DNA from: Lunularia cruciata
Taxonomy: Eukaryota; Streptophyta; Marchantiopsida; Lunulariales; Lunulariaceae
Length of the DNA: 64,000 nt
NCBI GenBank assembly: GCA_948567375.1
Contig: OX419761.1
Span: 21,242,243 to 21,306,242 of the forward strand
Reading direction: 5' to 3'
The first letter of the stretch is position 1, and every line of letters starts with the position of its first letter. Shown here piece by piece: positions 1 to 64,000 of this stretch. The notes beneath the pieces were generated by a model. That model worked only from the letters and a program-made list of their open reading frames with translations, was not told where the DNA came from and ran no database searches. The translations under genes were made by a program, and so were the position numbers.

Positions 1-149
1 TGCCATGTTGAGCTACTACCATTTGCATTGTAGGGTACCCAAGGTCTTGTCCACACCTATGTGACCAATGATTGGTAAGTCATGGGATTCTTAAAGGTGC
101 AGAAGTTGTAGATCACCCTTGCCTAGAACATAGATCAAGTTCCCATAGA
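1..149 (-). pseudogene. Second copy of gypsy integrase zinc-binding segment (partial)
   Basis: Bases 1-130 repeat, with divergence, the segment at 1090-1260 that encodes the integrase zinc-binding region. The match breaks off near 130-150, where C-terminal integrase sequence begins, so this is a separate truncated copy or an internal rearrangement. Confidence 0.6.
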
Positions 150-1340
150 AAAGCAAGACAAAGCAAGCCAATAAGAAATAGGAGAAATGATTTGGGTGAT
201 ATCAAAGGGCCATATCCAATTAGGAATAAGTTGACAAAATTGGGTATCAAATGGGAAGGATAGGTTACTAGAGGAGAGCATGACCTTAAAATTGAGTTGA
301 AAAGTGAAATCATGACAATTGGTGGTCACCATATTGTTTCTAACTATTTTGATCAACAAGGAGATGAGATTTGGCTTGTCGGAGGGATTAGGATATGGTG
401 GTCAAGAAGGTGGAAGTATGAGGGACATGAGATGGAAAAGGAGCAAGAAGGGAATCTAGAACAAGTAGGTCTTGGCCAAAATTAAGGAAGAAAGAAGAGA
501 ATTTGGTGCTTGCTTGTTTGGAATTATTGTATGCAAAGTTAACAATTGCAAGACAATCATCTCATTTGGTATGGTGAATGTTGACAAAGGCACAAAGCAT
601 ATCTTCCAAGTTGCAATTTTCTTGTTTGGTTTATCCATCAGTTTGTGGATGGTAGGCCATGGACAAAGCAAGCTTGGTGTCAAGTATCTGGGAGAATGCT
701 TGCTAAAAGTTTCCATTGAATTGAGGATCACAATTGGAGACGAGTACATGAGGCATCCCATGATGCTTGAAGATATTGTTGAAGTAGATCTATGCAAATG
801 TTGGAGCATCTATGGTATCAAAGGTTGGTGGTAAATGTTGGAGCATCCATAGTATCAAAGGTTGGTGCCAAATAGATTTGCTTACTAAGCTTATCCACAA
901 ATATCATGGTTCTTGTGTGACCTTGCTTTGTCTTGGGCAAGGATGTGATGAAATCTAAGCTCACGTAATACCATCAAGCAAATAGAATGAGGATTGGTTG
1001 AAGGATTTCACTTGGTTTTTAGTTGCTAGCCTTGTTGCATTGGCAGTTCTCACAAGATAAAAAAAACTCTCAAACATCTCATGTTATGTTGGGCCACCAT
1101 CATTGGCATTGGAGGGTACCCAAGGTCTTTTCCACACCCATATGACCACCTATTGGTTAGTCATGGGCTTCTTGAAGGTGCAAAAGTTGGAGATCACCCT
1201 TGGTTGGAACATAGATCTGATTCTCATATAATAGAAGGCCTTCTTTGAAGAAGAAAGTGTTGTATTCCTTGTCACATGCTACAAAACAACCTTACACCAT
1301 TAAAAAAATGGATCTTGTTGTAAAGCTATCATAAAATCAA
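150..1340 (-). pseudogene. gypsy integrase remnant
   Basis: The minus strand carries the integrase zinc-binding region (1090-1260, H2C2 type, with GGHMGV and WWPNM-like motifs) and the core and C-terminal regions at 180-1000. It matches the better-preserved copy at 55081-56000. Many frame breaks. Plus-strand open frames over the same DNA are antisense shadows. Confidence 0.7.
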
Positions 1341-1439
1341 TTTGGACTTTGGAGTTGATTTCCATTGTCATAATTGCCACTCTGAGAAGAGAAAGAGATT
1401 TCAAATCAAGTCATCATGATAGAGCATTAGGGATAACAT

Positions 1440-1984
1440 GGAACTGACCAAGTTTGTACTCAAGCTTGATGTCAAAAAAGTGTAGTTGTTCCTCCCATTG
1501 ATGATGTCAACTCTTCATGTGCTCCAAATGTAATATCTATAACAAAAGATCAATTAGCATGATCAATTTTTTTCCCAAGAGATAATGCCTCCATACCTTG
1601 GTCGCATATACCATTGCTAGCTGTTCTTGATCTTGGGCAAAGTAATTTCTTTCTATAGTGTTTAGTTGGTGTGACAAAAAGGCAATGGGAAGTAACCCAT
1701 CTAGAAATTCTTATTGCAACATGGCTCCAAGGGCAAAGTTAGAAGCATCAAAATCAACCACTAAGATAGTTGAGTATCATATGTTTGAAGAATGGATCTC
1801 AAAGATATCAAATATTTCAACTTTTGGGATGCTTCTTTGTGCTTGGCGGTCTATTGAAAGCTTTTGGTCTTCCCCAAGAGGTCGGTCAATGGTGCGGTCA
1901 CATGAGCTTAATAATGGATGAATTGTTTGTAAAAAATTGCCCATCCATGAAATACCTTCACTTTTGTGGCATCCTTTGGGGTAG
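1440..1984 (-). pseudogene. gypsy RNase H remnant
   Basis: The minus-strand reading contains PKDATKV-like sequence at the junction with the solo LTR and the typical RNase H region around 1590-1680 (AFLSHQLNT, ERNY, QEQLAMVYA, then YLLGK), homologous to 54593-54865. Stops interrupt it. Confidence 0.75.
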
Positions 1985-2702
1985 TGTAATATTGTGAGGA
2001 TAGCAAGGAAACACATACGCACAAATACAAGTTTCACACCTCAAAGTCCGATGCCTTAAAGGAGCACGTTCTCTTTATTATATAGAAAAAGAGGATCTCC
2101 TCCAAGGAAGCTCTACCATAGGATTAGGTACATAGATAGGGGACATGTCAGCAAGCTCCACCATTGGATTACTTACTTGGATGGTGACATGTTGGTCCTG
2201 GTCCTATCTGGTTGGTCAAACAAGCTTTGACCAGAGTGAATCTTCATGTAGGAATCTCAAAATCACGTGGGTGAGGTACCATTGGAAAGATCTCAATGAG
2301 ACAAAGCATGGGGGAGGGAAGGCCAACCTTTCTTTTCTTGGGGGGGAATCTTAACATTTTCAAGGCCTAATTCACCTATTTAGACCTCTCAAATTGCCTT
2401 CAAAGATTTCAAACTCTATAAGTAGAAGTCCCTTTTTGGTGGTACCTCTTTCTGATCTATTTAGACCATCATGTGTAACATCCTTCCAGATGTGTTACCA
2501 AACCAATTCTCACCTTTAAATCATATGTCTAGCCATTGGTTCGAAGGTTTTCAAATCTATTTTAGTTTCTACACTATTAATAGAAGTACTCTTTTGGTGA
2601 TACTTCTATCTGATCTATTTTTTCCATCATGTATAACATCATTCCAGATGTTACCAAACTGAATTTCATATCTAGATCATATGGCTAGCTCTTGGTATTA
2701 CA
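1985..2702 (-). mobile_element. Solo LTR (family A) with GGTAG target duplication, nested in pol
   Basis: This 718-bp block starts TGTAATA and ends GGTATTACA, the inverted termini of LTR family A (other copies at 6510-7271, 57798-58530 and 59542-60284). It is flanked on both sides by the perfect 5-bp duplication GGTAG (1980-1984 and 2703-2707). Removing it would bring IIDWPT next to PKDATKV of the same pol reading, which is exactly the order seen undisturbed near 54385-54415. It is therefore a clean insertion followed by LTR-LTR recombination. Confidence 0.9.
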
Positions 2703-3500
2703 GGTAGGCCAATCAATAATAACCTTGATTTTCTCCTCTACCATCTTGATTCTCTTTGATGAGATCTTATGACCCAAGAATGTACCTTCCTTCTGCCAAA
2801 AGGTACACTTTGATTTCTTGCAATAAAACTTCCATTGTCGTAGTCATCTTAGGACCTCTTGCACATGATACATGTGTTTTATCTTTTTTTTGCTATAGAT
2901 TAAGATATCATACAAAAATACTATCACGAATTGATCCAATAGCCCATCCAACACCCAATGCATCTGATTCATGAAGACTACTCGAGCATTATTAAGCCCA
3001 AAAGGTAGAACTCCCCATTCAAAATCCCCATACCTTATACAGAAGGTAGTCTTGCACATTCTCTATCAATGAAAATCTGCCAATAGTCGCTTTGGAGATC
3101 CAACTTAGAGAAGTATCATGCTCCACTCAATTGATTGAGCAAGTCATCAATTCAAGGCAAGAGAGATATTCATTCTTCATTTTTTGTTTATTGAGCCATG
3201 ATAATCAATATAGAAGCAAAGTCCTCCATCTTTCTTTGGAATAAATAGTATTGGTGCTTCCCAAAGAGTGTACTATGTCCTTTGAAATCCTTCTCCGACA
3301 ACTCCATCAATGTTGTTTAAAACTCATCCAACTCCTTTGCGGAGAGTTGATAGAATTGTCTACTCACTAGAGTACTTCTTAGCAATAACTTAATTTGGAA
3401 AGGCATACCCCAATTGGAGGGTAATCCTTTTGACAAATCATTTGGAAAACATCTAAAAACTCCTTAACTATTTAATCAACCATTGCTTAATGAGGCTTAT
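2703..3500 (-). pseudogene. gypsy reverse transcriptase remnant
   Basis: The minus frame at 2844-3059 reads through RT motifs: RYGDFEWGVLPFGLNNA, then FLYDILIYSK, where the catalytic YxDD/FLDD motif has decayed to FLYD. The next segment (2703-2840) continues with the thumb/connection region and the conserved IIDWPT just before the inserted solo LTR. It is homologous to 54124-54417. The loss of one of the paired aspartates plus stops makes it non-functional. Confidence 0.85.
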
Positions 3501-3749
3501 GGCCCTCCTCAAATTCTCCATGTACAATTGGTTTGATCCACACTACAAAAATTAGACTTATCTTCCTCCAAAACTTGCTCTATAGTTGCTTTACTGACAA
3601 ATGTCCCATCTTGGGACATATCTTCCTTCAAAACTTACTCTATGGCTACTTTCTTGACAAACTTCCTATCTTGGGACTAATTATTCTTAGGTGTCTTACT
3701 CAAAGGTTCCAAACAACCTAATAAAAAAATTCATACCTTGGTGTTGTAC

Positions 3750-5000
3750 TTGAATTTGTCATCGGGTCCAATCAAATTGAACCTTATGACATTCAAGCTA
3801 ATGTAAACCTAGAATGGTATCATAGTGTAGAAGTGCCACAACAAACCTCATATACTCCACATACTCCTTCCCAATATTGAATGTAACAAGATGTGAGGTA
3901 CGGAATGCAGAACACTTTCTACCATCCGCCACATCAATCTACTTCTAATTATTAGTTGGATAGGAAAACTTGATTCCTTTGCTAATTGTATGGACATTTA
4001 ATTCTTTAAGCTCCTAGAATTCACCAAAATCCTAAAACCACAATTGGATATCATACCTTGCAAGTGAAGCAAACTTGCATAGGCCAAGCCTTCAATCTCG
4101 TTGGAACTAATCAAATTTCCATTTGGGTAATTCTTTGAGATCACTTATTCTTGAGAAGACATTCAGAGATATGATGTCCAATTTGGTGATAATGAAAAAA
4201 CCACCATTTTGTCATAATCTTTCTCTGTCTATAATGCCAAGTGGTCTCCATTGCATGGCATCAATCTCCATTAATGTTATCTCTTCCACTTGTGTATAGT
4301 GTATAGGTAGGTTCTATGGTGGCCAAGGTCAAGACCAAGTTGTTGCAACCAAGGAATTAAAGCGTTTAGCCAATTGCTTGGCTTCTTCCAAGTGTTTTGG
4401 TTCTTGTATAATCACCCTTAGTTTGGTTTATGACTTCACTCTCCTCACAAATTGATCTAGAGCTTCATCTTCCAATATATTTGGAACTTGCATGTTTTGG
4501 AATTATATGATGTAACTTCTTCCAAAGCCAATCTACTTCAACTCTAGCAACCTTCTCATGTAGCTTGTGTGGCATTTATAACTTGGAATTGACCAATTAT
4601 TGCACTCTTGAATTTTGCTCATGTCAAGATTGGTATAGTAAATTTCCATTTAGCTTGCTCCACTTGGAATTGCAAACATAGCTTTGCTACTCCATCCAAT
4701 CGGCTAGAAGCCAAGAGAATCTATTTCCATTCATTTTGAAGATTTGTAGCTTCAAAATAACATTCACAATCAAACACAAAATTCTCCATTGCACTTGAGA
4801 GATTCTTGCTATCAAATACCTTGGGCTTAAAAAATTGGGCCCTTCCACTTCTCAAAGTGGTGTTCTCTATACATGCTCTTGTCATTGATGATCTCATTCT
4901 TCCAACAATTGAGTAAGGTGCTCAATTTGTTACTGCATGGTAATGATAACCTCAAGCATTGCCGCCATGACTACTACTCTATCAAACAACATAGTTTATC
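3750..5000 (-). pseudogene. gypsy gag-protease remnant
   Basis: Broken frames on the minus strand match the gag core (ENFVFDCECYFEATNL near 4740-4800) and the start of the retropepsin domain (LISSNEIEG near 4100) of the element at 61.7-63.3 kb. Stops and frameshifts prevent translation. The boundaries are approximate. Confidence 0.65.
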
Positions 5001-5234
5001 TAAGTTAATGCATAGATGAAACATGTCCACCATTCTCCATAAATTACAATTAGAAGTACTAAAGGTTCATCGGACAATCTGATTGCATTCAAAAATAATT
5101 GCCCAAAGTATGAGATGATAAAGTGGGTGAAATGATGCTTGGGTAATACATGGACACAAAACTCCCAATGGTTTTGCGAAAATAGATTTGGTAGTCCATA
5201 CATTATTTCCATCCCATTCCTACTTTAATAACAA

Positions 5235-5660
5235 TGTAAAAGGCCAAGATTGAGGAAAGAAATAGGAAATTGGAAAATCAAAATGAAAGATCACATTGGG
5301 ACTCTTGAATAAGGGAAACTCCAAATACCTAACATGAGTGTAGGCTTTGGTATTTGTAGAGAAATATACAAGGCTCTTGATAAGCTTCTCAAGAAGCTTC
5401 TTAAAAGCCGCTTGCTTGTCTTGGTTTAGCTAGCCAGGAAACTTCCCAAGGAGCTTCCTTTTAGAAGCCATCTACTTGGTATGCAAACTAAGCTATCTAG
5501 GAAGTTTCCCAAAAAGCTTCCTCCTTGGAATACATGTTACCCAACACTTGGAAGGTGCCAAGTAGCTTCTTAGGTGCTTCTAGAATATCCTTAGCTAATT
5601 TTGTCTATTTATTACTTTGTTAGTCTCAAGTAAATCATTTGTAAGCTCTATATTGATACA
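5235..5660 (-). repeat. 5' LTR of gypsy element 1 (LTR family B)
   Basis: This 426-bp block is the reverse complement of the LTRs at 56504-56929 and 61000-61426. It ends in TGTA...TACA-like termini, one of them degenerate. Just inside it, on the minus strand, lies a decayed copy of the initiator tRNA-Met primer site followed by the same AATGGGATGG seen after the intact site at 61427. The body is rich in AAGCTTCTAGAAGCTTCC-like palindromes, a signature of this LTR family. No target-site duplication is visible. Confidence 0.8.
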
Positions 5661-6509
5661 TTTTGAGCATTAGAGTATTGAGGGATAAAGCCTTGTATTT
5701 TTTATTTATTTTTAGGTTCTCCTATCCTTAAAAAAAATAGTATGGCTTGATTCTAATTAGTGCTCAACTATTAGTAGATTGTTGATGAAGGATCAAGTGC
5801 AAATATGATTGGAGTGTGATTTGAGTATTAGTGTTGAATTGATTATGGTAGCACTTTAGAGTTCATGTATGACTTATGTGTGAGTTGTACTTTTATAGTG
5901 TATGATGCTGAGAGGGATGTTGTGTAATGATGTATATATGCATGACATTGGAAAGGAGATCTCAAGTGTGTGCTCCACTGCCATTAGAGATGTTTTTTTG
6001 CATTCAATTTCTTGCACTATTTGCTTATAAATGTGCCAATCATTTTCTTTCTTCTTGTTTCCTCATTAGTTTGTTGTGGCTATGCTAGGGAGATATGAGA
6101 CAATTATTGCAAGCATTTGAGCATCCTTGGATATTCATCTAAATTGGATGGTTATCCAAGTTGATGCTTCATGCCTTCAATGTTATCTCTTTGTCCAACA
6201 TTGTTCCATGCACTTTGCTCAACTAGCAATCAGATCCTCTCATTCATGCCATTTGTACATAATTTCTTTGACCATTGAGACACCTCTATTGTACAACCAC
6301 CATATTGCCACAAGTGAGTTCTCACAATTGATATCAACCAAAGATATATGGCAAGAGGATCCATTGGGAGGCTTTTCTTTGTCATAGTACATTACACAGC
6401 TTAACAACAAGTGGTAGTAGCTTTTCCATCTTATCTTTTCCAATCCATCTCGGATGATACTTATATTGTAGGCCCTCTAGACGATATAAGTAGAGCAATA
6501 TCTACTTTT
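5661..6509. other. Intergenic, no gene recognised
   Basis: AT-rich sequence between two LTRs. No coding frame with family resemblance and no structural RNA seen. Small open frames here have no recognisable content. Confidence 0.6.
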
Positions 6510-7271
6510 TGTAATACCAAGGGTTAGCCATATGATCTAGATGTGAAATTTGGTTTGGTAACTTCTAGAATGATGTTATACATGATGGTCAAAATAGATC
6601 AGGTAGAAGTATCACCAAAAGAGTACTTTTACTAATAGGGTAGAAACCAAAATAGACTTGAGAACCTTAGAACCAATAGCTAGACATATGATTTAAAGGT
6701 GAGAATTGGTTTGGTTACATCTGGAAGGATGTTACACATGATGGACTAAGCAGATCAGAAAGAGGTATCACCAAAAGGGGACTTCTACTAATAGAGTAGG
6801 AACCGAAATATGCCTGAAATCTTTGAAGGCGATTTCGGAGGCCTAAACGGATGAATTAGGCCTTGAAAATGTGCAGATTCCCCCCCAATAGAGGAAGGGC
6901 TGGCCTTCCCTCCCCCTTGCTTTGTCTTGTCGAGAGCTTTCCAACGGTATCTTACTCACATGATTATGAGATTCCTACAGGAAAATTCCCTAAAAGATTC
7001 CCTAAAAGATTCCCTAAAAGATTCACTCCGGTCAAAGCTTGTTTGACCAACCAGATAGGACCTAGACTAGACAGGTCACCCATCCAAGTAAGTAATCCAA
7101 GGGTGGAGCTTGCTGACATGTCATCTATCTATGTTTCTAATCCTATGGTGGAGCTTCCTTGGAGGAGATCCTTTTTGTCTATATAATAAAGAGAAGGTGC
7201 TCCCTTGGGGCATTGAATGTTTGAGTGTGCAATCTGTGTTTTCTCTCTTCTCTTGTCCTCGGCGTATTACA
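6510..7271 (+). mobile_element. Solo LTR, family A
   Basis: It begins TGTAATACC and ends GTATTACA (8-bp inverted termini), 762 bp long, and is colinear with 57798-58530. It is flanked by CTTTT and CTTTC, a nearly perfect 5-bp duplication, and no pol sequence adjoins either end, so it is a solo LTR. A promoter-like run (TATATAATAAAG near 7178) precedes the conserved 3' part. It contains a short triplication of the CTAAAAGATTCC unit near 6988-7022 not seen in the other copies. Confidence 0.8.
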
Positions 7272-8876
7272 CTTTCACACTCATCTTAGAGGCCTTGGGT
7301 TTATGATTCTAGACTTGTAAGTGTAAGGTTTAGAGCCCATGCATGTACTTCACTTCCTTTGACATCCCATCATAATACCGGTTCCTCATAGGTGGATTGA
7401 GAGTTTTAGACTCTTCTTGGGACAAGAGAACTTCTGTAGTGCTTTCATATCATACATTTTAGTACATGCCATAGCCTATGCTAACCTCTTCTCTTGGTTT
7501 GGGAATATCCAAGTGGTATATTCCTTTCTTAAGTGATGTTACCTCCCTAAGGCCTTATATTTGGTATAGATTTTTGCATCTACAAAAGCACTATGGCTAC
7601 ATTTGTGGATGTTTGATCACACTATCTACTATATTTTCTCCACTCTCTTAAGGCCATGCATGATTACACAACTATTAGATGAGTGGTGTATGCAATAGAT
7701 AAGTTTCCCTATAGTCATGGGCGGATGCAACCTCACAAGGCAAGAAGCCATAACATTAATAACATAGATTGGAGCATGGGCTCTAGTGGTCCCTTATTTA
7801 GTAAACATGTTCTTACATGACGACCATCCTTTTTGTTTGGAACCTACCATAATAGTGGATTCAAGCACTTATGCATTCCAAGCATATATTGACTTGGCTT
7901 ACAACATATTACCATGCCTTGCATGCACATCAATTCCCAAATTTATTGACTTTTGTATCCCTAGACTCTAAGAAGCTCCAAGTGTATCTCAATGAGAGTA
8001 TACACACTCACATATGTACTAGCATCCTCACTTATGTGCCTATACTTGATAGACCTAGGTGTTGGGAATAATCACACCTAGGTTGCATCTCCCACACCTA
8101 GCTCTCATAGGGCTTCTAAAACAATATGCATGTAGTTCACCATATGACATACAAGGGATACATTTATGATGTGTAGTAGGTGGGGAGTAGACTAGAGTCT
8201 ATGATCTAGTTTGTGATATATTTGCTAGATCTTACAAGCTACACATGCCTAGGTTCAGATTAAGTAATAGTTGGATTGACCAAGATCACCTATCTATTAG
8301 GTGGGAACTGATATTGTCACTTTCAGAAATGGTTGTTGCACCTTGCATGCCATGGTGGTGGGCAAACCCACTACAAACAAAATCATCGATACGTGCAAGC
8401 ATACAAGTGGGAATAATAGTGACCATTGCCGATTGAGATTTTAGGTGCCAACATCATCATTTTGACAATCTACTCAAGGATGCAACATAGGATTCTTTGC
8501 ATATGAAAGGGGTACTAGTTGTCTCTCCAACCATGCTTACATCCCCTTACCGACCATGTGTATCAATCACCTTGCAACATGCTCAAGCTTTGGGTCTTTA
8601 CCGACTAATAGTGGTTGTAAACACACCCAACACGACTAGGGTCCTCCTTCCCCGCATACACTAGGTACCATTTGAGGACCTTTACCTCATAGTTTTGGAG
8701 TAGACTACGCTCCACCTACTTTCTTAGGTCCTTGTTGTTGGTGCACGGTTTCCTCTATAGTACCTTCAAGCCCTACTTCTATATGTCTTTTTTGGCAGCT
8801 TTGGTCTTTGGTGGCTTAAGCTCTTCTCTCCTTTAGCACTTGATTAGATAGATATATATATAGGAGGAGTCCATTC
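7272..8876. other. Intergenic, no gene recognised
   Basis: Moderately AT-rich DNA with several short open frames that show no family motif. No RNA gene or obvious repeat boundary seen. It may hold older transposon sequence that I cannot identify. Confidence 0.5.
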
Positions 8877-9049
8877 GAGAAGAAGTCCATTCCCTACTAA
8901 CATGAAATATCAAGGGACTAATGAGTACTCTTCAAGCTATCGTTAGGACTCTCATTACTATCTCTTTGGAATAGAGAGGAGGACGATAGCTTGAAGAGTA
9001 CTCATTAGTCCCTTAATATTTCATGTTAGTTACTAATGGACTTCTTCTC
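8877..9049. repeat. Long inverted repeat (66-bp arms, 41-bp loop)
   Basis: Arm 8877-8942 and the reverse complement of 8984-9049 agree at about 61 of 66 positions, with one 4-base mismatch block. Both arms contain GGGACTAATGAGTACTCTTC. Transcribed, it would make a long near-perfect hairpin. It lies about 600 bp before the SAP18 start codon. It could be a fold-back transposon, a young MIRNA-type inverted duplication, or an inverted duplication left by repair. Confidence 0.85.
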
Positions 9050-9645
9050 AAATCGGCGGGAAAAGCCTACGTTAGCAAGGATGCTTCGTAATTGATACAT
9101 CTGAATTCCAAAAATGATAATTGGATCCAGAAAGTAAAGCAGAGGATAAAAGGAGTTTGTTGGTAAATATTTGTTCAAATTATTGACTTTTGGCAATTTC
9201 TCGCGTGTAACTTTATTTTTCTTATCTTATAGCCTTTTGATTCTTTGGATCTTCCCGTGGCTTTATATTTCATTGTTCAATATTTTATGCCATTTTGGAA
9301 CAGTATCCTATCTCTACGTTTTAGTAACGGACCAGATCGGGCGACTCCAGTTTGAATTCCGTGAAATTTAGCAAGACCTCGACACGGAACCCTCGGCAAA
9401 CCGTCGAGTTTCTCGTCTTCACGTCGTCTTGAGGGAAGTAGCAGAAAGAAGAAAACAGGGTTGGACCGAGGGTGAGGTGACCGACTGACGCTTCTTTCCC
9501 GGTCAGTGGAGGAGCAGAAACAACTGTCTTTTGAAATTCTCTTGGTATTCAACCGATCGGTTGCGCGTTTGGTTCTGTTTCTCGGTCGTTCTTTGTGACT
9601 GGCTTCTGAGCGGAAATCGAGTGATTGGTTCGAGAAAGTGAAGGG
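9050..9645 (+). promoter_or_regulatory. Presumed promoter and 5' UTR region of SAP18
   Basis: No separate gene is seen between the fold-back and the SAP18 ATG. The DNA changes from AT-rich (9100-9330) to GC-richer (9340-9645), as expected for a transcript leader. An in-frame TGA at 9622 precedes the first ATG. No TATA box or start site can be fixed from the sequence alone. Confidence 0.4.
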
Positions 9646-12600
9646 ATGGTGATGGAAGTGGCAGGAGGAGGAGGAGGAGGTGGAGGAGAGAGACAGAGTT
9701 CCAAGATGTCTTTGGCAGCTGCAGCAGCAGCAGCAGCAGCCGACGTTCAGTCGCGGCCTTATCGAATGCCGATTCCTGCTCCACGCACTCAACAAGGAGG
9801 AGGACCTCCCCGGCCTCCTCTTGTCGATCGTGAAAAGGTCTGTTGCAATGATCCTAGCGTTGTTCGTATCTTGCTGCTTGCTTTGCTTCTCGTTCTTTTC
9901 TGCGGCTGCAGCTATGAGCTGTTTAGATATTTCCCTGGTTTGGTGTAAAGAATTTTCATATGCGAAACCTTGTCAATCAGAGATAGTGTCTTCTTTGTGA
10001 GGACGTTAGGTTTTTGACGATAAAGTTCTCCAACAGGTGCTTTGTTGCGCAATTTAATTGGCCTTCGTGCTTTTGTTGCAGACCTGTCCACTTCTTCTGC
10101 GGGTCTTTACCAAGGTATGGCAACTACTCGTAGCTGACGGACTATACGCGCTAGTGAATAAATGTGACATTCCATGGAGAGTGTACAGAGTATACGGTAC
10201 GGAATGAAGTTTTACTTCGTTATAATAGAAGCCCAAAGCATCTGAGAGGTTCTGGTAATTCACCCGAAGTAGGAATTCTATTCCAGATCATTACTAGACA
10301 ACATATATATATATATATTTGTTGGAAACCAGAGTCGACCCGCCTGGCATGTCCTAGATTGATGATATTGTGGAGCAGTTACTTATCAGGCCTCTGTTGT
10401 AAACCGGACTTCAAACCCTAAACTCTAATGGAGCTCCTAACAATACGCCATGAAGAGGTCAATAGAGCTGCGTACGCGTTTAACTCTCTTTGTTACTCGA
10501 TTCTAGAATCGTTGCCTTTTTTTTAGTGCACCTGGTTGTGTAAATCATGATGTGACGTTATCAGGCAACTGTATATCAGATGATGAGTTTTTTAGTCTGG
10601 TCATTTCGAGCGTAGGGTCGAAGGGTTTATATATCGCGTAGTAGCGCACACCTATGACTGAATGAAGACGTATCCTAGACGTGTGTCAAACTGCAAAGGT
10701 AGACAAACTGGTCTTGGCATACCGTTTTGGTATAAGTCCTTGATATAATAACGATTGAGATGTCGAAGATGGTGTCTAAAGAGTTGAAAGTTGTGCTGAA
10801 TTTCGCCCAGGGTTATTTTAGTTACTAGTGGTTTCTGATTTTTTTCCCAATTTTATGCAGAATGGAGGACACCACACAGTGGAGGATTTTGCTGTTCGAG
10901 GGAAGGAACCTAAAGAGGAGGTTCAAATCTACACTTGGCGCGATGCAACTTTACGAGAACTTACCGAACTTGTAAGCCTCACCATTCTGTGACTGGGGTA
11001 TTCCTCTTGGTAACGAGAAGTGTGTGGACTGTTCTCTGTTGAGTACCACTCTTGCTGTATTCTAGGCCCTTCCTTATATTCTTATCAAGAAATTCTAAAA
11101 ATCACAGAAATGACAAGTAACGTGCACTGGAGTTACTTGTCATTTCTGTGGTTGGTGCTTATCGACACTAAATGAAAGTAAACGATGTGTATAGGGGTCT
11201 TGCGTTGTATCTGTGGCGGTCAAGGAATATAGCGAAATGTTTATACTAATATTATTGTGGTCTTCGTACTTATAAACATCACTGGAGTATTTGCTATTTC
11301 TTAAACTTATCTTACTGTGTGGAAGTATACTTAAGAGGAACATAACATAATACTGCAAGCATTTATTGCAAGCTTTTATATATATAAAATATTTTCCCAT
11401 AGACTCGTATACCATTCTTGACTTTTGAAGTGATATATATACACTGCCTATCACTTTGGCTTTTCTGCCATATGGACTTTGATCGTTTGCTTATGGGCAC
11501 ATAGCCTTTGCTTATGGACACGTGGGCCCACCTTGTCCTTCACTTCATGCAAGGCAGATTTTGCCTCCTTTCTTTGCCCTTTCACGAGATGCCCTAACTC
11601 GTTTCAGACTTTTATATGCTTCTCTGTTTGCCTTTGTTTCTCCTGTTTGAGTTGCCTAGTCCCTTCCCGTGCAGCATTGATGTTTCTTGCTCCCCACTCG
11701 TCCTTTCCCGTGCAGCGCTGATGTTTCTTGCCTTAACTCATTTCAGACTTTTATTGCTTCTCTGTTCGCCTTTGTTTCTCCTGTTTGAGTTGCCTAGTCC
11801 CTTCCCATGCAGCGTTGATGTTTCTTGCTCCTCACCTGTCCCTTCCCCTGCAGCGCTGATGTTTCTTGCTCCCCACTCGTATCAGCCATGAACCTCTGCT
11901 TGATTATTTCTCTTTGCTGTGTCCTGGATTTTCTCTCTAATAATGCATGTTTGTGATTTCAGGGATCCATCAGGTATGTCTCGTTTTCCTCCCTCCTCTT
12001 ACTCATGTGGTTTCTTTTCTTTCTTGCCTGATACTCATTATGCGGCTGAGGCTCCTGCATTTATTTATGTGCCTGCACTTCTGCTTGCCCATTATTTCCA
12101 CATTTCCATTTCAGTTCTTCTGTTCTTTCGACATTCCCACTACTTATGAGCTGCATTTTAGGGGAGCAAACGAAAGTGGGAAAGCAACAGAAACTCGGTA
12201 CAAGGGGTACTGACAATTGCTCAGCTACTTTGGCACTGCTTGAGAGGTTTTCGTGGAGGTTTACTATGGTACTGCATGAGGCACTGATGAAGTCGCAGGT
12301 GTATTCGTGGAGGTTTACTATGGCCGCCTTCTGCTTCCCTTTGCTGTTTAGTGTCTCAGGACTCAAGCGTCCATAGTGCTTGTTGCAATATACTTTATAT
12401 CCTGTCCTCTTTTGCTTCACTCTCGTTACGATGTTACACTTCGACCCGTTTCTGCAGCCACACCATCCCATAGTTCTCGCATTGCTCCACTCCTCCATTC
12501 CCCAGCTTATTCCCTCCCTACTATTTTTTCTTTGCTCTTTGACTGATTCCAGGCTCGACCTCTTGTGTCTACGGTGTTCCTACCCAACTCCAGCCCACGT

Positions 12601-15600
12601 TTTTCATCTTTATCGTTCACGCACTGCTTACTGGCGTTCGGTCTACATAATGTTTCCTATTACTCGCAGTAGTTTGCACGGATGTTCTCGATTGCACATT
12701 GTTTAGTAGTATGTTAGACATGTTATTCTCAATTTGTTTCAATTCTGCCTTTGCTGCAGGTTACATTTGATGCATTCTACCTTAGGGCTTTATCACTATT
12801 CTAGCATCGAGAATCATGTACATATTGCTTATTGATCTTTTGCATTTCATGAGTTTGGGATAACTCGTTCCTAGAACGCCTTCTGCTCTAATATGCCTAT
12901 ATATAATATTGCATGAGTTCTGGATAACCCGTTCCCAGAACGGCTTCTGTTCTCATATACTAATATATAATATTGTAGGCTTCGCTGCCGCCAAGACACC
13001 ATCCACTCCTCTCCCACTTCGCTCCATTCCATCCACCCTCAACTAAAGCTCTGTCCCTTGCTACCTGCTCGATGTTTCTCTGTTTGATGGTCCTCTCCTG
13101 CTTTAATTTCAGATGCTTAATCTGTTGTATCTTGGTTGTTATTACATGATGTATACTAGTTCTCTGCAGGTGCTACTGATGAAATGTATCAATTACGTCC
13201 CCACTTCTGCGAATTTTCGAAATGTTAGATTCACTTACATTCCATTTCCTTAGATGCAATTCATTTCGATCTGCAAATGGTCATACTTGCATTTCACATG
13301 CACTTCATGTGCACGTTCTCGATTCCATACTTAGTTCGTTCTGGATCCCCCGTTTTTCAACGACTTCTGTTCCAATTTCTCATATTGCAAGTATTTATAC
13401 AAATTACTTAATGATATCAAAGGCATTTGTAGAACCTGTCAGAATAGAATACTGGTTGGATTCTGTAACTCTCAGTAGTTCTTTTCCTCCAATCCTGTCC
13501 AGAACAGATTATCTAGCAAACAGGATCTTTGCCTTCGCCGATACTGTTCACACTCTCTCCCACACTGGTCTGTCAGCTGAAACCACTACTAATTCTCGAT
13601 TCGACACTTCCTCACACAATTGAAGTGTGCATTGGAGACGGAAGCCATCTCACTGGCTTCTGTCTGGAATCGGACTTGGTTTAGTATTTGATGTAACAGT
13701 GTTTTACACTATGATTGTCCTTGTATTCTGAAGTCCTAACCTGATATGGCTTCTTGTAGAAATTTTCCAATCAGTCTTGCCTGCACCCCAAAACCCTTTC
13801 AGGTCCTAGTTGCTCACGTACTTCATATATGATAAGTTACACGTTTGCAACGTGTTTTCAAAAACCCTAAAAAATGCAAATATCAATAAGAACTTTTGGA
13901 GTCCTTTGATTTTGGCCGGTCTTTGATCTGAATTGAGGGGACGCTATTAGGCAATAAAAGACGGGTGAAACACATCGGTTTGTTCATGTTGTACGATTAG
14001 CTGCGAGTATTTGACATGCGTATTGCTGAAGAAGGGGAGACTGAAGACCAACTGACGAGCTTGGACATGCATAGTACCTCATGCTCTCCTAAAGGCATTA
14101 CAAACCCATATATGTAGCTCGTTTTGGAGAGCTGAAATTCATACATATCTTGCGAGTTCTTTCTCTAAGTGTTTTTTTTTCCCCTCAAGAGTGTATGTTT
14201 ATATCGACGTGTCTGATCCACGTATTCGCCAGTACTAACAACGTGGATTTGCTTGAAATGAACAGTTCTTATGAATAGGAGACTTGTGTTGATCTCCGGC
14301 TGATAAGGAACCTAACATGATATTAACTTTAAAATGGATTGTGTTCGGCATACATATAGACAGTAATGAACTTGGTTGATGCTGCTTCATACTTAAATAA
14401 ATGTGTGAGAAGAGTAGGAACCGATCGGTATAGAATCTCAACACCAAGGCTACTCAGCCATATGCGCATTGTGTAGTTTCTATCATCATGTTTCTATTGC
14501 TTTGTATTTATCGCGTTTACCTAGCATACTAGTTCACTGCAGGTGAACTAGTATGTTACCCCCTTCCGCCCCCTCCTGCCCTTCCCGTTCTCCTTTCCTC
14601 TCTTAGGCCGATTTCCTTCCTTTCACCTTTCATTGCTGCTCGTTCGATTTTACTCTGTGTTTTTTCAACCCCCGTTTCTAGGGCAAAGGACATGCTATTT
14701 CCTACTGGCGTTGGGATGTGATGGAGAAGTGTATTCCTCGAGTACTTCTACTAGTTGTTATTTGCTTTCGATTTGTTATTTGCTTTCAATACTAACATCT
14801 GTTTGCTTTCAGGCTTTAACCAGGTATGTCTCGAGGCCCCTTTTCTTATTCCTGGTCATGTTTTCATTTTTTTAAAGAGGATTTTGATTGCTTTACATTA
14901 CTTAGCCTTTCCGATTCTTAATGTTGCTGCCCTTGGTTTGGACTTCAAGCTTCATTCGTTACAGCCCTTCCCCTTACCTTGAGCGACACTGTTGGAAGCA
15001 ATCGAGTTTGCCTTGGCACTCATGAGTTTTCGAGCAGAAACTCGATATGAGGGGTACTGACTCTATCTCAGCTACTTCGGCACTGCGTGAGGCACTGATG
15101 AAGTCGCATGTGTTTTCATGGAGATGTACTATGGCCGTCTTCTGCTTCCCTCAGTGGTTTGGTTTCTCTGGACTCAGGCGTCCATAGCGCTTGCTGTGAT
15201 ATATCAATATCCAGTCCTTGGATGCTTTGCTCGTCTTCCCTCGTTCTCTGAGCGATTTCTTCTTCCCGTGCTCTTTCTCCTACACCTTCCACAACTTTCA
15301 TTTCCTGACCAAGATCTTCCTTGCCCCGCGATATATTCTCCTTCCCGTGCTCTTTCTCCTACACCTTCCACGATTTTTGTTTCCTGACTCTGATCTTCCT
15401 TGACCCGCGATATTTACATCTGTAATATACTTCTGGTCTCTTCATACCAATTTTTCCCCATCCATTTAAGTTGGCCGTTTATTCCTGATGTATTTTTTCG
15501 CTACTGATGTGGGAGGTCGGCATCCGCTTCTTTGATGGCTGCCTCTCAAATATGCGTATTGCTATCTACTGGTTTCTCAATGACATTTACTTCGCCTTTC

Positions 15601-17870
15601 ATTTGCTGATGTTTCTTCTCTATATATACAGTTGTTCCAATAGCTTTGCTTCGATTATGCCATTGCTGTCGGATACCTTCGATGCATTCTAACTTAGGGA
15701 TTTCATACTACTCTAGCGTTGCGTACCATGTATATCTTGCTTAACGATCGTTTGTAACTCATGAGTTCTGGATAACCCGCTCCCAAAACGGCATCTGTTC
15801 TCGTATACCTATATATTATATATAATATTTAATTTTATTATATTTTATATTTATGAAGTTGCAGGTGTTTCGGTGGAGGTTTACTATGGCCGCCGTCCGC
15901 ATCCCTTGGCTGTTTAGTGTCTCAGGACTCAAGCATCCATAGCGCTTGTTGTGATATACTTTATATCCTGTCCTCTTACACTGTGCTCACGTTACCCTGT
16001 TGCACTTCGACCCGGTTCTGCAGCCACACCATTCAATAACTCTTGTATTGTTCCACTCCTCCATTCCCCAGCTAATTCACTCCCTAGTGTTTCCCCGCTC
16101 GATCTCTTGCGTCTACAGTGTTCCTACCCCACTCCAGCCCACGTTCTTAATCTTTATTGTTCACGCATAACGTTTCCTATTCCTTGCAGTTGTTTGCATA
16201 GATGCTCTCGATTTCACTTTGTTTACTAGTCCGTTGGCCATCTGTGATTCTCGATTTGTTTCAATTATGCCTTTGCTGCAGGTTACATTAGATGCATTCT
16301 ACCTTAGGGCTTTAACACTACTCTAGCATTGTGAATCATGTACATATCATTTGAATTTCATGAGTTCTGGATAACCCGTTCTGGATAACGGCATCTGCCC
16401 TCATAGACCTAAATATTTTATATTATCAGCTGAATGACATCATATTTGACATTTTGACATTCAGACGGTAGAATAAAGAAAGACTGATGATAGATAAATT
16501 GACCTGTTTGGACATTAACAGGACTTCATGATCTCTTAAAATTGTGACAAACCCATAAACGGAGCTTATTTTTGAGAGCTGAAATCAGTACATGCACCTA
16601 AAGGAGCTTTAGGGTTTTAGTACTTTATCCTGTCTGTTTGTCTTGACTGCATGTATATTTCTGCAACTATATGATAATAGGACAGAAAATGGCATCCAAG
16701 TTATCTCCATCTGACAGTCTGATGCCAGATAGTTCTCGGCCTCAGAATGTTGACTGACAAATAAATTTAGAAGTTAGATCAGAATATTTCAAGATATTTA
16801 CTATATTATATTAGAGACGTCTGTAGAACGTGTGATGATAAATACTCATATTTCTGTCTCTCCGAGTATTTCTATTTCTCCCAAGTCCATCCACAACAGA
16901 GTTATCAAATAAACATGATCTTTTTCTTTTCTTACACCAACACTCTTCACCTTCACATTTAGTTATGTCAACTGATACCAATTTTTTATTTTTGAGGTGG
17001 TACGTGGTCATAGATACCTAGTCGCAGGTGTACATAAAAACTTACTCGACTGTATGCTTCGCTTCCCACTTTGTATGACTTACGGCTCTACAGAGCTCAG
17101 TGTTCATGTCTATATTAAAGTTTCATAGTCACGTGCTGTCCAGTCCATTCAACTTGGGTGAGAAACCAGCTCCTGTAAGTGGGTCAATACATAATTACTG
17201 GATATGGCCTACTTGTATGATCAATGTTTATCGGTTGTTGAATGTAGGTGAAGGAGGTCTCACCACCTGCAAGGAGACGTGACGCAAGGCTATCTTTCGC
17301 CTTCGTGTATCCGGACAGGCGTGGCCGCAATGTCATCAGAAATGTTAGTCGAATGTTATTTGAGTTTGCGTACAAAACAGCATTTGTTGGACTATCCTTA
17401 ACAGTGATATTATTTCTTTAAAATGGTGGGTTGTAAATCTTTTTTATAAACTGATATCTTCTGAGTGAGCTCAGAATCTTCCATGTTATCCCTAAATCTT
17501 TACTTTTATTTCACCTGGAAATGTCTAACTATGTGAGCTAATGTATCTTACCAGGTAGGAATGACACAAGCAAATGGAAGTTCAAGGAGGGGAGGAGATG
17601 ATGCCAGAAGTCTGGCAGAACTCAGTTTTCAGGTTAGTCTTGTGGTCTGATATTTTAGTCTTGAATGCTATTTTTTCTAGGCATACCACCCGTAGTTTGG
17701 ATATGAATCGTAGGGCCAAGTTGTGTCACCGTGAGTACTGTGTACCCTGACACAAATCATGTCGGTGGGTGTCGTCGATTATCTCGGTTATATGAATGGT
17801 ACATATTTTTAAGATTGTCATCGACATTGTGCAGACTGGGGATTTCTTGGATGTTGCGATCTATCCTTGA
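9646..17870 (+). CDS. SAP18: SAP18-like protein, six exons, 181 aa
   Basis: Exons: 9646-9837, 10082-10114, 10861-10971, 17248-17343, 17555-17632, 17835-17870. All introns are GT-AG and phase 0. The start is the first ATG after the in-frame TGA at 9622. The N-terminus is Gly- and Ala-rich (GGGGGGGG, then nine Ala from residue 25), ending PPRPPLVDREK. The conserved fold follows: TCPLLLRVFTK, GGHHTVEDFAVRGKEP, VQIYTWRDATLRELTEL, RRRDARLSFAFVYPD, VGMTQ, and the C-terminal TGDFLDVAIYP. SAP18 is a ubiquitin-fold partner of Sin3-HDAC co-repressors and of the ASAP/PSAP splicing complexes (family knowledge). Length and motif order fit plant SAP18. The exceptional feature is intron 3 (10972-17247, 6,276 bp), far larger than its neighbours and full of repeats. 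Confidence 0.95.
11103..11150. repeat. Perfect 19-bp hairpin in SAP18 intron 3
   Basis: Arm 11103-11121 (CACAGAAATGACAAGTAAC) is the exact reverse complement of 11132-11150, with a 10-base loop. It lies 130 bp after the exon 3 donor. Confidence 0.9.
11640..11880 (+). repeat. Tandem pyrimidine-rich repeat in SAP18 intron 3
   Basis: Units containing GTTGCCTAGTCCCTTCCC followed by GCAGC and TTGATGTTTCTTGCTCC recur at 11653, 11789 and in shorter forms at 11700 and 11840. Longer unit about 135 bp, shorter core about 45 bp. Purely non-coding as far as can be seen. Confidence 0.75.
12280..12780 (+). repeat. Intron-3 repeat block, copy 1
   Basis: Starts with GTGGAGGTTTACTATGGCCG near 12313 and runs through TGTCTCAGGACTCAAGCGTC and TTGATGCATTCTACCTTAGG. 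The same order of landmarks recurs at 15100-15720 and 15850-16330, so a segment of about 0.5 kb has been copied at least three times inside one intron. A partial duplicate of its first lines lies at 12250-12290. Confidence 0.75.
14525..14555. repeat. Perfect 13-bp hairpin with CAG|GT at its tip, SAP18 intron 3
   Basis: CATACTAGTTCAC at 14525-14537 is the exact reverse complement of 14543-14555, with TGCAG between. The tip reads as a juxtaposed acceptor and donor. Confidence 0.85.
15090..15720 (+). repeat. Intron-3 repeat block, copy 2
   Basis: Contains ACTATGGCCGTCTTCTGCTT at 15127 and GATGCATTCTAACTTAGG near 15681. It is diverged from copies 1 and 3 and has its own internal tandem of CCTTCCCGTGCTCTTTCTCC (about 15262 and 15341). 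Confidence 0.7.
15850..16400 (+). repeat. Intron-3 repeat block, copy 3
   Basis: Contains GGTTTACTATGGCCGCCG at 15878, GTCTCAGGACTCAAGC near 15919, and GATGCATTCTACCTTAGGGC near 16290. It is closest to copy 1. The downstream element GATAACCCGTTCTGGATAACGG (16370s) is a member of a smaller family also at 12855, 12925, 13340 and 15770. Confidence 0.75.
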
Positions 17871-20089
17871 CCGTTTGCGCGTCTTCCAGCTTTTGAAGAG
17901 ATCTAGTTTGAAACCTACATCTTTACTGCTTCTTAAATTCTCGGGTGTTCTATTACAGTGCGTTGGATTAGTTATCGCTTAGTTATCCGATGCGAACTGG
18001 TAGGGGTATGATCATTTTACCTAGTGTAGAACAAGCTCGTACTGATGGCTTTGCAAGTAGCAGCTGTGGCAGTTCTAAGTGCCTCCGATCACGTGGGATG
18101 AGTCATTAAACAAGTATGCGGATGAAAAGAAATTTCTAGGCTTCTGTTCGCGAGAAGGCTTTAGTGTAGGTTAAAGTAGTGGGATTGATGGCCTCTACAC
18201 TAGGATCACAGGATCTTTTGTATCATAAGAGAGCTGGGTGTGATTGTTGGAGCTTGTTTTGATAGAAAAAAATAAACATCAGATGGAAAATGTATCTAGG
18301 TGTTGATTATTTTCGTACATTCATTTCAATGTGAACTTGAGCTTGGCTGAACGAATGTTCGGAAAGTTTTCCATCTGAGAGGTGGTTGATGGAGATTTCC
18401 TACAGGCGCTTTCTGTACTCCACCATACGTTCCACAGCAGCTCGATAAGTTCGTACTTGATACTCGAGTTTCAACTACAGCATTTGTATTTCGGTTCCCA
18501 AACCAGACATTTAGGATATGGAATACTTGTATTTCGGTTTCAAACCAGATTTATAGATGGAATTCTCATCTTCTTTCTCGTCACAGCAAAGCGGTGGATT
18601 AACAGGCAAAAGGAATTCAGGGTCACTGAAAGTAGTCCCGACTTCAGAGGGTACTAATCTCTGCTGTGGGAGATCGATAGTCAGCAAAGTGGAAAGACGA
18701 GGGTAAGAGCAAGAATTGTAGCAATTTTATTGGGTGTTATTAGTGGATACATTTCATCGGTTGATTACTCCATACAATGCGTCTTCAATGTTCGTTTCTA
18801 TCTTTTATCATATGGGTGGCATGCGATGATGCACTTTAATTTTTTCTAGACACTGAGTTCAGATGGCGAATTACCAAGCTTTGTCTTGATGAAGTTTGAA
18901 GATATACATTACACGTTACTTCTCTCCCTTAAATGTCAAATTACACGGATCTCCAAACATAGACACACATGTTCTCTTAACTGATAACAATTCGCGCTGG
19001 TTTAGGGTGAAAACATACCATTTATATTTTCCCTGTCTTGTCTACAGAGTTGAAGTCCAGGAACATATTTCTCTTCAACTTAACAAGCAGAGAATGTTCT
19101 AGAGGTAAAAAACATACCAATTGTACTGGCCATCCCGCGTCTCCAGAGTTTTATCCAAGTAGATATTCTCCTTTATCGCAACCAAGGAGAGAAACGGGGT
19201 CTTGACCCTAACATATGCTTAACGCTTCAGGAGAAAGGGAGTTGCTGACAGAGAACTTGCCTGAAATTCAATGTCGTAAATGATTTTCGGAAGCCACCTT
19301 GTGTATAACGAGGATGATACGACAGCTATAGACGTTTTAGATAAATTTTGAATTTACTTTTTTCACTGAAAGATCTATCTCATTTCTGAATGCGATGGAT
19401 CCTAAAATCTTACATATATACTGTCTATTTTCAACGATCGAGCAAAAAGAAACAGTAATAGTTTAGACGACCTACGAGTCAAACTTGGACCCCTTGGATT
19501 GCCACTCGCCGGGCCTATGAAAGCATGCCTCGGTGCAGGTGACTTTTGATAATGCTTCCAAGTGACTTATACACCTCGAAGAAACACAGGAGAAGGAATC
19601 CTATCTGGAACAAATACCTACCGACCTGAGGCTGAAAAGATTACCAACTGCATGCATGCACAGGTCTCTCTGACTGAGTGGTTAGTGAGCAGACTGGACA
19701 CAAAGTACCTTCACAATACATTGGGTAGCTTCTGTGTCCATACAGGGATAAATTTACCCCTGTATGGACAACACGGGACTGCCTACAGCACATATCAAAC
19801 CAGTCGCTATCATTCTGAGTGCAGAGCGTTCAATCTCTCTACTACCACTAACTTGGTGCATGGGATGTGATTCAGCTACAGGTTGATGATTTATGCTGAT
19901 CACATTATGACTTCCAAAGGTTGTATATCTATTAAAGTCAAGAAAGGTTCTCATTTTTTTAATTCAGACAGAAGTCAGCTTTTCTAGATACGTATGCATG
20001 ACACAAGCACCTCTGGATTCTTTCCCACCTATCATCATCTCCAGACACCCTCAAGTATATCTCATATATATATATAGATGCAGTCGGAA
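17871..20089. other. SAP18 3' flank, no gene recognised
   Basis: No coding family seen. A 34-bp near-palindrome lies at 19736-19769 (GTCCATACAGGG ... CCCTGTATGGAC, one mismatch). The SAP18 3' UTR presumably occupies the first few hundred bases; no clear polyadenylation signal stands out. Confidence 0.55.
19736..19769. repeat. 34-bp near-perfect palindrome
   Basis: Twelve outer bases (GTCCATACAGGG) pair exactly with CCCTGTATGGAC; after one mismatch TAAA and TTTA also pair. It has almost no loop, so it is a cruciform-type palindrome. Confidence 0.85.
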
Positions 20090-22291
20090 CTACAAACTAC
20101 ACATGTCAGGATGACAGAAGCATCGCTGGATCTTTTCCCACCTCTCATCCCCAGGCATGCCCTGAAGCATGTCCCGGCCAAAACTGTCTAGCAAGCAGTC
20201 ATCTCCCCCCATGAATACCCAGCCCATTCCTACTCCATCATACACGTACATCTCCACTGTCCCAGCCAAATTTCCTTCAACCCTTGGTCTCACTACATAA
20301 ACACGCAAGATCACGTCTCCTTGGTGGGGTTTAAAAGATGGACCGGTCCCGGGAACTACCACCCAATCTAGCTGCGAGGAATAATTCAAACCAAGGGCTC
20401 TGAGGAGAAGATCTCCTCGGCGAGGCCAGAACTGCCTAACACAGCTTTCTACTTTCTGAATATACCTTTTCCTAAGAGGCACCAAAGAACGATCCCTTTC
20501 TAACAGTCCTACAATCATCCAGCGACAACCTTCTATAAGCTTAAACATCTTAAAATGCTGCCTAAGCTTCCATCCCCCATCAGTAAACTGACCCAACCGG
20601 ATTATCTGATCACCTGGGTGCCAACGATTGTTAAGAGCATCAGCTTCAGTGCAGAAAGCGACATAACCTCTATCCTTGTTGGGATGGCATCTAGGCCTCT
20701 GGGAAAGCACAATATCCCCGGGCTCAGGACCAAAACCAGGACCCACGAATTGTCCCATGGTCTTCGAGAGAACAATCTCTCTCAGATTTGGGTCTCTTAT
20801 GTTTTGAGGGTGGTTACGGTAGGACAAAGACACATTGTTCGCAGTAGGAACTCCTGCAGTCGGCATTTCTGGCTTCAAAGTAAAGGGCTCTTGTCGATAT
20901 TCTGGACGTAAGCCCTGCATGCTATACCAAGGCATATGTGGCCTGGATGTGGTTGGCCACGCCGGGTTTGTAGTGGAAAGTTTAATGTCAGCAGGGCAAG
21001 GACAAGGACATGGGTACTTCTCATTTTTATAATCTACTCTACAGACATGTCCGGGATACTCTGTAGGAACGATGCTTTGCTCATTACAAAGTCCTACTGG
21101 TGGATATCGCAACTGTCCGTATTCAGCACCCCAACCCAACCTAAGCCTTTCTCCACTGAGATTACCTGCATTTACCTGAGGTTCAATTTCAAGTCTCTGT
21201 GATCCTGTCCAACTTCCAAACCTCTTTGTCAAGGTATCTATGTCACAGAGATGTGGATGTGGACTCCAGTTGCTGTATTTCGGACCTGACTCATTTAACT
21301 TCCCCAGGTAAGGATGCACTGTCTGGTATGGATCTCCGTTCCATCTTTCGTCACAATTGATTCGTCGAGTGGAAGCTTCTGGATCGATGTAGTGGGTTTC
21401 TGCTGACTGTGGGTGGTGCTCCATTCTTGCCTCACGAAATACCTCGGGCCACGTGCCGCCGCTTTGGTTTTCCTCAGCTGAAGAGCCGCTTTCAGCAAGA
21501 GCTTCTTCCCGAGGATTCGCAGTGTCAGGCATTCCAATAAATCCAAAAAGACCCTCAGGTAGTGGTTGATAGTAATCTGGACTGGAAGCTGGTGGATCGG
21601 GGGTTTGCCATAGCTTCCCAGCAAGCGTGGCTTCTATCTCCTGCCGAGCAACCCTACTTCTCCATAGCCTGAGTTGGATTCGTCGTCTGCATCGTTCAGG
21701 CGTTTCGACACCACCCACCACAGCTGTGTCATCTAAAGGGCTAGCCAGAATAGAACTTGCATTCCCCTGTCGCGCCATTTGTATCATTGCTGCTGCCGCT
21801 CCTCTTCCACCTGCTCTAGCTCTTTCAATACCTGTATTGACAGCTTCATGAGTATCCCCCTGCATTTTCATCTGTTCTTCTAGGTGCTCTTCGATTGCAA
21901 GCCTCATCTGTCTTTCTTCACCACCGCCACTTGTGGCCTGCTCGTTCTTTCGTTTCTGTTCAAGTAGCTCTCTTAGTCTGTATTGCTGCAAGACCGGCCC
22001 CATATTAGAAACGTGTTGGTCATGATCATAATCTTCGTTTGGAAGGGCTGATCCGAGCCATTCCCCCTGTTCCATCCTTCTGGCTCTTTCCACTTCAGGT
22101 ATCATAGATCCATACTGATTCATGTTCCAGTCATCAACTTGCAAGTTGAAGTATCTCGGGATCTCCTCAGGCATCCTTGCTTGTAATTCCGAATGCTCTT
22201 TCCTCAGGTTCTCTGTCCCTTCACCTGCCCTATGTTCCCACCGAGATGCATTTGGCGGACCCTCTGGTCTTCTCTTACTAGCAGAAGCCAT
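20090..22291 (-). CDS. Single-exon 733-aa protein, family unknown
   Basis: One uninterrupted frame from ATG (22289-22291) to a TAG stop (20090-20092). I do not recognise the family. The N-terminal third (residues 1-220) is highly charged and likely helical or disordered (runs rich in E, R, Q, with AAAAMIQMA near 165 and an arginine-rich stretch near 200). The middle is Pro/Trp/Tyr-rich and includes a CPCPCPC run. The C-terminal third is compact, hydrophobic and Trp-rich, and repeats a short motif four times: EPGDIVLSQ, HPGDQIIRLG, RRGDLLLRALG, HQGDVILRVY, suggesting repeated beta strands. No signal peptide or membrane span. It faces SAP18 tail to tail across 2.2 kb and lies upstream of the large NRPB3-RRM gene's 3' end in the genome. 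Being intronless beside intron-rich genes, it may be an old retrocopy or a lineage-specific gene. Confidence 0.8.
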   Translation of the reverse strand: MASASKRRPEGPPNASRWEHRAGEGTENLRKEHSELQARMPEEIPRYFNLQVDDWNMNQYGSMIPEVERARRMEQGEWLGSALPNEDYDHDQHVSNMGPVLQQYRLRELLEQKRKNEQATSGGGEERQMRLAIEEHLEEQMKMQGDTHEAVNTGIERARAGGRGAAAAMIQMARQGNASSILASPLDDTAVVGGVETPERCRRRIQLRLWRSRVARQEIEATLAGKLWQTPDPPASSPDYYQPLPEGLFGFIGMPDTANPREEALAESGSSAEENQSGGTWPEVFREARMEHHPQSAETHYIDPEASTRRINCDERWNGDPYQTVHPYLGKLNESGPKYSNWSPHPHLCDIDTLTKRFGSWTGSQRLEIEPQVNAGNLSGERLRLGWGAEYGQLRYPPVGLCNEQSIVPTEYPGHVCRVDYKNEKYPCPCPCPADIKLSTTNPAWPTTSRPHMPWYSMQGLRPEYRQEPFTLKPEMPTAGVPTANNVSLSYRNHPQNIRDPNLREIVLSKTMGQFVGPGFGPEPGDIVLSQRPRCHPNKDRGYVAFCTEADALNNRWHPGDQIIRLGQFTDGGWKLRQHFKMFKLIEGCRWMIVGLLERDRSLVPLRKRYIQKVESCVRQFWPRRGDLLLRALGLNYSSQLDWVVVPGTGPSFKPHQGDVILRVYVVRPRVEGNLAGTVEMYVYDGVGMGWVFMGGDDCLLDSFGRDMLQGMPGDERWEKIQRCFCHPDMCSL

Positions 22292-22394
22292 TTTTCACGA
22301 CACTCGTACACGTCCACAGCAGAGCTTGTCTAAGCTCTGTTTGCTAGATCCCCTTCTTCCTCCTCCTCCTCCTCTTTCCTGCATTTCTTTCTTC

Positions 22395-22433
22395 CTGCCT
22401 GAGATTGAATGAGAATCATTCAATCTCAGGCAG
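22395..22433. repeat. Perfect 18-bp hairpin upstream of the 733-aa gene
   Basis: CTGCCTGAGATTGAATGA (22395-22412) is the exact reverse complement of 22416-22433, with a 3-base loop. It sits about 105 bp before the ATG of the minus-strand gene, so probably in its 5' leader or core promoter. A direct repeat GAAATTCCTTCCAT follows immediately (22434 and 22447). Confidence 0.85.
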
Positions 22434-22449
22434 AAATTCCTTCCATGAA

Positions 22450-23742
22450 ATTCCTTCCATCGCTTTCGTGATTCCAAGAGCTGCACCGCTTCGTATCCAA
22501 CGGGTATCTACGCCATTTGCCCAATCATGAAGTTCCCGTGGAATTTATTAGAAGTTTTGTGATAAAATCTACCCAGTACTGATGCTCATCTAGTATCTGA
22601 ACGGATCAGTTAGAGTTCTGTCCTGGAAAGGTTTCTAAGAGTAACAAAAGTCGAGGGAACACCGGGTATGCTTTAATGATTGAGCTGAGCAAGATCTCGT
22701 AAATATAGATGTCACTAGAGGTTTCAAAAATCAGAGTGATCACTCTAAAAGGGACTTGAAGTTCACGACATCTTACTACAATGGTAAGACTAGAAGTTGA
22801 AGCGAGTAATCCAAAATGTGGGCTTCGGGTTTAAATCCTCGTTCCTTACCTGATTCTAAAGCTGAGGAAGTTAATTACATAGGACGATTCATGTAGATTG
22901 CAGCTACTGAACCGCGACAAACGCTACTAATACCTTCTCAATTGGGAGTATGCTTTTCAGTATCGAGCAATATCTTGACCACAAAATTTACTACATCGCC
23001 AACCAATCGCAATATCTGATTAGGCATTGTCTTTCGGTAGAGGTCAAAATGGCCAAACACTGTAATTGAATGCAATGATCCACTGTAAAGCAACAATTTA
23101 GCTTTATCCGGGAATCGCGTTACAGAACAATTTTAGTTCGATCGAGTACGAGATCCCCTCAAAATTGAATATGAACTCCGAATTGGTGCTAGCTACTTAG
23201 TTTCATCTATTCTCAACATACGATGACAAAATTGGCAAAACTTAGAAACAAGCGATGAAAAGTTCTGGTCACTGAACGCGACTAAGTCTTCCTGAAAACT
23301 TTCAACCGTTCTATTCGTCAGCACGTAGTATGTTTTCCAGATAACTTTACCAAAAAACCTAGTACGTGATACCTTGGCAAAATTTTGACACAGACAGAGC
23401 ACGTATGTTCCGCTGTTGCTCCACTGTCTACTTCCGCATATTTACATTATTCTAGATACTCTCCCGCTAATATATTCAAAATTCGGGAACTTAAACCTTT
23501 GGACCCAAGTTTCAAACCTTTCGGTTAAATCAGGGAACAGGTACACAAGACGCACCCACACTCTACAACCGCTGAAGTCCAGACAAAGTGAACGTGACAG
23601 GAAAATTACAATCCTAGAGAACGACTCACATTGCTCACTTGCCTGGGTCAGATACGTAACTCCATCTGGAGCATCCCAACTACTGAACAACAATGATGTC
23701 ACTCCCGTGATATCCCGAGAGTGTCTAGATTAGGTTCAGGCT
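22450..23742. other. Intergenic between the 733-aa gene and the RRM gene, no gene recognised
   Basis: No recognisable coding region. A stretch at 22780-22855 has a TpsiC-like end (GGGTTTAAATCC) but no acceptor stem, so I do not call a tRNA. Confidence 0.55.
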
Positions 23743-26700
23743 TCACCATGTGAAGAAGGTGGGATCTGCACAACAAGTCGAGTAGGACATATCATGAGAT
23801 GAGAAGACAAACAAGTAAAGAACAAAGTTTGGTAAGGAGCAATGGGGCAATCATGAATGTCCATATCTTCACAAGTTACTTACCAGTGCTGTCGATCATC
23901 TCAACATCAGGTGGAGGTAGAGGTGTACCCCAACCAAAACCTCCATCAACATCCATCGCTGTACCAGACCGTGAGGAGTCAGCAACAGGGCCTTCTCGTG
24001 TACTATGTCCTTGTCCAGCCGGGTTTACAATCAGCAGCCTTCCGCCTAGCTCGGAACCATCTAACTGCAAAGCCTTGACCATGGACCCTTCCTCGCTAAA
24101 CTCCACAAAGGCAATCCTGTTTGAGAGCGACGTCCAGAAAAACATAAATATGGATAGAAACAATATCCTCTTGGTAAAAATGACATCTCAGAGCTCCAGC
24201 ACTTTATTTTGGATGATACATCTTCGTCCTGAAATAAGAACGACAGTAAGGAAGTATTTTTTGAATGCCTCTTTTAGTAGGGCAGATTTCTTATATCGAC
24301 TCTATTGGGGCTTAGCTCCATTTTACCTATTTTGTCTCACCCTTGTACTGGTTGATGGGGTCTTCCCATCCTTCGTGTTTCTACGCGGTCGTTCTTAACT
24401 TTTAAATCTCTATTTATACGGTTGAACGTATCTCTTGAGCTGAGAACGCTACTTCTAATTCCGTGAACATACATATCTAGCTCCGGCAATGTTGTTTAGA
24501 TAAGTCTGCATATTGAGTAATAGAATCGGCCTCCCTAGGTCGAATTGATGCACAGAAACTGGGCATGTTGGTAAAGGGACGAAAAGTTACCCTTTGATGT
24601 CTCCGGTATCTCTGTCCGTAGGAAGTCGGATTTCAGAGATTTCCCCACAGGGTGAAAAATGGCTACTGAGAGCTTTCCGAGTCTGCACATAAATACTCAT
24701 GTTAGAATAGAACCCGGCACTGCCACAAAAGAAGCTTTTTAACTTCCCACTAAACACCGAAATATCTGAAGACCAGATAAATTAGAGATCAGGTGGCCCT
24801 CACCAGCTCCTCATTTAGACTTCGGTCAAAACCTTTGGCGAAGACTGTTCTATTATCCCGACTGCCACCGCCAGAATTTAATCCTCCTCCTCCACCACCA
24901 ACTGCAGCAGGTTGGCCGGCCTCATTCACCACTAGATGTCGCCCTTGAAAACTTGACCCGTTAAGCTGGAGAGCACTAGCCAGGCCTCCTACGTTGCCAA
25001 ACTCAATATAGGCAAAACTGGCGCCGAGAACGCCTTTTGGTTAAGAGACTAGTAAATGCATTCACAACTACAAACCAGGGCCTCAAACGGCAGGAGCGGA
25101 AGAACGGTTGGCGGTTAAGGTGGAAGAAAATATCTTGGAGAACAGGAGTGTTTAAATGGTACAGTTGTAAGAGGGGGAGGTGAAGTCATGAAAGAAAATC
25201 TCCTGTGTAGGCTACCAATCCAGTTAAAGACAACCTACTAGCGATCAGAGAAGTTGCAATGTGAAGAATTCAAAGGCGAAGGAAAATTGGCTCCTTCGAC
25301 AATGAACACTCTTGAAACTTTTGGACACTCCTGACAGACATGGTAACAAATTTTAGGAATTAAAGGAGACGACAGCATACCCCTTGATGCCTCCACCGAC
25401 TCTGTCCGTAGGAATGGAGATGTTAACAATTTCACCACATGTAGCAAAGTGCTGTTTCAACCCTTCTCGGATCTGAGAGATACAAGACTTGAATATTCAG
25501 TAATAGAAGCTTTCCTTTCAGTTAACAAATGCATTTGTAATCATAACATCACAAGCACATATAGACAATAGACTATAATTCACCAATAATTATTCTCACC
25601 GAATCCTCAGTCATAGATTTATCAAAGCCTTTCACAAAAGCCTTTTTATCCTGGTCACCTCGACCACCACGCGCACCCCCGCCAAATCCACTGGCGGAGA
25701 AACCTCCGGTTCCACTATATTGACTAGCTCTAACTGCTCCGAACCCACTGGAGCCATCCTTTCCATATCCTGCACCCGCGCCGGATTGTCCTGCCTCGCT
25801 GACTGTGAGCATATATCCCTCCAGTAACGAACCATCTTTCTGAAGGGCGCTTAATGCAGACAGCTTTTCACTAAACTCCACAAAGGCAATACTGCAGAAA
25901 GGAGAGAGTGCCAGTTGCATTATGAGTGAGTGTGGATGTTGTAGACAGGGCTCCCAAGTATATTGAGTGTATGAATATGGAACCCGTTCGTTAGAAACAC
26001 GGTTTAATATCGACTTAATACTGGACCAGACTTGACGATGAATAAGTAGTAAAACCCTCATAACCATCATTCACACCTCCCACGCCTGCCAATTATATAC
26101 TACTGCCAAGTCGGTAGTAAAACTCAAAACGCTGGTGTACGTCACTCGACATAACTAGTAGAAAACTGAAGCCCAGCACTCTATATAAGGTGAACACAGA
26201 CACATGACGAGAAATACTTTTCTTGATTTCATAGAGATGAATAAGGTTGTAAGATATGCGCCAGAAAGAACAGTCGGCGAGAAAAATCACCCTTTAGTCT
26301 CTCCACTGTCTCTGTCGACGGGTACCCGGACGTTGAGTACTTCCCCGCAGTCAGAGAAATGTTCTCCCAGCAGGCGCTGAATCTGTTTGCAAAGAAATAT
26401 GGTAAAGAATTTCCATTTATTACCAAGCAGAAGAGAAATTCTAGCCCGTTTCTTAAAAGTGAAATGAAAGGGAGATTGAAGAACCGGGATTCATACCGCA
26501 TCAACGGCGAGAGACCTGTGGAAACCTTTCACAAACACAGTTTTATCCGTGTTGCCGCGACCACCACGAGAACTACCACCATACCCGCCAGCACTATATC
26601 CTCCTGTACCACCACCTTCTCCAGACGGCTGAATTGACTCATTGACAGCCAATCTATCACCATCTAACTCCGTGCCATTTTTTTTAATGGCGTTTGACAT

Positions 26701-29700
26701 AGAACCCTTGTCTCTAAAGTCCACAAAGGCAATTCTGCAGAGCAGTTGACAGAATAATCATGGACAATGTCAAAACGTAGATTTCCAGCAGTTTCAAAAG
26801 AGATATTTATCAAAAGAGTCACCGTAAAACTAAGGGAAACACTTGCCTAAGCTAGAAACCTACCCCTTTAAATCTCCGCTATCTCTGTCCGTAGGAACTC
26901 GAACGGACATAATGTCACCACAATCGATGAAATGCTCCGTCAGCAGACGTTGTACCTGTAAAAATAGTTCATGAGTTCGAAGACTTGGTGAAGATTATTC
27001 GTTACTAAATCTTATCAGTTTCATCATGAAAACGTACCGTATCGACGCTCTTAGTTTTGTCAAAGCCTCTAACAAAAAGTGTCTTCTCAGAATCACCACG
27101 GCCTTGGCTTCCCTCGCTAAAGCTATCCCCACCACCGAACCCTCCAATGCCCCCACCACTAGGGGGTTGTTGTCCAACTCCTTTCACAACCAAACTCCTT
27201 CCATTCAATTGGTGACCATTCATATTAGTCGCCTTCGACGCAGAATCCACATCCATGAACTCGACAAACGCTATCCTGCAAACAGGGGAGTTCCAACAAT
27301 TAGTAGAGGCAATTCCCCCATGATCTTCTCTATGGAGTTAGCAGTCTCACAGTTCATGCTTATAGACAATTTTTTGCATAGTCCGAAGAGTAGAAAGAAC
27401 ATCAAACAGAACTTCCAAGGTCGTAGTGATTTTGCAACAGTAACAGAAATATGCTAGACGTTCCTGAATTGGAGCCAGGCATCAGACTTGTCTTCAAAGA
27501 TCGTCAACAAGAGAAGAAAAGAACGCAACAGTTAGAAAGAGAGGAAATATCATCAAGCCGTACAAGGAGAAACCATGAGAAGTGCGCAGTCGAAGACATG
27601 TAAAGATACTCACCCTTTTATCTCTCCTAAATCTCTGTCAGTCGGAATGCGCACACTTACCACTTCCCCACAAGAGGCAAAGTGGAGTTTCAATCTGTCG
27701 CGAGTCTGTCAAGCACCGAGGAGAATGACATAAGCTGATGGCTAACGAAACAGCACAAGCGGACAGCAATTTAGACTCAATTTAAATAGTTTAGTTGGTC
27801 ACTGACTCCAAACCCAAACTAAACTCAGATTACTCACCACATCCTCGCCATCGCTTTTATCGAATCCCCTCACAAAAACAGTTTTATAAGGATCTCCTCG
27901 GCCGCGACTTCCTCCACTAAAACCGCCGCCACCACTTTGGCCAGATATATTGACAACCAGTATTTGGCCTTTAACGTCTGTCCCGTTGAGAGCAAGAGCT
28001 GTCGACAAAGACACCTTATCTCCAAACTCCACAAAGGCGATCCTGTAATGTTTAAGCTAGTCAGCAAGAGACTCATCATTAATATGTTAAAGGACACAGA
28101 AGTTTCAATCTTGTATCAGCTGTAACCTTACACTCTCCAAGTCACTAACTCTGAGATTTTAAAACGAAAAATACCCCTTCACGTCTCCACTGTCTCTGTC
28201 CGTTGGTATGCGTATTGACACGATATCACAACCCTCAAAGTGCTCCTTCAGGTTGACTCGAATCTGATGAGAGAATCCAGACATTATTAAATGTCAAGTC
28301 AGATTGAGATTCTAGTGATGTGCTCGAGAAGTGGTTGACAAGTTAAAGTTAGAGGAGGGCTTACTGCATCTTCTCCTTGGTTTTTGTCGAAGCCTCTCAC
28401 AAACAGTGTCTTTTCAGGGTCACCACGACCTCGACTTCCTCCAGTCCCACCATATGCTCCTCCGCCAGCCCCTCCTGCACCTCCTCCTGCGGATCCCGAA
28501 TCATTTACTACTAAACTATGGCCATCACATTCTTGGCCATTCAATTCAATGGCCTTCGTTAGACCTTCTTTCTCGCTGAATTCGATGAAAGCTATCCTGA
28601 AGAAAACAACCCAGCAAGTTTTCGTCAGGATAGGAAAACACGAGTCAGGCAAGAAAACAAACAAGTGAAGGGTGCCGGCTGCTTCTATTCAGACTAATTA
28701 GGTCTCTTCCTAAACGTCAGACAGTTTGTACTTCCATAACCAGAAAAACTGCTTGGATGCAAAGTAGATAAGAGATGCTATTCTGGTTTCTCAAAGGATA
28801 AGTTTGCCATCTTGAATAGGAAAGGGAGGCGAGAGAACCCTTTAATGGATCCAGAGGCTTGATCTGTAGGAATGCGCACTTTGACAACACCGCATTCTTC
28901 AAAGTGCTTCATCAAAGCAGCCCGTATCTGAACAAAAGAATAGAACCACATAAATCACTCCTCAGAGGGAATGGAAAACTTCTTAGGACAAGAATGGTGC
29001 GACAAACATCATATCTCTGGTACAGTGCGGATTTAAACTCACTATCTCTTCATCCTGCTCTTTGTCAAAACCTCGAACAAATGCTGTTTTCCCCGGATCT
29101 CCCCGGCCACGACCACCTGCTCCCCCACCACCGAAACTGCTCCACCCACCAAGTCTTCTACCATCGGTATCTCCGCCACCAAAACTACTCCCTCCAGCGT
29201 TTCCACCAGTAGAAGCTCCCCAAGAAAATCCTCCACCATCCGCCGGTTGGCCCCATGTAAATGTACCTGAAAGAAGATTCTCCACAAGTTATTATAGAAC
29301 ACGCCTCAAAGCGATTTGGAGAAAGGAAGACAACACAAGAAATCCTTTTGGCGTCTGGTCTTTCTCCAAGTACAGAGTCTCCAACTTACCAGCACTGTAA
29401 GTGCTTGTGGTGGTTGCTTGATACGCATTATCCACTCCTCCTCCTCCACCACGCTGGCAGGCTTCATTTACTACTAAACTGCGTCCATTGAACTCTGAAT
29501 TGTTCATCTCTAAAGCTTGAATGAAGGCATCCTTGTCAGCAAATTGAACGTAAGCGAATCTGCGAAACACAACATATAGCTGTCAGATCAGCACTACCAC
29601 TTTATCGAAAACAAGAATGCAGATACCCGGATTCTTTCTTGCAGGTTGCATCCTCATTGTTGGGTAATTGTGTCTACCCTTGTTTAAGCCACACATCCGA

Positions 29701-32700
29701 TATGAGTTTTGGTCTTCATTCTAAGACAGGATAAGAATTGCACAGGTTTCAGAGTCAGATGCATAACGGAGGTAATGCAATAAATGTGCTTCTAACGACC
29801 TAAACCAGATCACAAAGCAGAGGCGGTAGTATACCCCTTACTGCCTCCACTATCTCTGTCTGTGGGCACTCGAACATTAATGACCTCTCCACAGGCAGAA
29901 AAGTGAGTCTTCAGCCCATCTCGAATCTGTAAACGCATATCAACAATAAATATAAGAAAGCAGGTTTGTATAGCCAGGTTTCATGGCAATTATGCCAAGA
30001 CCATGGTTAATACGCCAAACGGTTTCATACCTAACAAACTTCAAACCTGACCAGACACCGTAAAACTCGATGCCTGCTTAAAGCATTTTGTCACTCACCG
30101 AGTTTTCATCATCCGATTTATCAAAACCTTTAACAAAAACTGTTTTGTCGGAATCACCTTTCCCACCACCACCCCCTCCAAAACCTCCAACGCCGCCACT
30201 ACCAACTTGCCCAGACGCATTGATTCTCAGTATTTGGCCATTCACTTCAACCCCATCGAGCTCTACAGCTTTATACATAGAGTCGGTATCACTGAACTCA
30301 ACAAAAGCAATCCTGCATAAGAACACATCACAGAGGAAAATTATATTCAAACTTGAAGAAGCTCTTCTAATCGAAAGGGTTCAGATCTTTACAGATCTAT
30401 GGAAACATCAGATAGGATACAAGTCCAATTAAAAAAGGACTGAACAAAAGAAGTACCCTTTTAAACCACTATTGTCTCTGTCCATCGGAACTCGCATGCT
30501 CAAAATGTCACAGCCAACAAAATGCTCCTTAAGCATGTTTCGTACCTAGAAAACATAAACCAAGAGTTAAATTTGAACAAAAAGAATGTGTTCAAACAGG
30601 TGCGAACACATTTGTCCAGAAGGACAACCGTCTTCCCCAAAACTAGACGTTGGAATTGACTTTCGCTAATAAGAAAAATTCAAAGAGCAGAGAAACCGAA
30701 ACAGAATCTCTGAGGGTCTCACTGAGTCTTCTGACTCGGTCTTGTCGAAGCCCTTTATAAAAGCTGTCTTTTCCGGGTCCCCGCGAGCACCACCACCGCC
30801 TCCACCTCCAAAGCCACCAACTCCTCCACCACCAGGAGGATTCACACTCAAAACCTTCCCGTTTACATCTTGCCCGTCCAGCTCAAGAGCTTTCGACTTT
30901 GAGTTGAAGTCACCGAACTCAATAAAAGCAAATCTATAAACACGAGTAAAAATGAGATGTGGGTAGGAGACGTTGAGAAAAGAGAACCCAATCTGAACAA
31001 CAAATGGGTATATCAGACTCAAAACACATTCCGTACCCTCGTATTTCTCGTGTTTCTCTGTCTGTTGGAACTCGGATGTTGATGATATCACAACCAGCGA
31101 AGTGCTCTGTCAAACTAGCGCGAATCTGCAGAAAGAAATGAGCGTAGTCTCAACATATTGATCACTATCAAATTCTAAAAGAATCAAAATAAAAATGCAT
31201 GTATCTTTGTTAGCAACTGCTAGTGTGGGGAAAGTTAACTTACGGAGTCTTCTGACTGGTCTTTATCAAATCCTCTTACAAAGAGTGTCTTCTCGGGGTC
31301 TCCACGACCACCACTTCCAAAGCCTCCGCCTCCGCCTCCACCTCCACCTCCTCCACCACCTTGCCCCGACGCATTGATCTTCCAGGTCTCCCCGTTAACC
31401 TCTATCCCATCCAGCGCTGTAGCCTTGGACATTGACTCAAAGTCGCTGAACTCCACAAAAGCAATCCTGAAGAAACAAATTCATTCAGCAGACCATCCAA
31501 CCAAAAGGAAGATTTCTTGAATAACCGAGGTGATGTTTTCTGCAGTAAAAGTTCTAGACATCGGGAGAATTCTTTTCCCAGGTTCCAGGTGCCACAGTCT
31601 TTAAAATGAAGTACCTACCCTTTAAATTCACCACTGCCTCTGTTTGTTGGTAGCCGGATATTTATGACATCACAGTCACTAAAGTGCTCCTTTATAGCGC
31701 TCTTTATCTGCATATTTGATTAAAGGCATGTAAGATTCAGCCGCTACCTGCATAGTGTCCAGGGTGCTTGGAACCCATGTTAAAAACATAATTTGCATTC
31801 ATCTAATTTGACTGCGTTATGATATCTATCTCAAGGATTCCCGGAACAAGTTGTTGGAGTCACCAAGTCTTCTGATTGATTTTTATTGAAGCCCCTAACG
31901 AAGGCCGTCTTCTCAGGATCTCCACGGCCACGACCACCACCGCTTCCCCCAGCTCCAAAACTTCCACCATCGAAACCTCCACCACCTCCATCTCCATAGT
32001 CTCCACCTCCACCTCCACTGCCCTGTCCAGAAGGATTTACCACCAAAGTCTGGCCGTTGACTTCTTTCCCATCCAGATCAAGAGCTTTCGACAACGATTC
32101 CATGTCACTCAACTCCACATAAGCAAACCTGCGCAAAAAACAAAGTGTTCAGGGGGAGATAAGATGTACTTTGATATTTGGAACTCGAAGCTCTTAAGAG
32201 ATTCCAGGGCGTTGCCTTGAGTGAATTTATCATACCCTTTGATTTCTCCACTGTCTCGGACAGTAACGATGCGGATGTTAGTAACGTCACATTCACCGAA
32301 ATGCGTCATCAAACTAGTCCGAATCTGTACAGCAGACAGGGTAGTTAGTTCAGTTCTCAACCCACCTTCTTGAACACTACAATTAGCCACGAGTATATTG
32401 TTCGTGGACGTCCAATCCAGATCCTGAGCCTCACCTCATCTTCCCCTTGGTTTTTATCAAAACCTCTTACATATACAGTCTTCTCAGGGTCGCCCCGACC
32501 GCGACCAACTCCAATACCCGCACCACCTCCTCCAGGCATATTTACGACCAAAGTCATTCCATTTCTTTCTACTCCATTCAGCTCAGTAGCTTTGGATACA
32601 GAGTCGAAGTTGCTAAATTCCACAAAGGCAATACTGTCCCACAAAGAAAGCCCACATCGTAAGCATCATTACATGGAGGTTGCGACTGATTTGTTAACTT

Positions 32701-35111
32701 TCCGACAGTTTCTGTTCCTAATTACTGACGTTCATAATAAGGTAGTGAATATACCCTTTGATTTCTCCAGTTTCTTTGTCTGTAGGAATTCTGATGTTGA
32801 CGATGTCACAATCGGCAAAGTGTTCCTTCAAGCTGTTTCGGATCTGCAGAGTAAATCAACGAGCCAGTAATAATACATTGAGTACAAGTAGTACTTAAAG
32901 TTCACTGATATCTCGCAAAGAGATACTGGAACTGAACGATAGTCTGAAGCCTTACCGTGTCTTCATCGTCCGAACTCTCAAAACCCTTAACAAAGAGTGT
33001 CTTCTCGGGATCACCACGACCACGACCACGACCCCCACTCCGACCATCTCCTCCACCACCTTGTCCAGCCGCATTTATAGTCAAACAAACACCATCCTTC
33101 TCATGTTGACTTAGCTCTATAGCTTTGGACATAGATTCAGTATCACCAAACTCAACGAAAGCAATTCTGGCCACAGAAGAGTGCAAACAGGGCTTTAATA
33201 CATGCGCCAACGTTTCATTGCCTTCTGATAATCTTGAGTCTTCTGAACACCGGCCTACAAACATAAGTACTTCAACTTACCCCAACGTGCAAGGATCCAT
33301 TTAACTACAACCATGAAGGTGAAGTGAAATGACATGACACACAACACGAACTCTCAGCTAGTTCATTTCAGGTGTCCGAGTCACAGCTCCCAATCTAAGA
33401 TCATTAAGATGGTAAGGGTGGAGGACACCCCCGAGAAGGGAAGGCATTAGTAAATTCCGAAGGTATGATTCCCTTGGATAAGCTCTATGCGTACTAATGG
33501 ATAGAGAAGCAGCTATTGAGAGACTCTTAATTAGACGTGCTATAACTAGCGTCAAGCTCTCAACAAGACACCTCTATCTACCCAATATAACAGAAGATAA
33601 GAGAAGGCTCTCACTGGAACAACTTTCACACAGTACGAATCTTCGCAAGGGATGCTCTTCATACCAGCAGACAAGATATAATACAAAATGTCAAGGGGTA
33701 TGTTCATGCTGTTGGTAAACTACAACAGGCATCCAACAAAGGCGGAGACACATACCCTTTGATTTCACCACTATCCTTGTCTGTAGGTATCCGAATTTTG
33801 ACAATTTCACATCCTTCGAAGTGTGTTTGCAACATACTCCGGATCTGATTGGAATCCAGTAATCTACCGTCATTATATCATTAACCGTAGCATGAACTCG
33901 GAGTTGCCAACCTTAATGTAAATAATCAAAGAAAAAACTCAGCCAAATCAGACGTTGAAACCATACCGTTTCTTCATCCTGGTCTTTATCAAAACCTTTT
34001 ATAAATACTGTCTTATCAGGGTCACCGCGATTACCACTCCCTCCTCCGCCACCACCACCACTTCCTCCTTGGCCAGCTTCATTGACCACAAGAGTTTGTC
34101 CATTGAAGTTTGTATCATTGAGCTCAAGGGCCTTTTCCAGCCCTTCTCTCTCTCTAAACGCGATGTACGCAAACCTGAGAGTAAAGGAACCAATTGTTCA
34201 GGAGATGTGTCAACCCCGCAAGTTAACCCATATACATTCCTGGATAAATGCACTTCTGATCTCGGCAAATGACATTAGGAAGTTATAATGCACAAAGTGT
34301 ACGCTTTAAGTTCTCATCAATCTGAGTAAAGAAGTTAGTTGAATTCCTTGAGACGTCTTAAATTCTACACTTTTAGGTCTCATCAGTCTGAATTAATGGT
34401 TTGTTGCACTCCTTAAAGAGATTCATATTGTGCTGTCAACATCAATCATAGTTAAAAGTTTGTTACACACGACGACGTCGACGCCATTACGAAAGAAGTG
34501 GTATGCAAGAATACGACTTGGTCTAGAGAGACGTTCTAAGACGTGAGGAGCACAAAAAGAGCCAAAAGAGCAGGTTTCTTGGGGTTTGACACCTTCCGAG
34601 ACATGATTTGCAAAGGTTAGACGATGAACGATGTTATGGAGTATGGCTTGTATTATGTCAAAAGTAGCTAATCAACTACCAATTTTCCAGCTAAATGAAG
34701 GAGGAAACAAAACGTAGAAAACACAGAGTGTTTGTGTGAAGTTCAAACCCTTTAATCTCCTGCGTATCTTTGTCGGTAGGAACACGAACGCTAAGGATTA
34801 CGCCACATGAGGCAAAGTGCTTTCTCAGAGCGTCTCTTATCTGCAAGGCAAACAACATTTAATTGCTTACTATTCCCAAGATATGACTCGTTATACCGTG
34901 TGAATGGAAGCTCGAAACTGAAGCTTGCAATCATCATAATCCCTGTATCGTATTTGCGTACTATTTTTCAATTCTCTAGAGAGCGTGCTAAGAACAATGT
35001 ACCGCATTTTCGCCCTGATTTTTGTCAAAACCTTTAACGAATGCCGTCTTGTCAGGATCTCCTTTCTCGGCTGCTTTTCGGTCGTTAGCCTGTTGTATAC
35101 GTCTCTCTTTC
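23743..35111 (-). other. Array of fifteen nucleolin-type RRMs with glycine-rich linkers
   Basis: Each RRM has RNP2 (TLFVRGF, TVFVKGF and similar), a helix ending HFxxCGE, a PTDRDSGEIKG loop, and RNP1 (KG-[FI]-A-[FY]-V-E-F). Short exons (helix 1 to loop): 34749-34840, 33756-33844, 32755-32843, 32236-32324, 31619-31707, 31037-31125, 30457-30545, 29835-29926, 28839-28927, 28175-28263, 27614-27705, 26864-26955, 26291-26382, 25381-25472, 24591-24682. Long exons (RNP1, Gly linker, next RNP2): 33967-34174, 32956-33166, 32435-32633, 31864-32128, 31244-31466, 30723-30933, 30099-30312, 29390-29559 with 29043-29266, 28365-28596, 27838-28042, 27038-27275, 26497-26734, 25600-25891, 24804-25017, then 23884-24116 and 23743-23765. 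The motifs most resemble the second RRM of plant nucleolin. No RGG tail is present. Confidence 0.9.
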
Positions 35112-37067
35112 CTGGATAAAAGTTTTCCATCACATAGTCGCAAGGATACATAAGTTAATCGACAGGATAAGTTAACCGATTGGTATGCAATCGTCTTTGC
35201 TGTTATATTCAAACAGAACTATCATTCAAAAACAAGTCGAAAGAAATGAACAGATTGTCCTTGAATACAATGTGATGCTGGCCAACAATTCAGCTTGAGC
35301 TTCTACTCAACCTGAGTTGGGAGGGAGGAACTTACATCTTGTTAGCTTTAGCGCGCTCTACCTGGATCATGATTTCTTCTTCATTTTCTGTCATGTCACG
35401 CTCCTCAGGATTTTGGAGTGCCAGTAGTTTGCTTTGTAGTATCTCCAATGCATTATAAAATACTGACGAGGCCGATAGAGCTCCAGTAGACTCCACTGTG
35501 AAAATGACACAATCCTCCCTGCGAACAACTTCGACAAGACCTGGTTTCCCCATGGCCTCCGCTTTCTTCAAGATACCCTCATCGTAGGTATATGCTTCGG
35601 CGTCCACCACTTTCACCTGCAAGACCAATTACTCCGAATTTGATATGTGCTACGTGCATGAAAAAATCTGTATAAACTTGACAATCTAGGACACAGACCC
35701 CTTCCTTCTGTCCTAATGAACGCTCAGTAAGTTTAACTTTCCTTCCATAATGCCTCATGTAAAACCTGCAACACTATATTCACTCCATACGTTAATTCTG
35801 ATTTCCAACCACACGTAACTGCTGACCACTCAACCAAAGAGAAAACTGAATCACCTCTTCGGTAAGTGGGTCAATCATGAAAACTGGTGTGGGATTGCTT
35901 GCAACCCATTCTCTCTTTTGCGTCAAAGTCAAGGTTCTCATGAGAGTCTCATTTATGAATATTTGTGGCTCGTAATGCATAGAAACAGTTGCTGCTGGGG
36001 ACCATTTCGCATGAAATTTCCCTATTCCTTTCCTGGCAATGGCCCGAAGCTTGATCTCTTGTCCACGCTTCAATTTAGCAATCAGTATGCCCCTGCACAT
36101 CATACGAGCCGACTGTATGTGAGCCTGCTTCTTGACCTGACTACGCTTTCTTGACAAAGACTACCAACAGTACTCATTCTACAGCAAGCTCCTCGGGCAT
36201 TTGACTGGAAATGAAGGTTGGGTGACAGAGTCTCACTGCTCCTTCTTTCCGTCTTCGGTTTCCTTCTTTCCATCTTCTTCCATCGGTTTAACTTCATCCC
36301 CGTCGAACTCAGTATGGTGGTCACAGTTCTTCCTCTTCGAGAAAATAGGGTGAACTTCGTCATCAGAAGACCGAAGGTGATCGCTCGTTACAACCAGTGT
36401 CTGGGCCGATGTGCACTTAACGTCTAAGGTGAAGGACACTGAGCAGTCACTGCAACTGCACAAATTGCGCAACCAATATGTTATAGAGCGCCTATTCTTC
36501 TAGGTAGAGGATCAAAGCCTCGAATATCCACCTTTAGGAAGAGAGTACGCCTCCTAGATGCCTCTCCAGTGTTATATCTGGCCAGAGTGATTCTCCATCA
36601 TAAACTTTCGTTGGTAAAAATAAACCTTGTTCAAAGAAAACGTACCAGTTCTCCCCTTCACAGTCGGGGCACTCATGGGGGAAGCGCATTTCCTTCGCCT
36701 TCTCACTTATAATGGGAATGAGGCCCAGACGATGTGCAAGGAACTCATCATCCAGAACCGAGGTGTTCACCTCAATGAAGATCAAGTCGATCGCCAAAGT
36801 GGGGACCTCGGCGAGCATAATTCGCCGAAGACCGTTGGAAACACTGGGATCAGTGCCCCTCAACTCGAGCTTCAAAAAATCATCTCTAACCTCCCGAACT
36901 CGAATTTCTGAATTCCGTTGATACGAGGGCCTGGCGTCCCTAGGTTCGTCGGAGCCATGTTGGTCAGCGTGCTGCCCATCCTCCATGAAACCCCCTTCAG
37001 AGGCATCGTGGCAACCAGTTTCAACCGCATCCATGGGCTGGTCATCGCTTACAGAATCTCCCCACAT
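23743..37067 (-). CDS. NRPB3-15xRRM fusion: Pol II subunit 3 joined to a nucleolin-type RRM array, about 2,074 aa
   Basis: Thirty-seven exons, all with GT-AG introns, join in one frame. Exons 1-4 (36646-37067, 36237-36455, 35855-36092, 35336-35616) encode a complete Pol II subunit 3. Exon 5 (35003-35111) continues with a charged linker into the first RNP2 motif, and 32 further exons encode fifteen RRMs and a short tail ending DPTFFTW. The ATG at 37065 is the first in the frame. Exon 5 has no start codon of its own; it opens after an acceptor, and the phase-2 donor of exon 4 fits it exactly. Family knowledge: RPB3 pairs with RPB11 in the Pol II assembly platform; nucleolin-type RRMs bind RNA. 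The fusion itself is inferred from splice signals and frame. The alternative is two transcripts sharing the locus. Confidence 0.8.
35333..37067 (-). other. NRPB3: NRPB3 module of the fusion gene (residues 1-387)
   Basis: Residues 1-50 are an extra acidic leader. Then come the alpha-like dimerisation motifs (NGLRRIMLAEVPTLAIDLI, LDDEFLAHRLGLIPI), and a zinc ribbon made across intron 1 with the plant spacing C-x2-C-x5-C-x2-C (CPDC ... CSDC). After an acidic Glu/Lys-rich insert come KLKRGQEIKLRAIARKGIGK, HAKWSPAATV, DPLTEE and DAEAYTYDE, then the final helix. All residues expected for folding appear present. If the exon 4 donor is ignored, the codons after AAC AAG are ATG TAA, giving a 387-residue protein of usual NRPB3 length plus the N-terminal leader. 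So the locus can encode a normal subunit without the array. Confidence 0.9.
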
Positions 37068-39300
37068 TATCTCAGGTCTTTCACTCTACTTTCCTCTCCT
37101 GATTCAGACAACCACATATTTCATTCTCGAGGACGCCATTTTCAAGAATTACATAGAGAACATTGACTTCAAAGAGTAAAGTAGTGTGACCTTTGTATGT
37201 ACGGGGTGTCTCCGTAAGCTTACTATAGAGTAAGCACAAAACCAAATTGAGTGAGATCAAGCTGACGAACGCCAGAAACTTTTACGAATTACAAGCTACA
37301 AATAAACCAAGCTTTATATGTTCAACCTTTAGCGTTGTTTCACTTTATCACCCTTCTCTCGAGCGCTCCCTCTATGTCCAAACAAGAGGTCCCCGGAGCT
37401 CCATGCAGGGAAGTTTACAATGCAGCAAATGAACTAGCTTATCGAAGATGTGTACTTCATCGACAGAGCCGACGGAATTGGTAGAACCCGTACTTATTCA
37501 GGTCCCATACGCGCACACAAAATAACCAGCACACAAAATTGAACACTTTGACGGATTGTAAAGCTTGCTCACGAGAGGGAGATCATAAGCACTGAAAGGA
37601 TAGCCCGAAAGCTTCTGTTCTAACTCTTCCGAACTTCATGAAACGCCCTACGGATCCGTAAATCGCAGTACTGCAACCATTGGTCGAAAGATTCAATTGT
37701 TGCTCTTCATAACTACATGAAGCGCACCTACGCGCATACGCAACACACTGATATCTACGATCATCTGCAACACTTCCTTAAAGTGGTGATATTACCAACC
37801 GTTTCAAGAGGGACTCGAGATCGAGCAGAAACGTTTGAGCACAAATGCCGGAAACGGGCAGAATTCAACGTTGAGATTGCCGTCATTCTATCTCCCAGTG
37901 AGCAATCTAAGTCACCAGAGACTCACCAACTCCACTCATGTTCCTCCAGCCAGTCAGTAGGAATGTGGAAGGTTGAATGCTTGGTACTTCAAATTCAGGT
38001 CGCAACAACGTGTGGAGCTGTCAGGAGTCATATGCTAGAACACCGTACATCTCAGTGGCCATGCGTGTCACGAAACTTTGTTTCAGAATACTGCGAGCAC
38101 CTAGAAGGCAACCAGTCTTTGTACCACATTATCGCACGGACCGAATGTCGTCAATTCTTTTAACACAAGTTGGCCCGTTCAGCTGTCCCATCTCTAGAAC
38201 GTCCGCCAGAGATGAGGGAACTCCCGATTGAGACACTCCCGAAGATTGTTGTCCCCAGCAGATCTTCTATTTGCCGTGTTTCCTCTCCCAAAAATAAAAG
38301 CCCCTCACGGCATGGAGTACTTCTGTTGTAGCTCATTTACCATGCTTCCGCTACGATGGCTTATCGCGAAGGATGCTCGCTAAGCTCTCGAAGATTTTGC
38401 AGTTGTATGTAGGCTGGGTAGGCGGAGCTTGCACGCGACTCCAAGCCCGGCTCACGATTAATAAGCTGGTTACGTTACTATTGTTTGTTGGGACCCTGCG
38501 TCGGTACTAGTAGGAGTAGATTCTTTTGGTCCAACCTTCAATTGGATGATGAAATCGTCACCAAATGGATATCGACTACAGATTCCTTCGAGCAGGAGGC
38601 TCATACCTCAAAAAGCTTTGAAACTGCATTTCCAGAATTGGCAGCATTTGTGCTCCACCGTTCGAAACATTCATTTGTATTACACGTGACTACTGCATGT
38701 ACCTCAAACGGCATACATGTTTCTCACACAATTTTCATGGACACTTCAAACTGCTGGTTATCCCATTTAGAAATTGTGTTAAAGTATTCAAGATTTGATT
38801 TGTTCTTTCCACTACCGTCACGACAGCCCCTTTGCAACAAACGATCGACGACCAAGAAGGTTATCCGAACTTTGAAGGATCTAAAACCCTCGAAGGATCT
38901 TTTCCTCTCTTAAGGATCAAGCTGTAAAGGGCTGAGGATAGCTTTATGTACAAACAAATCCGTTCCAACTTCAACAAGAGGCACCGGCAACTGAAAACTA
39001 CAATTCACGTAAAGGAACGTAAGCCCCGGTCCTGATGTGACTGACGATTTGCTGCAGTGTTCGGCGACATTGACGGTGTCTGTGAGGGAATAACGAAGAA
39101 GAGAAAGCAGTGGAGTGCGGAGCCCCGCTAAAAGCGAAAGGCGCGAGACTCCCCTGTGAGTCGCGTGACTCTAGATAGTGTGAGAGAAGAGCACGAGTGC
39201 ACGAAAGAACCATGACCTGCAGTGTCCAATCAAGCAGAAAACAGACCCTCATGATGGTTCACTAGAGTAACGTGACTCTCCCTTGGGAAGAACGTACGGA
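37068..39300. other. Region upstream of the NRPB3-RRM gene, no gene recognised
   Basis: GC content is closer to that of the gene than to the repeats beyond 39.3 kb, so this probably includes the promoter and leader of the minus-strand gene. Open frames at 37717-38163 and 38485-38913 (plus) show no domain, no splice-supported extension and no family resemblance. I leave them uncalled. Confidence 0.5.
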
Positions 39301-39871
39301 ATGTCGGTCCCCAGCTCCAAGAAGATGAAATCGTTTAGTCGCTTGTATTCTACAATGGGTTCTGCTTGAATGCAATGATTTACGCACCTTGAACGCGTAC
39401 ACGATGAGCAAAACACAGAGGGCCATCTTTATATGCAATGATTTGCGAGTAGTGTAGAATGAACTTTAATGTTGCAAAAGTGGAGAGTGCTGCAAATTTT
39501 TGAAAGTACGTGCAAGAAACCTTTCTTGCACATTTAGAAGGAGGTTAACTTTTCAATGGGATCCTATGAATGGAGAATACCTTCAATCTTGGAAGTACTC
39601 CACAGGCACTTAAAGAGGATTGAACATAAAAAGGCATGAATACGGTTGAAAGTAAGGGAAGGGAACTCCACTACAGATATTCAATCTGTCCAGTACAAGG
39701 AAATTCCGACATGTTAGGATCGTACATTGTTAATACAAAGTAAAACCCTCCGATAGTGTCCTACATTCTTACTGGGGCGTCTTATCCTTGTACGGCTTGA
39801 TGGGTCTTCGGGCCGTCCTTCTTGTTATACAATGCTGTAGCCTTTTCCCTTAGTAGGGTTCCAATAATAAT

Positions 39872-39904
39872 AATCTCTCCCAATAACAATTATTGGGAGA
39901 GATT
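39872..39904. repeat. Perfect 15-bp hairpin
   Basis: AATCTCTCCCAATAA at 39872-39886 is the exact reverse complement of 39890-39904, loop CAA. Confidence 0.9.
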
Positions 39905-40399
39905 GTTACTCACCTGAGAAAGAACATATTATTTGTTTCCGGCTAAGCTTTTCAAGTGCTTCCAACATCTCGTTCTGACAGAGGACTTTGGTGAACTTTG
40001 TTATAGACATTCCTTCCTTCTTTGTTCTATATTCTTACTTTTGGTCGTTTGGTGATGGGTTGAGGATATCATTCTGAATGATCTGGATAGAGGACTTTCT
40101 TGAATGTTCCAGATCCTATGGGTGATATAGTTTTGGAAAGAGTGATTACTCATCCACCTGGATGGATGGGGAGAACAGAACTCAAACAACAACATACAAG
40201 GTTTCCAAGTATAAGGGTATATAGCGAAGTCAATTATATATTCCTCTAGCCTTGTAGTTATATGGAGCTATGGACACATTTATCACCACATTTATCAAGG
40301 AGTGAGCGAGAGCTTATCATATTAGATGTCAAGGGGTATCACTCTCACTCTCATACTTTATAGCATATTTTCAACAGCATGAGTCTATTGTTTTACAAA

Positions 40400-40660
40400 A
40401 AGCATTGTGTGTGCAATCCATAAGAGAACCATCACACTAGGTGATGCCTTTTTGGATGCTCCAGTAGTTTATAAACCTTACAACTTGCATAGCTCGGATG
40501 TCTTAGGTTAGATAGGACAAATTTCTCATATTGATACTATTCAGATCTAGTTCCATTTTACTTCTTTTATTTCTCCCTTGTGCTGATGGGGTCTTTCCAT
40601 CCTTCATGTATTCTTTGTGGTCGCTTCCCTCATGTAGAGGACTTTTGATGAACTTTGTTA
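40400..40660 (+). repeat. Dispersed repeat family R1, copy
   Basis: Landmarks in order: CATAAGAGA, GATGCTCCAGTAG, a TACAACTTGCATAGCTCGGA segment, GTTCCATTTTACTTC, then CTTGTGCTGATGGGGTC and CCATCCTTC. The same order recurs at 44650-44890 and 51090-51390. The last segment recurs alone at 24340-24400 and 39780-39835, and inverted at 27545-27580, 45840-45960 and 50815-50880. It has no coding content. It could be a SINE or a small non-autonomous LTR element. Confidence 0.7.
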
Positions 40661-43600
40661 TAGGCATCTTCTTTCCTTCTTTGTTATGTTTTCTTCCTTT
40701 TGGTCTTTTGGTGATGACTAGAGGACTTGGGTGAACTTTGCTCGATAAAAATAATAATTCTCTTCCATGTTATCTACTCTTCTTTTTGGTTGCTCTGTAA
40801 TTGGAGTTGTGGGTTATATTTGTATCTATTATTCATTACAGATGTGAATAGATATGAAGACAAAATTGGAGGGTTTAATGTCCTCCATCCACCTAAAATC
40901 ACCCATGAGCAATCAATATTGAATTTTTTATAGCATGTCCAACGACATCCAAAATTTAAAGGGAGAGACATTATTAAACAGGTTTCATCTATACAAAATC
41001 AATTCCAAATTCATTTGGAAAATATTGAAATCACCCATTAGTAAGCAGCACTGAAATTTTTGATGGCACGTTCACTGATGACCCAAAATGTGGAAAGAGA
41101 GACTTTATTAACCAGGCTGTATCTATAACAAATCAATCCCCAAATTTATTTAGAAATCCTCCTTGTTTACACGGTAGAACTGTTATTATTGGTACTATCA
41201 TGTCACTATTCATATTCAGTGATATATATATCCCTATAATTAAATGTATTGGTTTTGGACTAAATGTTCTAGCACTCTTGTTCACTAATGAGAAGATGTT
41301 AATCATAAGAAGTGTCATTATTGGGAGGTTTTACTTAAGGGATTTAGAGTTTATCTATACCAACAAATGAACCAAAGTTTGTTTAGAAATGTTAGTAATC
41401 TTGTCTTTAGTAAAATGGAAATTGTTTTTCTTTCCCTTAATGTGAATTAATTCTGAAGGAATTACTTTTTATTTTCTTTATCATAATAGAGTTTATTTTC
41501 CCTTTAACTGCAAAGTTCAACTGCAAATTTAAGTTGTCGGGAGAGACCTCCTTCTTATTTTAGTTAGTCAAATTCAAAGGGGATCCATAGTGTGTTTCTC
41601 ACGCAAGAACCTAAGGTCAACTACATTCAAAGGTGAACAGTAACGAAAAATATGTGTCGTTACTTTTGGGTTTAGGAATTCAAATTGATTAAAGGGTTTA
41701 GCTTATCTCTTTCTCTCAATTTTGATTTATTCTTGATTCTATGGAGTGTTCATATATTTTACTGCTGACACCGCCGATATAAAAAATTATTAAGTCAATA
41801 ACCCAAAATACTAGAGGGAATTCATCAAGTATATCTTACGAGTTGTATTCTTGACTCATAATGTTGCTAATGTTTGCCCTGTCAACGTCAAGTAGAATAA
41901 TTGCCATTGTCAAGTGATGATATCGATGAAAATTTTATCTTTTCCACTTACTATACTATGCGACCTTCTTGGGGTGGTTGGAAAGCATTTTGGATGGCTA
42001 TTTGATGTTAGTTTTGCCTAAAACTATATTATGGTCTCTAGGGTTTCGTCGCACAAATTGTGTGTATACCTGATATACCAGATATACCAAATTCTGTATA
42101 TACATAAATAATTTTATCATGTCGTCTAGCAGCTTTTTTACTTTTTACAAAAAGTATAGAAATTGGCAAGAGAGCTGCCTTACCGAGGGCGTTTTTGTTA
42201 AACGTACGTTGATTGAAGGATTGGTGAATTTAATTTTCAATAATGATTAGAAATTAAGATAAAATTAAAGATAAAATTAAAGATATATGATCCTTGATAT
42301 TTTCAATATCATTAAGCTTGATCGATTTTATAGTTTGTTTTACTCGATTCATAGGCCTTTTCAGTATATATAACCGAAGGTAACAAGAGAGGAGCCTTCA
42401 CACAAGAAAAGTTAACGGAACTTAATAGCCAGATTGATGAACTTTATCCGTTAGATAAAGACAAAAGTACGTACTTATGTCATTGTGATGGTTATTTGTA
42501 TGGTACGGAGTAAATGTCGAAAGTCGTGTGGTATTTGATTTTCATTTCAACTCAAGCCAGTAGGATGTCTCACATAAAAGATTCATTCCCTCAATATTAA
42601 AACAATTTATATTGTATACAGTTGTCCAGTCATAAATTATTCTACCTTTTGAGTTTGATATCAATATTATTAAACCTATAGAAATTATTTATATTATGGC
42701 ATAAAATATTTAGTAAAATAGTAATAAAATAAGTATTTGGGTTAATATTTTTATTTTTATTTTTATTTATTAAACCAATTTTGGTCATTTAAAACAAAAT
42801 TTCGAAAATAAAAGAAATTTCAAACAACAAAATAAATATTTGGAAAGTTCCAAATAATTATTTGGAAGTTTAATCTTAGTTTAATCTTAGTATAAACGAT
42901 TTTTGGTTATTGTGTTTTAATTGAGTTATTTCATTCAAATAATTATCTTGTGCAAAAAATCTATAATTATCAATTATTAATTAGAAATTATTTTATATTG
43001 AGTTAAATGTATTACCTTAACAAAGATAGTCAACACCAATAATAAGTTATATGAGAATAAAAAATAATCCTTATGTATAGAAATGCAATAAACACGCCTT
43101 ATTTTATAAATGTATAAGACCTAAAAAGAGTGTAAAGTTTGATGTAAATGTCTAGATATAAAATCTAAGAATTAAAAAATATTTTTACCTTTGAAATTTA
43201 TTTATTGATACTATTATGCAATTAACCTATGAAATATAAATATTATGGGAATAATTCTATACACTATAACTAAATGCAGAAGAAGAAAAAATTTAGACAC
43301 CGAGTACAAAGAAGGAATTAATGAACTGAGAAAAGGTGGCCATATACAAGGTTACCATATATAAAATTAACGATTTGAAATATACTGATTTAGAAGTTTA
43401 GTCAGAAGTTTGGAAATTTAAGGTTTATTCAAGGCCGGTAAATAAGTTTAAAAGTGTGATTTATAAGGGTTTACCATTTCTAAATCTAGATCCATCAATT
43501 ATTAGACAAGGGACAAATTACATTTACTTGGTTCTGGTTAATTTTCTCATTTGATGTAAGTTTCAAGTGGTTTTATTGATTGTGGAAAGGTTTTAAACTT

Positions 43601-44649
43601 TTCAAAATCACAAAACACATCCTATCTGTAGAGATTATAGATTATAAAGAGTCTAAAATCTTTTTCTTTTGTACCTACTTTTATGATTTCAATATCTACA
43701 ACCGGAAGACTCAAGTACCAAATCCTGTTATGAAGTATTGGCTTGACGGAAAGAGGTCTCCAGTTGTGGAGCCCGGGTAAGTTTTTCAACTACTGTCTAT
43801 TTCAAGTGGTTGTATGAACATAAGAAAACGCTTTAAGTTCTACATCCAAGATCAAAATACAAGAAAAGTCCAAAGATAGAAATCATGAGGCTAGAAAAAT
43901 ATCTAAGAAATTTCTTCTAAGCCCATTTTTTTAACTTTGGAAACCATAAACACACAAGGATCAAAAACTCCTCCATAACCACGGATTAGGTGGGTGAAGG
44001 AAAATGGTTCAATTTCCCGCTGATATGACATTCAGAGTCTTTTACAACCACAACCATTTGAATGGGACTTCAGATACAAAAGTTTTAAAAAGAAATCGAG
44101 AAATAAAATTTTTAGATTATACTACTATAAATATGGACTTTGGACGCTAACATCAATGTTGAATGGCTCTGGCTTATTATTTTGAACTCTTGAATCTATA
44201 AAATAAATTACCTACCAAAACTTTCTTAGAGACTTTCCATTCTCCATAAAATTTTATATTGGAACTCCCTTTTCCATGATGAAGATGTCAAAGAGTATTA
44301 ATGCCTAAAAACCATTGAAATGGACATTAGATCAAAGTTCTCAAACATAAAACATGTAATCTTCCATATTATCCAAACTTTTAAAATTTGGATTTCAAGA
44401 TCCATATTGATTAGATTTTACGAGTGCATAGAATGAAGAGCACATTAAATTTTATGATGTTAGTAAAACATAAAATGATGTCAATTGAAAAAAAAAAAAA
44501 AATTAGATTTCGAAGTAACTACAGGGGAACGGTCAGACTTTCAACAGAGGATAGAAGTGGCGTACACAGCATCTTTCACCTATGCGAGGTGCATAGTTCA
44601 CAACATTTTTTAGAGCTTGTGTTCATTACTCTACATAGAGTAGAGGGAG

Positions 44650-44890
44650 TATTGGTTGGTGTAATCCATAATGAATCAATCACATTAAATTAACTGATAT
44701 TTCTTGAAATAATCCAGTTGTTTGTAAATCATACCACTTGCATATTGCATAGCTTAGATATCTTAGATACTATAAGGTAGATTCCTCTTATTTGCACTAT
44801 TGAGGTTTAACCTCCTGTGTCGTTTCCTTGTACGGTGTGATGGGGTCTTCCCCATCTTTTTGCTATCGCCTTTTTGCTCCTATGCGAGAT
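44650..44890 (+). repeat. Dispersed repeat family R1, copy
   Basis: Contains TGTAATCCATAATGAATCAA, TGCATAGCTTAGATATCTTAG and CCTTGTACGGTGTGATGGGG in the family order. Confidence 0.7.
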
Positions 44891-45839
44891 GCATATTACG
44901 TGATGTGGGATCAAGTAGTGGTTTACTGTTTACAAGTTAGTCTTTCTATAAGCAAGTCTTTGCTGCGAATAGTTATAAAGATAAAATAAGGATAACGACC
45001 ATTCTCACGTGTAAGAAGGCTTATTATATATCCCGACTAACTTTAGATGCCTTGCCTTAACCTTTGGCACAAGATGCTTTTTAGTATTTATATCATCATT
45101 TTGATAGTCCTTTCTCAAGAGCAACGAAGAGGTTCCTCGTAAAGGAGTTTAGGGTTATTTCATTAACCACATTCTTATCATATAACTTTTGAAAAAGAGT
45201 CTCAAACATTCTACAATGCTCTCGAATAATCGGGTTTATACACAATTTTCCATATTCGAGAATGTGTATAGTGTAAAATGTGTACGAACTCAATACTCTC
45301 GAGTATCGGCTTCATAGCATAGAGTTGTAATGAGATATCCACTCCTCCCAGAGTTTAGATTTTCTGTACCGTTAAGCAAAGCTCTGCACTGGCTCCTGTA
45401 GAATGATACTTTTATTTGGCTAATCATTTTGATTATCTCTGGTTTGGGCTTTCACCTATTTCCACGAAGCCTTGAGCTAGTTCTTCTTTCTTTAAACATT
45501 TCGGTGCCTTTTATTTCAATTTTTAAATGTAATACCATTAACCTCGGCAGAAAAGCCCTAACAAATTATGACAGCTGAACAGCTGAGTAGGGTGGTCTTT
45601 CAACATGTTTGATTTGAGTAATTTGCACAATTAGCAGGTCCATATTCCTATTTGAACATAACATTAATATAAAATTGTTAAATCGTTTTGGAGCAATTTT
45701 AAATATTGTTGTGGCTCCATAATGACCGAGTAAACAGCTCCATTTATGAAGACATTAAGGGTATTTGCTGTGTTGTGGCAAAAAGAGATGATAAATAGGA
45801 TGAGAACAGGCTGACACGCAAGAGTAATAGGAAAGATGG

Positions 45840-45960
45840 GAGAATCTCATCAACTCGTACAAGGATAAATACCAAAAAGATAAATCTACCAAAACGAGGT
45901 ATAGAGATCAAACCGTCCAAGGAGAAAGTCTTATAAAAATGAAGCTAAGCCCCATTTCAT
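45840..45960 (-). repeat. Dispersed repeat family R1, inverted partial copy
   Basis: On the minus strand it reads CTTGTACGAGTTGATGAG and, further out, a second CCTTGGACGGTTTGATC-like unit, matching the 3' segment of the family. Confidence 0.55.
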
Positions 45961-46090
45961 CATTTTAGCGACGAGAAGTACATTCGAAAGAGACATTACG
46001 AAGACGCTGGTCTGCTTGTTACCCGACTATTCAGTATGACGTCTGTCTTATGATTTCGCTGGTCCAGATGTTCTGCACTTACAACAACTA

Positions 46091-46273
46091 AGCTGGTCCA
46101 AGGTCTGCAAGGGTGCAGTACTTATGTTTAAGGTAAGTGGAGATTTTGGGCACTTATGGACACTAAGGTCTGCTAATACAGCAAATAGCTGGTCCAAGGG
46201 TCTGCTAGCGTGCGGTGCTTATGTCTAAGGAAGATAAGTAGACAATCTGGAAATTGTGAGCACTTATGAACAC
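46091..46273 (+). repeat. Imperfect tandem duplication, about 100-bp unit
   Basis: AGCTGGTCCAAGGTCTGC (46091) recurs as AGCTGGTCCAAGGGTCTGC near 46190, each followed by CTTATGT-TAAGG and by GCACTTATG-ACAC. It lies about 300 bp beyond the stop codon of the minus-strand NAC-like gene. Confidence 0.7.
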
Positions 46274-46573
46274 AAAGAAACTTGAGAAGACATAAGACAC
46301 ATAGAAAAGAATTTGGATTTTAATGTATATACAAATGGACAATATACAAAGGTTTCAGATTTCACTGTAGATGTAGACCACCTAGATTGTCAGCCAAAAC
46401 GCATAAACACGAGGGCAAATTTGCATCACCGAACTTAGGTCCAAGATCAAAGAAACCTTTTGGTTCTTCTGAACAGTAAACAAACCATCTCACGCCCTTG
46501 TGCGCATGGGCTCAGGAATTCCCCTGTTATATTCCCTGTCTTCATCCGAAATATTTGTGCACCGCCCAACCAA

Positions 46574-47717
46574 TTATATCGTGATCAGCGGATCAGTTAC
46601 AAGAGCCCCCCACCAGGACTCATCATCGTCATGCAGTGGAGATACGGGCGGCCTTGCAACAACCTGTGTGTCTTGGATGCCTTCGGTCATGCTAGGCATA
46701 ATCCTGGTATCTTTTTCGTCCGTTGATGCATCAAGCTGCTGGGTTGGAGATTCAACATATTTGATTATAGCTGGCTGCGTAGTGGTGGAATCAGACCCCT
46801 GCGTGGGAGTTGCACTTAAGCCGTCAGTATCCATTTCGGGGTTTGTGTCCTCCATCTTGTAGATGACTACTTTCCAAAGACAAGCCTTGGCCGCGTGGCC
46901 TTTATCCTTCAGGGAGTACTGATGAAGAACCCATTTCTTGGGCCTATCATCTTTTGCTGATGTATCACGCTTCTTCCCTCTGGACTTCTTTTGGTAGGTG
47001 AAATATCTCGTTTCCAGAGTTCTGGCTCTCTTCCTTGGATGTGGACAACCAGTCTGTTTCCAGCTATGGCCTTCCTTTGTATGCCTGGAACATGTTTGCT
47101 GCTTGGTGGTGACTGCCAAGAAATACCTGGGCTTGGGTTCTATGATCAAGAACACGGACAAAAATAAACGTGTAAGTCAATCAAAACATCTTATACTCAC
47201 GGATACGGGGTAGTTACTAGCCAGTCAGAACATCTTTCATCAAGCAGATAATTTATACCAATTAAACTTGGTATCTAGTACTGAGTCCAGTTCCTTGAAC
47301 ACAGTATCAGCATGAATCACATAACCTCCCCGAAAACTTAACGGTCTCAAATGCATTAGTGCTGAATATACGTGACCTTGCGTTACAGAGAAAAAAGGAC
47401 AAATGGTACTCATCAATGGAACTTACCTGTCAGGAGTTCCCAAGGATGATAGTCATAGATGTTTGCCCCTTGATAGATGTTCAAAGACGACTTGGCTCTG
47501 TAAAACCAGGGCTGCTTAATTGAAGTCTCTTGGCTGAGCGCCGTCTGAACACCTTCCAAGAAATTGTTTAGCTGAAATTCTGGGATTTTTTCTTCAAATC
47601 CACTGTGGCCGAGGTGATCTTCCCTAGACAGACTCTGGATATTTCTTGGCTCGTTGGCTCCAGAGGGTTTTTCCTCCTGCCGACAAACCACAGTTGACCT
47701 GGTCAAGAATTCAGCTC
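46574..47717 (-). CDS. Divergent NAC-domain protein, last two exons
   Basis: Exons 47427-47717 and 46574-47139 join through a GT-AG intron in frame. Across the join the protein shows NAC landmarks: IYDYHPWELL (subdomain B-like), then PRYFLAV, WKQTG (usual WKATG), WVLHQYSL (usual WVMHEYRL) and CLWKVVIYK. Family knowledge: NAC proteins are plant-specific dimeric transcription factors with a WRKY/GCM-like DNA-binding fold. The remaining about 95 residues form an acidic, Ser/Thr/Pro-rich tail, typical of an activation region. The first exon here has no start codon and begins after an acceptor, so at least one upstream exon is missing; subdomain A (the GFRFHPTDEEL region) is not visible. It may be a NAC-like gene with a reduced N-terminus, and is likely functional because splice frame and motifs are kept. 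Confidence 0.75.
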
Positions 47718-48117
47718 CTACATTTACGAGAATGACAAGAAATTACAAATAACAAACTGTTAGCAGTATAATCTACACAAGTTCTGGATAATCTGCAAGC
47801 AGAAGCAGAATCTTATGCGGAAACAGTTTAGCATAATGCCTAGCTCAGCGTGACATGGAGTACAACGCTGAAAACGAGCTAGCTAGCTAGCTAGCTTGAT
47901 CCACAGCTTAGGTATGCAATATTAGGAGCTGGTCCAATAAGCTACATCTGAGCACAGAAATAGGCACGATACATGATGTGATAAGAGATTTGACTTCAAT
48001 AGGTTCTGATCGCAACTCTTAACATAAAGCTCAAAAGACTGCTGACACTAACTTGAAATCGAGTTTAAAGAAGAGAAGACCTTGAAGACGAGCTACAAAC
48101 AACATACATGAAGCTCC

Positions 48118-48837
48118 CTAAAAGATGTCACTCCCTAACTCAAAGTTAAGAACAAGGAGAAAGCACTTGGTTCTAGAAGTGGAAAGTACCGCTTCAGAGC
48201 TTGGAGAAGAGCTTGGACGACGAACCATGTCCCAGTCACTGAAATTTGGACCCGAATCCGGGTCTGGATAAGAGTGAGTTTCTTCAGAATTTCTTTTACG
48301 CGCCAATTTCGATCGCAGTTTGGCTCTGAAGCCTTCCGCAGCTGCAGCTTCTTTGGCATGCCTGAAGCCGCAGTAGTCATGAATTCTCTCATTTTCCACA
48401 TAGACATGACGATAGCAGCCTTCCATCTTGCAAATTCGTCCCAATTCATGATATCTTGCAGTTGATATCTTTATATACTCTAGAACATGCGATTTCCCAC
48501 AGAAATCGTGAACTCTACCAGATGACTTATCAATCCTCACTGGCTTAGAGCATTCTGGTAATTTGCACGTGTTTCGTCCCATCTTTGCGCCTTGGACCGA
48601 GGATGCATGTAAGTATGCCGTATACATGTCATGGTGCATTATCCCACAAAATCGGTGGAATTTTCCAGGCGACGACTCCCATCCACGACTAGCGCATCCG
48701 GGGAACTCACAACCAGGTTTTTTACTTATCTGCAAATGGCCACCAGAATGAGCACGTTTGCAGGGACTTAACGGGGACTTAGGCGCACTCTCCTCGCAGT
48801 GTGCGCAATGCGTCCCGGCAGAGGATGATCCGTACAT
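48118..48837 (-). CDS. Protein with three C-x4-C...H-x-[FY]-C-x3-H repeats, possible first exon of the NAC-like gene
   Basis: The frame opens at ATG 48835-48837. Three repeats follow: CEFPGC with HRFCGIMH, CKLPECSKPV with GRVHDFCGKSH, and CKMEGCYRHV with RIHDYCGFRH. Each places two Cys, then His, Cys and His as a likely zinc site. Two extra Cys (CAHC) lie near the start. I cannot give the family a name; similar short Cys/His units occur in assorted plant, algal and fungal proteins. A basic stretch (KLRSKLARKR) follows. As drawn it runs to a stop at 48118, but several GT donors (48146-48200) could splice it to the NAC-like exon 400 bp downstream; only a weak phase-1 donor fits the frame. So it is either a 239-aa protein or the N-terminus of a zinc-repeat/NAC fusion. 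Confidence 0.65.
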   Translation of the reverse strand: MYGSSSAGTHCAHCEESAPKSPLSPCKRAHSGGHLQISKKPGCEFPGCASRGWESSPGKFHRFCGIMHHDMYTAYLHASSVQGAKMGRNTCKLPECSKPVRIDKSSGRVHDFCGKSHVLEYIKISTARYHELGRICKMEGCYRHVYVENERIHDYCGFRHAKEAAAAEGFRAKLRSKLARKRNSEETHSYPDPDSGPNFSDWDMVRRPSSSPSSEAVLSTSRTKCFLLVLNFELGSDIF

Positions 48838-50800
48838 CGGAATTTCGTTCCTCCGTACCTTCTCCCTAAATATTGCTACTAGTATATGACGATAAATGCA
48901 CGGATCCAGGTCATTGAGTTGTCCCTTCCATCATTCTTAGCTTCTAATCCCAATTATCCTCCCGTTGAGATTCAAGCAGCCGTTGATCTCTATATCAGAG
49001 ATGCAGCTTGCAAATCGCGCTGTTTCCAGGTCCCTAAACCCAAATCACTTACTCGAGAATCTGCTGGAAAAGACTTCAGATAGTGACAGGGAAGGATGGA
49101 AATGTGAAGTGTGCCAGAGGAGAAATTCGGGGAGACTAATAAGTTGGTAGAAACAAATGCGGTCCACTGGCCATTGTTGACAATTACAAGAAGGCAAACA
49201 ACTTTTTGCCCCTGGTGATATTGAAGGGACAGAAAGAAGGTTCGCACACTTCCCTTTGCATGTTAAGTCCCTGTAGACTCAGGGGAAAGCGAAGGGTCTG
49301 TCTAAGCAGATAGTGACCAAGGCAGGACTGACATCTCCCAGATAGCTTGGTATGAAATCCTCGGATTGGACAACTTCCAGAGAAAAAGACTCTGCTACAC
49401 TATTGAACACTAAAAGCCCGACAAAGAACAAAACATGACGGGAAGTCCAGTGCTTCAATCCATTGTTACATAGAGTAATAGACAAGTAAAAAGTCCAAAC
49501 CACAGGGGGTCTTCACTTGAGATCTGCGCCTAGTGATACATATGCACACAATACATGTATGAGCTGACTAGCGGGTTGTGGATTCTGAGGAGGTGTAGCT
49601 TGCAAATCTACAGGAGATCGTCATGCAATAACTTGCAGTTCGTACTGAATCAGGTCCGGCAACGGAAGACTTCGAGAACACAAAAGAATGTGTGGTTTTC
49701 AGGTATCTGAGCGTGTTAAGGACATGATCCAACTCCCAGGAATCTGGCAGGCGGTTTCTCGTCTTTCGACTCCGTCCTTGAGAGAAACCGGTGCAATCCA
49801 ACTACTCAATACCAGTTCTGATGGGACAAGGCAGATCCTGGACCGTTCCGACTTTCAGCACTGGGCCGTAAAACACAGGCGCTCGTCTAGAAAGGGATGA
49901 TAGGGGGCACCCAACCACGATACAAGTTCAACTGGACTCGAAAGGAAACAAGACCAGCTAGGCGAAAGGCGCAGAATTACACGGTAGGGTTCGTGAGGTC
50001 ACCTAGCCATGATCCGCTCCTGCTTCTGTTTGCTGGAAATTGTAGAGCTGATGATCGCAAGCGATGATTCGCTGTGTTCACTGCATCGTATTGTCTAGAG
50101 GAAAGAGGGAGAAGAAAACCTAGGGAAATGCATCAAAGCAGTGCACTCTGCTGCCCAACTTCAACTGAAAGCTTACAATCTAGTGCACCAGCACCTCTCT
50201 TTCATTACAGAAAAGCTGCACATCAGATGGACACCTGCTAACCACAACGCTCCCGCTCCAGCCGCGCTCAAACGTAGAGGCAAATTCCTGCTTCGAAAGA
50301 GTTATTATGGTGCTCAAGTCTCTTTCACGAAGCGCTGCTAGTATTGTTTTTAGGTTCAATTCAGCTGTCTGCGGCATCCCCCGCATCTCTCACCACTATG
50401 TTATAGGACTCTCGACGACTTGAGAATGATGACTCTAATGCTCACTGTAAGATTTCAAAGTAGTCCTTATTGAGATTCTGTACAGATTCGGAGATTTTCC
50501 TGCAATTTCTAGTACTGTATACTGTAGAATGCGGATCCTTTCCCGAATCTAAGCCTTATTACGAAAACACATCGCTTTCTCGCGCTTTTCCTCCAAGTTC
50601 CACTGTATATTCCAGCCCTCGAAAATTTCTAATGCTGTAACAGTAGTTCTTGGGATCATGACTTCAGGAATCCAGAGTCCTGGCTCAAACATTTGATCAT
50701 TACAACAGTCAAGTGACCAAGCCTTGCTATACAAGTTGCAGCGGACGAAGATCTACTTGTCAGTTCCTCAGGAGCTCCTCAGAGAGTACAGAGAGTATAA
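48838..50800. other. Upstream flank, no gene recognised
   Basis: The composition resembles the gene regions rather than the AT-rich flanks. Open frames on both strands at 49568-49900 and 50141-50386 show no family motif and no convincing splice structure. It may contain the promoter of the minus-strand zinc-repeat gene. Confidence 0.5.
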
Positions 50801-50860
50801 TATACTAGACGGATTGGAGCTTCTTCAGACTAGAAGGATGGGAAGACCCATCAAGTCGTA

Positions 50861-50996
50861 CAAGGAAAAGACAAAGAAAGTAAAATGGAGTTAATTTCCA
50901 TTGGTATCGGAAGGAAGAATCTGACCCACAAGGAAAAGACAAAGAAAGTAAAATGAAGTTAATTTCCATTGGTATCGGGAGGAAGAATCTGACCCA
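50861..50996 (+). repeat. Near-perfect 68-bp tandem duplication inside an inverted R1 copy
   Basis: CAAGGAAAAGACAAAG begins at 50861 and again at 50929; the two units differ at only about two positions. The unit includes TTTCCATTGGTATCGG. The block adjoins an inverted R1 segment (50815-50860). Confidence 0.9.
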
Positions 50997-51089
50997 CAGC
51001 ACCTAAGTATAGTATAGTTTGCTACACATAGTATCGTATAGTTTATATACGATATAACGGTTATGGGTTCTTTGTTCTACGAAGAACAT

Positions 51090-51390
51090 TGGTTGATGTA
51101 ATTCATAAGAGAGCAATAACTCCAAAGGATGTTTCTTAGGAGGGTCTTTAGTATATAGATCTGGATACTCCAATAGTAGTAGTATAATAACCGTATGTAG
51201 ATCTTACAATTTACTTAGCTCAGATATCTTAAGTAAAAGAAAAAAGGAGACCGCGTAGGAAAAATGGATATCTTAAGTGCGGCACTGCGAATTTTTCTCG
51301 TATCAAATACTCCCTTGTAAGGCTTAATGGAGCCTTCCCATCTTCTTTGTGTTCTGTGTGTCCGTCTTCTCTTCTGGTCTTGAGGTTCAT
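51090..51390 (+). repeat. Dispersed repeat family R1, copy
   Basis: Carries GTAATTCATAAGAGAGCAA, GATACTCCAATAGTAG, CTTAGCTCAGATATCTTAAG and CTTGTAAGGCTTAATGGAGC in family order. Together with the inverted segment at 50815-50996 it forms a head-to-head pair. Confidence 0.7.
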
Positions 51391-51399
51391 TCGAGACCC

Positions 51400-53916
51400 A
51401 TACCTTTCCTTGCCCGGTTTAAATGAATTATTATTTTAGGTAGTTCCCTAAACTTAAGTCTCAATTCGGGACCTTTGACATGAACATATTGCAATTAGAA
51501 ATACTTTATGCTTATTAAAATATAAATGAAAATTATTTAATACATAGTTATTAGTATTTTTTTAAACTCTAAAATTTATTATCATATAGGATTATTATTG
51601 AATCTTAACATCCACTTGAAATGGTCAAATACTAGACTTGCTTCTCGGTGTTGTTCATATAATATAATAAACACAAATATTAAAATTTATATTGATTGGT
51701 GTATATTTGGAAGTGTAATTTGATCTCAAATTTGTAGGTCTATTAGAGGTAGTTAATTTAATTTATATTTATCTTAATCTGAAAATTCGTAAACTGAATT
51801 TATGAATAAATTTAAATTTAAATGTAAAATTTTCCAATAAGTCAGTTTTGTAAATGCTTTACATAGTTGCAATGGTATTTGAAAGCTCTTTAATTTTACA
51901 TATAAGAAAACCAAAGTTATAGATTTCTAAATACTCAGAATAGAAGTAATTTTTTCTATAATTGAAGCTTAATATTGTATTTCAAGGTTAGAGAACTCTC
52001 TCATCAGCATTTTTATGGTGAAGACTAAAATTATAAAAATCTTAAAATTTTTTTTTAATAATTTACATCTTTAAAATTTGAATTTACTTTTGGTTTCAAA
52101 TCACTATAATGAGGTTTGAAGCTCTTTTATTCTATGTTAGCAAAATCAAGAATATGAAATTAAGTTTTCGAATATAAAAATTATAAGAACAAATAGAGTA
52201 CTTAAAAAATGTCATATTTGGATAAGATATAATCTATTTACAGATATGAATAAATAAAGAGGTATTACTTTAAATGAGGTATTCATTAGTAAATAGATGC
52301 AAACAAGAATCATAAAAGTATAACTAAAATATCAAGTTTATATATGTGTAAAAAGAATCGAGATATATATATCAAATTTGGAAGTTCAACAAGAACAATG
52401 AGATCGCAATTAAGTATAAATTTCATAGGTTCAACTTAAAGAATCAAGGTATATATTTGGAAGTTCTATTTATGAACTTGAAAGTAGAAGGTTAACTAAA
52501 AACACTTTAGCACAAAAGAATACAAGTGTTCAAGACTTTATAATTTTGGATACTAAATTTATTAACAGTTCAAAATAGCAAGATTATTACTTTTTAGATC
52601 TTGTAAAATTTTATCTAGAATCAATTGCAAGTCGTTCTTCAAGCAATAGAAAGCTCTTCAAATTTTGCATCCGATTAAACCAATATAATAAAAAATAAAT
52701 TCTAAACTCAAAATTTATAATTACAACATTAAGTAAAACTTTCTTGCGTATCATATCAAATCCAAACCCATAACACTAAAGTTGTCCTCAATAACAATTT
52801 TTAGAGTCCAAATTTGTGAATCGTATGATAATATTAAGAATTAATTTCTTAAATTTTTTGGAAAATTTCCTCTAGGGTCAATTTAAAGTGATTTTGGTGG
52901 CATGAGAAAGCTTTCAAAATATTGCATCTTATTAGTCATTCAAAATGGAAAATGTTTAAATTTTTCTCTTTGATGTATCTTATTTTATGATTTTGGAGCT
53001 ATATATTTATATCACTAAAAGATTAAAAAATTACTCAAAAATTATTTTTATTGTGAATAACTCATGAGGATATAATATAAAGATTTTATTATGTTATTCT
53101 TTGTAATTTTCTATCTAATGTATGATTCAAGTAATTTGGGTGGTCTTAGAACAATCTTGCATTTATAACACAACTAGGGTAAGCCTTGTGTATAATGCAT
53201 GGAGCAAAAAGAACCCGTGAAAACATGTATCCTACCCTACATCGTCCTCCACCCCAAACACAATTTCATCCATCATCTCATCCCCATCTCCACCCATCAT
53301 CCATCCATTATCCGGATAAGATTATCACACAACTACTTGATGATGTGGAAGTGAAAGAGAGTATAGTCAAAATTGTCTACTATTTATTCCTTTCCATGAA
53401 ACTACCAAGAACACCACATAAGTAAAGTAACAAAGATAGTAAGTATTATTCCTCCCTACCTTGCCTCAAACTTTTCAAACTTTTCATGGAAAGGCCAAAA
53501 ATGATAGAAATTGTAACTCCTACCTATGCTACTATAATAGTGCAACAATCATGTTTCAAAGGTTAGTAAGATAATACTAAGATAAAAAAACCTCAAACCT
53601 AAACAAGGAATTGAGAAATAAAAACCCATACTTTTCTCTTATATATCTTACTATACAATGTTTGAGTCCAAATTCATAAGTGACAATTCCAATTGTATCT
53701 CTTATTATACAATTTGTGATATTTAGAGATTAAAATATACTTAATAATAATTTTGAAATCAAAATTCATACACAAACTGTTATTTTTTGAGTTATGGTAG
53801 TGTATGTTTCAAGGAAAATTGTTAGCATTTGACAACTCTTTGAATTTTGCATTCAATAAGATTCCAATCATAAGAAATTGACCTTAAATATAAAGTTATA
53901 TGAAAATGAAAATAAT
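51400..53916. other. Very AT-rich region, no gene recognised
   Basis: Long A/T runs, no coding frame of note and no sharp repeat boundary. It ends abruptly where reverse transcriptase homology begins near 53917. The short open frame at 53186-53425 is Pro/His-rich by composition only. Confidence 0.6.
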
Positions 53917-54420
53917 GAAGAATGCATACCCCTTGCCTTGGATTGATGACTTGCTTGATCAATTAAGTGGAGCACAATACTTCTCCAAGTTGGATCTTTG
54001 CAGCAACTATTGGCAAATCCCTATTGATAGGGAGGATGTGTAAAAGATTGCCTTACGTACAAGGTATGGACATTTTGAGTAGAGAGTCTACCTTTTGGGC
54101 TCACTAATGCTCCAACATTCTTCATGGATCATATGCATTGGGTGTTGGATGGACTATTGGATTGGTACGTGGTGGTGTTCTTGGATGATATCTTAGTTTA
54201 TAGCAAGATAGAGTCAGAACATGTGAATCACGTGCAAGAAGTCCTAAGACGACTACAAAAATGGAAGTTTTATTGCAAGAAGTCAAAGTGTACCTTTTGG
54301 CAGAAGAAAGTTACCTTCTTGGGTAACAAGATCTCATTGGAGGGGATCAAGATGGAAGAGGAGGAAATCAAAGCAATCATTGATTGGCCTACTCCAAAGG
54401 ATGCTACTAAAGTATGAGCA
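53917..54420 (+). pseudogene. gypsy reverse transcriptase, interrupted
   Basis: Begins KNAYPLPWIDDLLDQL and GAQYFSKLDL, then passes two in-frame stops near 54028 and 54080. The frame 54124-54417 is clean and holds FLDDILVYSK with both catalytic aspartates, followed by the thumb region. Confidence 0.9.
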
Positions 54421-54429
54421 TTTAATGGA

Positions 54430-54880
54430 TTGGCTAGCTTTTACCAATGGTTCATCCACTACTATGCCCATGTTGCCGCACCATTGACCAATCTCTTGGA
54501 GAAGAACTTGAGCTTTCAATGGAACAACAAGCACAAAGAAGCATTCCAAAAGCTGAAACATATGGTGTCTTCAAGACCAATTCTTCAACCATATGATCCT
54601 CAACTACCACGTGTGGTTGATTTTGATGCTTTCTAACTTTGCAATTGGAGCCGTGTTGCAACAAGAACTCACAAATGGATTGCATCCCATTGCCTTTTTG
54701 TCTCATAGACTAAATACAATGGAAAGGAATTATTCTACTTGGGATTGGGAACAACTAGCAATGGTATATTGTACTAAGGTATGGAGGTATTATCTCTTGG
54801 GGAAACAAGTGGTCATGCAAACTGATCACAAGCCTTGTTGCAAACATTACATTTGGAACACATGAAGAGTCAACATCATC
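54430..54880 (+). pseudogene. gypsy RNase H region, frameshifted
   Basis: FNGLASFYQWFIHYYA and PQLPRVVDFDAF lead to a frameshift near 54630. The adjoining frame (54593-54865) continues with FAIGAVLQQE, HPIAFLSHRLN and ERNYSTWDWEQLAMV. Confidence 0.85.
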
Positions 54881-55080
54881 GATGAGAGGAACAACTACAA
54901 TTGCTTGACATCAAACTTGAGTACAAACCCTATTGGTTCTATGTCATCCTTGATGCCCTATCACAATGACCTGATTTGAAGTCTCTTCCTCTCATCACTT
55001 AAGCAATTACAACAATATCCGTTGATTCTAAAGTCCACATTGAGTTTCAAACAACTCTACAACAAGATTCTTTCTTTCAG

Positions 55081-56000
55081 ATGGTACAAGATCATCTTGT
55101 AGCATATGACAAGGAGAACAATACCTTCTCCTACAAGGAAGACCTTCTATTCCATGAGGACCAGATCTATGTTCCAACAAAAGGTGACCCTCGACTTGTG
55201 CACCTTCAAGAAGCCCATGATGGTCACATGGGTGTGGACAAGACCTTAGGTACTCTACAATGCAAATGGTGGTGGCCCAATATGACACAAGATGTTTGAT
55301 AATTTGTCCAATCATGTGAGTTGCCAACGCAACAAGTTCAATAACCAAAAACTAAGTGGACTCCTTCAACCACTCCCCGTTCTATCTACTTGTTGGGAAC
55401 ATGTGAGCTTAGATCTCATCACATCCTTGCCCAAGACAAAGCAAGGTCACACAACCATTGTGGTGTTTGTGGATAAGCTTAGTAAGCAAATCCATTTAGC
55501 ACCAACCGTTAATTTTGTGGATGCTCCAACCTTGGCATGGATCTACTTCAACAATGTATTCAAGCATCATAGGATGTCGTGTGTACTCATCTTCGACCGT
55601 GATCCTTGCTTCACTAGAAAGCTTTGGCAAGCACTCTTCTAGATACTTGGCACCAAACTTGCTTTTTCCACAACCTATCATCCTCAAGTTGATGGGCAAA
55701 TTGAACACAAAAATTGCACCTTGGAGGATATGCTTTGTGCCTTTGTCAATGTTCATCATACCAATTGGGATGAATGTCTTGCAACTATAGAGTTTGCATA
55801 CAATAAGTTCAAACAGGTAAGCATCAGATTCTCTCCTTTCTTCCTCAATTTTGGCCAAGATCCACTTGTTCAAGATTCCCTTCTTGCTTCCCCTCTATCT
55901 CATGTCCCTCATACTTCAACCTTCTTGACCACCATATCCCAATCCCTCCAACGAGCCAAATCTCACCTCCTTGTTGCCCAAAATTGTCACAAATAATATG
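55081..56000 (+). pseudogene. gypsy integrase, zinc-binding and core domains, frameshifted
   Basis: The zinc-binding end (GHMGVDKTLGTL, WWWPNM) is at 55081-55299, the core (VSLDLITSLPKTKQG, FVDKLSKQIH, FDRDPCFT) at 55292-55642, and the rest (WDECLATIEFAYN) at 55721-55996. A stop and frame changes separate the pieces. The catalytic aspartates are still visible. Confidence 0.9.
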
Positions 56001-56286
56001 CAAACCACCATCATCATGATCTCACCTTTCAAGTTTTTGATAAATTCATGCTCTTGTATAGTAACATACCCCTTCCACTTGATACCCAAGTCCATAAACT
56101 TGCTTCTAATTAGATAGGACCCTTTGAGGTCACACACCTCCTTTCTCCTATTGCTTATTGACTTGCCTTGCCTTGTCATATGAACATCCACCATGTCTTA
56201 CATATTTCCAAGTTGAAACCCTTTGTCCCTAATCCATCTTCCTTCCCTCTTGTGTCTAACCTACTCCTCCTTCCATCCTTATCAAT

Positions 56287-56470
56287 GATCATGAGGAATA
56301 TGAAGTTGATTGTATCCTTGCACGTTGCCACATTCAACAGAGCCGCTGACAACATATGGAGTACAAGGTCCTTTGGAAAGGTTATCTGCTTTGTGATGCC
56401 ACATGGGAACCTCTTTCTCATCTCCAAAATGCACAAATGGCCATCCAAGAGTTTGAAGCTTCAAATGCCA
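56287..56470 (+). pseudogene. Chromodomain at the integrase C-terminus
   Basis: VDCILA, then a stop, then VLWKGYLLCDATWEPLSHL, the aromatic-cage chromodomain pattern. Family knowledge: such domains steer chromovirus insertion to marked chromatin. It is interrupted by TGA near 56346. Confidence 0.85.
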
Positions 56471-56503
56471 ATGAGGATGTCACCAACTAACGATGGGGGA
56501 ATA

Positions 56504-56929
56504 TGTAACAATACGGAGTTTAGCAATAAAGTTCGTTAGGGATAATGAAGTAGTGAATAGCCAAATTATCCTAGAATACTCCAAAAGTATCTAGAAAGCT
56601 TCTTGGGAAGCTTCCTAAATAGCTTAGCTTGCATCCCAAGTAAGTAGTTTCTAGAAGGAAGCTTCTAGAAGCTTCCAACTAGCTTAACTTACAAGCCAAG
56701 TAGGCAACTTCTAGAAGGAAGCTTCTTGACAAGCTTCTCGATTAACTTGGCTTGCACTCCAAGAAAATGGCTCAAGGAAGCTTCTTGAGAAGCTTCTCAA
56801 GAGCCTTGTATGCTCCTTACAAATACCAAAACCAAAGCTCATGCTAGGCATTTGGAGTTTACTCACATTCAAGTGTTCCAATGTGATCTTCCATTCTCCT
56901 ATTTCTCTCCTTGGTTTTGGTCTTTTACA
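56504..56929 (+). repeat. 3' LTR (family B) of the truncated chromovirus
   Basis: 426 bp, TGTAACAATA ... TCTTTTACA, directly after a purine tract. Same length as 5235-5660 and nearly the same as 61000-61426. Confidence 0.9.
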
Positions 56930-57746
56930 CTCACCTTTTAGATAGGTGATAAGGTCATGTTTCTTCTTTTAACTTTCTTCTCCCACTTGATACCCAAGTC
57001 TATAAAATTGCTCCCAATTAGATAGGTCTATTTGAGATCATTTTACTTATTGCCTATCAACTTGCTCTACCTGGTCATATATGGATCCATCCTATCTTCT
57101 ATTTTTCAAAACTCAACCTTTTTCTTCCTAACCCATCTTCCTTCTCCACTTGTATCCAACTCCCTCCTCCTCCCATCCTTGTCAATTATCAATTGTTGTA
57201 CTATCCAATGTGGCCACCAATGACACATTGAGTACAAAGTCCTTTGGAAAGGGTATCCCCTTCATGATACCACATGGAAACCTCTTTATCAACTCCACAA
57301 TGCATAAATAACTTAATGTGAATTTGAGGACTCCATGGTGATGAGGACGTCACCAATTAGCAATGGAGGAATATGTAATAATATGGAGTTAGCAAACAAG
57401 TTGGTAAAAACTAATGAGTTAGTAAGCTAAGCTAAATATAGAAAAATTAAGTAGAACTAGCCTAAGAATGTACTAGAAACATTGAGTGAAATTGTGTGTA
57501 GATACTTTCCAAAGTATAGTAACTTGCACACCAAGTGGATGGTTAGCTTAGCTTGCACTCCAAGTAAGATGGCTCCTAGAAGGAACCTTCCTTGAAAGCT
57601 CCTTAGGAGCCTTGTACCCAAGTTACCTATAAATATCCAAGCCAAGCTCAAGGTACACATTTGGACTTTCCTCTACTTGAGAGTCACAATGGGATCTTCC
57701 ACTCCTATCTTCTATTTTGCTATTTCTCTCCTTGGTCTTTTATACA
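56930..57746 (+). mobile_element. Partial duplicate: integrase C-terminus, chromodomain and LTR
   Basis: 56965-57370 repeats, with divergence, the segment 56060-56500 (CCACTTGATACCCAAGTC, chromodomain, purine tract). It is followed by a shorter family B LTR at 57374-57746 (373 bp, TGTAATAATA ... TTTTATACA). So two 3' ends of related elements lie in tandem. Confidence 0.8.
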
Positions 57747-57797
57747 CAAGAACTCCACCATGGAATTAAACCATATTGCCACCATCTCTTTATACCA

Positions 57798-58530
57798 TGT
57801 AATACCAAGGGTTAGCCACATGATCTAGATGTGAAATTCGGTTTGGTAACATCTAGAATGATGTTATACATGATGGTCAAAATAGATCAGATAGAAGTAT
57901 CACCAAAAGAGTACTTCTACTAATAGGGCAGAAACCGAAATAGACTTGAGAACCTTAGAACCAATAGCTAGACATATGATTTAAAGGTGAGAATTGGTTT
58001 AGTAATAGCTCGAAGGATATTACACATGATGGACCAAACAGATCAAAAAGAGATATCACCAAAAGAGGACTTCTACTAATAGAGTAGGAACCAAAATATG
58101 CCTGAAATCTTTGAAGGCAATTTCGGAGGCCTAAATGGATGAATTAGGCCTCGAAAATGTGCAGATCCCCCCCAATAGAGGAAAGGCTGGCCTTCCCTCC
58201 CCCCAATTTTGTCTCGTCGAGAGCTTTCCAATGGTACCTTATGTGATTCTGAGATTCCTATAGGAAGATTCCCTAAAAGATTCCCTCTGGTCAAAGCTTG
58301 TTTGACCAACCAGATAAGACCTAGACCAGACAGGTCACCCATCCAAGTAAGTAATCCAAGGGTGGAGCTTGCTAACATGTCACCTATCTGTGTCCCTAAT
58401 CCTATGGTGGAGCTTCCTTGGAGGAGATCCTCTTTGTCTATATAATAAAGAGAAGGTGCTCCCTTGGGGCATCGAATGTTTGAGTGTGCAATCTGTGTTT
58501 TCTCTCTTCTCTTGTCCTTGGAGTATTACA
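57798..58530 (+). mobile_element. Solo LTR, family A, with perfect TACCA target duplication
   Basis: 733 bp, TGTAATACC ... GTATTACA, flanked by TACCA at 57793-57797 and 58531-58535. Colinear with 6510-7271 over its length. No internal sequence, so it is the product of LTR recombination. Confidence 0.92.
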
Positions 58531-58549
58531 TACCACCACTCATAGTAGC

Positions 58550-58740
58550 TCCATCTCCAACTAGGGTACCACTTCTTGATGCACTAACAGTACTAGAACT
58601 AGAACTTGTGGACCTTGCTATTACACAATCTCCTACAATGATACAACTACTTGTAGTAGCATCATCTCCAACAAGTGCGCTACTACTTGATGCACAAACA
58701 TTACTAGAACTAGAACTTGTGTGTATTGCATGTTGATCTC
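58550..58740 (+). repeat. Two-copy tandem repeat, about 120-bp unit
   Basis: TACTAGAACTAGAACTTGTG occurs near 58591 and 58711, each preceded by CCACTTCTTGATGCAC- or TACTACTTGATGCAC-like sequence and by a CATCTCCAAC block. Minus-strand Ser-rich open frames here are a by-product. Confidence 0.75.
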
Positions 58741-58819
58741 TAAAAATTGAGCTTGAGGTGATAGAGACCAATAATATTTCCATAGTTCAATCTCCACCAA
58801 ATGTACTTGAATGAACTTA

Positions 58820-59110
58820 AGGTAATCATCCATAGGCAATCCTTCCAACCATTGGAACACCGTTACATGGAAGAAGTGAGAGTGGAATTTGAGTGTTAAA
58901 CTTGTGGTAATCATCCATAGGTGGTCCTTCCAAGGATTAAAATAGAGTTACATGGAAGAAGTGAGAGTGGAATTTTAGTGTTAAACTTGTGGTATTCATC
59001 CATAGGTGGTCCTTCCAAGGATTGGAACATGGTTACATAGAAGAATTGAGAGTGGAATTTGAGTGCTAAATTTTGAAAATGGAGTATGGATGTCCTTCCA
59101 AGTGTTGGAA
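58820..59110 (+). repeat. Tandem repeat, about 70- to 80-bp unit
   Basis: Units containing GGTGGTCCTTCCAAGGATT, TTACATGGAAGAA-TGAGAG and TGGAATTTGAGTG recur four to five times with slight length change. Confidence 0.75.
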
Positions 59111-59139
59111 CATGGTTACATGAAGTAGTGAAAGTGGAA

Positions 59140-59535
59140 ATTGAGTGCCAATTTGGATAATGGAGTGAAGAATTGGAGTCCAAGTTTTGTACAATTGACA
59201 AAATTGGTTGGTTAATTTGAATCTAAGATGCACAAGTTCTAGCCTAAATTTTAAAATTATACTCACTTGGCTTTGCAAAGTAGTTTATCAAAATCAGACC
59301 AACCAATTGAGTGCCAATTTGGATAATGGAGAGACAAATTGGAGTCCAAGTTTTGTCCAATTGACAAATTGGTTGGTTAATTTGAGTACAAGAAACCCAA
59401 ATTCTAACCCAAATTTTAGAGTTGTACTTACTTTGCTTTGCAAAGTAGTTTATCAAAATCAGACCAACCAATTGAGTGTAAATTTGGATAATGAGTGAAG
59501 AATTGGAATCCAAGTTTTGTCCAATTGACAAAACT
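59140..59535 (+). repeat. Tandem repeat, about 160-bp unit, two and a half copies
   Basis: GAGTGCCAATTTGGATAATG, GAGTCCAAGTTTTGT-CAATTG and TAGTTTATCAAAATCAGACC recur in the same order at about 59145, 59310 and 59470. The third unit is cut by the LTR starting at 59542. Confidence 0.8.
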
Positions 59536-59541
59536 GGTTGG

Positions 59542-60284
59542 TGTAATACTCCAAGGACAAGAGAAAAGAGAAAATATAGATTACACACTCAAACATTCAA
59601 TGCCCCAAAGGAGCACCTTCTCTTTATTATATAGACAAAGAGGATCTCCTCCAAGGAAGCTCCACCATAGGGTTAGGCACATAGATAGGTGACATGTCAG
59701 CAAGCTCCACCCTTGGATTACTTACTTGGATGAGTGACAGGTTGGTCTAGGTCCTATCTAGTTGGTCAAACAAGCTTTGACCAGAGAGAATCTTTTAGGG
59801 AATCTTCATATAGGAGTCTTAGAATCACATGAGTAAGGTACCATTGGAAAGCTCTCGACAAGACAAACCAAGGGAGAAGGAAATCTATTCTTTCCTCTAT
59901 TGGGGGGGGGGGGGCATTTGCACATTTTCAAGGCCTAATTCATCCGTTTAGGCCTCCAAAATTGCCTTCAAAGATTTCAGGCATATTTTGGTTCCTACTC
60001 TATTAGTAGAAGTCCCCTTTTGCTAATACCTCTTTCTAATCTGTTTAATCCATCATGGGTAACATTGTTCTAGATGTTATCAAACCAACTCTCACCTTTA
60101 AATCATATGTCTAGCTATTGGTTCTAAGGTTCTCAAGTCTATTTTGGTTTCTACCCTATTTGTAGAAGTACTCTTTTGGTGATACTTATATCTGATCTAT
60201 TTTGACCATCATGTATAACATCATTCTAGATGTTACCAAACTAAATTTCATATCTAGATCATATGGCTAGCTTTTGGTATTATA
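59542..60284 (-). repeat. 3' LTR (family A) of a minus-strand chromovirus
   Basis: It is the reverse complement of the family A LTRs (743 bp). On the minus strand it starts TATAATACC (decayed from TGTAATACC) immediately after a purine tract (AAAAGGAGGGAGG, 60286-60301). The integrase and chromodomain lie just beyond that tract, so this is a 3' LTR, not a solo one. This links LTR family A to its own coding element. Confidence 0.85.
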
Positions 60285-60297
60285 GACCTCCCTCCTT

Positions 60298-60995
60298 TTA
60301 AGACGCAACATCCTTGTTGTGCAATTGTTGCTCAAATGCTTGCACCAACACCAATGCATGTGTCAAATTGGCAACGGGCTCCCATGTTGCTTCATAGAGG
60401 AGGTAACCTTTCCATTGTACTAGATAGTCCACCCACGGATGGCGAGTACCACGCATGCATTTTAGGAGAATACGCTCCACTTCATATTCCTCTGTGCCAT
60501 CAATGAGTGTCGGACAAGGTCGAATGTCTTGTGTGGAATGACCTTGGCCTGCTCGGGAAGCATATCTACGTAATAGGGAAACATGGAACACTGGATGGAT
60601 CTTCATGTGTGGTGGTAGCTCAAGGTGATAGGCCACAACACCAACGTGACAAAGAATCAAGAAAGGCCTAATAAAACGAAGTTTGAGCTTACAAGGTCCA
60701 ACTAATGTGAGGTTGGTTGTTGATAGCCACACTTGATTCCCAACACTGAACTCCATGTGCCTACGGTGTGCATCAACATACAACTTTTGTCAATTTTGTG
60801 CAATTTGTAATTTGTGCTTGGCGCTCTCCACAGCTTGTTGGATTCTAGAAACAAATATGTTGACTTCATCGACCTTGGTAGCCACTGGATGGATCTTCAT
60901 CAAGCTAGAAGGTGTGAAGAGATGCTCACCATACATGAGAAAGAACGGAGTAACCTAGGTGGATGCATTCACTGAATTGTTATAAGCAAATTCCA
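60298..60995 (-). pseudogene. Chromovirus integrase C-terminus and chromodomain, cut by an LTR
   Basis: The minus frame 60298-60783 reads integrase C-terminal motifs (FSVGNQVWLST, HPVFHVSLLRRY) and a chromodomain (VDYLVQWKGYLLYEATWEPVANL). Upstream, 60784-60995 continues the integrase (LVEFAYNNSVNAS, FFLMYG) with stops. It is broken at 60995-61000 by the inserted plus-strand element and no upstream part is seen, as the window ends inside that element. Confidence 0.9.
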
Positions 60996-60999
60996 CCAA

Positions 61000-61426
61000 T
61001 GTAACAATATGGAGTTTAGCGACGAAGTCAGTCAGGCTCATGAAGTAGCACATAAGACAAAATTAGCCTAGAATATTCTGGAAGTATCTAGGAAGCTTCT
61101 TGGGAAGCTTCTCGGTTAGCTTAGCTTACACCTTAAGTAAGTAGCTTCTAGAAGGAAGCTTCTAGAAGCTTCCAACTAGCTTAGCTTGCACGCCAAGTAG
61201 GCGGCTTCTAGAAGGAAGCTTCTTGAGAAGCTTCCTAGTTAACTTGGCTTGCACTCTAAGAAAGCGGCTTGAGGAAGCTTCTTGAGAAGCTTCTCAAGGG
61301 TCTTGTATGCTACCTATAAATACCAAAGCCAAAGCTCATGCTAGGCATTCGGAGTTTTCCCTCGTTCAAGTGTCCCAATGTGACTTTCCATTCTCCTATT
61401 TCTCTCCTCGGTTTTGGTCTTTTACA
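61000..61426 (+). repeat. 5' LTR (family B)
   Basis: 427 bp, TGTAACAATATGG ... GGTCTTTTACA. Rich in AAGCTTCTAGAAGCTTCC-type palindromes. Preceded by ACCAA. Confidence 0.92.
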
Positions 61427-61440
61427 TTGGTATCAGAGCA
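61427..61440 (+). other. Primer-binding site for initiator tRNA-Met
   Basis: TTGGTATCAGAGCA follows the LTR end directly. TGGTATCAGAGC is the usual complement of the plant initiator tRNA-Met 3' end, so it fixes the strand and the LTR boundary. Confidence 0.93.
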
Positions 61441-61697
61441 GGAATGGGATGGATGGAATTTATGGACCACCAAATCCACTTCCGCCAAATCATTAGGACT
61501 TTCATGTCCAGATATTACCAAAGCATCATTTCACACAATTCATCACCTCACGCTTTGGGTAGGATTTTCTACATATGATCACCGTGTCAGAGGAACCCTT
61601 GATACTTCCAGTTGTAACTTATGGAGAACGGTGGATGTGTTGTATCTACGTGTTAATCAACTAGATAAATTGAGGGTAGTGGAATAGAGTAGTAGCG

Positions 61698-62610
61698 ATG
61701 GCGGCAATAGCGGATGTTATCCTTGCAATGCAACAACAAATCGAGCATCTTACTCGATTGTTGGATGAACGAGACCAGTAACGACGAGAACAAATAGACA
61801 AAGCGCCAGTTCGAGATGAAGAAGATCGCATTTGATTTCCAAAACCCAAGGTGTTTGAAGGCAAGAATCTTCCAAGCACAGTGGAGAATTTTGTGTTTGA
61901 CTGTGAACGTTACTTTGAAGCCACCAATCTTCAAGACGAGCGGAAAAAAATTCTCTTGGCTTCTAGCCTGTTGGATGGCGTGGCAAAACTTTGGTGGCGA
62001 TTCCGAGTAGAAAGAGCTGAACGACAAATTGTTACACCGATTTTGACATGGGTGGAATTCAAGGATGCAATACTTGGTTGATTCCGGACTATAAATGCCA
62101 CCCGAGCTACACAAGATAAATTGGCGGAGTTGAGGCAGATTGGCTCAGTGAGAAGCTACATCACACAATTTCAGAATATCATCATGTAAATTCCAAATAT
62201 CCAAGAAGGTGAAGTTCTAGATCAATTTGTGCAAGGATTGAAGTCACGAACTAGATTGGAGGTGACCATGCGAGAGCCACAAAACGTAGAAGAAGCCATG
62301 TAATTGGCTGAGCGTTTTGATTCCTTAGTTGCGACAACTTGGTCTTGACCTCGACCTACACAAAACCTACCAGTACCACAAGTGGAAGAACCGGTACCAA
62401 TGGAGATTGATGCTATCCAACGAAGACCACTTGGCACAGCAGAGAGAGAAAGATTACGATAAAATGGAGGTTGCTTTTATTGTTGCCAAGTTGGACATCG
62501 TATTGCTGAATGCCCACTTAGGAATGGGTAACCTTGACAAGTTGCCCAGATGGAGTTTGTGGAATAGAATGATCAGGGAAACAAAGAATCCCAATAGGAG
62601 ATTTTGAGCC
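61698..62610 (+). pseudogene. gypsy gag remnant with one zinc knuckle
   Basis: An ATG at 61698 opens MAAIADVILAMQQQIEHL and stops at a TAA near 61779. The gag core continues at 61851-62081 (VENFVFDCERYFEATNL, GVAKLWWRF). A CCHC knuckle, CFYCCQVGHRIAEC, lies near 62470-62515 in yet another frame. At least three frame breaks. Confidence 0.85.
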
Positions 62611-62623
62611 ACCTACTAGGAGC

Positions 62624-63259
62624 TTGATTAGTTCCAATAGGATTGAAGGCTCGACCTATGCAAGTTTGCTTCACTTGCAAGGTACGATATCTAATCGGGG
62701 TTGTAGGATTTTGGTTGATTTTGGAAGTTCAAAGAATTGCATATCTATGCAAGTAGCGAAGGAATTGGGTATTTCTATCAAGCCAGTGATTGGAAGTAGT
62801 TTGATGATGGCGGATGGTAGAAAAGGTTCTGCATTCCGCACCTCGCATCTTGTTACATTCAAGATTGGGAAGGAGTATTTGGAGTGTATGAGGTTTGTAG
62901 TGACACCTCTACACTATGATATCATTTTAGGTCTACCTTGGCTTGAACGTCATAAGGTTCAATTTGATTGGACCCGACGTCAAATTCAAGTACAACACCA
63001 AGGTAGGAATTTCCGATTAGGTTGTCTGGCACCTCTGAGTAAGACACCTAAGAATAGTCAGTCCCAAGATAGGAAGTTTGTTGAAAAGGTAGCCATAGAG
63101 CAAATCTGGAAGGAAGATGAGTCCCAAGATGGGAAGTTTGCCAAGAAGGCAACCATGGAGCAAGCTTGGAAGAGAGATGAGTCCCTAGAAGGGAAGTTTG
63201 TTAATGAAGCAGCTATAGAGCAAGCTTTGGAGGAAGATAAGTCTATATTCGCGGTGTAG
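62624..63259 (+). pseudogene. gypsy protease domain with an altered active site
   Basis: An open stretch with retropepsin order: LLHLQGTI, CRILVDFGSSKNCIS, IILGLPWLERHKVQFDW. The catalytic D-[ST]-G is D-F-G here, which should abolish or cripple activity. The tail (63060-63240) holds three tandem copies of a roughly 20-codon acidic/basic unit (SQDRKFVEK, SQDGKFAKK, SLEGKFVNE). Confidence 0.85.
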
Positions 63260-63615
63260 ATCAAGCCGATTGCACAAGAACAATCTGAGGAGGGCCAGGT
63301 GCCGCATCAAGCAACGGTTGATCAGATAGTTCAGGAGTTTGCAGATGTGTTTCCTGATGATCTGCCAAAGGGATTACCCTCTGATTGAGGTATGCCCTTC
63401 AAGATCGAGTTATTGCCAGGGAGTACTCCAGTGAGTAGACCAATCTATTGGCTCTCACCAAAGGAGTTGGAGGAGTTGCAAACAACACTTACAGAGTTGT
63501 TGGAGAAGGATTTCATACGACATAGTACCTCTCCGTGGGGATACTATACTATTTGTTCCAAAGAAGGATGGAGGACTTCATTTTTGTATTGATTACCGTG
63601 GGCTCAATAAGCAAA
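63260..63615 (+). pseudogene. gypsy reverse transcriptase N-terminus, truncated
   Basis: MPFKIELLPGSTPVSRPIYW and a LLEKDFIRHSTSPWG stretch are followed by a frameshift into VPKKDG and CIDYRGLNKQTVKN. A TGA sits where RT normally has an Arg just before GMPF. The homology stops near 63615. Confidence 0.85.
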
Positions 63616-63953
63616 CCGTGAAGAATGCACCACCAAAGGATCCACTTCAAACCATCATAGAACAACTTACGGATCTCAAGATCAACGTGGTGCAACTATG
63701 GGAGAAGAGAGAGGTGGATCAAAATGTAGGGAGAGGGCCTAGGAGTTATGGAAACTATCCATATAGAGGAGGACAACCAGCCAACAATTTCAATGATAGA
63801 AATTGTTTTGGTTGTGGAAGAAGAGGCCATATCCAAAGGAATTGCCCAAATTCCACTTACCATGGAGGAAGGGGTTATGAGGGAGCCAATAGAGGAAAAG
63901 AGGGAGGTAGTGAAACCCACGTGGCTCCTAATCCAAAAAAGGTAAGGGGATAG
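63616..63953 (+). pseudogene. Second gag-like fragment with CCHC knuckle
   Basis: DPLQTIIEQLTDLKINVVQL, a Gly/Arg/Tyr-rich linker, then CFGCGRRGHIQRNC. It replaces the body of RT at this point and differs from the gag upstream, so it derives from another element by insertion or recombination. Confidence 0.75.
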
Positions 63954-64000
63954 CATCCATAGATGTGGTTGAGAGGAAGTATGAGAAGGGAGAATGCTCA

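What the first reader, a model, noticed from the sequence alone, without database searches (positions are those of the whole stretch)
23743..37067. RNA polymerase II subunit 3 fused in frame to fifteen nucleolin-type RRMs
Four exons give a complete NRPB3. The donor of exon 4 (AAGAT|GTAAGT, phase 2) fits an acceptor at 35111 that opens a linker exon leading straight into RNP2 of the first RRM. From there every one of 32 further exons joins in frame, to about 2,074 residues. The RRM part has no start codon of its own. I know of no plant or animal RPB3 with an RNA-binding tail, and no known protein with fifteen nucleolin-type RRMs. It could tether nascent RNA to the Pol II core or act as a neofunctionalised copy.
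Basis: partly seen in the sequence, partly recalled or inferred. Interest (0 to 1): 0.93.

Follow-up and report, generated by a model that had tools for sequence, protein, structure and literature searches.

The report
Liverwort polymerase subunit carrying fifteen RNA-binding domains
In liverworts a spare copy of a core RNA polymerase subunit is joined, in one gene, to a long row of RNA-binding domains copied from nucleolin, which suggests a form of polymerase that carries its own RNA-holding tail.

Summary
On the minus strand, 37067-23743, 37 exons joined by 36 GT-AG introns read unbroken through 2,074 residues: a complete RPB3, a charged linker, then 15 RRMs. Database proteins from three named liverworts (Riccia fluitans, Calypogeia fissa, Marchantia polymorpha) carry the same fusion, and a 70-residue stretch across the junction aligns without a gap in window, Marchantia and Riccia. 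The same genome also holds an ordinary, unfused RPB3 on another contig with the same three intron positions and phases, so the fused gene is a diverged duplicate. Its own nucleolin gene is cut inside RRM2 at the same places and phases as the RRMs of the array. The gene looks like an RPB3 copy spliced onto the 3' half of nucleolin, with RRM2 then multiplied. Best mechanism (inferred): a subunit-3 paralogue of Pol II or Pol IV/V that tethers RNA. I had no transcript or protein data, the junction donor is weak by the gene's own matrix, and my paper searches listed nothing on it.

The parts
36646..37067 (-). exon 1 (RPB3; start ATG at 37067)
   Evidence: in-frame stop 7 codons upstream
36237..36455 (-). 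exon 2 (RPB3 insert domain, last zinc cysteines)
   Evidence: acceptor corrected from 36449
35855..36092 (-). exon 3 (RPB3)
35336..35616 (-). exon 4 (RPB3 C-terminal part; donor AAGAT|GTAAGT, phase 2)
35112..35335 (-). intron 4, the RPB3/RRM junction (224 bases, phase 2)
35003..35111 (-). exon 5, charged linker and RNP2 of RRM1; counterpart of the nucleolin exon upstream of RRM2
34749..34840 (-). exon 6 (RRM1 middle)
33967..34174 (-). exon 7 (RRM1 end, Gly-rich linker, RRM2 start)
33756..33844 (-). exon 8 (RRM2 middle)
32956..33166 (-). exon 9 (RRM2 end, linker, RRM3 start)
32755..32843 (-). exon 10 (RRM3 middle)
32435..32633 (-). exon 11 (RRM3 end, linker, RRM4 start)
32236..32324 (-). exon 12 (RRM4 middle)
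31864..32128 (-). exon 13 (RRM4 end, linker, RRM5 start)
31619..31707 (-). exon 14 (RRM5 middle)
31244..31466 (-). exon 15 (RRM5 end, linker, RRM6 start)
31037..31125 (-). exon 16 (RRM6 middle)
30723..30933 (-). exon 17 (RRM6 end, linker, RRM7 start)
30457..30545 (-). exon 18 (RRM7 middle)
30099..30312 (-). exon 19 (RRM7 end, linker, RRM8 start)
29835..29926 (-). exon 20 (RRM8 middle)
29390..29559 (-). exon 21 (RRM8 end; extra phase-1 intron follows)
29043..29266 (-). exon 22 (FTWG-containing linker, RRM9 start)
28839..28927 (-). exon 23 (RRM9 middle)
28365..28596 (-). exon 24 (RRM9 end, linker, RRM10 start)
28175..28263 (-). exon 25 (RRM10 middle)
27838..28042 (-). exon 26 (RRM10 end, linker, RRM11 start)
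27614..27705 (-). exon 27 (RRM11 middle)
27038..27275 (-). exon 28 (RRM11 end, linker, RRM12 start)
26864..26955 (-). exon 29 (RRM12 middle)
26497..26734 (-). exon 30 (RRM12 end, linker, RRM13 start)
26291..26382 (-). exon 31 (RRM13 middle)
25600..25891 (-). exon 32 (RRM13 end, linker, RRM14 start)
25381..25472 (-). exon 33 (RRM14 middle)
24804..25017 (-). exon 34 (RRM14 end, linker, RRM15 start)
24591..24682 (-). exon 35 (RRM15 middle)
23884..24116 (-). exon 36 (RRM15 end, acidic/Trp tail; phase-1 intron follows)
23743..23765 (-). exon 37 (last codons DPTFFTW and stop TGA); similar tail DPEFFTW in Riccia

Best explanation
One gene encodes one protein: a duplicated, diverged third-largest subunit of the Pol II family (RPB3/NRPB3-like) joined by a charged, predicted-helical linker to 15 nucleolin-RRM2-type RNA-binding domains. 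Shown by sequence: the open frame, the orthologous gene models in other liverworts, the second unfused RPB3, and the nucleolin-type exon structure of the array. Inferred: the RPB3 part assembles with RPB11 into a Pol II, Pol IV or Pol V core in place of ordinary RPB3. The RRM row then works as a multivalent leash that holds nascent or scaffold RNA at the polymerase, much as the bacterial alpha subunit, RPB3's homologue, carries a tethered nucleic-acid-binding C-terminal domain (this comparison is recalled). Origin, inferred: exon 4 of an RPB3 copy was joined through a phase-2 intron to the 3' half of a nucleolin gene (RRM2, Gly-rich tail, last exon), and the RRM2 exons were then tandemly duplicated.
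For: Single frame over 37 exons with 36 GT-AG introns. Fused relatives P0121 (13 RRMs), P0122 (11) and P0123 (1,043 aa, 5 RRM matches over 50 bits, the last cut off) are the only 3 of 242 listed proteins with both RPB3 and RRM matches (the lists were capped at 120 of 524 and 120 of 162). The junction is ungapped over 70 residues in three species; of the 16 linker residues after it, Marchantia and Riccia each share 11 with the window. The four fused RPB3s form one clade, 100/98. The window's RPB3 keeps 83 of 97 near-invariant RPB3 columns, no gaps; the other three keep 84, 85 and 87. The four zinc cysteines are kept. The Marchantia relative's model matches Pol IV/V subunit 3 at TM 0.87-0.90 by target length, with helices 353-381 and 383-414 running towards RRM1 (low confidence there). 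Array RRMs match nucleolin RRM2 (moss 111 bits, RRM1 36). Own nucleolin RRM2 is 47-66% identical to the 15 RRMs, with the same intron positions and phases. Ten of 15 window RRMs pair with Riccia RRMs in order. The RNP2 aromatic and the RNP1 position-5 aromatic are kept in 15 of 15.
Against: No RNA or protein evidence for the spanning transcript; the relatives are database gene models whose support I did not see. The junction donor is weak by the gene's own matrix (35th of 36). The RNP1 position-3 aromatic is kept in only 5 of 15 RRMs, so RNA affinity may be reduced or altered. The linker helix of the Marchantia model has pLDDT below 50 at 378-381 and 383-386. Nothing shows that the fused RPB3 is in a polymerase, or which one. 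Its divergence (57.8% identity to unfused Riccia RPB3, against 88.2% between two unfused liverwort RPB3s) could mean it has left the enzyme.
Confidence: 0.55

Rival explanations
1. Two adjacent genes (an RPB3 paralogue ending at the TAA after AAG ATG, and a nucleolin-like RRM gene with its own start), wrongly joined by reading and by annotators.
For: In-frame TAA sits exactly at the junction donor, and that donor ranks 35th of 36 by the gene's matrix.
Against: No ATG in the linker frame up to the nearest stop and only 224 bases between them; the linker is conserved in length and sequence on both sides of the junction in three species; three separate liverwort gene models are fused.
Confidence: 0.04
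2. The protein left the polymerase: the RPB3 part now serves only as a docking or RPB11-binding module of a free, nucleolin-like multi-RRM RNA chaperone or assembly regulator.
For: Long stem and faster change than unfused RPB3; an ordinary RPB3 is still present to serve Pol II.
Against: 83 of 97 near-invariant core columns and all four zinc cysteines kept, with an intact predicted fold in the Marchantia relative.
Confidence: 0.2
3. Specifically the subunit 3 of a Pol IV/Pol V-type enzyme, giving it RNA binding and possibly Argonaute-hook (WG/GW) contacts.
For: Flowering plants have a Pol IV/V-labelled subunit 3B (PDB name 8hyj_C); Marchantia is reported to encode POLIV, POLVa and POLVb (PMC9516144 passage); tryptophans in the N terminus and linkers lie next to glycine in 5 of 6 cases in the window and in Riccia (shuffle fractions 0.047 and 0.024); a WG near a start Met recurs in the four proteins and FTWG in window and Riccia.
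Against: The Trp-Gly excess is marginal and not seen in Calypogeia (5 of 9, 0.47) or Marchantia (1 of 1, 0.23); I could not check the Pol IV/V largest subunits in this genome.
Confidence: 0.3
4. One gene, two products: retention of intron 4 gives a 387-residue RPB3-like protein and splicing gives the fused protein.
For: The donor itself encodes the stop (ATG|TAA) in the window.
Against: No transcript data; an ordinary RPB3 gene already exists.
Confidence: 0.15

Closest known systems
RPB3/NRPB3 (subunit 3 of Pol II, IV and V; homologue of archaeal Rpo3/D and bacterial alpha NTD)
   Same: PF01000 and PF01193, zinc cysteine quartet, core fold (on the Marchantia relative), three intron positions shared with the genome's own unfused RPB3
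   Different: longer acidic N terminus and acidic insert, altered C-terminal tail, and a row of 15 RRMs
Plant nucleolin, RRM2 and Gly-rich tail
   Same: 47-66% identity to own nucleolin RRM2, identical intron positions and phases inside the RRM, phase-1 last intron before a short last exon
   Different: no acidic/serine N-terminal region, no RRM1, RRM2 present 15 times, few RGG motifs (3 in the linkers), RPB3 at the N terminus
Fused liverwort proteins R1flu_012146 (Riccia fluitans), AXG93_3719s1430 (Marchantia polymorpha) and an unnamed Calypogeia fissa protein
   Same: same architecture; collinear RRMs with Riccia; nearly the same tail in Riccia
   Different: 13, at least 5 and 11 RRMs; Marchantia model is shorter and looks cut off; unnamed or 'hypothetical' in the databases
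Bacterial RNA polymerase alpha subunit with its tethered C-terminal domain (recalled, not tested)
   Same: RPB3-type subunit with a nucleic-acid-binding module on a C-terminal linker
   Different: unrelated domain, RNA-binding type, many copies

Membership tests
RPB3 / RpoA-D family | insert and dimerisation domains (PF01000, PF01193) | tested here: met
   65.3 and 57.8 bits against cut-offs of 33.9 and 24
RPB3 / RpoA-D family | C-x2-C-x5-C-x2-C zinc site of plant RPB3 | tested here: met
   window with exon 2 from 36455; the four cysteines are invariant in an alignment of 12 relatives, three of them fused
RPB3 / RpoA-D family | subunit-3 fold | tested here: met
   only on the Marchantia relative P0123: TM 0.89 to 8him_C by target length; model mean pLDDT 66.5
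RPB3 / RpoA-D family | assembly with RPB11, RPB10, RPB12 into a polymerase | not testable with these tools
   needs purification
Nucleolin | nucleolin-type RRM2 | tested here: met
   best-scoring solved chain is nucleolin 9cb5
Nucleolin | N-terminal acidic/serine region and RRM1 | tested here: not met
   N terminus is RPB3; all 15 repeats score 101 bits or more with the array model, whereas the RRM1s of the plant nucleolins printed score 23-37
Nucleolin | RGG-rich C-terminal GAR domain | tested here: not met
   N terminus plus linkers are 39% Gly but the linkers hold 3 RGG; own nucleolin C exon is RGG-rich by eye
Pol IV/V-specific subunit 3 | found in Pol IV/V and not Pol II | not testable with these tools
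   no interaction data; PF11523 genome search did not complete
Argonaute-hook (WG/GW) proteins | excess of Trp next to Gly in disordered parts | tested here: inconclusive
   shuffle fractions 0.047 window, 0.024 Riccia, 0.23 Marchantia, 0.47 Calypogeia

The most novel reading that the evidence does not exclude
Liverworts have a distinct nuclear RNA polymerase variant whose third subunit carries a built-in, multivalent RNA-binding leash taken from nucleolin, a eukaryotic counterpart in design to the bacterial alpha C-terminal domain, possibly specific to Pol IV/V-type silencing. It is an old liverwort invention whose RRM order has been kept between the window's species and Riccia.
Probability: 0.4. 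Interest if true: 0.92.

Novelty: new variant of a known kind. Interest (0 to 1): 0.84.

Why it matters
Core RNA polymerase subunits are very conserved, and I know of none (recall) that has gained an RNA-binding array. Here it appears to have happened once, by a traceable route (RPB3 duplicate plus nucleolin exons), and it is found in three named liverwort genera besides the window. Marchantia polymorpha is a genetic model, so the question whether a polymerase can use a built-in RNA leash can be tested by deletion and by truncation of the array.

Tried and rejected
Exon 2 acceptor at 36449 was rejected for 36455, because Riccia has the two extra residues and the cysteine spacing fits. The protein searches had been run with, or with parts of, the 2,072-residue model; searches used parts outside exon 2. 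A 5' exon inside or before intron 4 was looked for: 8 ATG..GT phase-2 pairs exist between 35800 and 35172; 3 of them end at the exon 4 donor itself and the other 5 have poor donors by eye. A regular expression for RNP1 picked up RNP2 for nearly all repeats; its RNP1 line is discarded and replaced. The Marchantia row is cut short because a false RRM match (-3.6 bits) was taken as its first RRM; one search replaces it. One search ended in an error after printing the figures I use. A first line also failed (a file not yet written) without effect on its results. C11:43734000-43743900 was fetched as a possible nucleolin and looks like another, SR-type RRM protein. Alignment A1 was made and not used. 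The paper search for RRM counts returned unrelated papers and is uninformative. The Argonaute-hook idea is kept only as a weak rival. Whether the duplication postdates the liverwort ancestor is open: grouping fused and unfused liverwort copies is not rejected (AU p 0.39).
Full report
What is there. The minus strand from 37067 to 23743 carries 37 exons that join in one frame to 2,074 residues. Exons 1-4 encode a whole RPB3 with its insert and dimerisation domains and the zinc cysteine quartet. Exon 5 is a charged linker that runs into the RNP2 strand of the first RRM. A model built from the repeats finds 15 RRMs, each at 101 bits or more (these are the sequences the model was built from). Pfam RRM_1 independently matches the two RRMs in the 586-residue piece that I scanned. 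Every RRM is split by a phase-0 intron after the first strand and a phase-2 intron before the RNP1 strand; the only departures are one extra phase-1 intron between RRM8 and RRM9 and a phase-1 last intron. All 36 introns are GT-AG.

Is it one protein? The direct signs are the matched phase (2 to 2), the absence of any ATG in the linker frame upstream of exon 5 up to the nearest stop, and the 224-base gap. The junction acceptor is ordinary (19th of 36), but the donor is weak by the gene's own matrix (35th of 36) and includes an in-frame TAA. The decisive evidence is comparative. A full-length query, with words from residues 385-1384, found two proteins, of 1,886 and 1,652 residues, in Riccia fluitans and Calypogeia fissa. 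A shorter RRM query found one of 1,043 residues in Marchantia polymorpha. All three carry an RPB3. Of the 242 proteins listed by the three searches they are the only three with both parts; the lists showed 120 of 524, 2 of 2 and 120 of 162 hits, each search scored only about 8,000 candidates, and each is limited by protein length. So absence from mosses, hornworts or ferns is not shown. In the window, Marchantia and Riccia a 70-residue stretch spanning the junction aligns without gaps: 20 of 26 (Marchantia) and 15 of 26 (Riccia) residues before the junction, and 11 of 16 in each after it, are identical to the window. Calypogeia has a different, shorter linker here. Riccia has Ile where the window and Marchantia have Met at the split codon, which a phase-2 intron there would allow (inference). 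I have not seen transcript support for any of these models.

A duplicate, not the only RPB3. The genome (565.8 Mb, 74 contigs) gave nine matches to an unfused RPB3: four exons of one ordinary RPB3 gene on contig 7, four in the window, and one weak. The contig 7 gene has 4 exons and 323 residues, with a stop in exon 4. Its three introns have the same positions and phases (2, 2, 0) as introns 1-3 of the fused gene, so the copy arose at the DNA level and not through a retrocopy (inference). In trees the four fused RPB3 parts form one clade (100/98) on a long stem (0.52), while unfused liverwort RPB3s have short branches. Placing the fused clade with the unfused liverwort copies is not rejected (AU p 0.39), so the date of the duplication is open. 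The window's copy lies with Riccia and Marchantia, apart from Calypogeia, so the source is probably a complex thalloid liverwort (inference; no species name was given). The weak match on contig 8 (32.7 bits) is probably the Pol I/III homologue (recalled, not checked). No fused Riccia sorocarpa protein appeared in the lists, although its unfused RPB3 did (P0007); whether it lacks the fusion or the model is broken was not tested.

Where the RRMs come from. Moss nucleolin RRM2 scores 111 bits against the array model and its RRM1 36 bits. The genome's own nucleolin on contig 1 has, around RRM2, an exon starting in phase 2 (read from the frame; the donor before it was not checked), a phase-0 intron after EDS, a 92-base middle exon, a phase-2 intron inside the Gly codon before FAYVEF, and a phase-1 last intron before a 29-base last coding exon. 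The fused gene repeats this plan for each RRM: middle exons are 89 or 92 bases, and a phase-1 last intron precedes a 23-base last exon. The Calypogeia C terminus (KATFFSWD) resembles the nucleolin end (KKTTFGDD) at 4 of 8 positions by eye. The simplest history is an RPB3 copy joined through a phase-2 intron to the 3' half of nucleolin, followed by tandem duplication of the RRM2 exons. In the RRM tree, ten of the 15 window repeats pair with Riccia repeats in order, as sister pairs or within three-row groups that also hold a Marchantia or nucleolin row (1-1, 2-2, 5-5, 6-6, 8-8, 9-9, 11-10, 13-11, 14-12, 15-13); window 3, 4, 7, 10 and 12 do not pair one to one with Riccia. Most Calypogeia repeats stand apart or group together, so the array may have expanded or been homogenised separately in that lineage. 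The tree has 77 columns for 49 rows and many open forks, some pairs have modest support, and one Hevea nucleolin RRM fell beside RRM14, so the array is not shown to be one clade apart from all nucleolins.

How it probably works. Shown: the RPB3 core keeps 83 of 97 near-invariant columns (97% or more in 91 unfused rows, those of 315-350 residues among hits P0001-P0109). The Marchantia relative is predicted with the subunit-3 fold (TM 0.89 to Pol V subunit 3 by target length) and with two long helices bridging to RRM1 (blocks there at pLDDT 51-67, below 50 at 378-381 and 383-386). RNP2 keeps its aromatic in 15 of 15 RRMs and RNP1 position 5 in 15 of 15, but RNP1 position 3 is aromatic in only 5 of 15. 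Inferred: the protein takes the subunit-3 place in a Pol II-type enzyme and holds RNA near it. Which enzyme is unknown. [quoted passage not shown] PMC5320500 (passages) reports crosslinks of NRPE3A with NRPE1 and NRPE2 in Arabidopsis Pol V. Trp-Gly motifs give weak support for an Argonaute contact.

Known or new. Paper searches with RPB3, NRPD3, NRPE1, NRPE3, RRM, nucleolin, liverwort, moss and Marchantia terms (uninformative) listed no paper on such a protein by title or abstract start (one search listed 20 of 37). I saw listings, and passages only of PMC7714444 (one line of its references), PMC5569507, PMC5320500, PMC9516144, PMC11094948 and PMC12513226. The library holds only part of the literature. 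The proteins sit in databases as hypothetical or unnamed. The parts are known; the combination is a new variant of the RPB3 family. Confidence that it is one fused gene: about 0.95. Confidence in the polymerase-bound RNA leash: 0.55.

Noticed in passing
window 20090-22294 (-): An uninterrupted 734-codon open frame just downstream of the fused gene, without any Pfam match; not identified.
   Followed up: partly
window 60298-60789 (-), 62573-63259 (+), 63435-63953 (+): Ty3/gypsy-like remnants: chromodomain with Tf2-1 SH3, gag-type aspartyl protease, and a zinc knuckle just below its cut-off.
   Followed up: no
window 48118-48930 (-): 270-codon open frame with three repeats of a Cys/His pattern ending FCGxxH or YCGxxH and no Pfam match.
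   Followed up: no
window 46574-47176 (-): Weak, below cut-off NAM-domain match (20.8 against 27 bits).
   Followed up: no
window 35332-35337 (-): ATG TAA across the exon 4 end: the stop of an unspliced form lies inside the junction donor, so intron retention would yield a complete RPB3-only protein of 387 residues.
   Followed up: partly
window 29267-29389 and 23766-23883 (-): The extra intron between RRM8 and RRM9 and the last intron are both phase 1, and both are followed by Thr/Phe/Trp-rich starts (TFTW, DPTFFTW); they may be two copies of nucleolin's terminal intron.
   Followed up: partly
protein P0123 (Marchantia polymorpha): The model ends inside an RRM and its second RRM is interrupted by what looks like retained intron sequence; the true protein is probably longer.
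   Followed up: no
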